The notes under the pieces: generated by a model
What the model saw: only the letters and a program-made list of their open reading frames with translations
Database searches by the model: none
What the model was told of the DNA's origin: nothing
Made by a program: the position numbers and the translations under genes
Shown: one piece after another, positions 1 to 64,000 of the stretch
How the letters are laid out: the number at the start of each line of letters is the position of its first letter
Position numbering within the stretch: the stretch's first letter is position 1
From: Sulfuriferula sp. AH1
Lineage (GTDB): Bacteria; Pseudomonadota; Gammaproteobacteria; Burkholderiales; Sulfuriferulaceae
Assembly (NCBI RefSeq): GCF_002162035.1
Contig: NZ_CP021138.1
Coordinates: 2,294,001-2,358,000 of the forward strand
Direction: 5' to 3'
Length of the DNA stretch: 64,000 bases

Positions 1-10
1 GGAGCTCACC

Positions 11-322
11 ATGTATGCGGTCATAAAAACCGGCGGCAAGCAGTATCGCGTCGTCGCTGGCGAAAAAATTAAAGTAGAACAGATCACCGCGGACGTTGGC
101 AGCGAAATTGTGTTGGACCAGGTATTCATGGTTGCCGATGGCGACGATATCAAGGTCGGCGCACCGCTTGTTAACGGCGCAAAGGTCACAGCCACCGTCC
201 TGTCTCACGGTCGTCACGACAAAGTGAAAATTTTCAAAATGCGTCGTCGCAAGCACTACCAAAAGCATCAAGGGCATCGTCAAAATTACACTGAAATCCA
301 GATCAGCGGCATTTCAGCTTAA
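11..322 (+). CDS. rplU: 50S ribosomal protein L21
   Basis: A 103-residue protein of the usual L21 length, starting [14 protein letters not shown], which is the family's conserved N-terminus. L21 binds 23S rRNA in the large subunit. The basic C-terminal part ([16 protein letters not shown]) is the rRNA-binding tail. The start follows a GGAG Shine-Dalgarno at positions 1-4. It is followed after 11 bases by rpmA, the normal pairing, and then by obgE. The operon promoter lies outside the window. Confidence 0.97.
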
Positions 323-333
323 GGAGATAAACC

Positions 334-594
334 ATGGCACACAAAAAAGCAGGCGGTAGTTCACGTAACGGCCGCGACTCGCACTCGAAACGACTTGGCG
401 TTAAACGCTACGGCGGTCAGGAAGTTTTGGCAGGCAACATCATTGTTCGCCAACGCGGTACCCAATTCCACGCTGGCGATAACGTCGGCATGGGCAAAGA
501 TCACACCCTGTTCGCAACCGTAGACGGTACCGTACAATTCGTGATCAAGGGCGCACAAAAACGCAAGATGATCAATATCGTTCCTGCGGCTTAA
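334..594 (+). CDS. rpmA: 50S ribosomal protein L27
   Basis: An 86-residue protein with the diagnostic L27 start [16 protein letters not shown], whose N-terminal arm reaches towards the peptidyl-transferase centre. The start is preceded by a strong AAGGAG site. It is the second gene of the rplU-rpmA pair. A hairpin terminator follows 20 bases downstream, so obgE probably receives only partial read-through or uses its own promoter. Confidence 0.97.
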
Positions 595-613
595 ACACGC
601 TGGCAACACACTC

Positions 614-1758
<1,145 letters not shown>

Positions 1759-1763
1759 AACCC

Positions 1764-2888
1764 ATGAAATCGGCCCTGCATTCAGCGCAACGCATCGTCA
1801 TCAAAGTAGGTAGCGCGATCGTCACCAATGATGGACGCGGACTCGATCATGCAGCACTGGCCAAATGGTCATCCCAGATAGCGCAGCTGATGGCACTGGG
1901 CAAGGAAGTCATCCTGGTTTCCAGCGGCGCCGTCGCCGAAGGCATGCAGCGACTGGGCTGGACCCAGCGCCCCGGCAGCATCCATGAATTGCAGGCTGCC
2001 GCTGCAATCGGGCAAATGGGGCTGGTACAGGCCTATGAAACCAGCTTTCGCCAGCATCAGATTCACACCGCGCAGGTATTGCTCACGCACGAGGATCTGG
2101 CCGACCGCACCCGCTATCTCAACGCGCTGTCCACACTGCGCACCCTGCTGAAACTCAAGGTCGTCCCCATCATCAACGAAAACGACACTGTCGTTACCGA
2201 AGAAATCCGCTTTGGCGACAACGATACGCTGGGCGCGCTGGTCGCCAACCTGATCGAGGCCGATGTTCTCGTCATCCTCACCGATCAGGCCGGTCTCTAT
2301 ACCGCCGACCCGCGCCAGCATCCGGAAGCGATGCTGGTGAGTCAGGCGCAGGCCGGCGACATCGCCCTGGAACAGATGGCCGGCGGCGCCGGTAGCGGCA
2401 TCAGCCGCGGCGGCATGCTCACCAAGATACTGGCCGCCAAGCGCGCTGCGCGCAGCGGCGCACACACCATTATCGCATCCGGGCGCGAAGACAATGTCCT
2501 GATCCGCCTCGCTCATGGCGAAGCCATAGGCACCCAGCTCACCGCTGCCAGCACACCGCTGTCAGCACGCAAAACCTGGCTGGCAGACCATTTGCAGGTA
2601 CGCGGCAAACTGGTGGTGGACGCAGGCGCCGCCAAAGCGCTGGCTATCGACGGCAAGAGCCTGCTGCCGATAGGCGTGATTGCGGTAGAAGGTGATTTTG
2701 CTCGAGGCGAGGTCGTCGCCTGCGTCACTGCGGAAGGCAATCTGATCGGCCGTGGCCTGGTCAATTATGCAGCCAACGAAGCCCGGCGCATAATCGGTTT
2801 GCCTACCAGCCAGATTGAAACTGCATTGGGTTATATCGATGAGGCTGAATTAATACATCGCGACAATCTGGTGGCGCTGTCTTCCTGA
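1764..2888 (+). CDS. proB: Glutamate 5-kinase
   Basis: A 374-residue protein with an amino-acid kinase domain ([18 protein letters not shown] at the N-terminus, then [16 protein letters not shown] and GGMLTK) and a C-terminal PUA domain from about residue 280. It phosphorylates L-glutamate in the first step of proline synthesis and is the usual target of proline feedback inhibition. It lies five bases after obgE, so the two are probably co-transcribed. It converges with the lytic transglycosylase gene, with only 14 bases between the stops. Confidence 0.96.
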
Positions 2889-2902
2889 TACAGCCGCCGT
2901 TT

Positions 2903-3550
2903 TCAGTTTCCGGCCATCTTCACCGTACCTGACCGCACCAATTGCACATTGGGCGTATAGGCCCAGTGCCGCTTCCAGGCGCTCACCACCATCGTAGGGT
3001 ATTCCGGCTTGCCGAGACTGCCGTTATACCGGCCCAGCGCCCGATACAGATCACCTTTCTCCATATCCAGATACAACCGTAAAATATTGCAGCCGTAGCG
3101 CAGATTGGTGCGCAAATGGAACAGATCCTGATCGGGCGTACCCACGAGCTTTGTCCAGAACGGCATCACCTGCATGTAACCGCGGGCTGCCACACTGGAA
3201 ACGGCATATTTCTTGAAGCCGGATTCGACTTCGATCAAACCCAGCACCAGTTCCGGATCCAGACCCGCGCGTATCGCCTCATAACGCACCGTACTGAGAA
3301 AATCGATGCGCTGCTCGGGATCCGGCATGCGCCTGGCCAGACGCCTGGACATTTCGGCCAGCCAGGCCTGATCTTCCGGGGTATTCATGAAGCTGACATT
3401 CGTTATCGGCGTATCCGATACCGCCTTGCTCAAGGATGCGCGCACACTCGCCGACATCGGCTCATAGAGCTGATTGCCGGCTTGCGCGCTGCCAGCTGCT
3501 GCGCATAACGCCACAAGCAGCCATCCTGAATTGAGCAGTTTAAATGTCAT
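2903..3550 (-). CDS. Lytic transglycosylase (SLT domain), exported
   Basis: A 215-residue protein with a Sec signal peptide (hydrophobic stretch up to SAQAG, about residue 25) and a C-terminal SLT lysozyme-like domain. The catalytic Glu lies in [10 protein letters not shown], followed by the GYMQVMPF and RYNGS motifs of family-1 lytic transglycosylases. It should cleave peptidoglycan in the periplasm to anhydro-muropeptides. Its ATG overlaps the proS stop as ATGA, so it is translationally coupled to proS. It is shorter than Slt70 and lacks any other domain; the exact MltC/Slt subclass cannot be assigned. Confidence 0.88.
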
Positions 3551-5247
3551 TTGCCTAATGCATTGATCAAGAAAGTGTTAATTTCAGTAACGGGCACATT
3601 GGTCGCCTCAGCATCCGTGCGCCCCTGATATTCAACTATAGCATCTTTCAAACCGCGTTCGCCAATCACCACGCGATGCGGGATGCCTATCAGCTCCATA
3701 TCGGCGAACATCACCCCCGGGCGTTCGTTGCGATCGTCCAGCAGCACATCCACCCCCGCCGCTGACAGCTCGTTATACAACTTATCGGCAGCCTCGCGCA
3801 CAACTTCACTCTTCTGATAGCCGACCGGCACGATAACCAGCGCGAAAGGCGCCAGCGCTGGCGGCAACGTCATACCGCGCGCATCGAAATTCTGCTCGAT
3901 CGCTGCGGCAACGATGCGCGACACACCGATACCGTAACACCCCATTTCCGCCACCCGGGATTTGCCGTTCTCATCCAGATACTGGCATGCCATCGCTTCC
4001 GAGTACTTGGTACGCAACTGGAAGATATGGCCGACTTCGATACCGCGGCAGATCGCGAGCACGCCTTTGCCATCCGGACTGATATCACCGGCGACGGCAT
4101 TGCGGATATCCGCTATTTCAGGCTCGGGCAGATCGCGTCCGAAATTCACTCCGGTCAGATGGTAGCCGTCGGTATTGGCGCCACAGACGAAATCGCTCAT
4201 CAGCATCACGCTGCGATCGGCGATCACGCGTATCTTCAACCCCACCGGGCCAATCGAACCCGGCGCGCAACCCGCCACTTCGCGGACGATGGCATCACTG
4301 GCGAAACGCACTTCCTGTCCCAGCAGCTTGGCAGCCTTGACCTCGTTCAACTGATGATCGCCGCGCACCAGCAACGCAACGGCACCATGCTCGCCCTCGA
4401 CTATCAGGGTCTTGATCATGCGTTCGGGAACAATGTTCAGCATGGCGGCCACTTCGTCGATGCTGTGCTTTCCCGGCGTCGGCACCAGCGTCATCGGCAG
4501 GCTCGCGGCGGCCCGTTCGCCCTGCGGCAGCACGGCCTCGGCCAGCTCGACGTTGGCTGCGTAATCGGAGTCGGGACAATAGGCGATCGCATCCTCGCCG
4601 GAATCCGCCAGCACATGAAACTCGTGCGATCCGGAACCGCCGATGGCACCGGTATCCGCCGCTACTGCACGGAACTGCAAGCCCAGGCGGGTAAACACAC
4701 GACTATACGCCGCATACATGGTCTGATAAGTCTGCTGCAGACTGGCGAAATCGGCATGGAAGGAATAAGCGTCCTTCATCATGAATTCGCGTGCACGCAT
4801 TACGCCGAAACGCGGCCGGATTTCGTCGCGGAACTTGGTCTGAATCTGGTAGAAATTGAGCGGCAACTGGCGATAGCTCTTGATCTCGCGCCGCGCGATA
4901 TCGGTAATCACTTCCTCATGGGTAGGACCGAAACAGAAATCGCGCTGGTGGCGGTCGGTGATTTTCAGCATCTGCGGGCCGAATACTTCCCAGCGCCCGG
5001 TTTCCTGCCATAACTCGGCCGGCTGCACCGCCGGCATCAGCAGCTCCATGGCGCCGGCGCGGTTCATTTCTTCGCGCACGATCGCTTCCACCTTGCGCAA
5101 AACACGCAAACCCAGCGGCATCCAGGTATACAGACCCGAGCCCAGACGTTTGATGAACCCTGCCCGCAGCATCAAACGGTGACTGATCAGCTCGGCTTCG
5201 GCAGGGGCTTCCTTAAGCGTGGAAAGAAAAAATTGTGAGACGCGCAT
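3547..5247 (-). CDS. proS: Prolyl-tRNA synthetase
   Basis: The call starts at [18 protein letters not shown], giving 566 residues, the normal bacterial length. A longer frame reaches upstream, but its extra 114 residues have no family similarity and overlap the divergent gene. Class II motifs are visible: motif 2 around [24 protein letters not shown], and the anticodon-binding domain at the C-terminus. Between motifs 2 and 3 there is the YbaK-like editing insertion (about residues 240-380) that hydrolyses Ala-tRNA(Pro). It charges tRNA(Pro) in the cytoplasm. The stop overlaps the next gene's start by four bases. Confidence 0.96.
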
Positions 5248-5281
5248 GGTATAAACTGTCCAGTTGTTCGTAAAATAGCTG

Positions 5282-5290
5282 ATTTTAACA
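5282..5290 (-). promoter_or_regulatory. Possible extended -10 for proS
   Basis: On the minus strand the sequence reads TGTTAAAAT, a TG-n-TAAAAT extended -10, 35 bases upstream of the proS ATG in the short gap shared with the divergent 5335 gene. No good -35 is visible, so this is only a candidate. Confidence 0.35.
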
Positions 5291-5334
5291 GAAACCGCGA
5301 TTAGACTTGGCGGATTCAACACGAAAGCACCACG

Positions 5335-6111
5335 ATGCGATTCTTTAAACGCCGCATACATAAAGCGGTATCTGACCTCGACACCGTCGAGATCAGCGAA
5401 CAAAATGGCATACGCTATCTGCACCTCGGCAACGACACGGTGCAGTCGGCGATGCGCATTGCCGCACCCAACGCACTGGAGCTTACCTATACCCAGGCCA
5501 TGCTCGGGTTCCTGCTCTTCACCGAGACGCCGGCCAACGCGATGCTGATCGGGCTGGGCGGCGGTTCCCTGACGAAATTTCTGTATCACCAGTTCCCCGC
5601 CATGCAGCTTACGGCAGTCGAGATCAATCCCAAGGTCATCCAGGCGGCTCGCCAGTTCTTCTTCGTGCCGGACGATGATGAGCGACTACGTGTCACCGAG
5701 GCTGACGCGGCACAATTCATCGTGGATCAGGAAGGCTGGGACTGCATACTGCTCGACGGTTTTGATGCCGGATTTCAGGTCGAAGCATTGGCCAGCACGG
5801 ATTTCTACAGCCGTTGCGCGCAAGCCCTCACTGCAACGGGAGTGTTGTCGGTAAATTTATGGGGCAGCGATCCGGAATTCGATATCTACCTGCAACGTCT
5901 CACTGAAGTTTTCGAGCAACGCATCGTGTGCCTGCCAGCGGAGAAACGCGGCAATGTCCTTGTCTTTGCTTTCGCAGCACAGCCGGCGATGCAATCCGAG
6001 CGCTTATTGCAGCAACGCGCACAGCAACTGGAAGCCGGACTGGGTTTGCCATTCGTGAACTTTCTGGAACGCCTCAAGCACACTTCCGGCAATGCCGATT
6101 TCTTCAAGTAG
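5335..6111 (+). CDS. Spermidine synthase-like Rossmann protein
   Basis: A 258-residue protein with the SpeE-type class I methyltransferase fold. It has the nucleotide-binding loop GLGGGS at residues 73-78, a VEINP acidic motif after strand 2, and a LLDGFDAG motif (about residue 140) where true spermidine synthases carry the catalytic Asp. The N-terminal tetramerisation domain of SpeE is shortened. Proteins like this are often annotated as fused or orphan spermidine synthases whose substrate is unproven. It is divergent from proS. Polyamine aminopropyl transfer is possible, but no speD or speA lies nearby in the window. Confidence 0.75.
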
Positions 6112-6247
6112 CGCCGCGACCCGAAAACGTTGCGGCACAGGTCAATCAGCCTGCCTCCCCGGTACATAACTACTCGCCACAAACCGCGTGAATTCTGCTA
6201 TATTCGGCCGATAAAATATAAAACAAACCATAATTACAGGAGACAAC

Positions 6248-6643
6248 ATGGAAGCTTTATTCACTGAAGCATGGGCTAAACGTTTCTCAAACAAATGGAA
6301 CAGCAATGTCGAAATGGTCAATCAACTGGCTACGGCCAATTTTGATTCCGTCGTCGCCTTCGGCTATCTGGATCATCCACGACCTGAAGTGGTGCTGGAA
6401 ATTTCCCAGGGTCGCATCATCCACGCCCAAACCTATGAAGCGGACGCCAACCACACAATCGAATGGGATCTGCGCGCGAAACCGGAACAATGGGAAAAAT
6501 GGCGCGGTAACGGTCCGGGCATTACCGGCCTTGGCGTAGCGGTAGCGAGCCGCCAATTGCAGTTTATTGCCGGCGATTATCGAAGAATGATTCGCCAGCC
6601 ATTACTCGCCGGACCGTTTCTCAAATTTTTCACTTTCCTGTAA
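6248..6643 (+). CDS. Small SCP2-like protein, function unknown
   Basis: A 131-residue soluble protein with a clear AGGAGA ribosome site eight bases before the ATG. The pattern of a central LEISQGRIIHAQ strand pair and a W-rich segment (TIEWDLRAKPEQWEKW) resembles the sterol-carrier-protein-2 fold, as in small SCP2-like lipid-binding proteins. That is a fold-level inference. There is no signal peptide or membrane segment. It lies alone between a SpeE-like gene and prkB and ends at a strong bidirectional terminator. Confidence 0.6.
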   Translation: MEALFTEAWAKRFSNKWNSNVEMVNQLATANFDSVVAFGYLDHPRPEVVLEISQGRIIHAQTYEADANHTIEWDLRAKPEQWEKWRGNGPGITGLGVAVASRQLQFIAGDYRRMIRQPLLAGPFLKFFTFL

Positions 6644-6658
6644 TCTCTTCCGGGCAAT

Positions 6659-6684
6659 AAAAAGCCGGGCAAGCCCGGCTTTTT
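6659..6684. terminator. Bidirectional terminator between the SCP2-like gene and prkB
   Basis: A perfect 12-bp stem (AAAAAGCCGGGC / GCCCGGCTTTTT) with a 2-base loop. Its A- and T-tracts serve both strands. It ends the + strand 6248 gene and the - strand prkB gene. Confidence 0.9.
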
Positions 6685-6702
6685 ATCACATCACATACGG
6701 CA

Positions 6703-7599
6703 TCACGATTTCTTTTTTGCGGCAATCATCTGCTCGATCATAGGACCCAGAATCAGTTCCATCGCATAACCCATTTTCGCACCCGGCACGACCAGAGTGT
6801 TGGAACGCGACATGAAGGAATTGGGGATCATGTTGATCAGATAAGGGAAATCGACGCCTTTACGGTCGCTGAAACGCACGATCACCAGGCTTTCATCCGG
6901 AGTAGGGATGTCGCGTGAGATGAACGGATTGGAGGTATCCACCGTAGGCACGCGCTGGAAATTGACATGTGTACGCGAAAATTGCGGCGTGATGTAATTC
7001 ACATAGTCAGGCATGCGGCGCATGATGGTATCCACGATCACTTCGGCGGAATAGCCGCGCTCAGCCGCATCCCGGTGGATTTTCTGGATCCATTCCAGAT
7101 TCACCACGGGCACCACGCCTACACCCAGATCCACGTACTTGGCAACATCAACCTTATTTTTGCCATCGACTACCAAGCCATGCAAACCTTCGTAAAACAG
7201 CAAGTCGGTATCGGCCGGCACATCTTCCCAAGGCGTAAATTCGCCTGCCGACAATTTAGTGTTTAAACGCTTGTTGTGAAATGCAGCCTCTTCATCGCTA
7301 TGGATGTAATAACGCTTCTTACCCTTGCCATCCTTACCGTAGCTTTTGAACAAAGCCTCAAGCTTGTCGAAATGATTGGCCTCAGGACCGAAATGGCTGA
7401 AATGCTTATTGCCAGCGGCCTCAGCCTTGCTCATTGCGGCTTTGAACTCGGTACGCGATAAACTGTGAAAGCTGTCACCTTCGATCACCGCGGCGTTGAT
7501 GTTTTCCCGGCGGAAAATATGTTCGAAAGCACGCTTAACCGTCGTTGTACCTGCGCCTGACGAACCGGTTACAGCAATCACAGGATGTTTTTTGGACAT
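6703..7599 (-). CDS. prkB: Phosphoribulokinase, bacterial type
   Basis: A 298-residue protein matching the short octameric bacterial phosphoribulokinase. It has the P-loop GSSGAGTTT at residues 12-20, then IEGDSFHSLSR and the conserved YEGLHGLVVDG. It phosphorylates ribulose 5-phosphate to ribulose 1,5-bisphosphate, the CO2-acceptor-forming step unique to the Calvin cycle, so it argues for autotrophy. It stands alone here, away from any RuBisCO or cbb operon. Its upstream gap carries a promoter candidate and a 17-bp palindrome. The ATG has a GGAG site eight bases upstream. Confidence 0.95.
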   Translation of the reverse strand: MSKKHPVIAVTGSSGAGTTTVKRAFEHIFRRENINAAVIEGDSFHSLSRTEFKAAMSKAEAAGNKHFSHFGPEANHFDKLEALFKSYGKDGKGKKRYYIHSDEEAAFHNKRLNTKLSAGEFTPWEDVPADTDLLFYEGLHGLVVDGKNKVDVAKYVDLGVGVVPVVNLEWIQKIHRDAAERGYSAEVIVDTIMRRMPDYVNYITPQFSRTHVNFQRVPTVDTSNPFISRDIPTPDESLVIVRFSDRKGVDFPYLINMIPNSFMSRSNTLVVPGAKMGYAMELILGPMIEQMIAAKKKS

Positions 7600-7613
7600 A
7601 GAGACTCCATTGA

Positions 7614-10337
<2,724 letters not shown>

Positions 10338-10363
10338 TTAGTTTTTTCAGACGGATATCCAAA

Positions 10364-10870
10364 ATGAAAATTACTGTGAAGCTTTGGTTTTTGCTGATGT
10401 TAAGCATCAGCGCACTGGTTACCGGGTGCGGCTTTCAGCTGCGCGGACAAGCCGACATCCCTTATACCTCGCTCTATGTCGACGGCAACCCCGGCTCACC
10501 CTTGGTGGGTAATCTGCAGCGCATGATCCGTGCCGGCGGCCACAAGAACCGCCTCGCCAAATCCAGCGATACGGCCGAACGCACCATACAGATCCTGTCG
10601 GAAGCCAGCAATAAAGTGATCCTGTCTCTTTCCGGGACGGGACGCGTAGGCGAATACCAGCTCCAATACCGCGTCAAATACCGCCTGCTTGCGCCCAAAG
10701 GCAAAGAGATACTTGCACCGACTGAAATCGTATTAAGTCGCGACATGAGTTACAACGACACGCTGGTACTGGCCAAAGGCTCGGAAGAGCAACTGGATTA
10801 TCGCGACATGCAGAACGATGCGGCACAGCAGATCCTGCGCCGCATCGCACTTCTGCATCAAACCAGATAA
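10364..10870 (+). CDS. lptE: LPS-assembly lipoprotein LptE
   Basis: A 168-residue lipoprotein. The signal peptide ends in a lipobox LVTGC with the lipidated Cys at residue 22, followed by GFQLRG, the usual LptE start of the mature chain. LptE plugs the LptD barrel in the outer membrane and helps insert LPS. The position between leuS and holA is the classic one. It ends three bases before holA. Confidence 0.92.
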   Translation: MKITVKLWFLLMLSISALVTGCGFQLRGQADIPYTSLYVDGNPGSPLVGNLQRMIRAGGHKNRLAKSSDTAERTIQILSEASNKVILSLSGTGRVGEYQLQYRVKYRLLAPKGKEILAPTEIVLSRDMSYNDTLVLAKGSEEQLDYRDMQNDAAQQILRRIALLHQTR

Positions 10871-10873
10871 TCC

Positions 10874-11884
10874 ATGCGCATCAAACCCGAACAGCTCGCA
10901 TCGCATCTCGCCAAAGACTTAAAACCGCTTTACTGCGTCTATGGTGATGAGCCGCTGCTGGTGCTGGAAGCCGCCGACCAGATACGGCAGGCGGCGCGCG
11001 AACAAGGCTACAGCGAACGCGAGATTTATCAGATTGAGGGACGCTTTAACTGGCAAACCCTGCTGGACAGCGGCAACAACTTGTCCCTGTTCAGCAGCCG
11101 CCGTCTCGTCGACATGCGCATTCCCTCCGGCAAGCCGGGCATAGACGGCGGCAAGGCGTTACAAAGTTACTGCGCCGCCCTGCCTGCCGACAGCGTTACC
11201 CTGATCACCCTACCCAAGCTCGACCGCCAGGCGACGGCGGCCAAATGGTTTACCGCACTGGACAATGCCGGCGCCACGATCGCAGTTTACCCGGTAAGCA
11301 ATGAACAATTGCCGCGCTGGATCGGCGAGCGCCTGGCACAGCAGAAGCAGCAGGCTGATAGCGATACCCTGCGTTTTCTGACACAAAAAGTCGAAGGCAA
11401 CCTCCTGGCAGCGCAACAGGAAATACGCAAGCTGGCACTGCTGTTTCCCGCCGGCAGACTCGATTTCGCCAGTGTACGCGAGGCAGTGCTGGATGTTGCG
11501 CGCTACGATGTATTCAAACTCGCCGATGCATTGTTGCTGAGCGATGTGCCGCGCCTGATGCGCATGCTGGACGGCCTGCGCAACGAAGGCGAAGCGCCCA
11601 CGCTGATCTTGTGGACGATCACACGCGAACTGCGCATTCTGACCCGCCTGAAGACCGCCCAGAACAGCGGCATAGCCCCCGCCAGACTGATGCGCGATGT
11701 CGGTGTATGGGAAAGCCGTCAGACCATGGTTGAAAAGGCGCTGCAACGCGTCAAACTGGATACGCTCACCCACTGCCTGAGACAAGCCGCTGCAATAGAT
11801 CGCATGATCAAAGGGCTGGTTAACGAAGATCCCTGGGATGCACTCAAACAGCTGGCATTGAGTATCGCCTTGCCGCAACGCTGA
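10874..11884 (+). CDS. holA: DNA polymerase III subunit delta
   Basis: A 336-residue protein with the delta-subunit layout: an N-terminal AAA+-like domain opening with LKPLYCVYGDEPLLVLEAAD, a central GNLLAAQQEIRKLALL helix pair, and a C-terminal collar domain ending in a DPWDAL segment. Delta opens the beta clamp in the clamp loader. The start is three bases after lptE, so leuS-lptE-holA form one transcription unit ending at a strong terminator. Confidence 0.94.
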   Translation: MRIKPEQLASHLAKDLKPLYCVYGDEPLLVLEAADQIRQAAREQGYSEREIYQIEGRFNWQTLLDSGNNLSLFSSRRLVDMRIPSGKPGIDGGKALQSYCAALPADSVTLITLPKLDRQATAAKWFTALDNAGATIAVYPVSNEQLPRWIGERLAQQKQQADSDTLRFLTQKVEGNLLAAQQEIRKLALLFPAGRLDFASVREAVLDVARYDVFKLADALLLSDVPRLMRMLDGLRNEGEAPTLILWTITRELRILTRLKTAQNSGIAPARLMRDVGVWESRQTMVEKALQRVKLDTLTHCLRQAAAIDRMIKGLVNEDPWDALKQLALSIALPQR

Positions 11885-11919
11885 ACAGCTCCCGGCTCGC
11901 CAAAGTCGACGCTGCAATA

Positions 11920-11951
11920 AAAAAGGGCAGATCCGCGGATCTGCCCTTTTT
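11920..11951. terminator. Bidirectional terminator between holA and rplS
   Basis: A perfect 15-bp stem (AAAAAGGGCAGATCC / GGATCTGCCCTTTTT) has a 2-base centre and A- and T-tracts on both sides. It closes the leuS-lptE-holA unit on the + strand and the rpsP-rimM-trmD-rplS unit on the - strand. Confidence 0.93.
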
Positions 11952-11969
11952 AACAGCGATAGCCAATAC

Positions 11970-12350
11970 TCAAGCAGCAGTTGCCTTGGCTTTTCTGGCT
12001 GGTAGTTTCTCTTTGATACGCGCGGATTTACCCGAACGCTCGCGCAAGTAATACAGCTTGGCACGACGCACATCACCGCGACGCTTCACTTCAATACTGT
12101 CGACCAGCGGTGAATAAGTCTGGAAAGTACGTTCCACACCTTCACCAGCGGAAATCTTGCGCACGATAAATGCGGAATTCAGTCCACGGTTACGTTTGGC
12201 GATAACCACGCCTTCGTATGCCTGCAGACGTTCGCGAGTACCTTCCTTAACCTTCACGCTAACGACTACGGTGTCGCCCGGTGCGAAAGCAGGGATGGTT
12301 TTACCCAAACGGGCGATTTCTTCCTGTTCCAACTGTTGAATCAAATTCAT
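11970..12350 (-). CDS. rplS: 50S ribosomal protein L19
   Basis: Started at [20 protein letters not shown] (126 residues), with a CAGGAG site eight bases upstream. The open frame extends 48 codons further up, but that part has no L19 similarity. Family landmarks are [34 protein letters not shown] and [17 protein letters not shown]19 sits at the 30S-50S interface. It is the last gene of the rpsP-rimM-trmD-rplS operon. The Ala/Lys-rich tail (ARKAKATAA) is slightly longer than in E. coli. Confidence 0.97.
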
Positions 12351-12388
12351 TGCGTTCTCCTGAACTAAAAAAGAGGTCTCTGACCTTA

Positions 12389-12420
12389 CCGTACGGAGCA
12401 AGCCGCCGCTTGACGTACGG
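12389..12420 (-). promoter_or_regulatory. Hairpin in the trmD-rplS spacer
   Basis: In the 100-base spacer upstream of rplS the minus strand has nested inverted repeats: outer arms CCGTACG/CGTACGG and an inner CAAGC/GCTTG pair. There is no following T-tract, so it is not a standard terminator. It could stabilise or regulate the L19 message; the role is unknown. Confidence 0.35.
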
Positions 12421-12450
12421 GGTTTATTGTTACCGGACCGGGCAAACCGC

Positions 12451-13221
12451 CTAATCCGGTTTATTTTCCTGCTGGCCCGAAGCCAGCAAGTCAATTTCTG
12501 CCGCGCTCATTCCACGCTTGGCTAATAAATCAGGGCGCAGCCGTTGCGTCGCCAATAATGACTGCTGCAACCGCCAGCGCTGTATTTTTGCATGATTGCC
12601 ACCCATCAATACCGCAGGCACAAGTACGCCGCGATAAACTTCGGGACGGGTGTAGTGCGGATAATCCAGCAAGCCGTTCACGAAGGAATCCTGCACTGCC
12701 GAATCCGCATCACCCAAAGCACCCGGCAACTGCCGCACAATGGCGTCTATCACCACCATCGCTGCCAATTCCCCACCGGACAATACATAATCGCCGATAG
12801 AGATGTATTCATCTATACGCTGATCCAGCAAACGCTGATCGACGCCTTCGTAGCGCCCGGCCAAAAACACCAGGCCCGGACGCGCCGCCAATTCCATCAC
12901 CAACGCATGATCCAGCGTACGTCCTTGCGGGGACAGATATATCCGGTGCGGCCTGACTACCCCAATCTCGCGCTGTCGCGCTTCAGCGGCATCCAGCGCA
13001 GCCTCCAGCGGCTCGGCCAGCATCACCATCCCCGGCCCGCCGCCGTAAGGACGATCATCGACCGTGCGGTGGTTATCAGTCGTGAAATCACGCGGATTCC
13101 ACAATTGCAGCCGGGCACATTGCCGCGCAAACGCGCGGCCGCTGATACCGGATTCACTGATTGCCGCAAACATTTGTGGAAACAGCGTCACCACGTCAAT
13201 TTGCAATGGCGCGGGCGACAT
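12451..13221 (-). CDS. trmD: tRNA (guanine-37-N1)-methyltransferase
   Basis: Started at [18 protein letters not shown] (256 residues), whose ATG overlaps the rimM stop as TGATG. Motifs are [13 protein letters not shown], the SAM-binding knot region [12 protein letters not shown] and [16 protein letters not shown]. TrmD is a trefoil-knot SPOUT enzyme that makes m1G37 next to the anticodon and prevents +1 frameshifting. Order rpsP-rimM-trmD-rplS is conserved. Confidence 0.96.
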
Positions 13222-13730
13222 CAGTAATCCAGCTCCCAATCCACCTGAACCGTGCGCGCTGCCAAATCGACGTGGCGGACGATCTGCCCCACGAACGGGA
13301 TTAGATGTTCGCGCTCGCCCCGCACCACCAGCACGTCATGCGCACCGGCCTCGAGTATCTGCTCGATGGTACCGAATGCTTCGCCGCGCAGATTCACCAC
13401 ATTCAGCCCGACCAGGTCGGACCAGTAGTATTCGCCTTCCTGTGCAGCCGGAAGCGAGGCACGCTCTACCGCTATTTCACAACCTTTTAATGCCAGCGCC
13501 TGATCGCGATCAGCAACCCCGGCCAATGCCGCAACCAGCACCTTGGTATGCACCCTGGCATCGGCAACCGTATACAGCTGCCAGTCATTGCCACGCTTGA
13601 CATACCACTCTGAATAATCAGCAAGCGTATCTATCGCTTCGCTGAAAGTCTGGATTTTCATCCAGCCCTTGACGCCGTAAGGGGCAGCAATCCGCCCCAT
13701 CACCACCAGATTATCCAGCGACTTTAGCAC
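13221..13730 (-). CDS. rimM: 16S rRNA processing protein RimM
   Basis: A 169-residue protein with an N-terminal RimM barrel ([18 protein letters not shown]) and a C-terminal PRC barrel ([29 protein letters not shown]). It binds S19 and helps 30S head maturation. The start codon is GTG at 13730 and overlaps the end of rpsP by 20 bases. The next in-frame ATG (13700) would remove a core beta strand, so the GTG is preferred. Confidence 0.94.
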
Positions 13731-13965
13731 TTTCGTTTTTGACCAGTCTGGCTACTGCATCACTTAACTGCGCGCCTTGGGAAACCCAATGATTAACGCG
13801 ATCAAGACTCAAACGCAGCGCTTCGGAGCCTTCTTTAGCTACCGGATTGTAAAAACCAACGCGCTCAATGAAGCGACCATCGCGACGATTGCGCGAATCC
13901 GCAACAACGACGTTGTAGAACGGGCGGTTTTTTGCGCCGCCACGCGCAAGACGAATTATAACCAT
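13711..13965 (-). CDS. rpsP: 30S ribosomal protein S16
   Basis: An 84-residue protein of normal S16 length starting [20 protein letters not shown], with the conserved [19 protein letters not shown] segment. It is the first gene of the operon, with a near-consensus promoter 37 bases upstream. Its last 20 bases also encode the start of rimM. Confidence 0.97.
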
Positions 13966-14001
13966 CGTGAGTGCCTAACCAATTGAATTAAAAAGAGCGC
14001 G

Positions 14002-14030
14002 ATTATAGGACGAAACCATCCAATTGACAA
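14002..14030 (-). promoter_or_regulatory. Promoter of the rpsP-rimM-trmD-rplS operon
   Basis: On the minus strand TTGTCA (14025-14030), a 17-base spacer and a perfect TATAAT (14002-14007). Transcription would start near 13995, giving a leader of about 30 bases. The fit is very good for a strong ribosomal-protein promoter. Confidence 0.8.
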
Positions 14031-14065
14031 GTTACCTTTGCTTTTCCACCGCGAAACGAACAAAA

Positions 14066-14094
14066 TTGACCATTCGCCTGTCATACATTATCCT
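14066..14094 (+). promoter_or_regulatory. Predicted promoter of map-glnD
   Basis: TTGACC (14066-14071), a 17-base spacer and TATCCT (14089-14094) lie 31 bases upstream of the map ATG. Transcription would start near 14101. This excludes the longer reading frame beginning at 14024. Confidence 0.55.
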
Positions 14095-14125
14095 TAGCCA
14101 TCCACTTTTTACATACATATCAGTC

Positions 14126-14932
14126 ATGTCAGTCAGTATCAAATCTCCAGCGGAGATAGAAAAAATGCGTATTGCCGGCCGGCTCGCCGCCGAAGTGCTC
14201 GATTACATCACCCCGTTTGTCAAAGTCGGCGTCACCACCGGCGAACTGGACAAACTTTGCCATGATTATATGGTCGATGTGCAGCATACCATACCGGCGC
14301 CGCTCAACTATGCGCCGCCTGGCCACGCCCCCTACCCGCGCTCCATTTGCACCTCGATCAACCAGCAGATATGCCATGGCGTACCCGGCGACAAACAGCT
14401 CAAGAATGGCGACATCGTCAATATAGACGTCACGGTGATCAAGGATGGCTGGCATGGCGATACCAGCCGCATGTTTTATGTCGGTGAAGTCGCGCCGCAT
14501 GCCAAACGTCTGTGCGAGATCACTTATCAGGCCATGTGGCACGGCATTAAAATGGTACGTCCCGGCGTTCTGCTGGGTGATATCGGTCACGCCATCCAGA
14601 AATTTGCCGAGGCACAGGGATACAGTGTGGTGCGCGAATTCTGCGGACACGGCATCGGCCAGAACTTCCATGAAGAACCCCAGGTACTGCATTACGGACG
14701 TGCCGGCACAGGCCTGAAACTGACGGCCGGCATGACGTTCACCATAGAGCCGATGATCAACGCAGGCCGGCGCGATATTCGCCAGCTCAACGACGGCTGG
14801 ACCATAGTCACCAAAGACCGCAGTTTGTCGGCACAATGGGAACACACCATATTGGTCACCGATAGCGGATTTGAAGTGATGACCGTATCTGCCGGCACCC
14901 CGCCTGTGCCGGACTTCGTCACAGCAAAATAA
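14126..14932 (+). CDS. map: Methionine aminopeptidase, type I
   Basis: Started at MSVSIKSPAEIEKMRIAGRL (268 residues), which aligns with E. coli MAP. The two-metal site is visible: DVTVIKDGWHGDTSR, GHGIG, TIEPM and QWEHTI. It removes the initiator Met from nascent chains. It diverges from rpsP and overlaps glnD by one base (TAATG), so the two are translationally coupled. Confidence 0.96.
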   Translation: MSVSIKSPAEIEKMRIAGRLAAEVLDYITPFVKVGVTTGELDKLCHDYMVDVQHTIPAPLNYAPPGHAPYPRSICTSINQQICHGVPGDKQLKNGDIVNIDVTVIKDGWHGDTSRMFYVGEVAPHAKRLCEITYQAMWHGIKMVRPGVLLGDIGHAIQKFAEAQGYSVVREFCGHGIGQNFHEEPQVLHYGRAGTGLKLTAGMTFTIEPMINAGRRDIRQLNDGWTIVTKDRSLSAQWEHTILVTDSGFEVMTVSAGTPPVPDFVTAK

Positions 14933-17490
14933 TGGCTGCCATTGCACCCGCCACCCACGCCGACACATGGCGCGTGCAGTTACGTGACGGGCGCGCTGCC
15001 ATCAAGCAGGCCTTCCTTGCCGGCACCCCCATCCGCTCACTGTTGTCACGCTACCGGCAACTGGTCGATGAAGTACTGCGCGAACTATGGCATTCGATCG
15101 ACCTGCCTGCCAGTGCTGCACTGGTGGCGGTCGGCGGATATGGACGCGGTGAATTATTCCCTTATTCCGACGTTGATCTGCTGATCTTGCTGGCGCATCC
15201 GGCCCAGCCCGCTGAACAATCCGCCATAGAGCGATTGATCGGTCTGTTCTGGGATATCGGTCTGGAAGTCGGCCCCAGCGTACGTACACCGGATGAATGC
15301 CTGGTAGAAGCGGACCGCGACATCACCATACAAACCAACCTGCTGGAATCACGCTTCCTCACCGGCAATCAGCCGCTCTACCAGCAATTTCAGCAACGCT
15401 TTATTCAGCAACTCGATCCACGCGCTTTCTTTGAAGGCAAGCTACTGGAGCAGGATCAGCGCCATGCCCGATTCAATGACAGCGCCTACCAGCTGGAACC
15501 CAATATCAAGGAAAGCCCTGGCGGTCTGCGCGATTTGCACAACCTGCGCTGGTTAACCCAGGCCGCAGGCATCGGCGCGCGCTGGCACGACCTGGTCCAG
15601 GCGGGGCTGCTGAACCCTGACGAATCACGCCAGATCCAGATGCTGGAACGCTTCCTGTTCGATCTCAGGACACGCCTGCACTATCTTGCCGGCCGCCGCG
15701 AAGACCGTCTGCTGTTTGACTATCAGCACAACCTGGCCGAGCAGTATCATATACGCGCCACCGGCACGCGGCGCGCCAGCGAGATACTCATGCAGCGCTA
15801 TTACCGCAGCGCCAAGATCGTTGCGCAGATGCGGGACATCCTGCTACCCAGCCTGCGCGCACGCATCTCCGGCAACAACCAGCTACCCATTGTTTCGTTG
15901 AATGCACGTTTCCAGATTCGCGACAATCTGCTCAAAGTCATCGATGACAGTTTATTCGAACGCCAGCCCGGCGCCATATTCGAAAGCTTCCTGCTGTTGC
16001 AGCAACACCCTGAATTAACCGGCATGAGCGCATCCACGTTACGCGCCTTGTGGCGCGCGCGGCGCCGAATCGATGCGGATTTCCGGCGCGACCCGGTCAA
16101 TCATGCGCAATTCATGCAAATATTACGCACGCCGCAGCAGGTTACCCGGACCCTGCGCAACATGAACCACTACGGCATTCTGGGGCGCTACATACCGGCG
16201 TTCGGACGTATCGTCGGCCAAATGCAACATGATTTGTATCATATCTACACAGTGGATGAGCATATTCTCACCGTACTGCGTAACCTGCGCCGCCTCACCA
16301 TACCCGAGCTGGCGCATGAACACCCGCTTGCCAGCCGCCTTATCAGCGGCTTTGCACATCCTGAATTATTGTATCTGGCGGCATTGTTTCACGACATCGC
16401 CAAAGGCCGTGGCGGAGACCACTCTACCCTGGGCATGGTGGATGCCCGACGCTTCTGCCGGCAGCACGCATTATCCGCAACCGATACGGAGCTGGTAGTA
16501 TGGCTGGTCGGGGAACATCTGAGCTTCTCCTCGACCGCACAGAAACAGGATTTATCCGATCCTGAAGTGATCGCACGCTTTACCCGGCGCATCCCGGATG
16601 AGCGCCATCTGATTGCGCTATATCTGCTTACAACTTGCGATATACGCGGCACCAGCCCGACTGTATGGAACGCCTGGAAAGGCAAGCTGCTCGAAGACCT
16701 GTTTTATGCCTGCCGCCGTCAGCTGAGCGGCAACACCAAGCTGCGCAGCGGTATAGACATCGCCAAAACCGAGGCCTCGCATTTGTTGCGCTTGTACGGC
16801 CTGTCACCGCACACTGAAGACGCGCTCTGGCACAACCTGGCGGACAGTTATTTTCTGCGCCATGAACCGCAGGAAATTGCATGGCACTGCCGGCAGCTCT
16901 GGCACCGCGTGAATTCGCCTGCGGCGGTGGTACGCGCGCGTTTGAGCCCGATTGGCGAAGGGGTGCAGGTGATGATTTACGCACCGGACGAGCCAAGCTT
17001 ATTCGCCCATATATGCGCGTTCTTCGAAGCGATCAACTACACCATCGTTGACGCCAAGATACACACCACGCGCAACGGCTATGCACTCGACAGCTTCCTC
17101 ATCCTCGACAAGCATCAGCGCGAAATCGCCTACCGTGATTTTCTGAGCTATATCGAACACGAACTGGCGCAGCTGCTCAACGCGCATACCGGGCTCAAAA
17201 CCGCAATGCGCGGTCGTGTCAGCCGACATCTCAAACATTTCCCCATCAATGCGGAAGTCAATTTGCGCCCGGATGAGAGCGGCAAGCTCTATACCCTGAA
17301 CCTGATCGCCGGAGACAGACCCGGACTGCTATTCGCCATTGCCCAAGTGCTGTACCAGCACAATATCAGCCTGTATGCCGCCAAAATCAGCACATTGGGC
17401 GAACGCGCCGAGGATACCTTCATGATACAGGGGACTGAACTCGATCAGCCCCAATTGCGCCTGCAACTCGAGACTGACTTGCTGCAAGTG

Positions 17491-17502
<12 letters not shown>
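14932..17502 (+). CDS. glnD: [Protein-PII] uridylyltransferase / uridylyl-removing enzyme
   Basis: An 856-residue protein with the complete GlnD architecture. It has a nucleotidyltransferase motif [15 protein letters not shown] (68-82), a GlnD-adaptor helical region ([15 protein letters not shown]), an HD phosphohydrolase motif (FHDIAKG, His about 486) and two C-terminal ACT domains (about 680 and 790) that sense glutamine. It uridylylates PII when nitrogen is limiting and reverses this when glutamine is high. Its 3' end overlaps the end of convergent galU by 12 bases. Confidence 0.96.
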
Positions 17503-20410
<2,908 letters not shown>

Positions 20411-20462
20411 CTATTTAACATCATGTGTTCGCATCCCTTAACGGCAATTGCCGCTTCCAGGT

Positions 20463-21587
20463 TCAATTAAACAAGCGCAATGCGCGTCGGCCGCCGGCGG
20501 GGATCTCGTGCGCTTCCATCTTTTGATAAATATGCACCAGCTGGGTCTGGATCTTTTCGATGCCAGCGGGAGATAATGGCCGGATATTATCGTCCACCAG
20601 TTTCCCGCCTAATGCGTTTGCCAACTGCTGACCGAACTGCGCCAGTTCGGCAAATGCAGCCAAGCCGTTTTCCACACGCGGAACTTCGAACAACAGCGTG
20701 ATGCCGTGCGTTTGCACACTAGCCATCTGATCCGGCGAAAATGGTGTATCTTCATGATTGCATAACGCATAAATGACTTCGCCACGATCGTTCCGGCGCT
20801 GGTATACGCCGGCATTGTCCAGCATCATGCCGCCAGCCTGCGCCAGTTCGGCGATCCTGGCGCCATTAAATGTAGCGCCATCGATGCTCACCACGTTCAA
20901 GCCGATCAGCACATCCACATCCACACAGAACTGATCCAGTTTCGCGGCTTTGACCAATACCGGAGCGATATCCTGCCAGCTGGCGATGCCATTAAAACGG
21001 CTGGCCAGCTGCTGCGCCTCATGAGTGAGATTGAACAATTGATTCTCGGTCACCGGACCGGCGCGATCAGCGAGCTGAACCACGATCGCCACATCGGTAA
21101 ATGCCTGTTCGCGCCACGGACTGATCTCGAGCCAGCTTCCCGTATTGCCTGCGTAACCCCACCAGCGCACCGGTTTTCCCGTATCACGCTGGCTATCGAT
21201 CAGCGTCGCAAACGCGGGACTGGGAATGGCGTCGGCAACCTGGATGCTGATCACGTATTCCAGCAAGGGATCGACCGGCGGCGGAGGCAATTCGGCGGTC
21301 ATCTCCATGTGCGGTTCGACCTTGATGGCCACCGGCTCCATCACCTCGGCAGCGACAAGCGCTTCGGCTTCAGGTTCGGCCTGAACAACCGGCTCAGGCA
21401 CACTGACTACGGGTTCAATTCTCTCCGCAGCAGCCTGTGACGACGGTTGCAGCAGCACATCTTCCTGCTGCCGAAACAACGCCATTGATTGTTTACGATA
21501 TTTGCGTTCCTGGAACCAGTTATAAAAAACAATGGCGCCAATTATTACGATGGCAAGAACAATCAGACTGATTTGCAATGAATTCAT
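20463..21587 (-). CDS. zipA: Cell division protein ZipA
   Basis: A 374-residue protein with one N-terminal membrane anchor ([20 protein letters not shown], residues 4-23), a basic juxtamembrane stretch (ERKYRKQ), a Pro/Glu/Val-rich linker and a C-terminal domain resembling the FtsZ-tail-binding domain (from about residue 235). It tethers the Z ring to the inner membrane. The ATG overlaps the ftsB stop as ATGA. Many betaproteobacteria have smc just upstream of zipA; here ftsB takes that place. Confidence 0.88.
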
Positions 21588-21928
21588 CTTGGCATTCCGT
21601 GACTGACAGTAGGTTCGGCGACAGGAATCGCAGACGGCATGACAGGGGCCGGCGGGGGCGCATCCAGCACCTGGAAAAACACTTCGTTTTTACGCACCAT
21701 ACCCAATTCGGTACGGGCGCGCTCTTCGATCGCCCCAAATCCCTGTTTCAGATCGCGTACTTCGGCATCCATCGCCGCGTTGCGTTTGGTCAATTTGACA
21801 TTTATCTGCAGCTGTTGCGCAACCTGATGCTGGGTATCCCAAACCGTAAGCCAGCTGCCTTTTCCCAGCCAAAGCGGATACTGCAGCAGCAACAACAAGC
21901 CAAGCAATATGCCTGTTAGCCAACGCAT
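21584..21928 (-). CDS. ftsB: Cell division protein FtsB
   Basis: A 114-residue bitopic protein with one N-terminal membrane helix ([19 protein letters not shown]) and a coiled coil (about 30-70), followed by [17 protein letters not shown], the conserved FtsB end. It bridges FtsL and FtsQ in the divisome. The Pro/Ala-rich tail is longer than in E. coli. It follows eno by 24 bases, the classic eno-ftsB pairing. Confidence 0.92.
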
Positions 21929-21952
21929 CGCGCTTTAGCCTCGGCAATCAAA

Positions 21953-23236
<1,284 letters not shown>

Positions 23237-23278
23237 TTATTTCCTCTCCATTTGTCTGCTAACCGGGACATCGCCCGG

Positions 23279-25782
<2,504 letters not shown>

Positions 25783-25832
25783 CTAAACCGCGCACAGCCA
25801 CAATTACCGGCGACAAAATTTCACCGCATCCG

Positions 25833-26366
25833 TTACCGGCCCGCCTTAATGTTATGCAAAGCCTGCGCCGGATTCCATACAATCACCCCCTCCGGACAGA
25901 AATATTCGTCTGCCAGCACACGGTGATACGACAACGCCGAGCGCCCCGAAATACCTTGCCATTTGCTATCGCGCGCCGGCATCCAGCTGCCGCCATCCTG
26001 CCCTGTCGCATAAATCTTGCGCTCGCGCGTCTCGCAGCGAATGCCTTCAAAACTGATATTTTTTGCACCGCCGCGCGTCTTGATGACCAGCACATAACGC
26101 ACCACACCGTCTTTACCCACATCGAGTGTGGATTTATCGATCATGTACCGATTGCTCGCGATCGCACTCACGTAAAACGGCACCAGATTCTCATCCTTGG
26201 GAAATGCAGGCAAAGGCGCCGGCAATTCCTGCCATGTCTTGTCGTCATCCTCGACATTGTTATTGATCTGACTGCTGGTATCGTCGAACAGGTTCCCTGT
26301 CGCAGCATGGCCCAGCACCGGCATGCTCAAGCACACCATCAAGACGGATTGCCAATAAATCTTCAT
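25833..26366 (-). CDS. CNP1-like family exported protein
   Basis: A 177-residue protein with a signal peptide (cleavage after GHAA, about residue 22). The mature part matches the CNP1-like family pattern: DDKTWQELPAPLPAFPKDENLVPF, then ISFEGIRCETRERKIYA and a GVIVWNP end. The family is widespread in betaproteobacteria and has no known function. It sits upstream of pyrG on the same strand with an 86-base gap. Confidence 0.78.
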   Translation of the reverse strand: MKIYWQSVLMVCLSMPVLGHAATGNLFDDTSSQINNNVEDDDKTWQELPAPLPAFPKDENLVPFYVSAIASNRYMIDKSTLDVGKDGVVRYVLVIKTRGGAKNISFEGIRCETRERKIYATGQDGGSWMPARDSKWQGISGRSALSYHRVLADEYFCPEGVIVWNPAQALHNIKAGR

Positions 26367-26404
26367 TTTGCCCGATCCATTTGTAAATTGTGCACTATAC
26401 CGCT

Positions 26405-26432
26405 TTGCCAGTCCCCGTGACTAGCGTAGAAT
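26405..26432 (+). promoter_or_regulatory. Promoter of the 4.5S RNA gene
   Basis: TTGCCA (26405-26410), a 16-base spacer and TAGAAT (26427-26432). The predicted start, about 26439-26440, coincides with the first base pair of the RNA. Confidence 0.65.
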
Positions 26433-26439
26433 ACAGCAT

Positions 26440-26535
26440 GGCGGGTCTCCCCGCATTGCAAGGCGGTGAACCTGGTCAGGTCCGGAAGGAAGCAGCCACA
26501 GCCGTTTATTGCAAGTGCCGGGGGTTAGGCTCGCC
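26440..26535 (+). ncRNA. ffs: Signal recognition particle 4.5S RNA
   Basis: The universally conserved SRP domain IV is present: GGTCAGGTCCGGAAGGAAGC at 26474-26493, followed by AGCC. The ends pair as GGCGGGTCT (26440-26448) with AGGCTCGCC (26527-26535), including G-U pairs, so the molecule is a roughly 96-nt hairpin like E. coli 4.5S RNA. It binds Ffh and targets nascent membrane proteins. An open reading frame runs through it but is not a gene. A weak AGACCA/TGGTCT repeat and a T-run follow at 26552-26580. Confidence 0.95.
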
Positions 26536-26620
26536 ACTCCTCACAATGTCCAGACCAAAGTTTTTATTTCTGCGTGGTCTCGGTTATGATTCACGTTATT
26601 CTCACTTGAATTGCCCGCAC

Positions 26621-27355
26621 ATGGATAACAGCACACACTTTGGTTTCAAAACCGTGGCCGAATCGGAAAAAGCCGGTAAGGTCGCCGAAGTATTCCATTC
26701 AGTCGCACAACGTTACGACGTGATGAACGACCTCATGTCGATGGGCCTGCACCGCCTGTGGAAGCGCTTTACCATCGAGACCTCGGGCGTACGCCCCGGC
26801 AACCGCGTGCTCGATGTCGCCGGCGGCACCGCGGATTTGACCCGGTTGTTCCTGAAAAAAGTCGGCCCGACCGGCCAGGTCTGGCTGACCGACATCAACA
26901 GCTCCATGCTCACCGTCGGCCGCGACCGTATGCTGGACGAAGGCCAGGCAGTACCCGTCGCGCAGTGCGACGGCGAAAAACTGCCGTTCCCCGATAATTA
27001 TTTCGATTGCGTCAGCGTGGCTTTCGGCTTGCGCAACATGACGCACAAGGATGCCGCACTGCGCGACATGTATCGTGTGCTGCGTCCGGGCGGGCGCCTG
27101 CTGGTGCTGGAGTTCTCCAAGATATGGAAACCGCTGGCGCCGGTTTACGACGCCTACTCGTTCAAGCTGCTGCCGGTCATGGGCAAACTGATCGCCAAGG
27201 ACGCAGAGAGCTATCAGTATCTGGCGGAATCCATCCGCATGCATCCCGATCAGGAAACGCTGAAGACCATGATGAGCGATGCCGGATTTGCCAAGGTCAC
27301 TTACTACAACCTCAGCGGCGGCGTTGTTGCCCTGCACAAGGGATACAAGTATTAA
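26621..27355 (+). CDS. ubiE: Demethylmenaquinone/2-methoxy-6-polyprenyl-benzoquinol methyltransferase
   Basis: Started at [20 protein letters not shown] (244 residues), matching the E. coli UbiE start. The upstream part of the frame lies over the 4.5S RNA and is rejected. SAM motif I is [12 protein letters not shown], and the UbiE signatures [19 protein letters not shown] and [13 protein letters not shown] are present. It carries out C-methylation in ubiquinone (and menaquinone) synthesis. It heads ubiE-ubiJ-ubiB. No clear Shine-Dalgarno is visible. Confidence 0.95.
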
Positions 27356-27356
27356 C

Positions 27357-27950
27357 ATGCTGTCCGGCTACGTCATCATTGCGACGCTCAACCATTTGCT
27401 GAATGGCGCACCGTGGGCCCGGCAACGGCTGATGGGGCATGCCGGCAAGCGTATCGCCATTGGCCTGTTCCCGCTGCAATTCGCGTTTGCCATCGATAAC
27501 GAAGGCCGCCTGCAGCAGGCCGATGAGGACGGCGCCGACGCTCGCATGCAGCTCGGTGGGCTGCTCGCGGCGCGCATCGCGTTAGGCGATCATGCCGCCA
27601 CGCATGATATCCATATCAGCGGCGACACCCAGTTCGCTGCCGATTTCGGCAATACCCTGCTGACGCTGGACTGGGACGCCGAAGCCGACCTGGCGCGCTT
27701 CATCGGCGACAGCGCCGCACATCAGCTGGTGCAGATCGCGCGCAACCTGATCGCCTGGCAACGCCGCACGCTGGCCGACAGTGCCGCCATGCTGACCGAT
27801 TACGCTCACGAGGAAATCACGCTGATCGCCAAACGCAAGCATCTCGACGAATTCATCGCCGAAGTCGATCGACTGCGGGACGCCAGCGCAAGATTGAACA
27901 AACGCATCGACTTCCTCACTCAACGCCTCAAATCAGACTCCGCTCTCTAA
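27357..27950 (+). CDS. ubiJ: Ubiquinone biosynthesis accessory factor UbiJ
   Basis: Started at [17 protein letters not shown] (197 residues), one base after the ubiE stop. It has an N-terminal SCP2 lipid-binding domain (about 20-120) and a C-terminal helical/coiled segment ([21 protein letters not shown]). UbiJ binds ubiquinone intermediates and with UbiK scaffolds the soluble Ubi complex. The ubiE-ubiJ-ubiB order is diagnostic. Confidence 0.9.
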
Positions 27951-27955
27951 AACTC

Positions 27956-29488
27956 ATGCGTATTTTCCGGCTTCTCACCATTGTATGGGTATCTGCGCGC
28001 TTCGGGCTGGATGAGTTTTTTCTCGGGCACGAGCGTGTACGCGGACTGCGCTGGCTAGTCAGAGCCACGCTGTTCTGGTGTGACCTGTCCGAGCCGCGTG
28101 CCGTGCGCCTGCGCCGCGCGCTGGAAACGCTGGGACCGATTTTCGTCAAATTCGGGCAAATGCTCTCCACCCGTCGCGACCTGATGCCGATGGACATCGC
28201 CGATGAGCTCGCGCGCCTGCAGGATCGCGTGCCGCCGTTCCCGGCTGAGGAAGTGCGCACCACGCTGGAAGCCATCTACCGCAGACCGCTGGAGCAGGTG
28301 TTTACCCGGTTCGATGCCGAGCCGGTCGCCAGCGCTTCGATGGCGCAGGTACATTTCGCCATCCTGCGCGACGGCACCGAAGCCGCAGTGAAAGTGCTGC
28401 GCCCCGGCATCGCCAAAGTCATCGATCACGACCTGGGGCTGCTCGAAGCGGCCGCCATTCTCATCGAAAAACTGTTCGCCGACGGCAAGCGCCTGCACCC
28501 GCGCGAGATCGTCGGCGAATTCAGGAAAACCCTGTCCGACGAACTCGACCTGATGCGCGAAGCCTCCAACTGCTCGCAATTGCGCCGCAACTTCGAGCAT
28601 TCCAGCCTGCTCATCGTGCCCGAGGTGTACTGGGATTATTGCGAATCCGGGGTGATGGTGATGGAGCGCATGAAAGGCGTGCCCATCAGCCAGTTCGACC
28701 AGCTCGTCGCGATGGGTGTCGATATCCCCAAACTCGCCCAGAACGGGGTGGAAATCTTTTTCACCCAGGTGTTCCGCGATGCATTCTTTCACGCTGACAT
28801 GCACCCGGGCAATATCCAGGTCAATGCGCAGGGCCAGTACATTGCGCTGGATTTCGGCATCATGGGCACCCTGACCGAAGTCGACAAGAACTATCTGGCG
28901 CAGAATTTCCTCGCCTTCTTCCAGCGCGATTACCGCGCCGTCGCACAAGCCCACGTCGATGCCGGCTGGACACCTGCCGATACCCGCGTGGACGAATTCG
29001 AAGCGGCCATCCGCGCCGTCTGCGAACCTATCTTCGACCGGCCATTGAAGGAAATCTCATTCGGCAAGGTGCTGTTACGCCTGTTCCAGACCTCGCGCCG
29101 CTTCAATATGGAAATACAGCCGCAACTGGTGTTGCTGCAAAAAACCCTGCTCAATATCGAAGGCCTGGGACGCCAGCTCGACCCGGACCTGGACTTGTGG
29201 AAAACCGGCAAACCCTTCCTTGAGCGCTGGATGAACGAACAATTCGGCTGGCGCGGTGCGCTGCGCAACATCCGCAATGAAGCCCCGCGCTGGGCCACGC
29301 TGCTGCCGCAAATTCCACGTCTGGCGCATGCCTATCTGGCACAAGACCACGCTGCTGCAGTACGCGCGCAAACCGAACAACTATTACAACAGCAACGCAA
29401 TACGCAACGCCTGCTTATCCTGATAGCCCTGCTATTGGCAGGCGGCATCGCGTTAACCGCATACGAGTTTATCAACCTTCATTTTTAA
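27956..29488 (+). CDS. ubiB: Ubiquinone biosynthesis kinase-like protein UbiB
   Basis: A 510-residue protein of the ABC1/ADCK atypical kinase family. It has the KxGQ motif ([16 protein letters not shown]), the A-rich loop ASMAQVH replacing the usual P-loop, DMHPGN in the catalytic loop and DFGIMG as the metal-binding motif. A C-terminal transmembrane segment ([18 protein letters not shown]) anchors it. UbiB is an ATPase needed for ubiquinone synthesis or transport. The gap to ubiJ is five bases. Confidence 0.94.
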
Positions 29489-29507
29489 TTAAATCCAAGG
29501 ACTCGAC

Positions 29508-30935
29508 ATGCTCATCTGGTTTGTCATACTTTATTTATTGATTTCGATCGGGCTCGGACTGTTTGCGGCATCCAAAGTGCATAGCGCAAGAGATTATGTC
29601 GTAGCCGGGCGTTCGCTGCCGCTTTACATCGTCATCGCCACGGTATTCGCCACCTGGTTCGGCTCGGAAACCGTGCTCGGCACTTCCGCCACCTTTTTGC
29701 AGGACGGACTCAAAGGCATCGTTGCCGATCCATTTGGCGCCAGCGTGTGCCTGGTGCTAGTAGGTCTCTTCTTCGCCCGCAAGCTGTATCGCATGAACCT
29801 GCTTACCATCGGCGATTACTACCGCCAGCGCTATGGCCGCACCGTGGAACTGCTCACCAGCCTCGCCATCGTCGCCTCTTATCTGGGCTGGGTTTCCGCC
29901 CAGATCACCGCACTGGGGCTGGTTTTTTCGCTGCTCAGCCAGGGCAGCATTTCCGCCCATGACGGCATGCTGATCGGCTCGGCCATCGTGCTGGTTTATA
30001 CCCTGTTTGGCGGCATGTGGTCGGTAGCGCTGACCGATTTTTTCCAGATGAGCATCATCATGCTCGGGATGCTGTATATCGCCTGGGTAGTCAGCAGTGA
30101 TGCAGGCGGCGTCATGCATGTGGTCAATCACGCCCAGGCCGCAGGCAAATTCGAATTCTGGCCGGCGCTCACGCTCCCGGACGTGCTTGCCTTCATCGCC
30201 GCCTGGGTCACCATGATGTTCGGCTCCATCCCGCAACAGGACGTATTCCAGCGCGTGATGTCGGCGAAGAACGAAACCACCGCTGTACGCGGTGCAGTGC
30301 TTGGCGGCGGGCTGTATTTCCTCTTTGCGTTCATCCCGATCTTTCTGGCCTATTCCGCCACGCTGATCGATCCGGATATGGTCAACAGACTGTTGACCAG
30401 CGACTCGCAACATATTCTGCCCGACCTCATCCTCAATCACACCCCGCTATTCGCGCAGATCATGTTCTTCGGCGCACTGCTCTCCGCTATCATGAGCACT
30501 GCCAGCGGCACGTTGCTGGCGCCGTCAGTCACTTTTACCGAAAACATACTCAAACCTTTTATCGGCCACTTGAGCGATCGCCATTTGCTGCTGGCGATGC
30601 GTCTGGTCGTAGTGACATTCGCGATCATCGTCACCTCATACGCGCTGCACGCCAACGCCAGCATTTTCCACATGGTCGAGAATGCCTACAAAGTCACGCT
30701 GGTCGCCGCCTTCATCCCGCTGGTATTCGGCCTGTACTGGCAGCGCGCCAACACTCAGGGCGCGTTATTCGCCATCATCGCCGGTACCAGCTCATGGATA
30801 TTGCTGGAAATCTTCAACCCGGACGGCACCTGGCCGCCGCAGCTGTTCGGCTTGCTGATGAGCCTGACCGGGATGATTACCGGCTCGTTGCTGCCCGACT
30901 TCATCACCCGTTCAAGACGGCGTCATGCGAGTTGA
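29508..30935 (+). CDS. Sodium:solute symporter family transporter
   Basis: A 475-residue polytopic membrane protein with about 12-13 hydrophobic segments, starting LIWFVILYLLISIGLGLFAA with ARDYVVAGRSLP just after helix 1. This pattern and GSETVLGTSATF are typical of the SSS family (PutP/PanF-like). The transported solute cannot be told from sequence. An AAGGA site precedes the ATG. It follows ubiB by 19 bases but has no evident link to ubiquinone. Confidence 0.85.
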   Translation: MLIWFVILYLLISIGLGLFAASKVHSARDYVVAGRSLPLYIVIATVFATWFGSETVLGTSATFLQDGLKGIVADPFGASVCLVLVGLFFARKLYRMNLLTIGDYYRQRYGRTVELLTSLAIVASYLGWVSAQITALGLVFSLLSQGSISAHDGMLIGSAIVLVYTLFGGMWSVALTDFFQMSIIMLGMLYIAWVVSSDAGGVMHVVNHAQAAGKFEFWPALTLPDVLAFIAAWVTMMFGSIPQQDVFQRVMSAKNETTAVRGAVLGGGLYFLFAFIPIFLAYSATLIDPDMVNRLLTSDSQHILPDLILNHTPLFAQIMFFGALLSAIMSTASGTLLAPSVTFTENILKPFIGHLSDRHLLLAMRLVVVTFAIIVTSYALHANASIFHMVENAYKVTLVAAFIPLVFGLYWQRANTQGALFAIIAGTSSWILLEIFNPDGTWPPQLFGLLMSLTGMITGSLLPDFITRSRRRHAS

Positions 30936-31010
30936 CAATAGCGCTCGCCCGCCTTACGATTCAGCCATGAATACTTTTCACGTCATGCTCAAACATACCC
31001 TGCTGTGGCT

Positions 31011-31025
31011 GCGGTCAAAAACCGC
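31011..31025 (+). other. Small hairpin after the symporter gene
   Basis: GCGGT-CAAAA-ACCGC, a 5-bp hairpin within the 196-base gap. It lacks a T-tract and is only a weak candidate end signal. Apart from this and the leader structure at 31066-31116 the gap shows nothing. Confidence 0.3.
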
Positions 31026-31065
31026 CGCTGCAGTTATTTCCATTTAATCTCCCCATTAAACAACA

Positions 31066-31116
31066 GAAGTAGCTGCGGATGAAACCGTGTAGCCTACTTC
31101 ACGCCATTATCCGCAG
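31066..31116 (+). promoter_or_regulatory. Interleaved inverted repeats in the leader of the EamA transporter gene
   Basis: Two perfect inverted repeats interlock. GAAGTAG (31066-31072) pairs with CTACTTC (31094-31100), and CTGCGGAT (31073-31080) pairs with ATCCGCAG (31109-31116), extendable to 10 bp. The second arm ends eight bases before the AAAGGA ribosome site of the gene at 31132. The crossing topology can form a pseudoknot or two mutually exclusive stems, as in a riboswitch or attenuator. I do not recognise a known class. Confidence 0.5.
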
Positions 31117-31131
31117 TCACCGCAAAGGATC

Positions 31132-32049
31132 ATGGCACATACACAACATCCTCCGCAGTTTGGCCTGGGCGTAACACTCGCCGTATTTGCCGCGATCGGC
31201 TTTTCCGCCAAAGCGATTTTCGTCAAGCTCGCCTATCTGGCCGCGCCCATCGATGCCATCACGCTGCTGGCATTACGCATGGCGTTCGCCGTGCCGGTAT
31301 TCATCGGCGTAGCCATCTGGAGTTCGCGCCAGCAACATGCAAAAGCGCTGGACCGGCATGACTTTCTGCTGATTATCGGGCTGGGATTCATCGGTTATTA
31401 CGTGTCCAGCCTGCTGGATTTCATGGGGCTGCAATACCTGAGTGCCGGGCTGGAACGGCTGATCCTGTTCCTGTATCCGACCATGACCGTGCTGCTCTCG
31501 GCGGCGCTGTTCAAACATTCGATTACGCGCAGGCATATCATTGCACTGGTGATCAGCTACAGCGGCATTGCGCTGGTATTTTCCCATAATCTGGCACAAC
31601 ACTCAGCCAATATGCTGCTCGGCGCCAGCCTGGTATTTGCCAGCACCCTGAGCTATTCCGTGTATCTGGTAGGTGCAGGGCACGCGATCGGCAAGATAGG
31701 CACGATACGCTTCACTGCGCTGGCGATGATCGTCGCCAGCGCAGTCACGCTCGCCCACTTTGCTGCTACGCATGACCTGAGCGCATTGCAGCTTCCGCAG
31801 CGAATTTACGTGCTGAGTGCAGCCATGGCGATATTCTCAACGGTCTTGCCGGTATTCATGCTGTCGGCGGCCATCCGTCTGATAAATCCGGGCCGCACTG
31901 CGCTGATAGGCTCGGCCGGCCCTGTCGCCACCATCTTCATGGCCTATCTGTTCCTTGGCGAAACCATAGGCGGCTTGCAGATTGCGGGGGCGGTACTGGT
32001 ATTGAGCGGGGTATTGCTGATTAGCTGGCGCAAGAAGCCGGCGAATTAA
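31132..32049 (+). CDS. EamA/DMT-family transporter
   Basis: A 305-residue membrane protein with about ten hydrophobic helices in two EamA repeats (for example FGLGVTLAVFAAIGFSAKAI and the second half ending in AGAVLVLSGVLLISW). The family exports or imports metabolites such as amino acids and nucleosides. The substrate is unknown. Its stop overlaps the stop of the convergent C-S lyase gene by three bases. A structured leader precedes it. Confidence 0.85.
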   Translation: MAHTQHPPQFGLGVTLAVFAAIGFSAKAIFVKLAYLAAPIDAITLLALRMAFAVPVFIGVAIWSSRQQHAKALDRHDFLLIIGLGFIGYYVSSLLDFMGLQYLSAGLERLILFLYPTMTVLLSAALFKHSITRRHIIALVISYSGIALVFSHNLAQHSANMLLGASLVFASTLSYSVYLVGAGHAIGKIGTIRFTALAMIVASAVTLAHFAATHDLSALQLPQRIYVLSAAMAIFSTVLPVFMLSAAIRLINPGRTALIGSAGPVATIFMAYLFLGETIGGLQIAGAVLVLSGVLLISWRKKPAN

Positions 32050-33233
32050 CCCGGCACTGACAATGCAGCCGCCACCCTCGCCAATGCCTCCATTACCACG
32101 GCGCGCGGGCTGGCGAGATTAAGGCGCATGAAGCCGCTGCCGCCCTGGCCGAAGATGGGGCCTGGATTCATGCCGATCCGGCATTGCTGCACGAAGAAGG
32201 CCTGCAGCTGGGCATCGCTCATGCCCAGTTCCCGGCAATCCAGCCACAGCAGATATGTGCCTTCCGCGGCAATGGCGCGAATGCCGGGAATATGTTCGGA
32301 AAGATACTGCATCACCGCATCGCGGGTGTCGCGCAGGTACAGCATCAGCGCATCGCGCCATGCGCCGCCATGCCGATAGGCGGCCGTGAATGCAATCAGG
32401 CTGAACGGGTTGCTGTTATGCACATGCAGACGGGCAAATGCCGCGATCATCGCCTGCCGTATCCCGGCATCGGGAATGATCAGCGCCGACAGCCCGAGGC
32501 CGGGGATATTGAACGTCTTGCTCGGCGCAACGGCGGTAATGACGGCATCGCCCTCGCGCGTCAGCGTCGCCAGCGGGATATGCCGGTATTCCGGATAAAC
32601 CAGATCGGCATGGATCTCGTCAGAAAAAATCGTCAGCCGATAACGGCGGGCGATATCGAGCAGCGCGTCGAATTCATCGCGTTGCCAGACGCGCCCGACC
32701 GGATTATGCGGCGAACACAACAGCAGCAGCTTCGCCCCCTGCTGCGCGCAGTGTTCCAGCTGCGCCAGATCCATGCGATAACGTCCCTGCTCCAGGCGTA
32801 GCGGATTGTGCAGCAAGGCCCGGCCATTGGTCGTCACCGCACTGAAGAACGGCGCATACACCGGCGGCTGCACGATCACGCCCTGATCGGGCCGCGTCAT
32901 GGCCTGCACCGCTGCGTAAATGGAAGGCACCACGCCCGGCGTCAGCACGATCCAGTCACGCTCGACTCGCCAGCCGTATTGCTGAGCCAGCCAGACTATC
33001 AGGCTGGTATACACCGCATCATCAGTCGCGGTATAGCCGTAAACCGGATGCTGCGCCCTTGCGATCAGCGCTTCGGTCACCGCAGGCGGCGCGGCAAAAT
33101 CCATATCCGCCACCCACAGCGGCGTGACGTCGGCACGGCCAAAATAGGCTTGACGGCCGTCCCATTTCTCGCTGGCGGTGCCGGTACGGGAAATGATCCG
33201 GTCGAAGTCAAAAGTCAGCGAATTCGCTGCCAT
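32046..33233 (-). CDS. PatB/MalY-type PLP-dependent C-S lyase
   Basis: Started at MAANSLTFDFDRIISRTGTA (395 residues). A longer upstream frame overlaps hepT and is rejected. It is a fold-type I aminotransferase-like protein with the PatB/MalY signatures: PLWVADMDFAAPPAV, the PLP-contacting SDEIHADL (Asp205) and the Schiff-base Lys239 in APSKTFNIPGLGLS. Family members are cystathionine beta-lyases cleaving C-S bonds of cysteine conjugates. Ovothiol synthesis needs a PLP lyase (OvoB) that cleaves 5-histidylcysteine sulfoxide. Since ovoA lies two genes upstream on the same strand, this enzyme is a candidate for that step; this is inference. Confidence 0.88.
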   Translation of the reverse strand: MAANSLTFDFDRIISRTGTASEKWDGRQAYFGRADVTPLWVADMDFAAPPAVTEALIARAQHPVYGYTATDDAVYTSLIVWLAQQYGWRVERDWIVLTPGVVPSIYAAVQAMTRPDQGVIVQPPVYAPFFSAVTTNGRALLHNPLRLEQGRYRMDLAQLEHCAQQGAKLLLLCSPHNPVGRVWQRDEFDALLDIARRYRLTIFSDEIHADLVYPEYRHIPLATLTREGDAVITAVAPSKTFNIPGLGLSALIIPDAGIRQAMIAAFARLHVHNSNPFSLIAFTAAYRHGGAWRDALMLYLRDTRDAVMQYLSEHIPGIRAIAAEGTYLLWLDCRELGMSDAQLQAFFVQQCRIGMNPGPIFGQGGSGFMRLNLASPRAVVMEALARVAAALSVPG

Positions 33234-33234
33234 A

Positions 33235-33597
33235 CTAGTGCGACAAATCCTGAACCAGTTGCTGCACCTGAACGTACAAACCAGCAAGCTCACTCTGAAT
33301 GGTTTTCCAAACGATCTCAAAGTCGATCTTGAAATACCCATGCGCCAACGCATTGCGCATCTGATAAGCGAATGCCAGAGGTAATTCCGGATGAGATGCT
33401 GCAAACTCGGAAAAATGCATCTCAATGTTATGACAGGCCTCACCGATAACTTCAAAGTTACGAACCACCGCATCCTGAGCCATCTCGCTCTGCAAGAAAG
33501 CCACTTCATCCATATCGTCAGTGTAACGGTCAATACGCTCTATGGCTTGCAAAATGTGCTCCAGGTAGTCGAATAGCCGTTGTTTGTCACGACTCAT
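33235..33597 (-). CDS. hepT: HepT-like RNase toxin (DUF86)
   Basis: A 120-residue all-helical HEPN protein. The RX4HXY active-site motif is intact: Arg81, His86, Tyr88 in RNALAHGY. In characterised pairs HepT is an RNase whose Tyr is AMPylated by the partner MntA. The ATG overlaps the mntA stop as ATGA, and the 3' end stops two bases before the C-S lyase start. The pair sits between ovoA and the lyase gene. Confidence 0.88.
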   Translation of the reverse strand: MSRDKQRLFDYLEHILQAIERIDRYTDDMDEVAFLQSEMAQDAVVRNFEVIGEACHNIEMHFSEFAASHPELPLAFAYQMRNALAHGYFKIDFEIVWKTIQSELAGLYVQVQQLVQDLSH

Positions 33598-33884
33598 ATC
33601 GACACTGCCTCTGCAAGTATTGCAGCACGAAACTTTTCGGGTAGCGCCTTTGGTGTCAGCACATCTACGGGTACGCCAAGCAACTGCAGCAATTCGTACC
33701 TGATCGCACCAATATCGAATAGCGTCGTTTCCGGTGTCGGATCAATCAGGATATCAAGGTCACTCCCCTCAACATCATCACCGTGGAGTACCGACCCGAA
33801 GACACGCGGATTACACGCACGATGCGCAGCTACCACACGGCGAATGTCGTCTCTGTTAATGCCTAGCGCTTCGGATGGTTTCAT
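33594..33884 (-). CDS. mntA: MntA-like nucleotidyltransferase antitoxin
   Basis: A 96-residue minimal nucleotidyltransferase with the GSX10DXD motif: Gly30-Ser31 and Asp42/Asp44. The family neutralises HepT by transferring AMP to it. An AGAGGTG site precedes the ATG. It is translationally coupled to hepT by four overlapping bases, so it is made first, as expected for an antitoxin. Confidence 0.88.
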   Translation of the reverse strand: MKPSEALGINRDDIRRVVAAHRACNPRVFGSVLHGDDVEGSDLDILIDPTPETTLFDIGAIRYELLQLLGVPVDVLTPKALPEKFRAAILAEAVSI

Positions 33885-33935
33885 GAAAGAACACCTCTAA
33901 AATGAGTAATATTAGCGCATTGCGGAAAAAACAGC

Positions 33936-36074
33936 TTACTTAATCCGCTCCCACAGCGTCACCTCGGATAAAGTATGCTGGAACTTGCGCCGGGTCTCGC
34001 GAATCACGAACGGCACGTCCTGCGGTGCGGCGACCAGACGGAAATTTTCGCCAAGCATGGCTTTCAGGCCATCCAGCGTTGTGAAGTTTTCGCCGTCTTT
34101 CTTGTAACCGCCCACCCAGTCCTGCCGTCGCGTATGCTCCTCCAGCCAGGTATAAGGCGAAGCAATCAGCAATATCCCGCCGAGGTTCAGCCGCTCATGC
34201 ACGTTAGCCAAAAACTGCGCCGGGTCATACAGGCGGTCAATCAGGTTGGCCGCCAGAATCAGATCGAAGCCCGTCAAAATCGGCTTGAGGTTGCATGCGT
34301 CGCCCTGCATGAACTGAACTTTATCGCGCACCGCCGCCAATCCCATCGTCGTCAGATCGCGGGTCTTGTATGACACCAGCTCGCCTTCGTCCACCAGCGT
34401 GTAACGGATACTGCCGGTCTGCGCCAGCTGCACGCCCAGATTGATAAAGCGCGCCGAGAAATCCACACCCGTGACTTCATCGAATTGCCGCGCCAGCTCG
34501 AACGTCGCCCGCCCGGTGGCACAGCCCAGATCCAGCGCCTTGCGCATGGGCTTACCGGCCATCACCGCAATGGCGATCTGCGTCAGCGTTCTGGGGAAAT
34601 TGGCGACACCATAATACTCGTCGCCATAATGGAATTCGGCGTACTCCGACAACTGCTTATCGCTCTCGTAATACACATTGGGTACAGTCGCCGGGATATC
34701 GCTGACCACATAGCGGAAACCGGCGTGCTGGAAAAAATGGCGGCGGAAAGCGTAGCGCGCATCGCGCCGCGACTCGTTGCCGCAGGCGATAAACGAGCCG
34801 CCCTTGATCAGGTTATGCCGCCCGTCGAAAGTCGGCGTGGTGAAATCGTCGTACATCGGATGCACTTCGAAGCCGGCGAACGGATAGATCGGCGTTTCCG
34901 TCCACTGCCACACATTGCCCACCACGTCGTACAGCTCGCCATGCGCGAACTGCGTTACCGGGCACGCCGAGACCCAGTGGTCCAGATGCAAATTGGCTGG
35001 CGCTGGCGAATTTGCCGGGACTTCAGCCACGCCGCTGACATCGTACAGGCGATACCACTCGTCTTCGGTCGGCAGCCGCACTGCCTGTCCGCTCTGCGCC
35101 GCCTTCCAGTTGCAGAACGCCTTGGCTTCGTGATAATTGACTTCGACCGGCCAGTCCCACGGCATTGCCACCAGCTCGGTCATCAGGCGCAATTGCCAGG
35201 TAGCGCCTACACGGTGCCAGAATGTCGGCTGCTGCGCCCGGCTGAACTGGCGCCAGCCGCAGCCCTCCTCATCCCACCACGCATCGGTGCAATAACCGTT
35301 CGCCTCGACAAATTCCAGAAACTCGCGATTGCTCACCAGATAACGACCGGCCTGAAATTCGGCGACTTCCGCCACATGCTCGCCGTATTCGTTATCCCAG
35401 CCGTAAATGCCGTCAGCCCGGCTCTTGCCCAGACGCACTGTGCCCGCACTGATGCTCACCAGCTCGTTGCGCGGCGCCTCGCCCGTCAGTTTGCACGGCG
35501 CCCATGCCGGATGCGGCTGCACCCATTCCAGCCGCTGCTGGCGTATCAATACCGACGACGTTTCCAGATGGATGCGCTCGTGCTCTATCCCCATCACAAT
35601 CGTCCACCACGGATGCTGCCAGTCTATCGGCAAACTCAGCGGCGCACGCGCAATCACCGCATCCACCGCCGCGCGCACCTGATCGCGATACGCTTGCACT
35701 TCGGCGACACTCGGCCACGGATAATGCTTGTCATTGAGATCGTCCCAGCTCATTTCATCGACACCCACCGCAAACATCGATTCGAATTGCGGGTTGATGC
35801 GCTCGGTTACCAGCCCCGCCTGCAACAGCTTGTTGATAAAGAAGGTCGCGGTATGGCCGAAATAGAAAATCAGCGGATGCCGCAGGCTGATCGGCTTCTC
35901 GAAATAGGCCGCATCGCAGGCCAGCGTCTCGAACAGCTGCTCATAACGCGTAAACGTCGCATGAAAATAGTCGCGGATGGCGGAACGGGTGGCCTCCACG
36001 CCACTGCCGTTGAGTAACGGCGTACGCGGAAATAAGGAAGTGTGTGCTAAATCCACAGAAGATATCTCACTCAA
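33936..36074 (-). CDS. ovoA: OvoA-type 5-histidylcysteine sulfoxide synthase / methyltransferase
   Basis: A 712-residue three-domain protein. It has an N-terminal DinB-like helical domain, a central FGE-sulfatase (SUMF) domain (about 200-455; WDNEYGEHV, RLPTEDEWY, GNVWQWTE, LIKGGSF) and a C-terminal SAM methyltransferase with DLGCATGRA at 514-522. Iron ligands fit His74 (YFGHTA), His165 and His169 (EHERIHLE). This architecture is that of OvoA, which joins Cys to C5 of His and N-methylates the thiol product to ovothiol A; EgtB lacks the methyltransferase. The assigned start is TTG; a GTG at 36056 is an alternative. A PLP lyase is still needed and one lies nearby. Confidence 0.9.
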   Translation of the reverse strand: MSEISSVDLAHTSLFPRTPLLNGSGVEATRSAIRDYFHATFTRYEQLFETLACDAAYFEKPISLRHPLIFYFGHTATFFINKLLQAGLVTERINPQFESMFAVGVDEMSWDDLNDKHYPWPSVAEVQAYRDQVRAAVDAVIARAPLSLPIDWQHPWWTIVMGIEHERIHLETSSVLIRQQRLEWVQPHPAWAPCKLTGEAPRNELVSISAGTVRLGKSRADGIYGWDNEYGEHVAEVAEFQAGRYLVSNREFLEFVEANGYCTDAWWDEEGCGWRQFSRAQQPTFWHRVGATWQLRLMTELVAMPWDWPVEVNYHEAKAFCNWKAAQSGQAVRLPTEDEWYRLYDVSGVAEVPANSPAPANLHLDHWVSACPVTQFAHGELYDVVGNVWQWTETPIYPFAGFEVHPMYDDFTTPTFDGRHNLIKGGSFIACGNESRRDARYAFRRHFFQHAGFRYVVSDIPATVPNVYYESDKQLSEYAEFHYGDEYYGVANFPRTLTQIAIAVMAGKPMRKALDLGCATGRATFELARQFDEVTGVDFSARFINLGVQLAQTGSIRYTLVDEGELVSYKTRDLTTMGLAAVRDKVQFMQGDACNLKPILTGFDLILAANLIDRLYDPAQFLANVHERLNLGGILLIASPYTWLEEHTRRQDWVGGYKKDGENFTTLDGLKAMLGENFRLVAAPQDVPFVIRETRRKFQHTLSEVTLWERIK

Positions 36075-36165
36075 AATAGATTAGTCGATGCGCCTCGCTG
36101 ACGTTGACAGGCGGACTGGAGTTTACTGCTGATGCTATCAACAAATAGCCGAAGCGCAATGCGTT

Positions 36166-36738
36166 TTAATGAGAAACCCCATCGCGTTTCAATACCTTGA
36201 ATGCGGTGCGCAACAGGATTTGCACATCCAGCGACCATGACATGTTTTGCAAATATTCGGCATCCAGCTGCACTTTTTGCGGAATGGGCAACTCATCACG
36301 GCCATTGATCTGCGCCCAGCCGGTCAGTCCCGGCACCAGATGCTGCACCCCCATTGTCGTGCGCAAACTGATCAGGTCATCCTGATTGAACAATGCGGGG
36401 CGCGGCCCCACCAGGCTCATATCGCCCACAAGGATACTCCAGATTTGCGGCAGCTCGTCCAGGCTGGATTTCCGCAGAAATCCGCCTATGGATGTCAGAT
36501 ATTGTTCCGGCTTGCCCAGCAAATGGGTCGCCACCGCAGGCGTGTCTATCCGCATGGTTCTGAATTTTGGCATACGGAACAGCTTGTTGTCTCGCCCCAC
36601 TCGGTCCGACCAGTACAGCACGGGGCCACGGGACGTCAGCTTAACCATGATAGCCACCAATATCATCGGGACGCACGCCATGATCAGCACCAGCCCTGCC
36701 ACCACCAGATCCATCATGCGTTTGCCGCGATAACCCAT
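36166..36738 (-). CDS. Initiating sugar-1-phosphate transferase (monotopic PGT)
   Basis: A 190-residue protein of the bacterial sugar transferase family (WcaJ/PglC/WbpL-function). It has a single hydrophobic N-terminal segment (DLVVAGLVLIMACVPMILVA), then MPKFRTMRID, SLDELPQIWSILVGDMSLVGPRP and GLTGWAQINGR. It should move a sugar phosphate from a nucleotide sugar to undecaprenyl phosphate, starting a glycan. The ATG at 36738 has an AGGA seven bases upstream. An ATG 21 bases earlier is possible but poorly spaced. It is the last gene of the polysaccharide locus. Confidence 0.88.
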   Translation of the reverse strand: MGYRGKRMMDLVVAGLVLIMACVPMILVAIMVKLTSRGPVLYWSDRVGRDNKLFRMPKFRTMRIDTPAVATHLLGKPEQYLTSIGGFLRKSSLDELPQIWSILVGDMSLVGPRPALFNQDDLISLRTTMGVQHLVPGLTGWAQINGRDELPIPQKVQLDAEYLQNMSWSLDVQILLRTAFKVLKRDGVSH

Positions 36739-36762
36739 ACCGTTTTCCTGTTTTCCCATTCC

Positions 36763-37716
36763 CTACTTGCCAGCTTGTTCAAACCAGCGCACGGTTTCCG
36801 ATAAGCCCTGCTGCATGGAGTACGGAGGCAGCCACCCAAGCTCGCGGCGAATCCCGGAGCTATCAATCTGCAATGAACCGATCAGCCGTTCAACTTCACC
36901 GGACAGCCCTGTCATCTTTCCGGCCAGTTTCAGCAAAAACGACGGGAGCGGCCATAACCAGCTATGTTTCCCCATCAAATTCGCCATATACTGCATCAAT
37001 AACGGCGTCGAAATGTCTTCGCCATCGCTCACCAGATACGTCTTGCCCACAGCAGCCGGATGCGTCGCGCATGTAATCAGCGCATCAACAAAATTGCCCA
37101 GATAAATCATGCTGCGCCGATTGAGAACCGACGCCAGCGGCAACGGCACGCCCCACGACACCAACTTCAACAGGCGAAGAAAATTTCCGCCAACGCCGGG
37201 GCCATATATTAACGGGGGCCGCACAATGACCACTTCCAAACCGGTCTCAAGCGCCACCTGACGCAACGCCTGCTCGGCTTCGTATTTCGAAACGCCGTAC
37301 GAATCCTGCGGGGCAGGTACATCCAGCTCCGAGTAAGGGACGCCTGCAGTCTGCTCGCCATTCACCTTGATAGAACTGACATAGACCAGCCGCTTCACCC
37401 CACTGCTTGCCGCAGCACGCGCAAGGCGCTCGGTTCCGGCCACATTGACTTCCCGAAATGCGGCCAGAGGATCAGCGGCATTCTCGCGCATTACATGAAC
37501 GCGCGCGGCGAGGTGGATAACGATATCCACACCGGCCAGCGCTGCTAGCCAGTCAGTTCCAGCATTCAAACTTCCTACAATCCGGTATTCCATCCCAGAT
37601 ATTTGGTGTTTAGGCACGCTCCTAACTGCACCAACCGCACATACATCTTGTGCCGCTAATCTGCTACAGATAGCACTACCGACAAATCCAGAAGCGCCAG
37701 TAATTAATACCTTCAC
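36763..37716 (-). CDS. WbpV-like NAD-dependent sugar dehydrogenase/epimerase
   Basis: A 317-residue extended short-chain dehydrogenase. It has the Rossmann motif TGASGFVGSAI at the N-terminus, the active-site pair YGVSK and a VSSIKVNGE strand. The overall pattern resembles 4-ketoreductases acting before WbpL-type transferases (WbpV in Pseudomonas O6). The adjacent phosphoglycosyl transferase would use its product, probably a UDP-2-acetamido-6-deoxyhexose. Exact substrate is inferred. Its start overlaps the upstream glycosyltransferase stop by four bases. Confidence 0.75.
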   Translation of the reverse strand: MKVLITGASGFVGSAICSRLAAQDVCAVGAVRSVPKHQISGMEYRIVGSLNAGTDWLAALAGVDIVIHLAARVHVMRENAADPLAAFREVNVAGTERLARAAASSGVKRLVYVSSIKVNGEQTAGVPYSELDVPAPQDSYGVSKYEAEQALRQVALETGLEVVIVRPPLIYGPGVGGNFLRLLKLVSWGVPLPLASVLNRRSMIYLGNFVDALITCATHPAAVGKTYLVSDGEDISTPLLMQYMANLMGKHSWLWPLPSFLLKLAGKMTGLSGEVERLIGSLQIDSSGIRRELGWLPPYSMQQGLSETVRWFEQAGK

Positions 37717-38834
37717 TGACGGTACCTCTTCACTAAATCGCTATATAACGCCACATACGACTGCACCATTTGATCCGCTGTAAATTGTTTCCAGTATCGA
37801 TCTTCGGCACGCTTGCCCATATCCGCGGCCATCTCAGGGTGTTCCCACAAATAACGCATCGCTTGACGGAATGCCACTGGATCATCAGGCGGCACAACCA
37901 GCCCTGTTTCATTCGCAATATTAATAAAGGTCGTACCAGTACCAATTTCGCAAGAAATCATCGGCTTGCCATACATTGCACCCTCTAGCAGCGAGATGCC
38001 AAAAGCTTCCGAGCGCAGATGCGAAGGGAAAACAAATCCATAACACAAACTTAACAATGCGGCCTTGTCCTCATCAGGCAAGCGTCCCAGAAAATAAATA
38101 TTACGCAAACCAAGCCGTGCCGCTTGCGCTTTCAACTCCTGCTCAAGCGGCCCGGCACCGACTATCACTATTGGATAATCAGTGCCTTGTGCCGCTGCCA
38201 ACAAGATATGCAAACCCTTGTAGTAGCGAAGCACGCCTACAAACAAGAAAAATTTCGGCCCGATTTTTTCACGCCAATATGCCAATCTATCGGACGAGGG
38301 GTGAGGATAGCTAGACTTATCCAAGCCATATGGAATCACACTAACCTTATCTGCAAATCTTTTCAGCACATGACTGCTGGCAAGATAATTGGGTGAGGCG
38401 GCCACAATATGATCAACATTACCCAAAAATTTAAACATTAACGGAGAATAAAGCTTAAGCAGATATTTCTGACGAATAATATCCGAATGGTAGGACACCA
38501 ACGCTGGCTTTTTCACCCTGGTCGCAAAGTGAACTACATCCATAAATGGCCAGGGAAAGTGGTAATGAATGACATCTGCCTGCTTTGCCAGCTGTGAAAA
38601 ACGCGAAAAGGCAGAAGCAGAAAAGCCTGCCGAAGCAATGTGCAAATCAAGTTTGGCACGATGCGCCAGATAGCCATCGATTTCAACTGTGCGAGCATGA
38701 CGATCAGGCGTGAGCGAAAGCACATCAGTTTTGACACCCAGTTTCTGCGCACCTCTGGCGATCTGATTAATCACCTGCTCAATACCTCCCATCGTATCCG
38801 GGAAGGAAGTCTTGTAAAAATGTAGCACCCTCAT
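37713..38834 (-). CDS. GT4 glycosyltransferase, WbpZ-like
   Basis: A 373-residue GT-B enzyme. The N-terminus MRVLHFYKTSFPDTMGGIEQ with its GGIE loop and the C-terminal EAFGISLLEGAMYGKP (E-x7-E motif) define GT4. Position after gmd, rmd and another GT4 matches wbpZ in the A-band D-rhamnan locus, where it adds the first D-rhamnose residues. That role is inferred from order. The base composition is visibly more A/T-rich than in the flanking core genes. Confidence 0.8.
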   Translation of the reverse strand: MRVLHFYKTSFPDTMGGIEQVINQIARGAQKLGVKTDVLSLTPDRHARTVEIDGYLAHRAKLDLHIASAGFSASAFSRFSQLAKQADVIHYHFPWPFMDVVHFATRVKKPALVSYHSDIIRQKYLLKLYSPLMFKFLGNVDHIVAASPNYLASSHVLKRFADKVSVIPYGLDKSSYPHPSSDRLAYWREKIGPKFFLFVGVLRYYKGLHILLAAAQGTDYPIVIVGAGPLEQELKAQAARLGLRNIYFLGRLPDEDKAALLSLCYGFVFPSHLRSEAFGISLLEGAMYGKPMISCEIGTGTTFINIANETGLVVPPDDPVAFRQAMRYLWEHPEMAADMGKRAEDRYWKQFTADQMVQSYVALYSDLVKRYRQ

Positions 38835-38883
38835 AAAACCACACCTAAATAAAGCTGCGTTATGACAACACCGGCAACACCTT

Positions 38884-40035
38884 TCACTGTCCGGCCAGCT
38901 TATAAGCGATGAGCGTCGCGGCTACAGTTTTGTCCCAGGAAAATTCAGCTGCCCGCTTCAAGCCACGGCAACGGGCTTCTGCGCACCATACGTCATCTTC
39001 CAAAGCCCGCATCAACGCCTCATATAAAGCCTCGGCATCATCGACAGCAATAAGCACGGCACCATCAACCCCAGCCACTTCAGGTAAAGAAGCCGCATTT
39101 GAGCAAATAACCGGGGTTCCCGCAGCCATTGCCTCCAACACAGGCAAACCAAAACCCTCATAACGTGATGGATAGAGGAAAACACGGGCACCAGCATATA
39201 AAGCCGGCAATGAGGCCTCGTCCACAAACCCAAGATAACGCGCCCATCCAGCACGTTCACCCGCTCTCAGCCGTGCAATCGTATCCTCGCTCTTCCAGCC
39301 CTCAAACCCCACCACGACCAATGGCATCCGTAACCGCAAAGCATGAGGCATCCTCTCGTACACATCGAGCAACATGCCTATGTTTTTACGCGGGTCCAGT
39401 GAGCTGACAAAAAGCGAATAGCGCCCGAAATGCAGCTCCCATCGTGACAAAACAGGTGCCACTTCAATAATATCCATAGGGCGATAATCGGATGATGCTG
39501 CCAAAGGAGCAACCACAATTCGCCTCAATGGCCAGTTGAAATAAACAGCAACCTCCTGGCGAGTAAACTCGGAATCGGTTACTAATACCTGAACCCGTTT
39601 CATGATTTTAGGCAGCTCTTTTTGCATGCGCCGTACGCGTGCAGCAGGATGGCATTCAGGCCACGAAAACATGGACAAATCGTGGAAAGTTGCTACACAA
39701 GGCCCAGGGTGAGGTGGCAAATAATAATTAGGCCCGTGAAAAACATAATCATTGAAATCACGCAATGCTCGCTTTTGCGCAAGCGCCTCAACACGCAAAT
39801 ATACCTCAGCAAACATCGGCAAACTGCCAACTACACGTCTCAAATGCGCATTATTTTGCTGAACACGTCCGATGGCAGGTCTCTCTGGCAGCCCGTCAAG
39901 CACACTGCCACCACGTAAATAACGCACGCGCTCAATGCCTGCGGCGCCCGGCAAACGCCGCCCCAATTCATAAGCATAACGGCCGATTCCCGTTAGCGGG
40001 TAGCGGACGATATCCGCACCAAACAATACCTTCAT
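38884..40035 (-). CDS. GT4 glycosyltransferase, WbpY-like
   Basis: Started at MKVLFGADIVRYPLTGIGRY (383 residues), whose ATG overlaps the rmd stop as ATGA. GT-B fold with the donor-site motif YPSRYEGFGLPVLEAMAAGTP and SSLDPRKNIGMLLD. Coupling to rmd, which makes GDP-D-rhamnose, makes a D-rhamnosyltransferase role likely and matches wbpY by position. The acceptor is unknown. Confidence 0.82.
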   Translation of the reverse strand: MKVLFGADIVRYPLTGIGRYAYELGRRLPGAAGIERVRYLRGGSVLDGLPERPAIGRVQQNNAHLRRVVGSLPMFAEVYLRVEALAQKRALRDFNDYVFHGPNYYLPPHPGPCVATFHDLSMFSWPECHPAARVRRMQKELPKIMKRVQVLVTDSEFTRQEVAVYFNWPLRRIVVAPLAASSDYRPMDIIEVAPVLSRWELHFGRYSLFVSSLDPRKNIGMLLDVYERMPHALRLRMPLVVVGFEGWKSEDTIARLRAGERAGWARYLGFVDEASLPALYAGARVFLYPSRYEGFGLPVLEAMAAGTPVICSNAASLPEVAGVDGAVLIAVDDAEALYEALMRALEDDVWCAEARCRGLKRAAEFSWDKTVAATLIAYKLAGQ

Positions 40036-40931
40036 TGCGATGGCAGGTGATACATCCACGCCAGCGTTTCATTAAGTGGCGGCGAATCCCACGCCCCAAT
40101 GATGCTACGCAGGCGTTCAGCAGAGCCCAGTAACGAGCGCACTTCATTGGCACGCACGAAAGCCGGATTAACCTTTACCTCGATGTCATAACCAGCAATT
40201 TTCCCTACCATCTCAAGTACTTCACGCAAGGAATGACTTTGGCCAGAACAGACATTGATAGTCTCACCAGCCGGACAAATCTGGACTAGCCTGCGGTAAG
40301 CATTCACAACCGCGCGAACATCGCTGAAATCACGGAAAACATCAAGATTACCCAGTTCAATCTGCTTTGCACCCTGCCGAAAATGCCCCACGATTTTAGG
40401 CAGCAAAAAAACATCTGATTGCCCAACACCCGTATAATTAAACGGACGCGCAATCACTATCGGCAGCCGATCGAACCACAAGCGTGCCATATATTCCATG
40501 GCCAATTTACTCACTGCATAGTCGTTTGCCGGATTCGGCAAAGCCGACTCATCAAGCATCCCCTCGGTAGCATTACCGTAAACATTAGCGCTACTGGCCA
40601 ACAGCACGCACTCCACGTTGGGTGCCTCATTAGCCAGCGCCTCAAGCAGGTTCCGCGTACCCACGGTATTCACACGGTAAAATGCCTCCGCGCTATCCGC
40701 AGCGACAAAAGCGATGCCAGCAAGATGCAGCACAACATGAGGGTTCACATTGGCTACTACTGCATGCAATGCCTCTCGGTCGCTTAAATCAACTTGAGTA
40801 TAACGTGGTAAAGCAGACAGACGTTCACCAATACCATAAACCTCAAACCCAGCCACCGCCAATTCATCCGCCACATAACGACCAGTAAAACCGGTCAGGC
40901 CAGTGACCAAAGCGCGTTTATTTGTGGACAT
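40032..40931 (-). CDS. rmd: GDP-6-deoxy-D-mannose reductase
   Basis: Started at MSTNKRALVTGLTGFTGRYV (299 residues), beginning one base after the gmd stop. It is an extended SDR with a GLTGFTGRY nucleotide loop, SSANVYGN and the catalytic YAVSK. Rmd reduces the 4-keto intermediate made by Gmd to GDP-D-rhamnose. GDP-fucose synthase (Fcl) is an alternative for a gmd partner, but the length and lack of Fcl epimerase features and the following WbpY/WbpZ-like genes favour Rmd. Confidence 0.85.
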   Translation of the reverse strand: MSTNKRALVTGLTGFTGRYVADELAVAGFEVYGIGERLSALPRYTQVDLSDREALHAVVANVNPHVVLHLAGIAFVAADSAEAFYRVNTVGTRNLLEALANEAPNVECVLLASSANVYGNATEGMLDESALPNPANDYAVSKLAMEYMARLWFDRLPIVIARPFNYTGVGQSDVFLLPKIVGHFRQGAKQIELGNLDVFRDFSDVRAVVNAYRRLVQICPAGETINVCSGQSHSLREVLEMVGKIAGYDIEVKVNPAFVRANEVRSLLGSAERLRSIIGAWDSPPLNETLAWMYHLPSQ

Positions 40932-40932
40932 A

Positions 40933-41970
40933 TCAGAACGAGAACCCGTCATTAATGCGGCGCACATCGGCCTCCACCATCATCCGGCATAATTCTTCCA
41001 ATGTAGTCTTAGGCTCCCAACCCAGCTTGGCTTTGGCTTTGGCAGGATCACCAATAAGCAACTCAACCTCAGTCGGGCGGTAAAATTTGGGATTAACACG
41101 CATCACGACCTTGCCTGTGGCGGTATCAATAGCCGTTTCATTTTCAGCCGAACCTTTAAACTCAAGCGTAATGCCAACGCCCTTAAATGCCATACGCACG
41201 AAATCACGCACCGTTTCAGTACGATTGGTCGCCAGCACGAAAGTCCCCGGCACATCCACCTGCAGCATACGCCACATACCATCAACATACTCTTTGGCAA
41301 AGCCCCAATCACGCTTGGCATCCAGATTACCCAGTTCCACGCAATCCAGCTTGCCCAGATGAATACGCGCCGCAGCATCCGTGATCTTGCGAGTCACAAA
41401 TTCCAAGCCACGCAACGGCGACTCATGGTTAAACAAAATCCCGCTGGTAGCAAAAATATCGTAGCTCTCGCGGTAATTAATCGTCATCCAGTGCGCATAC
41501 AGCTTGGCCACACCATATGGGCTGCGTGGGTAGAAAGGAGTGTCTTCCATTTGCGGAATCGCCTGCACCTTACCAAACATTTCCGACGTGCTAGCCTGAT
41601 AATAACGGATTTTAGGGTTAACAATACGAATCGCTTCGAGCAGATTCAATGGCCCCAATCCGGTAATAAGCGCAGTGGTCATCGGCTGATCAAACGACAC
41701 CCCCACAAAACTCTGCGCCGCCAGATTATACACCTCAGTCGCCTCGGTGCTTTGCAGTAAACGAATACTGGAACCCAAATCCGTCAGATCGTACTCAACC
41801 AGACGCATATTGGGGTGCTTATCCACACCCAGCTCTGCTATACGCCAGAAATTGACCGAGCTGGTACGGCGATATGTGCCATAAACCGTGTAGTTTTTTT
41901 CCAACAACGACTGTGCCAGATAGGCTCCATCTTGACCGGTAATGCCGGTTATAATTGCGATTTTATTCAA
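40933..41970 (-). CDS. gmd: GDP-mannose 4,6-dehydratase
   Basis: A 345-residue protein with the Gmd signatures: [20 protein letters not shown], the TYRRTSS loop, TSEMFGKVQ, the catalytic YGVAK and [10 protein letters not shown]. It converts GDP-D-mannose to GDP-4-keto-6-deoxymannose. Its substrate is supplied by the bifunctional manC upstream and its product goes to rmd. A second, truncated gmd start is found at 51165-51248, so the locus once had another copy. Confidence 0.95.
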
Positions 41971-42061
41971 CGCGATCTCTCTAACATGTTATTAGGTAGT
42001 CATTTGGAATGATGTAATTACAACTGATGTCACTCCAGTGCTTGGTTATACCAAAACAGCA

Positions 42062-45000
42062 TTAGTAAACGCCATATTCCTTCGACGCTACATCCAAATA
42101 AAACTTGGATAAGCTGGTTTCCAATTCAAGTGCCTGATATTTCATTGCTGTATTAAACGCATTATTAATCATATTATTTCTTTGATTTCCCTCAGAATCA
42201 GACAATGCTTCAACAATAGCAGACGCGCTAAGTCCTGCATCATTTGAGGGCAACAATACACAATTAATACCGGGCTCTATATACGCTCGATTTCCAAAGG
42301 CATCTGTGCAGAATACAAGGCATTCACATAACATGCCCTCTAATGGAGGCAGGCTCAGCCCTTCGTGCGTTGATGTTTGAATTATTGCGATTGATTCATT
42401 GTATATTTTATTGAGCTCTTGATCGTTTGGTGTTCGCACGAAAACACATCCATCTATATCCTTTACGAGTGATTCATCTGGACCGACTGCAACCACAGTA
42501 TACCTACTGTCCAGAGTTTGAATTTTGGATAGTATTTTTTTAGTGTATGCGAAATTTTTAAGGGGTTCCCCTCGTGCAAATACTAATATCTGAGGTTTCT
42601 TCTTTATTGCCTTATCCCGATAAAACTTATCCTGGTCTAAATAGAATCCAACACATTCAGCAGGCCTCTTAAAATCTAACTCAAGTTTGTCTTTTATCCA
42701 AGTGGCATACGTTAAATATTTGAACTCTGGCATATACATTGAGGCAACCTTGGCAGCAGTTAATAACTCTCCTCGTTTTATGTAATAACTCGACTCAATA
42801 TCTTGAACATAATAAGCAGGAATGCCATTAACTGAGCTTGCTAGCCAGACAGGCTCAGCAGTTTCCCACCACGTCGCAACCTTAATAGCATTCACCTCAG
42901 CTAATTCTGTGGTTAGCTGACTGTAATTACTAAATGTTTTAAATGGTATATTTTTATCTAAATTGTACCAGTTAGGTTTCGTACCTAAGGTCCACAACTC
43001 CACATCAAACTTCAGTTTGTAAAGAGCTGCAATGTGTTGAAAGATAAACCTATGTCCGCCCCCCACGCCACAATCTTGAGTAACGTAAATAATTTTGGGT
43101 GTGCCCGTCTTATTAGATATTACGTTACGTTTAAAGAAAGTTGCGTTCTTTTCCCAGAAATAAGCTTTTGAGTTTAGCTCTCTGGTACCCTGTACTCTAC
43201 TCCGTGTAACCGACTCCAAATGTGTCACTATGCAGAAAGGGGACAGGCAAACCTTTAACTGCTTTTTCCAAGCTCTTAGGGAATAATCGACATCCTCAAA
43301 TGCCATTCCATATTGTTCATCTAACTGACCTAGCTTCGTTAATGCATGACTGGTAATGTACATACATGCACCAGTTGCGTACAAGGTATATTGTTCGAAA
43401 AAGGTTGTTGCACTTTCTAATCGTTCCATATGATGATTATGCATAAACCAATCACTTTCAATTGGGTTGCGCATACCACCGTAATATTGTATATCGCCAC
43501 CTGGATAGGCCAGCTTACCACAAACTATATCTGCGCCTTTTACAAATGAGGAAAAGACCAGATTATCAAGCCAGAAATTAGACACGATGGTATCACTATT
43601 TAGCAAAACAACATGCTCGTCTGCAAGCGCTGCAGACAAGCCACGATTCACATTCCCTGCAAAGCCAATATTTTTCTCACCGTAACAGACTGAAAGCCAA
43701 GTATATTGGCACTCTAATTGAGTTAGCCACTGCTTATGCATATCAGGTGAATTATCATCGCATATGATAACTCTATAATTTACTTTGCTTTCTGCGCTGC
43801 AGATAGAATGAAGACATTCCTCTAATACTACCTGGTCATTGTATGACGGGATGACAATAAGTATATTTTGTTGATTATTACTACAATAATTTAAAGCTTC
43901 ATTATTTGCGTTATTACGTAACTTATTAAAATCAATATCAGGATTTATAAATTGGATGTCCCTAGATTTTTTCAAGTGTTGTACAAGTTTTTTAAATGTA
44001 TAAGTTAATCCCTGTTCATGCATTAGCTCAAACACACGACATCCTGATCTTACAAACCCATACCTACGGACACTGTTTAGAAGCCGCATGGAGCTTGAAA
44101 TCCCATTAGATATTTTGTGCGGATTTCGGATTGTTGCTGAAGGACTACCGCTTATCAATAACAGACTGGGAAAATACTTTGCAAGAGTGTTTCTATGCGC
44201 TGCTTTGACTTGATAGCTCAAGGGGAGTGATTGATACTTACGTTTTGCCAAACGTACCCCCCCTCTTACATACCTTTTGGCTTGCTGTTTTGGGGAGGAA
44301 AGCCAAAGGTGTGCCTCACGTAATGGCAAGGTTATTCGCCAAGAATTACTTGAGATAATTTGAGATAATTGTTGGTTTAGTAAAGCTATTGATTCATCTC
44401 GCTCACTTACCTTATTACCCAACTCATTTACCTTATTACCCAACTCATTTACCTTATTACCCAACTCACTTACCTTATTACCCAACTCAAAAACGTCCAA
44501 AGATCCATCATCCATTTTGCCCATTGAGACATCTTGAATCGAAGTGGCATTAAGTCGTTGCCATCCATTTGTCGAAAACCCCTCTGATCCGACAACAAAT
44601 CGCTTGCCGATCACATTTTCTTCAGGAGAAAATTTTCTGATGATGCACAATGAATTTATAAATTCGATGGAGTGTATCCTTGCAAGATCATAATCATCGA
44701 AATCCACATCAAAATGTGCCGCAAATCCTTTCAATAAATCATTTCTGGATTTGTTATTTCTCCAATGCTCAAAATTAACAACATCCGCCAATCTTTTAAA
44801 GAAAGCAACCGATGACAAAGGGTTGTATATCCCACCCTCAAAATCTTCCCAATAACTACAATGGAGATCCTCCACCACATAAATACCCCCATCATTTAAG
44901 TATGGGAAGTACCGGGCAAATGCACGCACAATGTCGCTAGACTTATGTGAGCCATCGTCAACAATAATATCGAAGGACGTAGACTGTTGAAGGATACGCT

Positions 45001-45295
45001 GCTGACAATCATCTGAATTGACATCTCCAACAACAATCGAAATTCGATGGTCATCGAATCGAAGTTGCTCGCATCTCTGATCTATATCACAACCGATAAT
45101 TTTCTCTGCTTTTGAAAAATAGCAACTCAAAATCTCCAATGAACCACCATTCTGTATTCCGATTTCAAGTAAACGTACCGGCTTATCCTGATAGCCATAA
45201 AGCAAACGGTTATATTCATTCAGATACAAGAACCATTTGTCTGATACCTTGCCAACATGCTCTTCGTAAAGTTGAAAAACTGTCTTTTTACTCAT
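42062..45295 (-). CDS. Methyltransferase-coiled coil-GT2-GT4 fusion protein
   Basis: A 1077-residue fusion. Residues 1-230 form a class I SAM methyltransferase (LLEIGIQNGGSLE at 42-54, then GCDID and IIVDDGSHK). Residues 270-310 are a coiled coil holding four tandem ELGNKV(S/N) heptads. Residues 477-725 are a GT2 domain (VIPSYND, DD at 513-514, LLNSDT, FEDVD). Residues 733-1077 are a GT4 domain (GVGGGHRF, EGLSLPPLEG). It replaces wbpX by position. Terminal methylation plus a coiled coil recalls WbdD-type chain-length control. Its start overlaps wzt by eight bases. The gene is clearly A/T-rich, a sign of transfer. Confidence 0.88.
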   Translation of the reverse strand: MSKKTVFQLYEEHVGKVSDKWFLYLNEYNRLLYGYQDKPVRLLEIGIQNGGSLEILSCYFSKAEKIIGCDIDQRCEQLRFDDHRISIVVGDVNSDDCQQRILQQSTSFDIIVDDGSHKSSDIVRAFARYFPYLNDGGIYVVEDLHCSYWEDFEGGIYNPLSSVAFFKRLADVVNFEHWRNNKSRNDLLKGFAAHFDVDFDDYDLARIHSIEFINSLCIIRKFSPEENVIGKRFVVGSEGFSTNGWQRLNATSIQDVSMGKMDDGSLDVFELGNKVSELGNKVNELGNKVNELGNKVSERDESIALLNQQLSQIISSNSWRITLPLREAHLWLSSPKQQAKRYVRGGVRLAKRKYQSLPLSYQVKAAHRNTLAKYFPSLLLISGSPSATIRNPHKISNGISSSMRLLNSVRRYGFVRSGCRVFELMHEQGLTYTFKKLVQHLKKSRDIQFINPDIDFNKLRNNANNEALNYCSNNQQNILIVIPSYNDQVVLEECLHSICSAESKVNYRVIICDDNSPDMHKQWLTQLECQYTWLSVCYGEKNIGFAGNVNRGLSAALADEHVVLLNSDTIVSNFWLDNLVFSSFVKGADIVCGKLAYPGGDIQYYGGMRNPIESDWFMHNHHMERLESATTFFEQYTLYATGACMYITSHALTKLGQLDEQYGMAFEDVDYSLRAWKKQLKVCLSPFCIVTHLESVTRSRVQGTRELNSKAYFWEKNATFFKRNVISNKTGTPKIIYVTQDCGVGGGHRFIFQHIAALYKLKFDVELWTLGTKPNWYNLDKNIPFKTFSNYSQLTTELAEVNAIKVATWWETAEPVWLASSVNGIPAYYVQDIESSYYIKRGELLTAAKVASMYMPEFKYLTYATWIKDKLELDFKRPAECVGFYLDQDKFYRDKAIKKKPQILVFARGEPLKNFAYTKKILSKIQTLDSRYTVVAVGPDESLVKDIDGCVFVRTPNDQELNKIYNESIAIIQTSTHEGLSLPPLEGMLCECLVFCTDAFGNRAYIEPGINCVLLPSNDAGLSASAIVEALSDSEGNQRNNMINNAFNTAMKYQALELETSLSKFYLDVASKEYGVY
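44405..44488 (-). repeat. Four tandem 21-bp heptad-encoding repeats
   Basis: Four contiguous 21-base units (44405-44425, 44426-44446, 44447-44467, 44468-44488) differ at only one position (C or T at the second base). Each encodes one heptad ELGNKVS or ELGNKVN, residues 270-297 of the fusion protein. Unit changes by slippage would stay in frame and alter coiled-coil length by one heptad. Confidence 0.95.
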
Positions 45296-46655
45296 TGATT
45301 ACCTCTAGACTAACCCTCTCAAATGGAATGCCGACCAGCCCATATCTAATTTTGCTGGAGTACACATTGATGATCAACGCGTCATGCATCCAGTGATGCT
45401 GTAGATTGTCGTAAGCATCACCATCGGCGACGGACGCCATTACTGCATATTGTCCATTAGGCAACATAGGGAAAATGAATTCGAAAGTACCCTCGAATGT
45501 CATGCCCGCCTCAATCGGAGTTGACACGCGGTTGGTAAAGGGAAGCGTATTTTCACCGAACAAGTCTTGCCCCAAACGGTCACGCACAAGGAAGCCAAGA
45601 ATTGGATTTTGCAGCGGTTCATTCGCTTTGGCACGCAGTGTCATACGTACACGCTCCCCGCCTTCGAATACGGCTTCCGACCCTGGCGACAACCGCCTAA
45701 GAGAAACAGAAACAATATGCGCCCCGCCGGTTTTCCAGCCTTTAGCTGCATTGATATTGTCACATACTGAAGACTTATCGCAATTGCCAATCCTAGGTGG
45801 CACCTCTGTGTCAGGAACTATTTCAGATGTACACGCTTCATCGACGAGAGCAGCAGGTACCATTGAAATCAGCTTTGAATCATCACCATAGATTTCCTGC
45901 ATCGTGTATTGAAAATATGCTTCCGATACACTCTTTGCTGTGCCAACCTGTTCAATCATGCCATTCTTGAGCCAAATACCGAAGTTGCAAAGATTTTGCA
46001 CCGATGCTGCATCGTGACTTACAAAAAGCAGCGACCCATTTTCCTGAAAGTTGCGGATGAAACGCATGCATTTCTGTGTAAACACCGCATCGCCGACTGA
46101 CAGCGCTTCATCAACTATTAAAATGTCAGCATCCACATGCGCAATCACGGCAAAGGCAAGACGAACATACATACCGCTGGAGTAGGTCTTAACAGGCTGT
46201 TCAATAAACTGACCAATATCTGCAAAAGCGGCAATATCATCAAAGCGTGCATCGATTTCTTCCTTACTTAAACCTAGCACCGAGGCATTCAAATATACAT
46301 TCTCACGCCCGGTGAATTCCGGGTTAAATCCAGAGCCTAACTCTAGTAAAGCAGCGATGCGGCCATAGGTTTGAATACTGCCACTGGTTGGATTAAGCGT
46401 GCCGCAGATCATTTGCAACAGAGTAGATTTCCCACTACCATTACGCCCGATAATGCCGAAAGTTTCGCCTTTTTTAATGTCAAATGACACGTCTTTGAGC
46501 GCCCAGAATTCGCGGAAGTATTGCCTAGGTGGTTTCCCGGCTAGCCTCTGCAGACGCGGCGCGATAAACTGCTTAAGCCGATCACGTGGGGTGTCGTAGA
46601 TTTCGTAACACTTGCTAAGGCTCTGCACGCGGATGGCAATATCGTTAGAGGACAT
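45288..46655 (-). CDS. wzt: Polysaccharide ABC exporter ATP-binding protein with C-terminal carbohydrate-binding domain
   Basis: A 455-residue protein. The ABC domain (1-250) has Walker A IGRNGSGKST (69-78), signature YSSGMYVRLAFA (158-169) and Walker B ILIVDEALSVGD (178-189). The C-terminal 150 residues (from about 305) are the beta-sandwich Wzt-C domain that in O9a-type systems binds the modified non-reducing end of the glycan before export. That fits the methyltransferase encoded just downstream. It overlaps wzm by 11 bases and the fusion gene by eight. Confidence 0.92.
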   Translation of the reverse strand: MSSNDIAIRVQSLSKCYEIYDTPRDRLKQFIAPRLQRLAGKPPRQYFREFWALKDVSFDIKKGETFGIIGRNGSGKSTLLQMICGTLNPTSGSIQTYGRIAALLELGSGFNPEFTGRENVYLNASVLGLSKEEIDARFDDIAAFADIGQFIEQPVKTYSSGMYVRLAFAVIAHVDADILIVDEALSVGDAVFTQKCMRFIRNFQENGSLLFVSHDAASVQNLCNFGIWLKNGMIEQVGTAKSVSEAYFQYTMQEIYGDDSKLISMVPAALVDEACTSEIVPDTEVPPRIGNCDKSSVCDNINAAKGWKTGGAHIVSVSLRRLSPGSEAVFEGGERVRMTLRAKANEPLQNPILGFLVRDRLGQDLFGENTLPFTNRVSTPIEAGMTFEGTFEFIFPMLPNGQYAVMASVADGDAYDNLQHHWMHDALIINVYSSKIRYGLVGIPFERVSLEVINE

Positions 46656-47505
46656 CAGAAAATCCCTTTCTGGTTTTTTGGAACCAAGCGTAGCCTAACC
46701 AAGCCACGATGGTAGCCACTAATGTGTAAACACCCAAGCCAAGCCAGTTCGGAAAATGTCCCCAGATCAGCACTTCACGGGCTTGTTCAATAATGAAGGT
46801 GAGTGGATTGGCCATAATAAACGGGCGGAATCTTTCCGGCACTGCGCTCACTGGATACAAGACAGGGGAAAGAAACGACAACACGGTAATAATTATGCCG
46901 ATGGTTTGCCCAACGTCGCGCAGAAATACGCCTAAGGATGCCAGCATCCAAGCCAGACCAAGGGTCATGATAACCAGCGGCAGCAGTATCAATGGTGTGA
47001 AAATCACTGTCCAGTGCAAGTAGTCGTTGAAGATTGCAAAGGCGGTCAGCAATACTCCAAGGCTTATGAGGCTGTGAAATAACGCTGCACCCATCGTAAT
47101 GACTGGCAGTATCTCAATCGGAAATACCACTTTCTTGACGTAATTGACGTTGGCAAGAATTAATCCAGGGGCGCGGCTGACTACTTCGCTAAATAAACCT
47201 AGCACAATCATGCCGACAAACAACACTAAGGCGAATTGCGTTTTGCTATCGTCACCACCGATCCCACCCCAGCGCGATTTGAAAATCTCGGAAAACACAA
47301 AGGTATACACCGCCAGCATGAACAGGGGGTTAAGGAATGACCAGATTAGTCCCATGGCCGAGCCTTGGTAGCGGCCTACCACTTCGCGCTTGGTCATTTG
47401 CACAATGAGCTGGCGGTTGCGCCAGATACTTTTGGCCAACGCCATGAGGGATGTGGGTTGGGCGGCGTGAGGATTGATCACTGTTGATGAAGATGAGTTA
47501 GTCAT
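46645..47505 (-). CDS. wzm: Polysaccharide ABC exporter permease
   Basis: A 286-residue ABC-2 permease with six hydrophobic segments. It has the amphipathic start LAKSIWRNRQLIVQMTKREV and the RYQGSAMGLIWSFLNPLFML family signature. With Wzt it exports undecaprenol-linked glycan across the inner membrane. Its ATG overlaps the stop of an rmlC remnant as ATGA, so it once followed rmlC directly. Confidence 0.93.
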   Translation of the reverse strand: MTNSSSSTVINPHAAQPTSLMALAKSIWRNRQLIVQMTKREVVGRYQGSAMGLIWSFLNPLFMLAVYTFVFSEIFKSRWGGIGGDDSKTQFALVLFVGMIVLGLFSEVVSRAPGLILANVNYVKKVVFPIEILPVITMGAALFHSLISLGVLLTAFAIFNDYLHWTVIFTPLILLPLVIMTLGLAWMLASLGVFLRDVGQTIGIIITVLSFLSPVLYPVSAVPERFRPFIMANPLTFIIEQAREVLIWGHFPNWLGLGVYTLVATIVAWLGYAWFQKTRKGFSDVL

Positions 47506-47720
47506 GCGAAGTGCTCCGCTTCTGCCAATGGCTTGGCTTGTTGATTCTTTATGGACAATGTGGGTTCGCCTTGGACGAGCCGTTTGATGCTGATGGACGG
47601 GTCGCTCCAGGCAATGCTGCGCTCAAACTCAGGTGCTCAGTAGTCAGTGGATTTAGAGAAAAGCTCCCTTTTAACGTTTCCCAGAATGAAACCACGATAC
47701 GCCCATACCGGCTTTAGCAT
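47502..47720 (-). pseudogene. Chimeric remnant: wzm 5' fragment joined to rmlC 3' fragment
   Basis: The 294-base gap between manC and wzm reads, in one frame from an ATG at 47720, MLKPVWAYRGFILGNVKREL, which is a Wzm/KpsM-type N-terminus. It then passes into SKSTDY-stop-APEFERSIAWSDPSI and on to AEAEHFA, which is the C-terminal part of a dTDP-4-dehydrorhamnose 3,5-epimerase (RmlC). A TGA at 47637-47639 interrupts it. The final TGA overlaps the intact wzm ATG. It is a deletion scar from a former L-rhamnose-type locus. Identification is by motif recognition. Confidence 0.75.
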
Positions 47721-47799
47721 TTTCCAGATCAGGTTTGCACCTCAATCAACAATGCTTGCTTGCCACAAACGTTATAAGTTTTGCAAATAAGTGATGCCA

Positions 47800-49215
47800 T
47801 CATGCACGCCCATACTTATCGTCAAATCTTACTATGTCATCTTCACCCAAATACCCGCCACTTTGCACTTCTATCATCACCAAATTAAGTAACCCCGGGT
47901 TTTCCAGGCGGTGTTTATGCCCGGCAGGAATGTAAGTGGATTCATTGGTATTTACAAAAAGCTCACGATCACCATTGACGACCTTGGCCATGCCGCTCAC
48001 CACTACCCAGTGTTCGCTGCGATGGTGGTGCATTTGCAGGCTGAGGCTGGCATCCGGCTTGACTTCAATGCGCTTGATCTTGAAGCCGTTACCCTCTTCC
48101 AGCACAGTGTAAGTACCCCATGGATGGTGTGCTGTACGGTGAAGTTTGTGCGCCTCGTGACCGTTGGCTTTGAGCTTGGTGTAGATGTATTTAACGTCCT
48201 GAGCACAGGATTTGTCGGCTACCAGAACCGCATCAGGTGTGTCGATAATAATAAGGTTTTCAACACCAACTGTGCCAATTAATCGGTCATTGCTATGGAT
48301 GGTGCAATTAAGGGTGTTATGCAACAGGGTGTCACCTTGTATACGATTACCATTGGCATCTGGCTCGGCAAGATCACCCAATGCGGTCCAGGAGCCAATA
48401 TCACTCCAGCCTATATTGCACGGCACAACGGCTATCTGATCGGATTTTTCCATCACGGCATAATCAATCGAATCATCAGGTACACCACCGAAGGTATCGG
48501 GATCAAGCTCTAATTGTGCAAAGCCATTGCCTTCAGCGGATCGTGATTGCGCTATGCACGCCTTGGTGGCAACCAGAATCTGCGGGCAATGCTGCTTCAT
48601 CTGTTGCAGCATGGTGCCAACCGTGAAGCAGAACATACCAGAATTCCACAGGAACTGACCAGACGCGAGATATTCCTGTGCTTTTTCTAACGTAGGTTTT
48701 TCAACGAAGCGTAATACTGTATTACCGTCGGCTTCAATGTAGCCATAGCCAGTTTCAGGTGCATCGGGCTGGATGCCAAAGGTAACCAATTTGCCAGCGA
48801 GCGCTAATTCAGCAGCTTGACTCACTGCTTGTGTAAAGGCTAGCTGATCTGCAATCAGATGATCCGCTGCGAGCACCAACATGATGGCATCTTGACCGTA
48901 TTTTTGATTGATTTGTAGTGCCGCGCTAGCTATGGCTGCGGCGGTATTACGCCCGAACGGCTCCAGAATAAAAGATGTTGCAACAACGGCAGCGTTCACC
49001 TCTCGGAACTCATCTTCAGTTTTGAAGAACAGTTCGCGGTTAGTGACGGTCAGTATTTCCATCACATCAGGCAGCAGCATTCCACGCAGAAACGCCTTCT
49101 GCAACAGACTTTGCCCGCCACTCAAACGTATGAATGGCTTGGGATGTAACTCACGAGAGACTGGCCACAACCTGGATCCAGCACCGCCGCATAAAATTGT
49201 CGGGATTAATTGCAC
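47800..49215 (-). CDS. manC: Mannose-1-phosphate guanylyltransferase / mannose-6-phosphate isomerase
   Basis: A 471-residue bifunctional type II enzyme (WbpW/AlgA-like). The N-terminal nucleotidyltransferase domain has GGAGSRLWPVSRELHPKPFI and FVEKPTLEKA. The C-terminal cupin isomerase domain has RPWG-like HHPWGTYTVLEEG and QMHHHRSEHWVVVSG. It isomerises fructose 6-P to mannose 6-P and makes GDP-mannose from mannose 1-P, the substrate of gmd. The start codon is GTG with AAGG upstream. It heads the D-rhamnan half of the locus after a 173-base gap in which no convincing promoter was found. Confidence 0.94.
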   Translation of the reverse strand: MQLIPTILCGGAGSRLWPVSRELHPKPFIRLSGGQSLLQKAFLRGMLLPDVMEILTVTNRELFFKTEDEFREVNAAVVATSFILEPFGRNTAAAIASAALQINQKYGQDAIMLVLAADHLIADQLAFTQAVSQAAELALAGKLVTFGIQPDAPETGYGYIEADGNTVLRFVEKPTLEKAQEYLASGQFLWNSGMFCFTVGTMLQQMKQHCPQILVATKACIAQSRSAEGNGFAQLELDPDTFGGVPDDSIDYAVMEKSDQIAVVPCNIGWSDIGSWTALGDLAEPDANGNRIQGDTLLHNTLNCTIHSNDRLIGTVGVENLIIIDTPDAVLVADKSCAQDVKYIYTKLKANGHEAHKLHRTAHHPWGTYTVLEEGNGFKIKRIEVKPDASLSLQMHHHRSEHWVVVSGMAKVVNGDRELFVNTNESTYIPAGHKHRLENPGLLNLVMIEVQSGGYLGEDDIVRFDDKYGRA

Positions 49216-49388
49216 AAATTTACCTTAAATAAAATATTGTTTTGTTGCTTTCAAACTCTACCATGCTACTGCCATCGTGGGCTTTAAACCGCCCGAAAGA
49301 ATAACATGAAACTATTTTAAAGATATTCATAAAATGCCACGTACTTAAGCGCGACAGATCAGCGTCATTACTTCCCACAACTGGATTA

Positions 49389-51158
49389 TCATTGGGTTAA
49401 TCGCAACACCGAACCGGGTGTGCCGTCTTCAACTATCCGCCCCTGTTCCAGCCGATACAATCGATCGCAATGCTCTATTGTAGAAAGACGGTGCGCGACA
49501 ATAATGATAGTCTTGCTGCCATGCAACGCCTGAATTGCTTGCATTACTTCCTGCTCGGTAACGGTATCGAGCGCACTCGTCGCCTCATCCAGCACCAATA
49601 CCGAAGGGTCGCGGTACAAGGCTCGTGCGATGCCTATGCGCTGGCGTTGCCCACCCGAAAGACGAATACCACGCTCGCCAACAAATGTTTCCAGCCCGTC
49701 TGGCAGGCTGGACACAAATTCATCAAGTTGCGCAGCATGGATGGCGCGCTGCACGGCAGCATTATCAATCTGCGCGTCTGGCAAACCAAAAGCCACGTTG
49801 CGCCGCAAGCTATCATCAGTAAGATAGATCGACTGCGACACATAACCTATCTGATCCTGCCAACTCCTCAGATTTTCTTGTACATCATTTCCATCCAGCA
49901 ACACGTTGCCCGCATGAACAGGCAGCAAGCCTAATAAAATATCAATCAAGGTACTTTTGCCGGAGCCACTTGCGCCGATAAGCCCGACGGATTCACCAGC
50001 CCGGATAGTGAGCGAAAGGTCTTTAAGAGCAGGTTCAGTTGTATCAGGGTAAGCATAAGTAATGTGGTTTAGCACCAACTCGTTACGAAATAACATATCA
50101 GGACCTGACTTATGCTTAACATCCGGGACGACAAGATTTAGCTCCGTGTAGAGTGTGTTAATTACCGGCAAACCATAACGCAACGATTGCGCTGCACCTA
50201 GAATCCGGTTGGTTGAGGGCATGATTCGAAAAGCTGCCGCAGCAAACAGGCCTAGCGTCGGTATAATCGTATTAAGCATGTGCCCCTGCTCAATCATACT
50301 GATTACCAATATAGCCAAACCACTCACCGCCAGCAATTCCAGCCATAAGCGAGGTAATTGTTGCAAGGTGGCCTGCAAGCGCGCAGAGCGTGCGCTCTTG
50401 ATATTATGTTCAAGATATGTATCCAAAAACACTTGTTCACACCCAAAAATTTTCACATCCTTGGCACCGCCCAACCCTTGCTGCAAGTGCAGGAGTCGCA
50501 GACCATCATGATATTGACGCGCGGTACCCCATGCAACGATACGGCTACGCGCAATTCGATAAAACCCCCAGGTAGCAACACCCAATATATTCACAACTAT
50601 TAACGCACCTATAGGCTCGACAATAAACAGCAATACACACAAACCTGACAGCACGAACGACTCAGTTATCAACAGCATGCCTGGCAGTATCGCGTTATCA
50701 ATCAACTGGGTCACCTCACCGGTGACATTTCGTATTAATTGTGAAGAATTACGTTGCAAATGGAAGGTATAAGGCTGCTGCAAGTATATTGCGAATAAAC
50801 GCTGCGAAAGTTGCGCCTGCATACCAAAAGCAAATTGGGTCTGTTTCCAGGCAAGCAATGCCAGAAACAGTGTTTTGATAAAATACACACCAACCAGCAT
50901 CAGCATGCCGCCGATAACAAGATGCTGCTGACTCGGATAACCCAGTGCTTGCATAACCCGCTGAAATACCGGATATTTGTATGTAACATCGCCCTGCGTG
51001 AGCAATGCGAGCGCCGGTATGACCAACCCCACGCCCAAGGTTTCCAGCAGCATACCCATGAACATCAGCCCCAATAATACGATTGCACGCCGCTTTTCAA
51101 TGGGCGTGAGTAAATTCCATATTTTTCCGGCTGTTGATGTCAGACTGATTGGTAGCAT
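49389..51158 (-). CDS. MsbA/PglK-like ABC exporter (fused permease and ATPase)
   Basis: A 589-residue half-transporter starting at MLPISLTSTAGKIWN; a TTG one codon earlier is less likely. Six hydrophobic helices (about 25-320) are followed by an ATPase domain with Walker A GASGSGKST, signature LSGGQRQRIGIARAL and Walker B VLVLDEATSALD. Homologues flip lipid-linked glycans or lipid A. In this locus it may flip the dideoxyhexose-containing lipid intermediate, separate from the Wzm/Wzt route; the substrate is inferred. It begins seven bases after the end of a gmd remnant. Confidence 0.85.
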   Translation of the reverse strand: MLPISLTSTAGKIWNLLTPIEKRRAIVLLGLMFMGMLLETLGVGLVIPALALLTQGDVTYKYPVFQRVMQALGYPSQQHLVIGGMLMLVGVYFIKTLFLALLAWKQTQFAFGMQAQLSQRLFAIYLQQPYTFHLQRNSSQLIRNVTGEVTQLIDNAILPGMLLITESFVLSGLCVLLFIVEPIGALIVVNILGVATWGFYRIARSRIVAWGTARQYHDGLRLLHLQQGLGGAKDVKIFGCEQVFLDTYLEHNIKSARSARLQATLQQLPRLWLELLAVSGLAILVISMIEQGHMLNTIIPTLGLFAAAAFRIMPSTNRILGAAQSLRYGLPVINTLYTELNLVVPDVKHKSGPDMLFRNELVLNHITYAYPDTTEPALKDLSLTIRAGESVGLIGASGSGKSTLIDILLGLLPVHAGNVLLDGNDVQENLRSWQDQIGYVSQSIYLTDDSLRRNVAFGLPDAQIDNAAVQRAIHAAQLDEFVSSLPDGLETFVGERGIRLSGGQRQRIGIARALYRDPSVLVLDEATSALDTVTEQEVMQAIQALHGSKTIIIVAHRLSTIEHCDRLYRLEQGRIVEDGTPGSVLRLTQ

Positions 51159-51164
51159 CAAATT

Positions 51165-51248
51165 TTAATTTGCAGGTTTTGCCAACAAAAATTCAGCCAA
51201 ATAGGCGCCGTCCTGCCCAGCCACCTCAGTAATAAGTGCTTTTTTCAT
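51165..51248 (-). pseudogene. 5' remnant of a second gmd gene
   Basis: A 27-codon frame, [20 protein letters not shown] followed by LLAKPAN and TAA, reproduces the GDP-mannose 4,6-dehydratase N-terminus and then stops. The first glycine of the nucleotide loop is changed (ITEVAGQDG for ITGVTGQDG). Its ATG overlaps the stop of the EPS regulator gene as ATGA. EPS-associated MarR regulators often precede gmd. The rest was probably lost when the exporter gene was inserted. Confidence 0.85.
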
Positions 51249-51580
51249 TTAGATCTCACGTTGGATTCAATATCGTTCTGCAACTGTTGTATTTCAGCCT
51301 TTATCGCTTCGTATTCCGCCAGCTTATATTTGAGAAACTGCACGGTTATTTTCGCTTTTTCCTCAACACCACTAGGGGTGAGTAAATAAATATAGCTTTT
51401 TTTATTTTCGCTCTGGCGAAAGTTATTGACTTTAACCAGCCCTTTTTCTATCAATGCATTCAGGCAAAAGTTTACTTTGCCCAGACTAATCCCCAACTCA
51501 CGCGCTAATTCACGCTGACTGACTTCAGGCTCGATTTCGAGTTTTTTGAGTATTTTGTAGCGGTATTCGTCAGTTAACAT
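51245..51580 (-). CDS. MarR-family EPS-associated transcriptional regulator
   Basis: Started at MLTDEYRYKILKKLEIEPEV (111 residues). A TTG 11 codons earlier would lie on the predicted transcription start. Winged helix-turn-helix: SQRELARELGISLGKVNFCLNAL is the recognition part, with a basic wing (NFRQSENKKSYIYLLT), then a C-terminal coiled coil that probably dimerises. This short MarR type is found in exopolysaccharide loci of many betaproteobacteria. A 17-bp palindrome overlaps its own predicted promoter, suggesting autoregulation. Confidence 0.85.
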   Translation of the reverse strand: MLTDEYRYKILKKLEIEPEVSQRELARELGISLGKVNFCLNALIEKGLVKVNNFRQSENKKSYIYLLTPSGVEEKAKITVQFLKYKLAEYEAIKAEIQQLQNDIESNVRSK

Positions 51581-51606
51581 GTGAACTGTTGCGCCATAAA
51601 AACGTT

Positions 51607-51623
51607 TGTTCAACCATTGAACA
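51607..51623. promoter_or_regulatory. Palindromic operator upstream of the EPS regulator
   Basis: A perfect inverted repeat TGTTCAA-CCA-TTGAACA. It overlaps four bases of the predicted -10 of the regulator gene, so a dimer bound here would block RNA polymerase. The regulator itself is the obvious ligand, by inference. Confidence 0.6.
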
Positions 51624-51649
51624 TACAGAATTTAAGCATTTATTCTCAA
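51620..51649 (-). promoter_or_regulatory. Predicted promoter of the EPS regulator gene
   Basis: On the minus strand TTGAGA (51644-51649), an 18-base spacer and TATGTT (51620-51625). The start would be near 51613, 33 bases before the regulator ATG. Confidence 0.5.
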
Positions 51650-51661
51650 TAATCTCAAGCC

Positions 51662-52615
51662 TTAGCTACCAAAACGGGCAAACAGCAATTTAATCCAGAA
51701 TCTGGGCGACCTGGTTATAGCCTTAATCACTTCCGGGATCTTGCCGGCGATTTCCTGCCGACGGATGTGATAGCTATCCCAACTGTAATGCGCCAGACGC
51801 AGCAAGGAATTACCCACATAACGGTCCAGTTTTGTGTTTTTTCTGAAGATAGCCAGTTGTTCAGGGGTGACGCGACCTTTGGCAAACATGTAGGGAGCAA
51901 CCAGATGATCCAGATTGCCGTAAATAAGATTGGGCGATTTATTAACCGATTTCATCAGGTTGCCGGGATGAAAACGATAAACGGATACGGGACCTTTAAC
52001 CACGCCGACATCACCCAGTAATGTCAGTTTCAGGAACAGCTCCGAATCGCAGAAAATATTGTCCGGATCGGAAAATGCGTTCAATTCAGCCGCCATGGAC
52101 CGATTGAATACGATGTTGCACAAGGTCAGATCCTGCGGCTTGATTGTGCCCCGAGACAGGAACACATCCACGCCCTTTACCACACCTTCAAACGGCAGCA
52201 CGATCGGTTTCTGTTCCCCGGTGCTCTCGTTCAGCATATAGCCTTCTGCATAGACCACTACCACAGACGGATTATCCTCAATCAAGCGGCTGGCCTTGGC
52301 TAGATAGTCGGGATCAACCAGATAATCATCATCCGACAGCAGCACGAACCAGTCACCGCTGGCATGTTCGAACACGGCTTTGCGCCAGTTACGCACCATG
52401 CCGATATTTTCTTCATTGCGGTGGTAGCGTACACGGCTGTCTGCCAGGTATTTGCCGACTACGGCAGCGGTTTCATCCTGCGAACAGTTATCCGAAACGA
52501 TGATCTCGAAATCCGCACCGCGCTGAGCCAGCACGCTGGCAATCGCCGCATCCAGATAAGCCGCGCGATTATAGGTAGGGATGACGACGCTAATCTTCGG
52601 CACGAATCTACCCAC
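51662..52615 (-). CDS. GT2 glycosyltransferase
   Basis: A 317-residue GT-A enzyme with KISVVIPTYNRAAYLDAAI, the SDNCSQDET nucleotide site and the DxD-type LLSDDDYL. The start codon is GTG and overlaps the reductase stop by eight bases. Because it closes the CDP-dideoxyhexose gene block, it is a candidate for transferring that sugar; this is inference from order. No membrane helices are evident. Confidence 0.85.
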   Translation of the reverse strand: MGRFVPKISVVIPTYNRAAYLDAAIASVLAQRGADFEIIVSDNCSQDETAAVVGKYLADSRVRYHRNEENIGMVRNWRKAVFEHASGDWFVLLSDDDYLVDPDYLAKASRLIEDNPSVVVVYAEGYMLNESTGEQKPIVLPFEGVVKGVDVFLSRGTIKPQDLTLCNIVFNRSMAAELNAFSDPDNIFCDSELFLKLTLLGDVGVVKGPVSVYRFHPGNLMKSVNKSPNLIYGNLDHLVAPYMFAKGRVTPEQLAIFRKNTKLDRYVGNSLLRLAHYSWDSYHIRRQEIAGKIPEVIKAITRSPRFWIKLLFARFGS

Positions 52616-53549
52616 CCGCCATGTGCGCTATCGTTTCAGGCAATCGCGGAGACTGTTGTTCCATCAGCGCTATGCCGGCAGCAAGCCCGACTTTCGGCTC
52701 CCAGCCCGGTACCACTGTCCCCCTGTTCCAGGGCAACATCACCTCGCGAGGACGATAAGGACGCGCACCCCATTCAACTGCCAGCGTCTGGCCTGTAATC
52801 CGGCCATAGGTCTCCACCAGATCCCGCAATCTGACCGGCTGGCCTGATGTCACCGCATAGATCTCATGGCTGCCGACCCGGTTCTGCAACAAGCGCTCGG
52901 CAGCAAGCAGATACGCCGCCAGCACGTCATCAATGTACACCAGGTCGATCAGTTGCTCGCCGGGCGACATGAGCAACGGCTCCCCGCTACGCGCAGTTTT
53001 GCGCAGCAGGGTAAACAGTTTGGCGCGCGGATCGTTTGGGCCGTAAGTGTCGAAGAGCTGCAGTGTGACCGCAGCAAGCCGGGCCACGTCAACATAATAG
53101 GTCAGTACCGCCTCGAATGCCTGCTTGGTCGCGGCATACAGACACACCGGACTGTAATCCTGATTCTCGTAATGTTGCCAGGAGGTGCCGGTATTGATCA
53201 AATGACGCACGCCATTAACGCTCATCGCCTCGACCAGCTGGGTCGAGAACAGCAGATTGCTGTTAATCAGCGGGGCAATGTCCTGCGGCGCATGCTGCGC
53301 AAGAAACAGCGACGCCAGGTGAAACACTATTTGCGGAGATGCGAATTTGACGATTTCTATCAGCTGCTCGGTTGAGCCATCGTGCACATGCACCTGGATA
53401 GTCTGTTCAATATCCGCCAGCATGCTCAAATCGGACCCTGGCCGGACTACGGCATGAACATCCCAGCCATCATTCACCAGCTTGCGTACCAGATTGGCGC
53501 CCACAAACCCGGTGCCACCGGTTACCAGTGCCACGCGTGGCTCAGTCAT
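52608..53549 (-). CDS. NAD(P)-dependent sugar 4-ketoreductase (AscF/abequose-synthase-like)
   Basis: Started at MTEPRVALVTGGTGFVGANL (313 residues). A longer frame over the upstream gene is rejected. Extended SDR with GGTGFVG, the catalytic YAATK and FDTYGPNDPR. Position after rfbF-G-H and a 3,5-epimerase-like gene suggests the last step of a CDP-3,6-dideoxyhexose pathway, reduction at C4. If the epimerase inverts C5, the product would be CDP-L-ascarylose. The start overlaps the upstream gene by eight bases. Confidence 0.75.
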   Translation of the reverse strand: MTEPRVALVTGGTGFVGANLVRKLVNDGWDVHAVVRPGSDLSMLADIEQTIQVHVHDGSTEQLIEIVKFASPQIVFHLASLFLAQHAPQDIAPLINSNLLFSTQLVEAMSVNGVRHLINTGTSWQHYENQDYSPVCLYAATKQAFEAVLTYYVDVARLAAVTLQLFDTYGPNDPRAKLFTLLRKTARSGEPLLMSPGEQLIDLVYIDDVLAAYLLAAERLLQNRVGSHEIYAVTSGQPVRLRDLVETYGRITGQTLAVEWGARPYRPREVMLPWNRGTVVPGWEPKVGLAAGIALMEQQSPRLPETIAHMAGG

Positions 53550-54108
53550 GCCCTCGTTCTCCCGACCCGGATACGAACGGACTGCGAAAATCAACAAGCG
53601 CCGGAAAACCGGCATCACGCACGGAAAGTACCGGATCTGCATCCGGCCAGGCAATGCCGGCACTATCCCAATGGATACCGCCATCATGCTGCGGTGCGTA
53701 AACCGTGGTGACCTTGTACTGCATGATGGCTTCGTCAGTCAGTGCATAGAAGCCATGGGCAATCCCCGGCGCAATGTAGAGCATGTTGCCCAGCTCCGCG
53801 CCCAGTTCCATGGTCTCGGATTGCAGATAGGTGGGTGAACCCACGCGCAGATCGACTATCGCATCCATGACCTTGCCGGACAAACAGTACACCAGCTTGA
53901 AATGATCATGCGGCGGGGTCTGGAAGTGCATCCCCCGCAGCACGCCTTTACGCGAAATCGAGTAATACTCCTCGGCGAATTCGGTCACCAGTCCATGGGC
54001 AGCGAACACTTCCTGCTGGAACGTCTTCACGAAACTGCCGCGGTGATCCTTGTGCACTAGCGGAAACAGCTGGTAACAGCCGGATATCGCTGTTTGCTCA
54101 ACACGCAT
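53542..54108 (-). CDS. RmlC-like sugar epimerase (AscE-like)
   Basis: A 188-residue cupin of the dTDP-4-dehydrorhamnose 3,5-epimerase family. HRGSF, the catalytic His in VLRGMHFQ, then APGIAHGFYALTD and YKVTTVYAPQHDGGIHWDS are visible. With rfbF, rfbG and rfbH directly upstream and no rmlA, rmlB or rmlD in the window, it probably acts on a CDP-4-keto-3,6-dideoxy sugar as AscE does (C5 epimerisation). It starts one base after the rfbH stop. Confidence 0.8.
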   Translation of the reverse strand: MRVEQTAISGCYQLFPLVHKDHRGSFVKTFQQEVFAAHGLVTEFAEEYYSISRKGVLRGMHFQTPPHDHFKLVYCLSGKVMDAIVDLRVGSPTYLQSETMELGAELGNMLYIAPGIAHGFYALTDEAIMQYKVTTVYAPQHDGGIHWDSAGIAWPDADPVLSVRDAGFPALVDFRSPFVSGSGERGHD

Positions 54109-54109
54109 C

Positions 54110-55432
54110 TCAGAAATTCACCCCGAAAAACGCTTCCAGTTTTGCGATCACGAAATCAAGCATGTCTTTGCTCAAGCCCGGGTAGACGCCAATCCAGAAC
54201 GTGTCATTCATCACCGTATCGGTGTTGCTCAACTCACCGGCGACGCGGAATTTCTGCCCCTTCATGTACGGCTGACGAGTCAAATTGCCGGCAAACAGCA
54301 AGCGCGTGCCGATTTTATTCTGATCGAGATAACGAAGCAGATCGACCCGGTTCGCATCTGCATTCGGCTTGATGGTGATGGGAAAACCGAACCAGGACGG
54401 CTCACTGTTCGGCGTTGCCTCCGGCAGCAGCAGGAATTCTGCGCAGCTCTGCAGCCCGGCTTTAAGATAAGCGAAATTGGCTTTGCGCGCGGCGATGAAT
54501 TCTTCCACGCGATCCATCTGCGCCAGCGCGCAGGCGGCCTGCATGTCGGTGATTTTGAGGTTATAGCCGAGATGCGAATAGGTGTATTTATGGTCATAAC
54601 CTTCCGGCAGATCGCCGAGCTTCCAGCAGAAGCGCTTACCGCAGGTATTGTCCTTGCCGGGCGGACAATAGCAATCGCGGCCCCAGTCGCGGAACGATTC
54701 GATAATCATCTTGAGCTGGTCGTTATTGGTGAACACTGCACCGCCTTCGCCCATGGTGATGTGGTGCGCAGGATAGAAACTCAGCGTGCCGATGTCGCCG
54801 AAGGTGCCGACCAGCTTGCCGTTATAGGTGGAGCCAAGCGCATCGCAGCAGTCTTCGATCAGCCAGAGGTTATATTTCTTGGCCAGCGCGCCGATGACTT
54901 CGAGATTGTAAGGGTTGCCCAGGGTATGTGCCAGCATAATGGCCTTGGTCCTGGGACTGATGGCCGCTTCAATGCTGGCGGGATCGATATTGTAAGTCGG
55001 CAGATGCACGTCGACAAACACCGGTACCGCGCCGAATTGCAGAATGGGATTGACCGTTGTCGGAAAACCTGCAGCCACCGAAATGACCTCATCACCCTGC
55101 TGAATGGCACGGTCACCCAGTTTAGGCGAAGTGAGCGCGGAGAAAGCAAGCAGATTGGCCGACGACCCGGAGTTGGTAGTGAGCGCATGCTTCACACCGA
55201 GGAATTCGGTCAGGCGTTTTTCAAAGGCATCGTTGAAACGGCCAGTGGTAAGCCAGCCGTCCAGCGATGCCTCCACCATGTTCTGCAGCTCCGCTGCACC
55301 GATCACCTTGCCGGACGGCGGCACGACGTCCTTACCCGCTTCGAAAGCGGCAGGTTCATAGGCAAGATCGGCATACTGCTTAACGAGATCGGCGATTTGT
55401 GCGCGTAACTGCGCTTTCGTACTTGTGCTCAT
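54110..55432 (-). CDS. rfbH: CDP-6-deoxy-4-hexulose-3-dehydrase (E1)
   Basis: A 440-residue PMP-dependent [2Fe-2S] enzyme that removes the C3 hydroxyl of CDP-4-keto-6-deoxyglucose. The aminotransferase fold has the active-site Lys replaced by His (His223/224 in [13 protein letters not shown]), the hallmark of E1. The cluster ligands fit C-X57-C-X1-C-X7-C: Cys196, Cys254, Cys256 and Cys264. It needs an E3 flavin/ferredoxin reductase, not encoded in this window. Its ATG overlaps the rfbG stop (ATGA). Confidence 0.95.
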
Positions 55433-56502
55433 GAGTCTCTCAATGAATAGTGACTGATTTGGTTAAGGGTGTACTGACGCATGTCCGCTTGCGCCAGATA
55501 GGCGTGTTGCCAGGCAACGATCATTTCCAGTGTGGTAGCCAGGCTCCAGCGCGGTTGCCAATCCAGGCGCATTTTGGCTTTCGAACAGTCCAGCTTGAGG
55601 TAATGCGCTTCATGCGGTTGCGCTGCCTGCTCCAGCTGCCAGCTCGCCCCCTCGCCCCAGGCATCGGTGAGCTGCTCCACAATCCACTGCACCGGTTTGG
55701 CATCTTCATCATTCGGGCCGAAATTCCAGCCCTCGGCATAATCCACCCCGGCTTCGTACAGCCGCTGCGCCAGTTGCAGATAACCGCTGAGCGGTTCCAG
55801 CACATGCTGCCAGGGACGGATGGCATGCGGGTTGCGGATAGTGACCGGCTGGCCGGCACTGATCGCACGCAAAATATCGGGGATGAGGCGGTCATCCGCC
55901 CAGTCACCACCACCGATGACATTGCCCGCACGCACTGAAGCCAGCGCGACATGGCGTTCGCTGTATTTTTCAGGATTGAAGAATGAATTGCGATAGGCCG
56001 AGGCCACCAGTTCTGCACAGCCCTTGCTGCTGCTGTAGGGATCATAGCCGCCCATGGCTTCGTTTTCGCGGTAACCCCACACCCATTCTTTGTTTTCGTA
56101 ACACTTGTCGCTGGTAACATTGACTACGGCACGCACGCTGGGGGTTTTGCGCACAGCTTCCAGCACATGCACGGTGCCCATGACGTTCGTCGAATAGGTT
56201 TCCACCGGCTCGATATAGGAATAGCGCACCAGCGGTTGCGCCGCCATGTGGATGACAATATCCGGCGCTGCCGCCTGCATCGCCTGAACCAGAACCGCAC
56301 CATCACGAATATCACCGATGATGGAGTGCATGCCCTGCCCGATTTGAGCAACTTCGAACAGACTGGGATTGGTTGGCGGCTGCAAGGCATAACCGGTCAC
56401 GTTCGCGCCCAGCTGCTGCAGCCACAGGCACAGCCAGCTGCCTTTGAAACCGGTATGTCCGGTGACAAATACATTCTTGCCCGACCAGAAAGCTGCGTTC
56501 AC
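55429..56502 (-). CDS. rfbG: CDP-glucose 4,6-dehydratase
   Basis: The preferred start is a GTG at 56502 (product begins [20 protein letters not shown], 357 residues), overlapping the rfbF stop as GTGA and aligning with Salmonella RfbG. A GTG five codons earlier is less likely. Motifs are [41 protein letters not shown] and [12 protein letters not shown]. It makes CDP-4-keto-6-deoxyglucose, the RfbH substrate. Confidence 0.95.
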
Positions 56503-57269
56503 GACCACACCTTCCACGGCGCCTTGCCGGATTGCCAGAGTTCTTCCAGATAGTTTTTATCGCGCAGCGTATCCATTGGCTGCCAGAAGCCATGATGCAG
56601 ATAGGCCGAGAGTTGCCCCGCTGCAGCAAGCTGTTCCATGGGTTCGCGTTCCCAAATGGTGAAATCATCTTTGATTTCATCAATCACTTTTGGCGACAAT
56701 ACGAAGAAACCGCCATTGATCCAGCCACCATCACCTTGCGGTTTTTCCTGAAAGCCGCGCACTTTATGCTGCTCCAGATTGAGCGCACCGAATCGTCCCG
56801 GCGGTTGCACTGCGGTCAGGGTTGCCATTACGTTTTTCGCCTTATGGAAGGCGATGGACTCGCTAATATTCACATCACCCACCCCGTCGCCATAAGTAAA
56901 GCAGAAATCATCATCTCCCAGAAAATGACGCACGCGCTTGAGACGCCCGCCAGTCATGGATTCATCGCCGGTATCGACCAGCGTGACTTTCCACGGCTCG
57001 GCACTATTCTGATGCACTTCCATTTTGTTATGCTGCATATCGAAAGTCACGTCCGAGGTATGCAGAAAATAGTTAGCAAAATATTCCTTGATCAAATAGC
57101 CTTTGTAGCCGAGGCAAATGATGAATTCGTTCACACCATGCGCTGAGTACATTTTCATGATGTGCCACAAGATCGGCTTACCGCCGATTTCTATCATCGG
57201 CTTTGGACGTATAGAAGTTTCTTCACTGATTCTGGTACCGAAGCCACCGGCCAATATGACTGCTTTCAT
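56499..57269 (-). CDS. rfbF: Glucose-1-phosphate cytidylyltransferase
   Basis: A 256-residue nucleotidyltransferase with [20 protein letters not shown] at the start, then [15 protein letters not shown] and [13 protein letters not shown], all typical of RfbF. It makes CDP-glucose from CTP and glucose 1-phosphate and opens the 3,6-dideoxyhexose pathway. It lies 32 bases after murI on the same strand with an AAAGGGG site, so transcription may enter from queG-murI. Confidence 0.95.
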
Positions 57270-57301
57270 ATTTCCCCTTTATTCAATGCACTTATCCCTG
57301 C

Positions 57302-58108
57302 TTACCACTTCACCACATGCAAATGACTCAATGACCGCCCCAGGAAACGCTCGCCTATGGTCTGGAATTTCACCGGCACGTCGGTCACGTAGTATTCGTA
57401 GTGCGGGAGGGCATGGCTGGTGTTGGCGAGATTGAGCTCAGCCAGCAGCGCGGCGGTGCGGTTGGCCATGGCTTCGGCGGAATCGACCAGCTTCACATTG
57501 TCGCCCATGACTTCCTGCAGCAAGGGTTTGATCAACGGATAATGCGTGCAACCCAGCACCAGCGTGTCGATGTGTTCGGCGATTACCGGCTTGAGGTATT
57601 CGAGCGCGGTGAGGCGAGTGACATCGTGATCCAGCCAGCCTTCCTCGACAAGCGGCACGAATAACGGGCAGGCCTGCGAATAGATGCGGGCATCCTGGGT
57701 GAGGCTGTGGATGGCACGGGCGTAGGTGTTACTGTTGACGGTGGTGGGGGTGCCGATCACGCCGATCTGGTGGGTCTTGCTGGCGGCGACAGCGGCCATG
57801 GCGCCGGCCTCGATGACGTCCAGCACCGGCACCGGCGACATGTCGCGCACAGTCTGCGCGGCGACAGCGGCCATGGTATTGCAGGCGATAATCAGCAATT
57901 TGACGTTTTTTTCCAGCAGAAACTGTGCGATCTGTGTGGTGTAATGGGCGATGGTTTCCACCGATTTCACGCCATAAGGCACGCGCGCGGTATCGCCGAA
58001 ATACACGATGTTTTCAAACGGCAGGCGTTCCATCAGGGCACGCACGACGGTCAGTCCGCCGATACCGGAATCGAATACGCCTATGGGCTGTTTGGGGTCA
58101 ATCTGCAT
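57302..58108 (-). CDS. murI: Glutamate racemase
   Basis: Started at MQIDPKQPIGVFDSGIGGLT (268 residues). The two catalytic cysteines are in IACNTMAA and LGCTHYPL, with the FDSGIGGLTV signature. It supplies D-glutamate for peptidoglycan. It follows queG by five bases and precedes the CDP-sugar block. Confidence 0.95.
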   Translation of the reverse strand: MQIDPKQPIGVFDSGIGGLTVVRALMERLPFENIVYFGDTARVPYGVKSVETIAHYTTQIAQFLLEKNVKLLIIACNTMAAVAAQTVRDMSPVPVLDVIEAGAMAAVAASKTHQIGVIGTPTTVNSNTYARAIHSLTQDARIYSQACPLFVPLVEEGWLDHDVTRLTALEYLKPVIAEHIDTLVLGCTHYPLIKPLLQEVMGDNVKLVDSAEAMANRTAALLAELNLANTSHALPHYEYYVTDVPVKFQTIGERFLGRSLSHLHVVKW

Positions 58109-58113
58109 AGTAA

Positions 58114-59184
58114 TTAATCGACTGAATGTTGATGTTGCGACAGCGCCCATTGTACATGTTCGCGCACGATTACTGACGGATGATCGGCATGCCGGTTTAA
58201 CGCCGCAACTATTTCAGGACTGGCAGGCGCATTGCCCAGCGCGACAGCGATATTACGCAACCAGCGCTCATGGCCGATGCGGCGAATGGCGCTGCCTTGC
58301 AGCCGCTGATTGAATTCGTCCTCGCTCCATGCCAGCAAATCCACCAGCTGCGGGCCATCCAGCCCGTTGCGCACACTGAAATCGGCGCTGCTGCTGGTTT
58401 TGGCAAAGCGGTTCCACGGGCATATCAACTGACAATCGTCGCAGCCATAAATACGGTTACCCATCAGCGGACGCAGCTCGACAGGAATCGCGCCGCTGTG
58501 TTCGATGGTGAGGTAGGAAATGCAGCGCCGGGCATCGAGCTCGTTGGGCGCCAGTATCGCCTGTGTCGGGCAGATATCGATGCAGGCATGGCAATCGCCG
58601 CAGTGTGCGCTCACGGGTTGGTCTATCGGTAATGGCAAATCGGTATAGATTTCGCCGAGAAAGAACCACGATCCTGCTTCGCGATTGAGCAGCAGGGTAT
58701 GCTTGCCGCGCCAGCCCAGCCCGGCTTTGCTCGCCAGCGCGACTTCCATTACCGGCGCCGAATCGGTGAATACACGGTAATTGAATGCGCCCACGGCCTG
58801 ATTGATGCGCTCCGCCAACCGTTGCAGCTGCGTGCGCATCACCTTGTGGTAATCGCGGCCCAGTGCATAGCGCGAAATGTAAGCCGATTGCGGCTCGCTC
58901 ATGACTTCCCAGCTGTCGCGCGTATTTGGGGGGAGATAATCCATACGCACCGAGATCACGCGCACCGTGCCAGGGATTAATTCGGCAGGACGGGTACGCT
59001 TGGTGCCGTGTTTTGCCATATAATCCATCTCGCCGTGATAGCCTTGGCTCAACCAGGCCAGCAGCTCGGTTTCCGCCGCGCCCAGATCGCAGTCAGTAAT
59101 GCCTACGCCGTGAAAGCCGAGTTCCGCCCCCCAGACTTTAATCTGTTGCGCCAATACCACTAAATCGAGTTGATCATGATCCAT
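58114..59184 (-). CDS. queG: Epoxyqueuosine reductase
   Basis: Started at MDHDQLDLVVLAQQIKVWG (356 residues), aligning with E. coli QueG. It has the corrinoid-binding domain (SRYALGRDYHK), two [4Fe-4S] motifs (CGDCHACIDICP and GCDDCQLICPW) and a C-terminal HEAT-like segment (IRRIGHERWLRNIAVALGNA). It carries out the final step to queuosine at the tRNA wobble base. Its 5' end overlaps that of the divergent tsaE by nine bases. Confidence 0.94.
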   Translation of the reverse strand: MDHDQLDLVVLAQQIKVWGAELGFHGVGITDCDLGAAETELLAWLSQGYHGEMDYMAKHGTKRTRPAELIPGTVRVISVRMDYLPPNTRDSWEVMSEPQSAYISRYALGRDYHKVMRTQLQRLAERINQAVGAFNYRVFTDSAPVMEVALASKAGLGWRGKHTLLLNREAGSWFFLGEIYTDLPLPIDQPVSAHCGDCHACIDICPTQAILAPNELDARRCISYLTIEHSGAIPVELRPLMGNRIYGCDDCQLICPWNRFAKTSSSADFSVRNGLDGPQLVDLLAWSEDEFNQRLQGSAIRRIGHERWLRNIAVALGNAPASPEIVAALNRHADHPSVIVREHVQWALSQHQHSVD

Positions 59185-59670
59185 ACCGCTAATGATACCC
59201 TGCTCCGTTATTCCCGGCACCTTGCCGACGAGGCCGCCACCCTTGCACTAGGCGCCGATATCGCCCGCGCACTCGCTCCCGGGCTGGTAATCTACCTCTA
59301 CGGCAACCTCGGTGCGGGCAAAACCACACTCTCCCGCGGCATCATGCGTGGCCTCGGTTATCAGGGCAAAGTCAAAAGTCCGACGTATACTTTGGTTGAA
59401 CTTTATGAGGTTTCTAGGTTAAAGTTATATCACTTTGATTTATATCGCTTCAATGATGCGCTAGAATGGGAGGAAGCGGGATTCAGGGAGTATTTTAATC
59501 GCGACAGCGTGTGCCTGGTCGAATGGCCGGAAAAAGCGGCGGAATTACTCCCCACCCCGGATATACGCTTGTATTTAACGCCTGACGGCGAAGGCCGCAT
59601 TGCGGTCATCGAAGCCGTCACGCAAGGAGGTAAACAATGTCTGAGTCAATTGCCCGCTACCACTGGTTGA
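59176..59670 (+). CDS. tsaE: tRNA threonylcarbamoyladenosine ATPase TsaE
   Basis: A 164-residue protein from the ATG at 59176 (a TTG at 59170 is possible). Walker A is GNLGAGKTTLSRG, followed by KSPTYTLVELY and HFDLYR. It is the ATPase of the TsaBDE complex that makes t6A37 on ANN-decoding tRNAs. No other in-frame start exists before the conserved region, so its 5' end must overlap that of queG. The C-terminus runs 34 bases into amiC. Confidence 0.93.
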   Translation: MIHTANDTLLRYSRHLADEAATLALGADIARALAPGLVIYLYGNLGAGKTTLSRGIMRGLGYQGKVKSPTYTLVELYEVSRLKLYHFDLYRFNDALEWEEAGFREYFNRDSVCLVEWPEKAAELLPTPDIRLYLTPDGEGRIAVIEAVTQGGKQCLSQLPATTG

Positions 59671-60974
59671 TACCGCTGCGCCACGCCGTCACGGCGTTAT
59701 GCCTCACCCCGCTATGGGCCATGGCGGCGAACACCATCAACGACGTGCGCTATTGGCCGGCGAACGATTACAGTCGGCTCACGCTGGAATCCGCCGCGCC
59801 GCTCCACTACAAATTGTTTACCCTGAGCAATCCGGAGCGCCTGGTCATCGACCTGGAAGACGTTGACAACACGCCGGCGATGCAAGACCTGACCAGCAAG
59901 ATCGGCACCAACGACCCGTGGATCGCCAAATTGCGCGCAGGCATCAATCGTCCCGGCGTGCTGCGCCTTGTGCTCGACTTGCGCGGCGAGGTCAAGCCCA
60001 GCGTGTTCACCCTCAAACCGGTCGGCAATTACGGCAACCGCCTGGTGCTCGACGTCTATCCGGCCAAGCCAGCCGATGCCGCCGCAGCCAGCGTCAAATC
60101 CGGCGAGAACAGCGACAAGCTCAATCTGGCTCAGTCCGATGCTCAGCCACGCATTGACGACAATATGCCGGGAAAGGTCAACGACCCTGCCACAGATGAC
60201 ATGCCGACCACAGGCAAACCGGCCAAATCCGGAAAAAAACCCGCTTTCGAGGTCACTCGACTGATAACCGTCGCCATCGATGCCGGTCATGGCGGCGAAG
60301 ATCCAGGCGCCCACGGTGCCGACGGCACGCTGGAAAAGAATGTGACCCTGGCCGTGGCCAAGCGCGTCAAAGCCAAGATCGACAATATCGAAAATATGCG
60401 CGCCGTGCTGACACGCGACAGCGACTATTTCATTCCACTGGCTGAGCGCGTCAACAAGGCACGTCGTCTCAATGCCGACCTGTTCGTATCCATTCACGCC
60501 GATGCTTTCGTCCGCCCCGATGCGCGCGGCTCCAGCGTGTTCACCCTGTCCGAACATGGCGCGACCAGCGCCGCAGCACGCTGGCTGGCCAAATCGGAGA
60601 ATGACGCCGATCTGGTAGGCGGCGTCAATGTCGGCGTGAAAGACAAGAACCTGGCGAAAACGCTGATCGACCTGTCGCAAACCGCCACCAACAACGACAG
60701 CCGCCGTCTCGCCAGCTCGGTGCTCACCCAGCTCTCCGAAGTCAACAGGCTGCACAAAGGCGAAGTCGAACAGGCCGGATTCGCCGTGCTCAAGGCACCG
60801 GATATTCCTTCGATCCTGGTTGAGACCGCATTCATCTCCAACCCGGAAGAAGAAAAACGGCTCGCCGACAACGCTTATCAGGACAAGCTCGCCACCGCCA
60901 TTGTCGACGGTATCAAACGCTACTTCGCCAGCAATCCGGCAACGGCCAGATCCAAGTTGGCGATACGGGAGTAA
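59637..60974 (+). CDS. amiC: N-acetylmuramoyl-L-alanine amidase, AmiC-type
   Basis: A 445-residue exported protein. It has a signal peptide (to about residue 31, AMAA), an N-terminal AMIN domain (about 35-140), a Ser/Pro/Lys linker and a C-terminal zinc Amidase_3 domain. The metal ligands are in VAIDAGHGGEDPG and SIHADAF, and the catalytic Glu is in ILVETAFISNPEEE. It splits septal peptidoglycan. A textbook AAGGAGGT site (59624-59631) inside tsaE decides the start. tsaE-amiC-mutL is a conserved order. Confidence 0.94.
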   Translation: MSESIARYHWLIPLRHAVTALCLTPLWAMAANTINDVRYWPANDYSRLTLESAAPLHYKLFTLSNPERLVIDLEDVDNTPAMQDLTSKIGTNDPWIAKLRAGINRPGVLRLVLDLRGEVKPSVFTLKPVGNYGNRLVLDVYPAKPADAAAASVKSGENSDKLNLAQSDAQPRIDDNMPGKVNDPATDDMPTTGKPAKSGKKPAFEVTRLITVAIDAGHGGEDPGAHGADGTLEKNVTLAVAKRVKAKIDNIENMRAVLTRDSDYFIPLAERVNKARRLNADLFVSIHADAFVRPDARGSSVFTLSEHGATSAAARWLAKSENDADLVGGVNVGVKDKNLAKTLIDLSQTATNNDSRRLASSVLTQLSEVNRLHKGEVEQAGFAVLKAPDIPSILVETAFISNPEEEKRLADNAYQDKLATAIVDGIKRYFASNPATARSKLAIRE

Positions 60975-61003
60975 CAGCATCCTTGACGCACGTTTAAACA
61001 ATC

Positions 61004-61040
61004 CTTCACGCGATGCGATAAAATACATCATCGCGTGAAG
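61004..61040. promoter_or_regulatory. 12-bp inverted repeat upstream of mutL
   Basis: CTTCACGCGATG (61004-61015) and CATCGCGTGAAG (61029-61040) are perfect inverted arms around the 13-base CGATAAAATACAT. No T-tract follows, so it is not an ordinary terminator. The spacer holds a -10-like TAAAAT, so an operator for mutL is possible. Confidence 0.45.
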
Positions 61041-61094
61041 CCCGCCGGGCAACTCATCCACAATTACCAGACAGCAGCAGATACACTATTCTCC

Positions 61095-62909
61095 ATGCCC
61101 ACCATCCAGCTTCTTCCCGATTTACTGATCAGCCAGATCGCCGCGGGCGAGGTCGTGGAACGCCCGGCTTCCGCATTGAAAGAACTGCTGGAAAACAGCC
61201 TGGATGCGGGTGCGACTGAAATCCGCGTGCATCTGGAACTGGGCGGCACACAATTGATACGCGTGGCGGATAACGGCGTCGGCATCGAGCAGGCGCAACT
61301 GGGTCTGGCACTGGCACGCCACGCCACCAGCAAGATCGCCAGCCTGGAAGATCTGGAACGCGTCGCCAGCCTCGGCTTTCGCGGCGAAGCGCTGGCCAGC
61401 ATCGCCTCGGTAGCACGCGTACGCCTGGCCAGCCGCACGCTGACCGCAGCGCACGCATTCGAGATTCGCGCCGACGGTGCAGCGCCCGGCGAACTGCAAC
61501 CTACCGCACTCGCTGCCGGCACCACCATCGAAGTGCGCGACATGTTTTTCAATACGCCGGCACGACGCAAATTCCTCAAATCCGCCGCCACCGAATACGC
61601 CCATTGCGACGAGACTTTCCGCCGCATTGCGCTGGCTCGGCCCGATGTCACTTTCAGCCTGCATCACAATGACCGCGTCGTGCAGCACTGGCGCGCCCAC
61701 AGCATGGCTGAGCGTATCGCCGCCGTGCTGGGCGCGGATTTCACCCACGCTGCAGTGGATATCGCCGAGATTGCCGCCGGACTGAGCCTGCACGGCATGA
61801 GCGCACTGCCCGCCTATTCGCGCGCCAATCGCGATGCGCAATATGTGTTCGTCAACGGCCGCTTTGTCCGCGACAAACTGCTGGCGCACGCGTTGCGTCA
61901 GGCTTACCGCGACGTCTTGCATAACGACCGCCATCCGGCTTATTGCCTGTTCCTCACCCTCGATCCGGCCACAGTGGATGTCAACGTGCACCCCGCCAAG
62001 ACCGAAGTGCGTTTTCGCGACAGCCGGGCCGTGCACCAGTTTTTATATCACGCCATCAACAAGGCCTTGGCCGGATGCGCCGGTGACAACCCGGCGGCAC
62101 ACGCGCAACTGGCAGGTACATCCGGTCATGCAGCGCAGCCGGCCGGCAATCCACCCGTTGCGCAACCGGCATTTGCCGCTCGCACGGCATACAACCCGCC
62201 CCATCAGACCAATATGCCGTTAGGCATAGCGCAACCGGCCGGATTCTACGAGATGATGACGCGCGACATGCCGTCGCCGCATGCCGCGCCGGCCATTCCG
62301 CCAGTCGATGTTGCCGCCACCCGACCTCATCCCCTGGGTTACGCCATCGGGCAGATCCACGGCGTTTATATCCTCGCGCAAAATCAGGAAGGGTTGGTGC
62401 TGGTGGACATGCATGCGGCGCACGAGCGCATCATGTACGAGAAGCTCAAAACCGCGCTCGATCAACAAGCTATCGCCAGCCAGCCATTGCTCATTCCGGT
62501 TGCGATCAGCGCCGATGCGCTGGACGTGACCGCCGCCGCTGAACACGCCGATACCTTGGCGGCGATGGGTTTTGAGATCGCACCACTGTCGCCTGCCAGT
62601 CTGGCTATCCGTGCCGTGCCGCAACTATTGCAGAACGCCGATCCGGCGCAGCTTGCGCGCGATTTGCTGCGCGAACTGCGCGAATCCGGCGCCAGTCACG
62701 TCCTTACCGAACAGCGCAATGAACTGCTCGGTACGCTGGCCTGTCATAGCGCCGTGCGCGCCAACCGCCAACTGAGCATCACCGAAATGAACGCACTGCT
62801 GCGCGATATGGAAACCACCGAACGCGCCAATCAGTGTAACCACGGTCGCCCGACCTGGTTCCAGATCAGTCTGGCAGAGCTGGACAAGATGTTTATGCGC
62901 GGGAAGTAA
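61095..62909 (+). CDS. mutL: DNA mismatch repair protein MutL
   Basis: Started at MPTIQLLPDLLISQIAAGEV (604 residues); the 20 codons upstream are outside the family alignment. The GHKL ATPase domain shows LLENSLDAGATEI, DNGVGI and ATSKI, then GFRGEAL. A Pro/Ala-rich linker (about 340-420) leads to the C-terminal dimerisation domain. It lacks an evident DQHA(X)2E(X)4E endonuclease motif (the site reads DMHAAHERIMYE), consistent with methyl-directed repair. Confidence 0.95.
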   Translation: MPTIQLLPDLLISQIAAGEVVERPASALKELLENSLDAGATEIRVHLELGGTQLIRVADNGVGIEQAQLGLALARHATSKIASLEDLERVASLGFRGEALASIASVARVRLASRTLTAAHAFEIRADGAAPGELQPTALAAGTTIEVRDMFFNTPARRKFLKSAATEYAHCDETFRRIALARPDVTFSLHHNDRVVQHWRAHSMAERIAAVLGADFTHAAVDIAEIAAGLSLHGMSALPAYSRANRDAQYVFVNGRFVRDKLLAHALRQAYRDVLHNDRHPAYCLFLTLDPATVDVNVHPAKTEVRFRDSRAVHQFLYHAINKALAGCAGDNPAAHAQLAGTSGHAAQPAGNPPVAQPAFAARTAYNPPHQTNMPLGIAQPAGFYEMMTRDMPSPHAAPAIPPVDVAATRPHPLGYAIGQIHGVYILAQNQEGLVLVDMHAAHERIMYEKLKTALDQQAIASQPLLIPVAISADALDVTAAAEHADTLAAMGFEIAPLSPASLAIRAVPQLLQNADPAQLARDLLRELRESGASHVLTEQRNELLGTLACHSAVRANRQLSITEMNALLRDMETTERANQCNHGRPTWFQISLAELDKMFMRGK

Positions 62910-62913
62910 CGAA

Positions 62914-63444
62914 TCAGTAACGCTTGTCGATGTGCGGCGCATCCGTCGCCGCACCCGGTATGAGGAAATGAGCGCTGCCGGCCGGGCTGGCATAGCGCAC
63001 AGCGAGTTTCCAGCCCTCTCCGGATTTCTTCCAGACGTCCACCATGTAGATATCACCCGACGCCTTTTTAGCCTTATCCTGTTTCAGCAGGAAACTGACG
63101 ACAGCGACGACGTCGTAATCATGCACTGCCATTTGCCGGATATCGCAAGCTGCAGTACCGCGATTATCAGACCGATATCGATCTAACCATTGCGCACGCG
63201 GTATCGGGTTGCCGGGCATGGCGCCCACCCGCATTTCGAAATCGTCAGCCAGCAGTGTGTCTATGGTACCGCCATCGCCCTTGCGGATATGCTGGTCCAG
63301 ATCACATTCAAGCCCGCTGAAGATCTTTACCAGCCGCGTGACTGTGGGGATGGAAACCTGCACACCACCGGGTTGCGCAGCAAACGTCGCTGTGCTCGAC
63401 AAGGCGACCGCAAGTATCGCCAATAATGAAACGTATTTTTTCAT
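62914..63444 (-). CDS. Exported NTF2-like (DUF4440-type) protein
   Basis: Started at MKKYVSLLAILAVALSSTAT behind an AAGGTGG site (176 residues). The upstream 25 codons of the open frame are rejected. A signal peptide ends near TFAA (residue 23). The mature part has the SnoaL/NTF2-like pattern ECDLDQHIRKGDGGTIDTLL, DDFEMRV and DVWKKSGEGWKLAVRYAS. Such domains bind small molecules or act as enzymes; no function can be assigned. It converges with mutL with four bases between stops. Confidence 0.72.
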   Translation of the reverse strand: MKKYVSLLAILAVALSSTATFAAQPGGVQVSIPTVTRLVKIFSGLECDLDQHIRKGDGGTIDTLLADDFEMRVGAMPGNPIPRAQWLDRYRSDNRGTAACDIRQMAVHDYDVVAVVSFLLKQDKAKKASGDIYMVDVWKKSGEGWKLAVRYASPAGSAHFLIPGAATDAPHIDKRY

Positions 63445-63500
63445 TGCAACCACCTTATGGCCCGACCGCATGCATTCCCCAGCATAAGCGCCAATGCGCG

Positions 63501-64000
63501 CTAATACGCTAATGTGCACAAGCCGCCCGAAGCATTAAGCCAGTTCTGCTGAATCAGAAAATCGCGCGCGCCCAGCTTCATATTGGCTTGCGAGCCATTG
63601 CTGACGGTATAGGTGGTGCCGAATTTCCACGCGCATTTATCAGCGTTTTCCTGTCCCAACGTGTCATACCAGGCATTCAGATCAGGATCCGTCACCGCCT
63701 CTTCCAGCTCATGAGCAAGCACGCTGGCCATGCCATCCGCCCCCGCATTCCCGTTAGGACTGGTGGTTTGCGCTTCACACGCACTCGGGCAGCGATCAGG
63801 ATTGCCCACGAATGAATATTTGATATCCTGGCCCGCTATCGAACCATGGGTATGCCATCCGCAGTAGGAAGTACAAAAACCGGAAGTCTCATTGACGTCA
63901 GCGGAGGTCAGGACAAAATAGACTGCATTGGGATCTGCCGGCAAGGCGCCGCTGGTGATGGCGTTGCTCACCACCGCGGTCACATCGGCATCAGCCAGCG
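63501..64000 (-). CDS. EXORDIUM-like (Phi-1 family) protein, N-terminus beyond the window
   Basis: The frame is open to the last base, so the 5' part is missing; 166 codons are visible. NAVYFVLTSADV, GFCTSYCGWHTH, KYSFVGNPDRCPSAC, SPNGNAGADGMASVLAHELE and TDPDLNAWYD follow the plant EXORDIUM/phosphate-induced protein 1 pattern, with the HE pair in the same place as the plant GHE. Many cysteines indicate an exported protein. Bacterial members have no known function. The HE-containing helix looks metalloprotease-like, but a catalytic role is unproven. Stop TAA at 63501-63503. Confidence 0.8.
   Translation of the reverse strand, partial: LADADVTAVVSNAITSGALPADPNAVYFVLTSADVNETSGFCTSYCGWHTHGSIAGQDIKYSFVGNPDRCPSACEAQTTSPNGNAGADGMASVLAHELEEAVTDPDLNAWYDTLGQENADKCAWKFGTTYTVSNGSQANMKLGARDFLIQQNWLNASGGLCTLAY

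What the first reader, a model, noticed from the sequence alone, without database searches (positions are those of the whole stretch)
42062..45295. Single protein joins a methyltransferase, heptad coiled coil, GT2 and GT4 next to an end-recognising Wzt
Seen: four modules in 1077 residues, encoded in an overlapping wzm-wzt-fusion block. Known: in O9a/O8 and O12-type systems a chain-end modifying enzyme, a coiled-coil ruler and polymerising glycosyltransferases set chain length, and Wzt-C reads the modified end. There the capping enzyme and the polymerase are usually separate chains. Inference: here capping, ruler and polymerase are on one polypeptide, a compact variant of chain-length control.
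Basis: partly seen in the sequence, partly recalled or inferred. Interest (0 to 1): 0.82.

Follow-up and report, generated by a model that had tools for sequence, protein, structure and literature searches.

The report
One-chain sugar-polymer builder with ruler
One bacterial protein carries a sugar-capping enzyme, a spacer helix and two sugar-adding enzymes, a known kind of machine for making surface sugar chains; the notable detail is that the DNA for the spacer is a short repeat that appears to have grown in exact helix-sized steps.

Summary
On the minus strand, 42062-45295 encodes one intact 1077-residue protein: a MycE/SpnK-type sugar O-methyltransferase, a 48-residue heptad helix, GT2 and GT4. 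It overlaps wzt, which overlaps wzm. Most likely it polymerises a D-rhamnose-based O chain and methylates its free end, which Wzt reads; Wzt's nearest solved relative binds 3-O-methyl-D-mannose. The fusion is not a new kind: WsaE, Klebsiella O12 WbbB and O7 ORF6 already join capping and polymerising on one chain. Of 87 genes with this methyltransferase, 30 have a Wzt_C gene directly upstream; 18 of those show GT modules in the same frame. The order methyltransferase-GT2-GT4 recurs in Pelotomaculum and a Chloroflexi genome. Across the family, tandem arrays sit in this linker in 15 of 102 proteins (14 with periods divisible by 21 bp) and in none of the methyltransferase domains. Linker lengths of close relatives differ by multiples of seven in 66 of 138 unequal pairs. 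The ruler seems to evolve by whole-heptad duplication. Whether copy number varies within a species, or sets chain length, is untested.

The parts
42062..45295 (-). 1077-aa fusion: methyltransferase - coiled coil - GT2 - GT4
44576..45295 (-). MycE/SpnK-type sugar O-methyltransferase, residues 1-240 (DDGSH 113-117, ED 142-143)
44351..44494 (-). Heptad coiled-coil helix, residues 268-315 (putative ruler)
   Evidence: AlphaFold2 helix; heptads
44402..44489 (-). 21-bp tandem array x 4.2, 97% match, encoding ELGNKV[SN] heptads
44264..44344 (-). SWRITLPLR motif and following helices (residues 318-344), the usual end of the coil in this family; membrane-side role inferred
43181..43885 (-). GT2 (GT-A fold) domain, residues about 471-705
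   Evidence: WrtF and RmlT among the best structural matches
42065..43093 (-). GT4 domain, residues about 735-1077
   Evidence: Pfam PF00534; EGLSLPPLE at 978
45288..46655 (-). wzt: ABC ATPase with C-terminal carbohydrate-binding domain (Wzt_C)
46645..47505 (-). wzm: ABC-2 permease
47800..49215 (-). manC (mannose-1-P guanylyltransferase / mannose-6-P isomerase)
   Evidence: TIGR01479
40933..41970 (-). gmd (GDP-mannose 4,6-dehydratase)
   Evidence: TIGR01472
40032..40967 (-). SDR, probable GDP-D-rhamnose synthase (rmd-like; name inferred from context)
38884..40059 (-). stand-alone GT4
37713..38834 (-). stand-alone GT4
36166..36759 (-). polyprenyl-phosphate sugar-1-phosphate transferase (Bac_transf), probable initiating enzyme

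Best explanation
A single-chain polymerase-terminator for an ABC-transporter-dependent O polysaccharide. The GT2 and GT4 modules, near the membrane, extend a polyprenol-linked chain rich in D-rhamnose (donor GDP-D-Rha from ManC, Gmd and an Rmd-like SDR). The N-terminal methyltransferase sits at the far end of an oligomeric coiled coil and O-methylates the non-reducing end sugar once the chain is long enough to reach it, which stops growth. Wzt's C-terminal domain recognises the methylated end and Wzm/Wzt exports the chain. The ruler here is short (48-residue helix) and was lengthened by duplication of a 21-bp heptad unit. Shown here: domain make-up, gene order, catalytic-residue conservation, helix prediction, DNA repeat, length quantisation across the family. 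Inferred: sugar, methylation site, termination and ruler function.
Against: No polysaccharide structure is known here. The coil is about 7 nm by length against about 20 nm for WbdD and has a glycine in each of the four repeated heptads. Wzt-C lacks Aquifex Thr346, Ala348 and His350. WsaE methylation was chain-length independent in vitro, and E. coli O101-type strains with a broken methyltransferase still show O antigen, altered in length and structure. The GT4 half has only distant relatives and no confident model. 23 of 35 genes with under 250 residues after the methyltransferase, and 14 of 52 longer ones, had no Wzt-type ATPase seen in the DNA held, and 19 more had one without Wzt_C, so the methyltransferase is often found without this type of exporter. 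L050 (same architecture) had none seen. The MAFFT alignment with L046 puts the 21-residue gap at the end, not inside the array.
Confidence: 0.7

Rival explanations
1. The fusion polymerises and caps, but the coil only oligomerises or anchors the enzyme; length is set by competition between extension and methylation or by export, not by a ruler.
For: WsaE methylated regardless of chain length in vitro (PMC2943079); the coil is short, with glycines in the repeated heptads.
Against: Coil rulers are reported for WbdD and for the O12 system. Linker lengths vary in steps that keep the coil register, which fits either role.
Confidence: 0.25
2. The methyltransferase decorates a sugar in every repeat or a sugar nucleotide, and is not a terminator.
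For: MycE and SpnK are decorating enzymes of antibiotic sugars (function recalled); the same methyltransferase occurs in clusters where no Wzt_C gene was seen.
Against: Adjacency to an end-reading Wzt and the separating coil; in E. coli O162 each chain carries one methyl (an analogous enzyme whose homology was not shown).
Confidence: 0.12
3. The low-GC frame is a recent import that is silent or mismatched to its neighbours.
For: 38.7% GC against 54.5% for the window; nearest methyltransferase in the tree is from Omnitrophota, 99/94 support, bootstrap not settled; no E <= 1e-15 relative of the GT4 half in 397 other genomes of the phylum sample.
Against: Intact frame, conserved catalytic residues, overlap with wzt.
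Confidence: 0.06

Closest known systems
WsaE, Geobacillus stearothermophilus S-layer rhamnan
   Same: N-terminal methyltransferase plus two GT domains on one chain; in a wzm-wzt-wsaE block with overlapping codons; methylation proposed to end the chain (PMC2943079, passages). A Xanthomonas oryzae LPS cluster is reported to hold matches to wzm, wzt, WsaE and WsaF (PMC3898925, passages).
   Different: L-rhamnan on a Gram-positive S layer; donor genes here point to GDP-D-rhamnose.
Klebsiella O12 WbbB
   Same: Terminator, coiled coil and two polymerase GTs in one polypeptide, with an end-reading transporter (PMC11231755).
   Different: Its terminator is a beta-Kdo glycosyltransferase (GT99), not a methyltransferase.
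Klebsiella O7 ORF6
   Same: Methyltransferase, coiled coil and two GT modules on one chain.
   Different: It has a kinase and a CBM-like fold between methyltransferase and coil (methylphosphate cap); here only about 27 residues lie there. Both its GTs are GT2.
WbdD / WbdA of E. coli O8, O9a
   Same: Methyl-type cap, coiled-coil ruler, Wzt CBM reading the end.
   Different: Terminator and polymerase are separate proteins.
MycE / SpnK sugar O-methyltransferases
   Same: Fold and metal/base residues.
   Different: Free-standing antibiotic tailoring enzymes.
L049 (Pelotomaculum, 1092 aa) and L050 (Chloroflexi HGW-6, 1138 aa)
   Same: Methyltransferase, linker, GT2, GT4 in the same order.
   Different: L049's neighbouring ATPase had no Wzt_C hit; no such ATPase was seen near L050.

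Membership tests
ABC-transporter O polysaccharide with end-reading Wzt | wzm and wzt with C-terminal carbohydrate-binding domain | tested here: met
ABC-transporter O polysaccharide with end-reading Wzt | terminally modified chain recognised by Wzt-C | not testable with these tools
   needs polysaccharide analysis
Single-chain terminator-coil-polymerase (WbbB/O7 type; WsaE by domain make-up) | terminator-type domain, coil and two or more GT domains in one frame | tested here: met
Single-chain terminator-coil-polymerase (WbbB/O7 type; WsaE by domain make-up) | coil length sets chain length | not testable with these tools
   only in-register length evolution seen
WsaE | sequence homology to WsaE | not tested
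   WsaE sequence not held
WsaE | dTDP-L-rhamnose donor genes in the cluster | tested here: inconclusive
   manC, gmd and an rmd-like SDR found instead; one rmlC-like gene just below the TIGR01221 cut-off; not every window gene was scanned
WbbB (O12) | N-terminal beta-Kdo GT99 | tested here: not met
   N-terminus is a methyltransferase
O7 ORF6 / WbdD (O9a) | kinase domain beside the methyltransferase | tested here: not met
   no room between residues 240 and 268; no kinase hit
MycE/SpnK metal-dependent sugar O-methyltransferase | fold | tested here: met
MycE/SpnK metal-dependent sugar O-methyltransferase | DDGSH and ED metal/base residues (roles recalled) | tested here: met
MycE/SpnK metal-dependent sugar O-methyltransferase | methyl transfer to a sugar hydroxyl | not testable with these tools
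   needs an assay

The most novel reading that the evidence does not exclude
In this family the molecular ruler is encoded by a heptad-phased minisatellite. Slippage or unequal exchange adds or removes whole coiled-coil units (21, 42 or 84 bp), so chain length can change heritably and reversibly in fixed steps without loss of register, and strains of one species should differ in copy number and O-chain length.
Probability: 0.3. Interest if true: 0.72.

Novelty: new member of a known kind. Interest (0 to 1): 0.42.

Why it matters
As a fusion it adds one more module order to a known class of O-chain polymerase-terminators, and it shows the MycE/SpnK methyltransferase family as a frequent N-terminal partner of coiled coils and GTs next to Wzt_C. 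The wider point is that the rulers seem to lengthen by tandem duplication in whole heptads. That gives a simple evolutionary route to new chain lengths and a direct prediction, stepwise modal lengths, that can be tested on natural variants.

Tried and rejected
A new kind of architecture: rejected, because of literature precedents and recurrence.

Marginal Pfam methyltransferase as a false hit: rejected.

Within-species copy-number variation: looked for, not found. Five of 5426 E. coli genomes carry a relative, each aligned over all 3540 bases of the Enterobacter copy (L094) at 92% in one piece of the same length, which argues against fast change in that coil; TRF reported no array in L094. 15 plasmid records matched; three were read. 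This does not test the repeat-bearing members.

E. coli O101 methyltransferase as a relative: query L106 found only the same five genomes, none over 80% coverage; homology to the O101 enzyme is therefore not shown.

Length-step statistics: one search was spoiled by a bad end landmark and is superseded; one search counted duplicate genomes (67 of 117 entries had landmarks) and is used only for the Mesorhizobium length list and the L055/L081 difference. In one search, 39 of 103 proteins were dropped for missing landmarks, and four of the 64 kept (L059, L075, L091, L148) have wrong landmarks by eye; they remain's counts and were excluded only from the median (window linker 82, median 121, range 61-190 of 60). 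Pairs share ancestry, so counts are not independent. The nearest-neighbour version gave 11 of 38 (p 0.015), or 9 of 21 at identity >= 0.70 (p 0.0014; counted by hand, threshold chosen afterwards). The p of 2e-11 assumes one period in seven by chance and is too strong; the control share gives 2e-6.

GT4 model alone: mean pLDDT 31.5, useless. GT4 against PDB: best E 0.012. GT4 relatives among the held loci: one weak hit, L050, 28 bits.

Literature on repeat-encoded rulers in O-antigen systems: the rows listed in searches (15 of 1287; 15 of 18) held none that I could tell from title and abstract; absence holds for those lists only, and most subscription papers are not held.

Full report
OBSERVATION. 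Module limits, from Pfam and AlphaFold2: methyltransferase 1-240, helix 268-315, an SWRITLPLR motif at 318 followed by more helix, GT2 about 471-705, GT4 about 735-1077. The GT4 half is seen by Pfam (59 bits, cut-off 26.4) but not modelled well. The gene starts inside wzt (8-bp overlap) and wzt starts inside wzm (11-bp overlap).

GLYCAN AND EXPORT. manC and gmd reach curated cut-offs; the next SDR is taken as rmd from position. This points to GDP-D-rhamnose. Wzt-C matches only the Aquifex Wzt domain among solved structures (E 5e-9; 6O14 and 7K2T are named as this protein in the paper). In Aquifex the domain binds 3-O-methyl-D-mannose and not D-mannose, and the O antigen is taken as 80% rhamnose with 3-O-methyl caps (PMC9445017, passages). 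Trp362 (lid over the methyl), Leu300 and Arg304 are kept; Thr346, Ala348 and His350 are not (read from the alignment, numbering checked against Met353 and His355 in the passages). So recognition of a methylated end is likely, with details open.

HOW COMMON. With the window and seven earlier loci, less one duplicate (L052), 87 methyltransferase genes were examined: 30 have a gene with Wzt_C directly upstream on the same strand (gap -60 to 400 bases), many with a 4-bp overlap. Of these 30, 24 continue more than 250 residues past the methyltransferase, and in 18 of the 24, the window included, my GT queries hit the same frame; the six others are L065, L067, L094, L100, L101 and L121. 37 of the 87 had no such ATPase seen and 19 had one without Wzt_C (some contigs are short). 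Pfam on six selected fusions shows GT2 then GT4 in L049 and L050 (same order and similar size), GT2 with GT4 in L047, GT4 then GT2 in L053, GT2-GT2-GT4 in L107, and GT2-GT2 plus a second methyltransferase in L064. Stand-alone methyltransferase-coil proteins of about 330 aa also sit behind wzt (L040, L041, L103). A methyltransferase tree groups the window with an Omnitrophota sequence (99/94; bootstrap not settled); the frame has 38.7% GC. Import is likely.

PRECEDENT. WsaE has an N-terminal methyltransferase and two rhamnosyltransferases, in a wzm-wzt-wsaE block with overlapping codons, and its methylation is proposed to end the chain, although it was length-independent in vitro (PMC2943079, passages). 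WbbB puts termination and polymerisation in one polypeptide; O7 ORF6 adds a kinase (PMC11231755: section 10 whole, first parts of sections 2, 11 and 13). The fusion is therefore a new member of a known kind.

THE RULER'S DNA. The heptads are four copies of a 21-bp unit that differ at one base, all third positions being identical, so the copies are probably recent. TRF on 103 family proteins (102 after noting that L118 and L152 are one gene) finds arrays in the 200 residues after the methyltransferase in 15 of 102, none in the methyltransferase (71 kb), three before it in the stop-to-stop frames (L062, L073, L136; 15 or 30 bp, possibly before the true start) and two further downstream, L032 in its long coil and L121 shortly before its SW motif. 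Fourteen of the 15 have periods divisible by 21 (21, 42, 84, 126); the exception, L053, has 12 bp. Control: 596 neighbouring ORFs, 805 kb, 30 with arrays, 10 with a period divisible by 21, one of them the antisense of L085's own array. Density is 0.30 per kb in linkers against 0.037; 14 of 15 against the control share of 10 in 30 gives p 2e-6. The L032 array (282 bp) is not heptad-phased.

LENGTH STEPS. With landmarks at the end of the methyltransferase and at the SW motif (64 of 103 proteins), pairs with methyltransferase identity >= 0.70 have equal length in 25 cases and differ in 138: 66 by a multiple of 7, 28 in class 4 and 16 in class 3 (as steps of 11 would give), 28 in the other four classes. 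Examples: L072 is 28 residues longer than L058 at the site of an 84-bp duplication (97%); L076 is 14 longer than L087 at a 42-bp duplication (96%); the window is 21 longer than L046; L051 is 28 longer than L040. For L055/L081 the raw difference is 65; the alignment shows a 5-residue gap before the coil, which leaves 70. For the window against L046 the alignment program put the gap at the end, so placing it in the array is my inference. Among the 21 distinct Mesorhizobium-group linkers listed (28 of 146 genomes had the methyltransferase), 14 fall in one class modulo 7. Shared ancestry weakens any p value; dropped rows are listed under Tried and rejected.

MECHANISM. The best reading is polymerisation by GT2 and GT4 at the membrane, methyl capping at the far end of the coil, and recognition by Wzt. 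The ruler step is the least certain: the coil is short and WsaE capped independently of length in vitro. The repeat explains how coil length can change without loss of register; no within-species variation was seen, and the only multi-strain test available (a relative without repeats in five E. coli genomes) showed none.

VERDICT. Confirmed observation, correct type of function, overstated novelty. The extra value is the heptad-phased repeat and the quantised linker lengths.

Noticed in passing
window 52608-57269: CDP-3,6-dideoxyhexose-type genes: glucose-1-phosphate cytidylyltransferase, CDP-glucose 4,6-dehydratase and RfbH (all above cut-offs), an RmlC-like epimerase (just below its cut-off) and an SDR, with a GT2 (51662-52615), next to the D-rhamnose-type cluster; suggests a dideoxyhexose in a surface polymer.
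   Followed up: partly
window 49389-51613: PglK/MsbA-like ABC exporter (below both models' cut-offs) and a MarR_EPS regulator upstream of manC-wzm-wzt: a possible second lipid-linked sugar export route in the same locus.
   Followed up: no
window 33936-36074: A 712-aa frame joining DinB_2, FGE-sulfatase and methyltransferase domains; looks like an EgtB-EgtD fusion for ergothioneine synthesis (name recalled; domains).
   Followed up: no
L155, L156, L157: Plasmids of E. coli, Enterobacter cloacae and Klebsiella pneumoniae carry dTDP-rhamnose genes, exporter genes and this methyltransferase (fused in L155 and L156, a separate gene in L157); IS26 transposase genes lie on both sides in L157 and on one side in L155.
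   Followed up: partly
L032 4059-9641: A genome of the same genus has the methyltransferase joined to a several-hundred-residue coil and GT2-GT2-GT4 (1860 aa) in an exporter cluster without a Wzt_C hit, with a 282-bp array in the coil.
   Followed up: partly
L064 8920-12720: The Nitrincola fusion ends in a second, different methyltransferase domain (1004-1135) after two GT2 modules.
   Followed up: no
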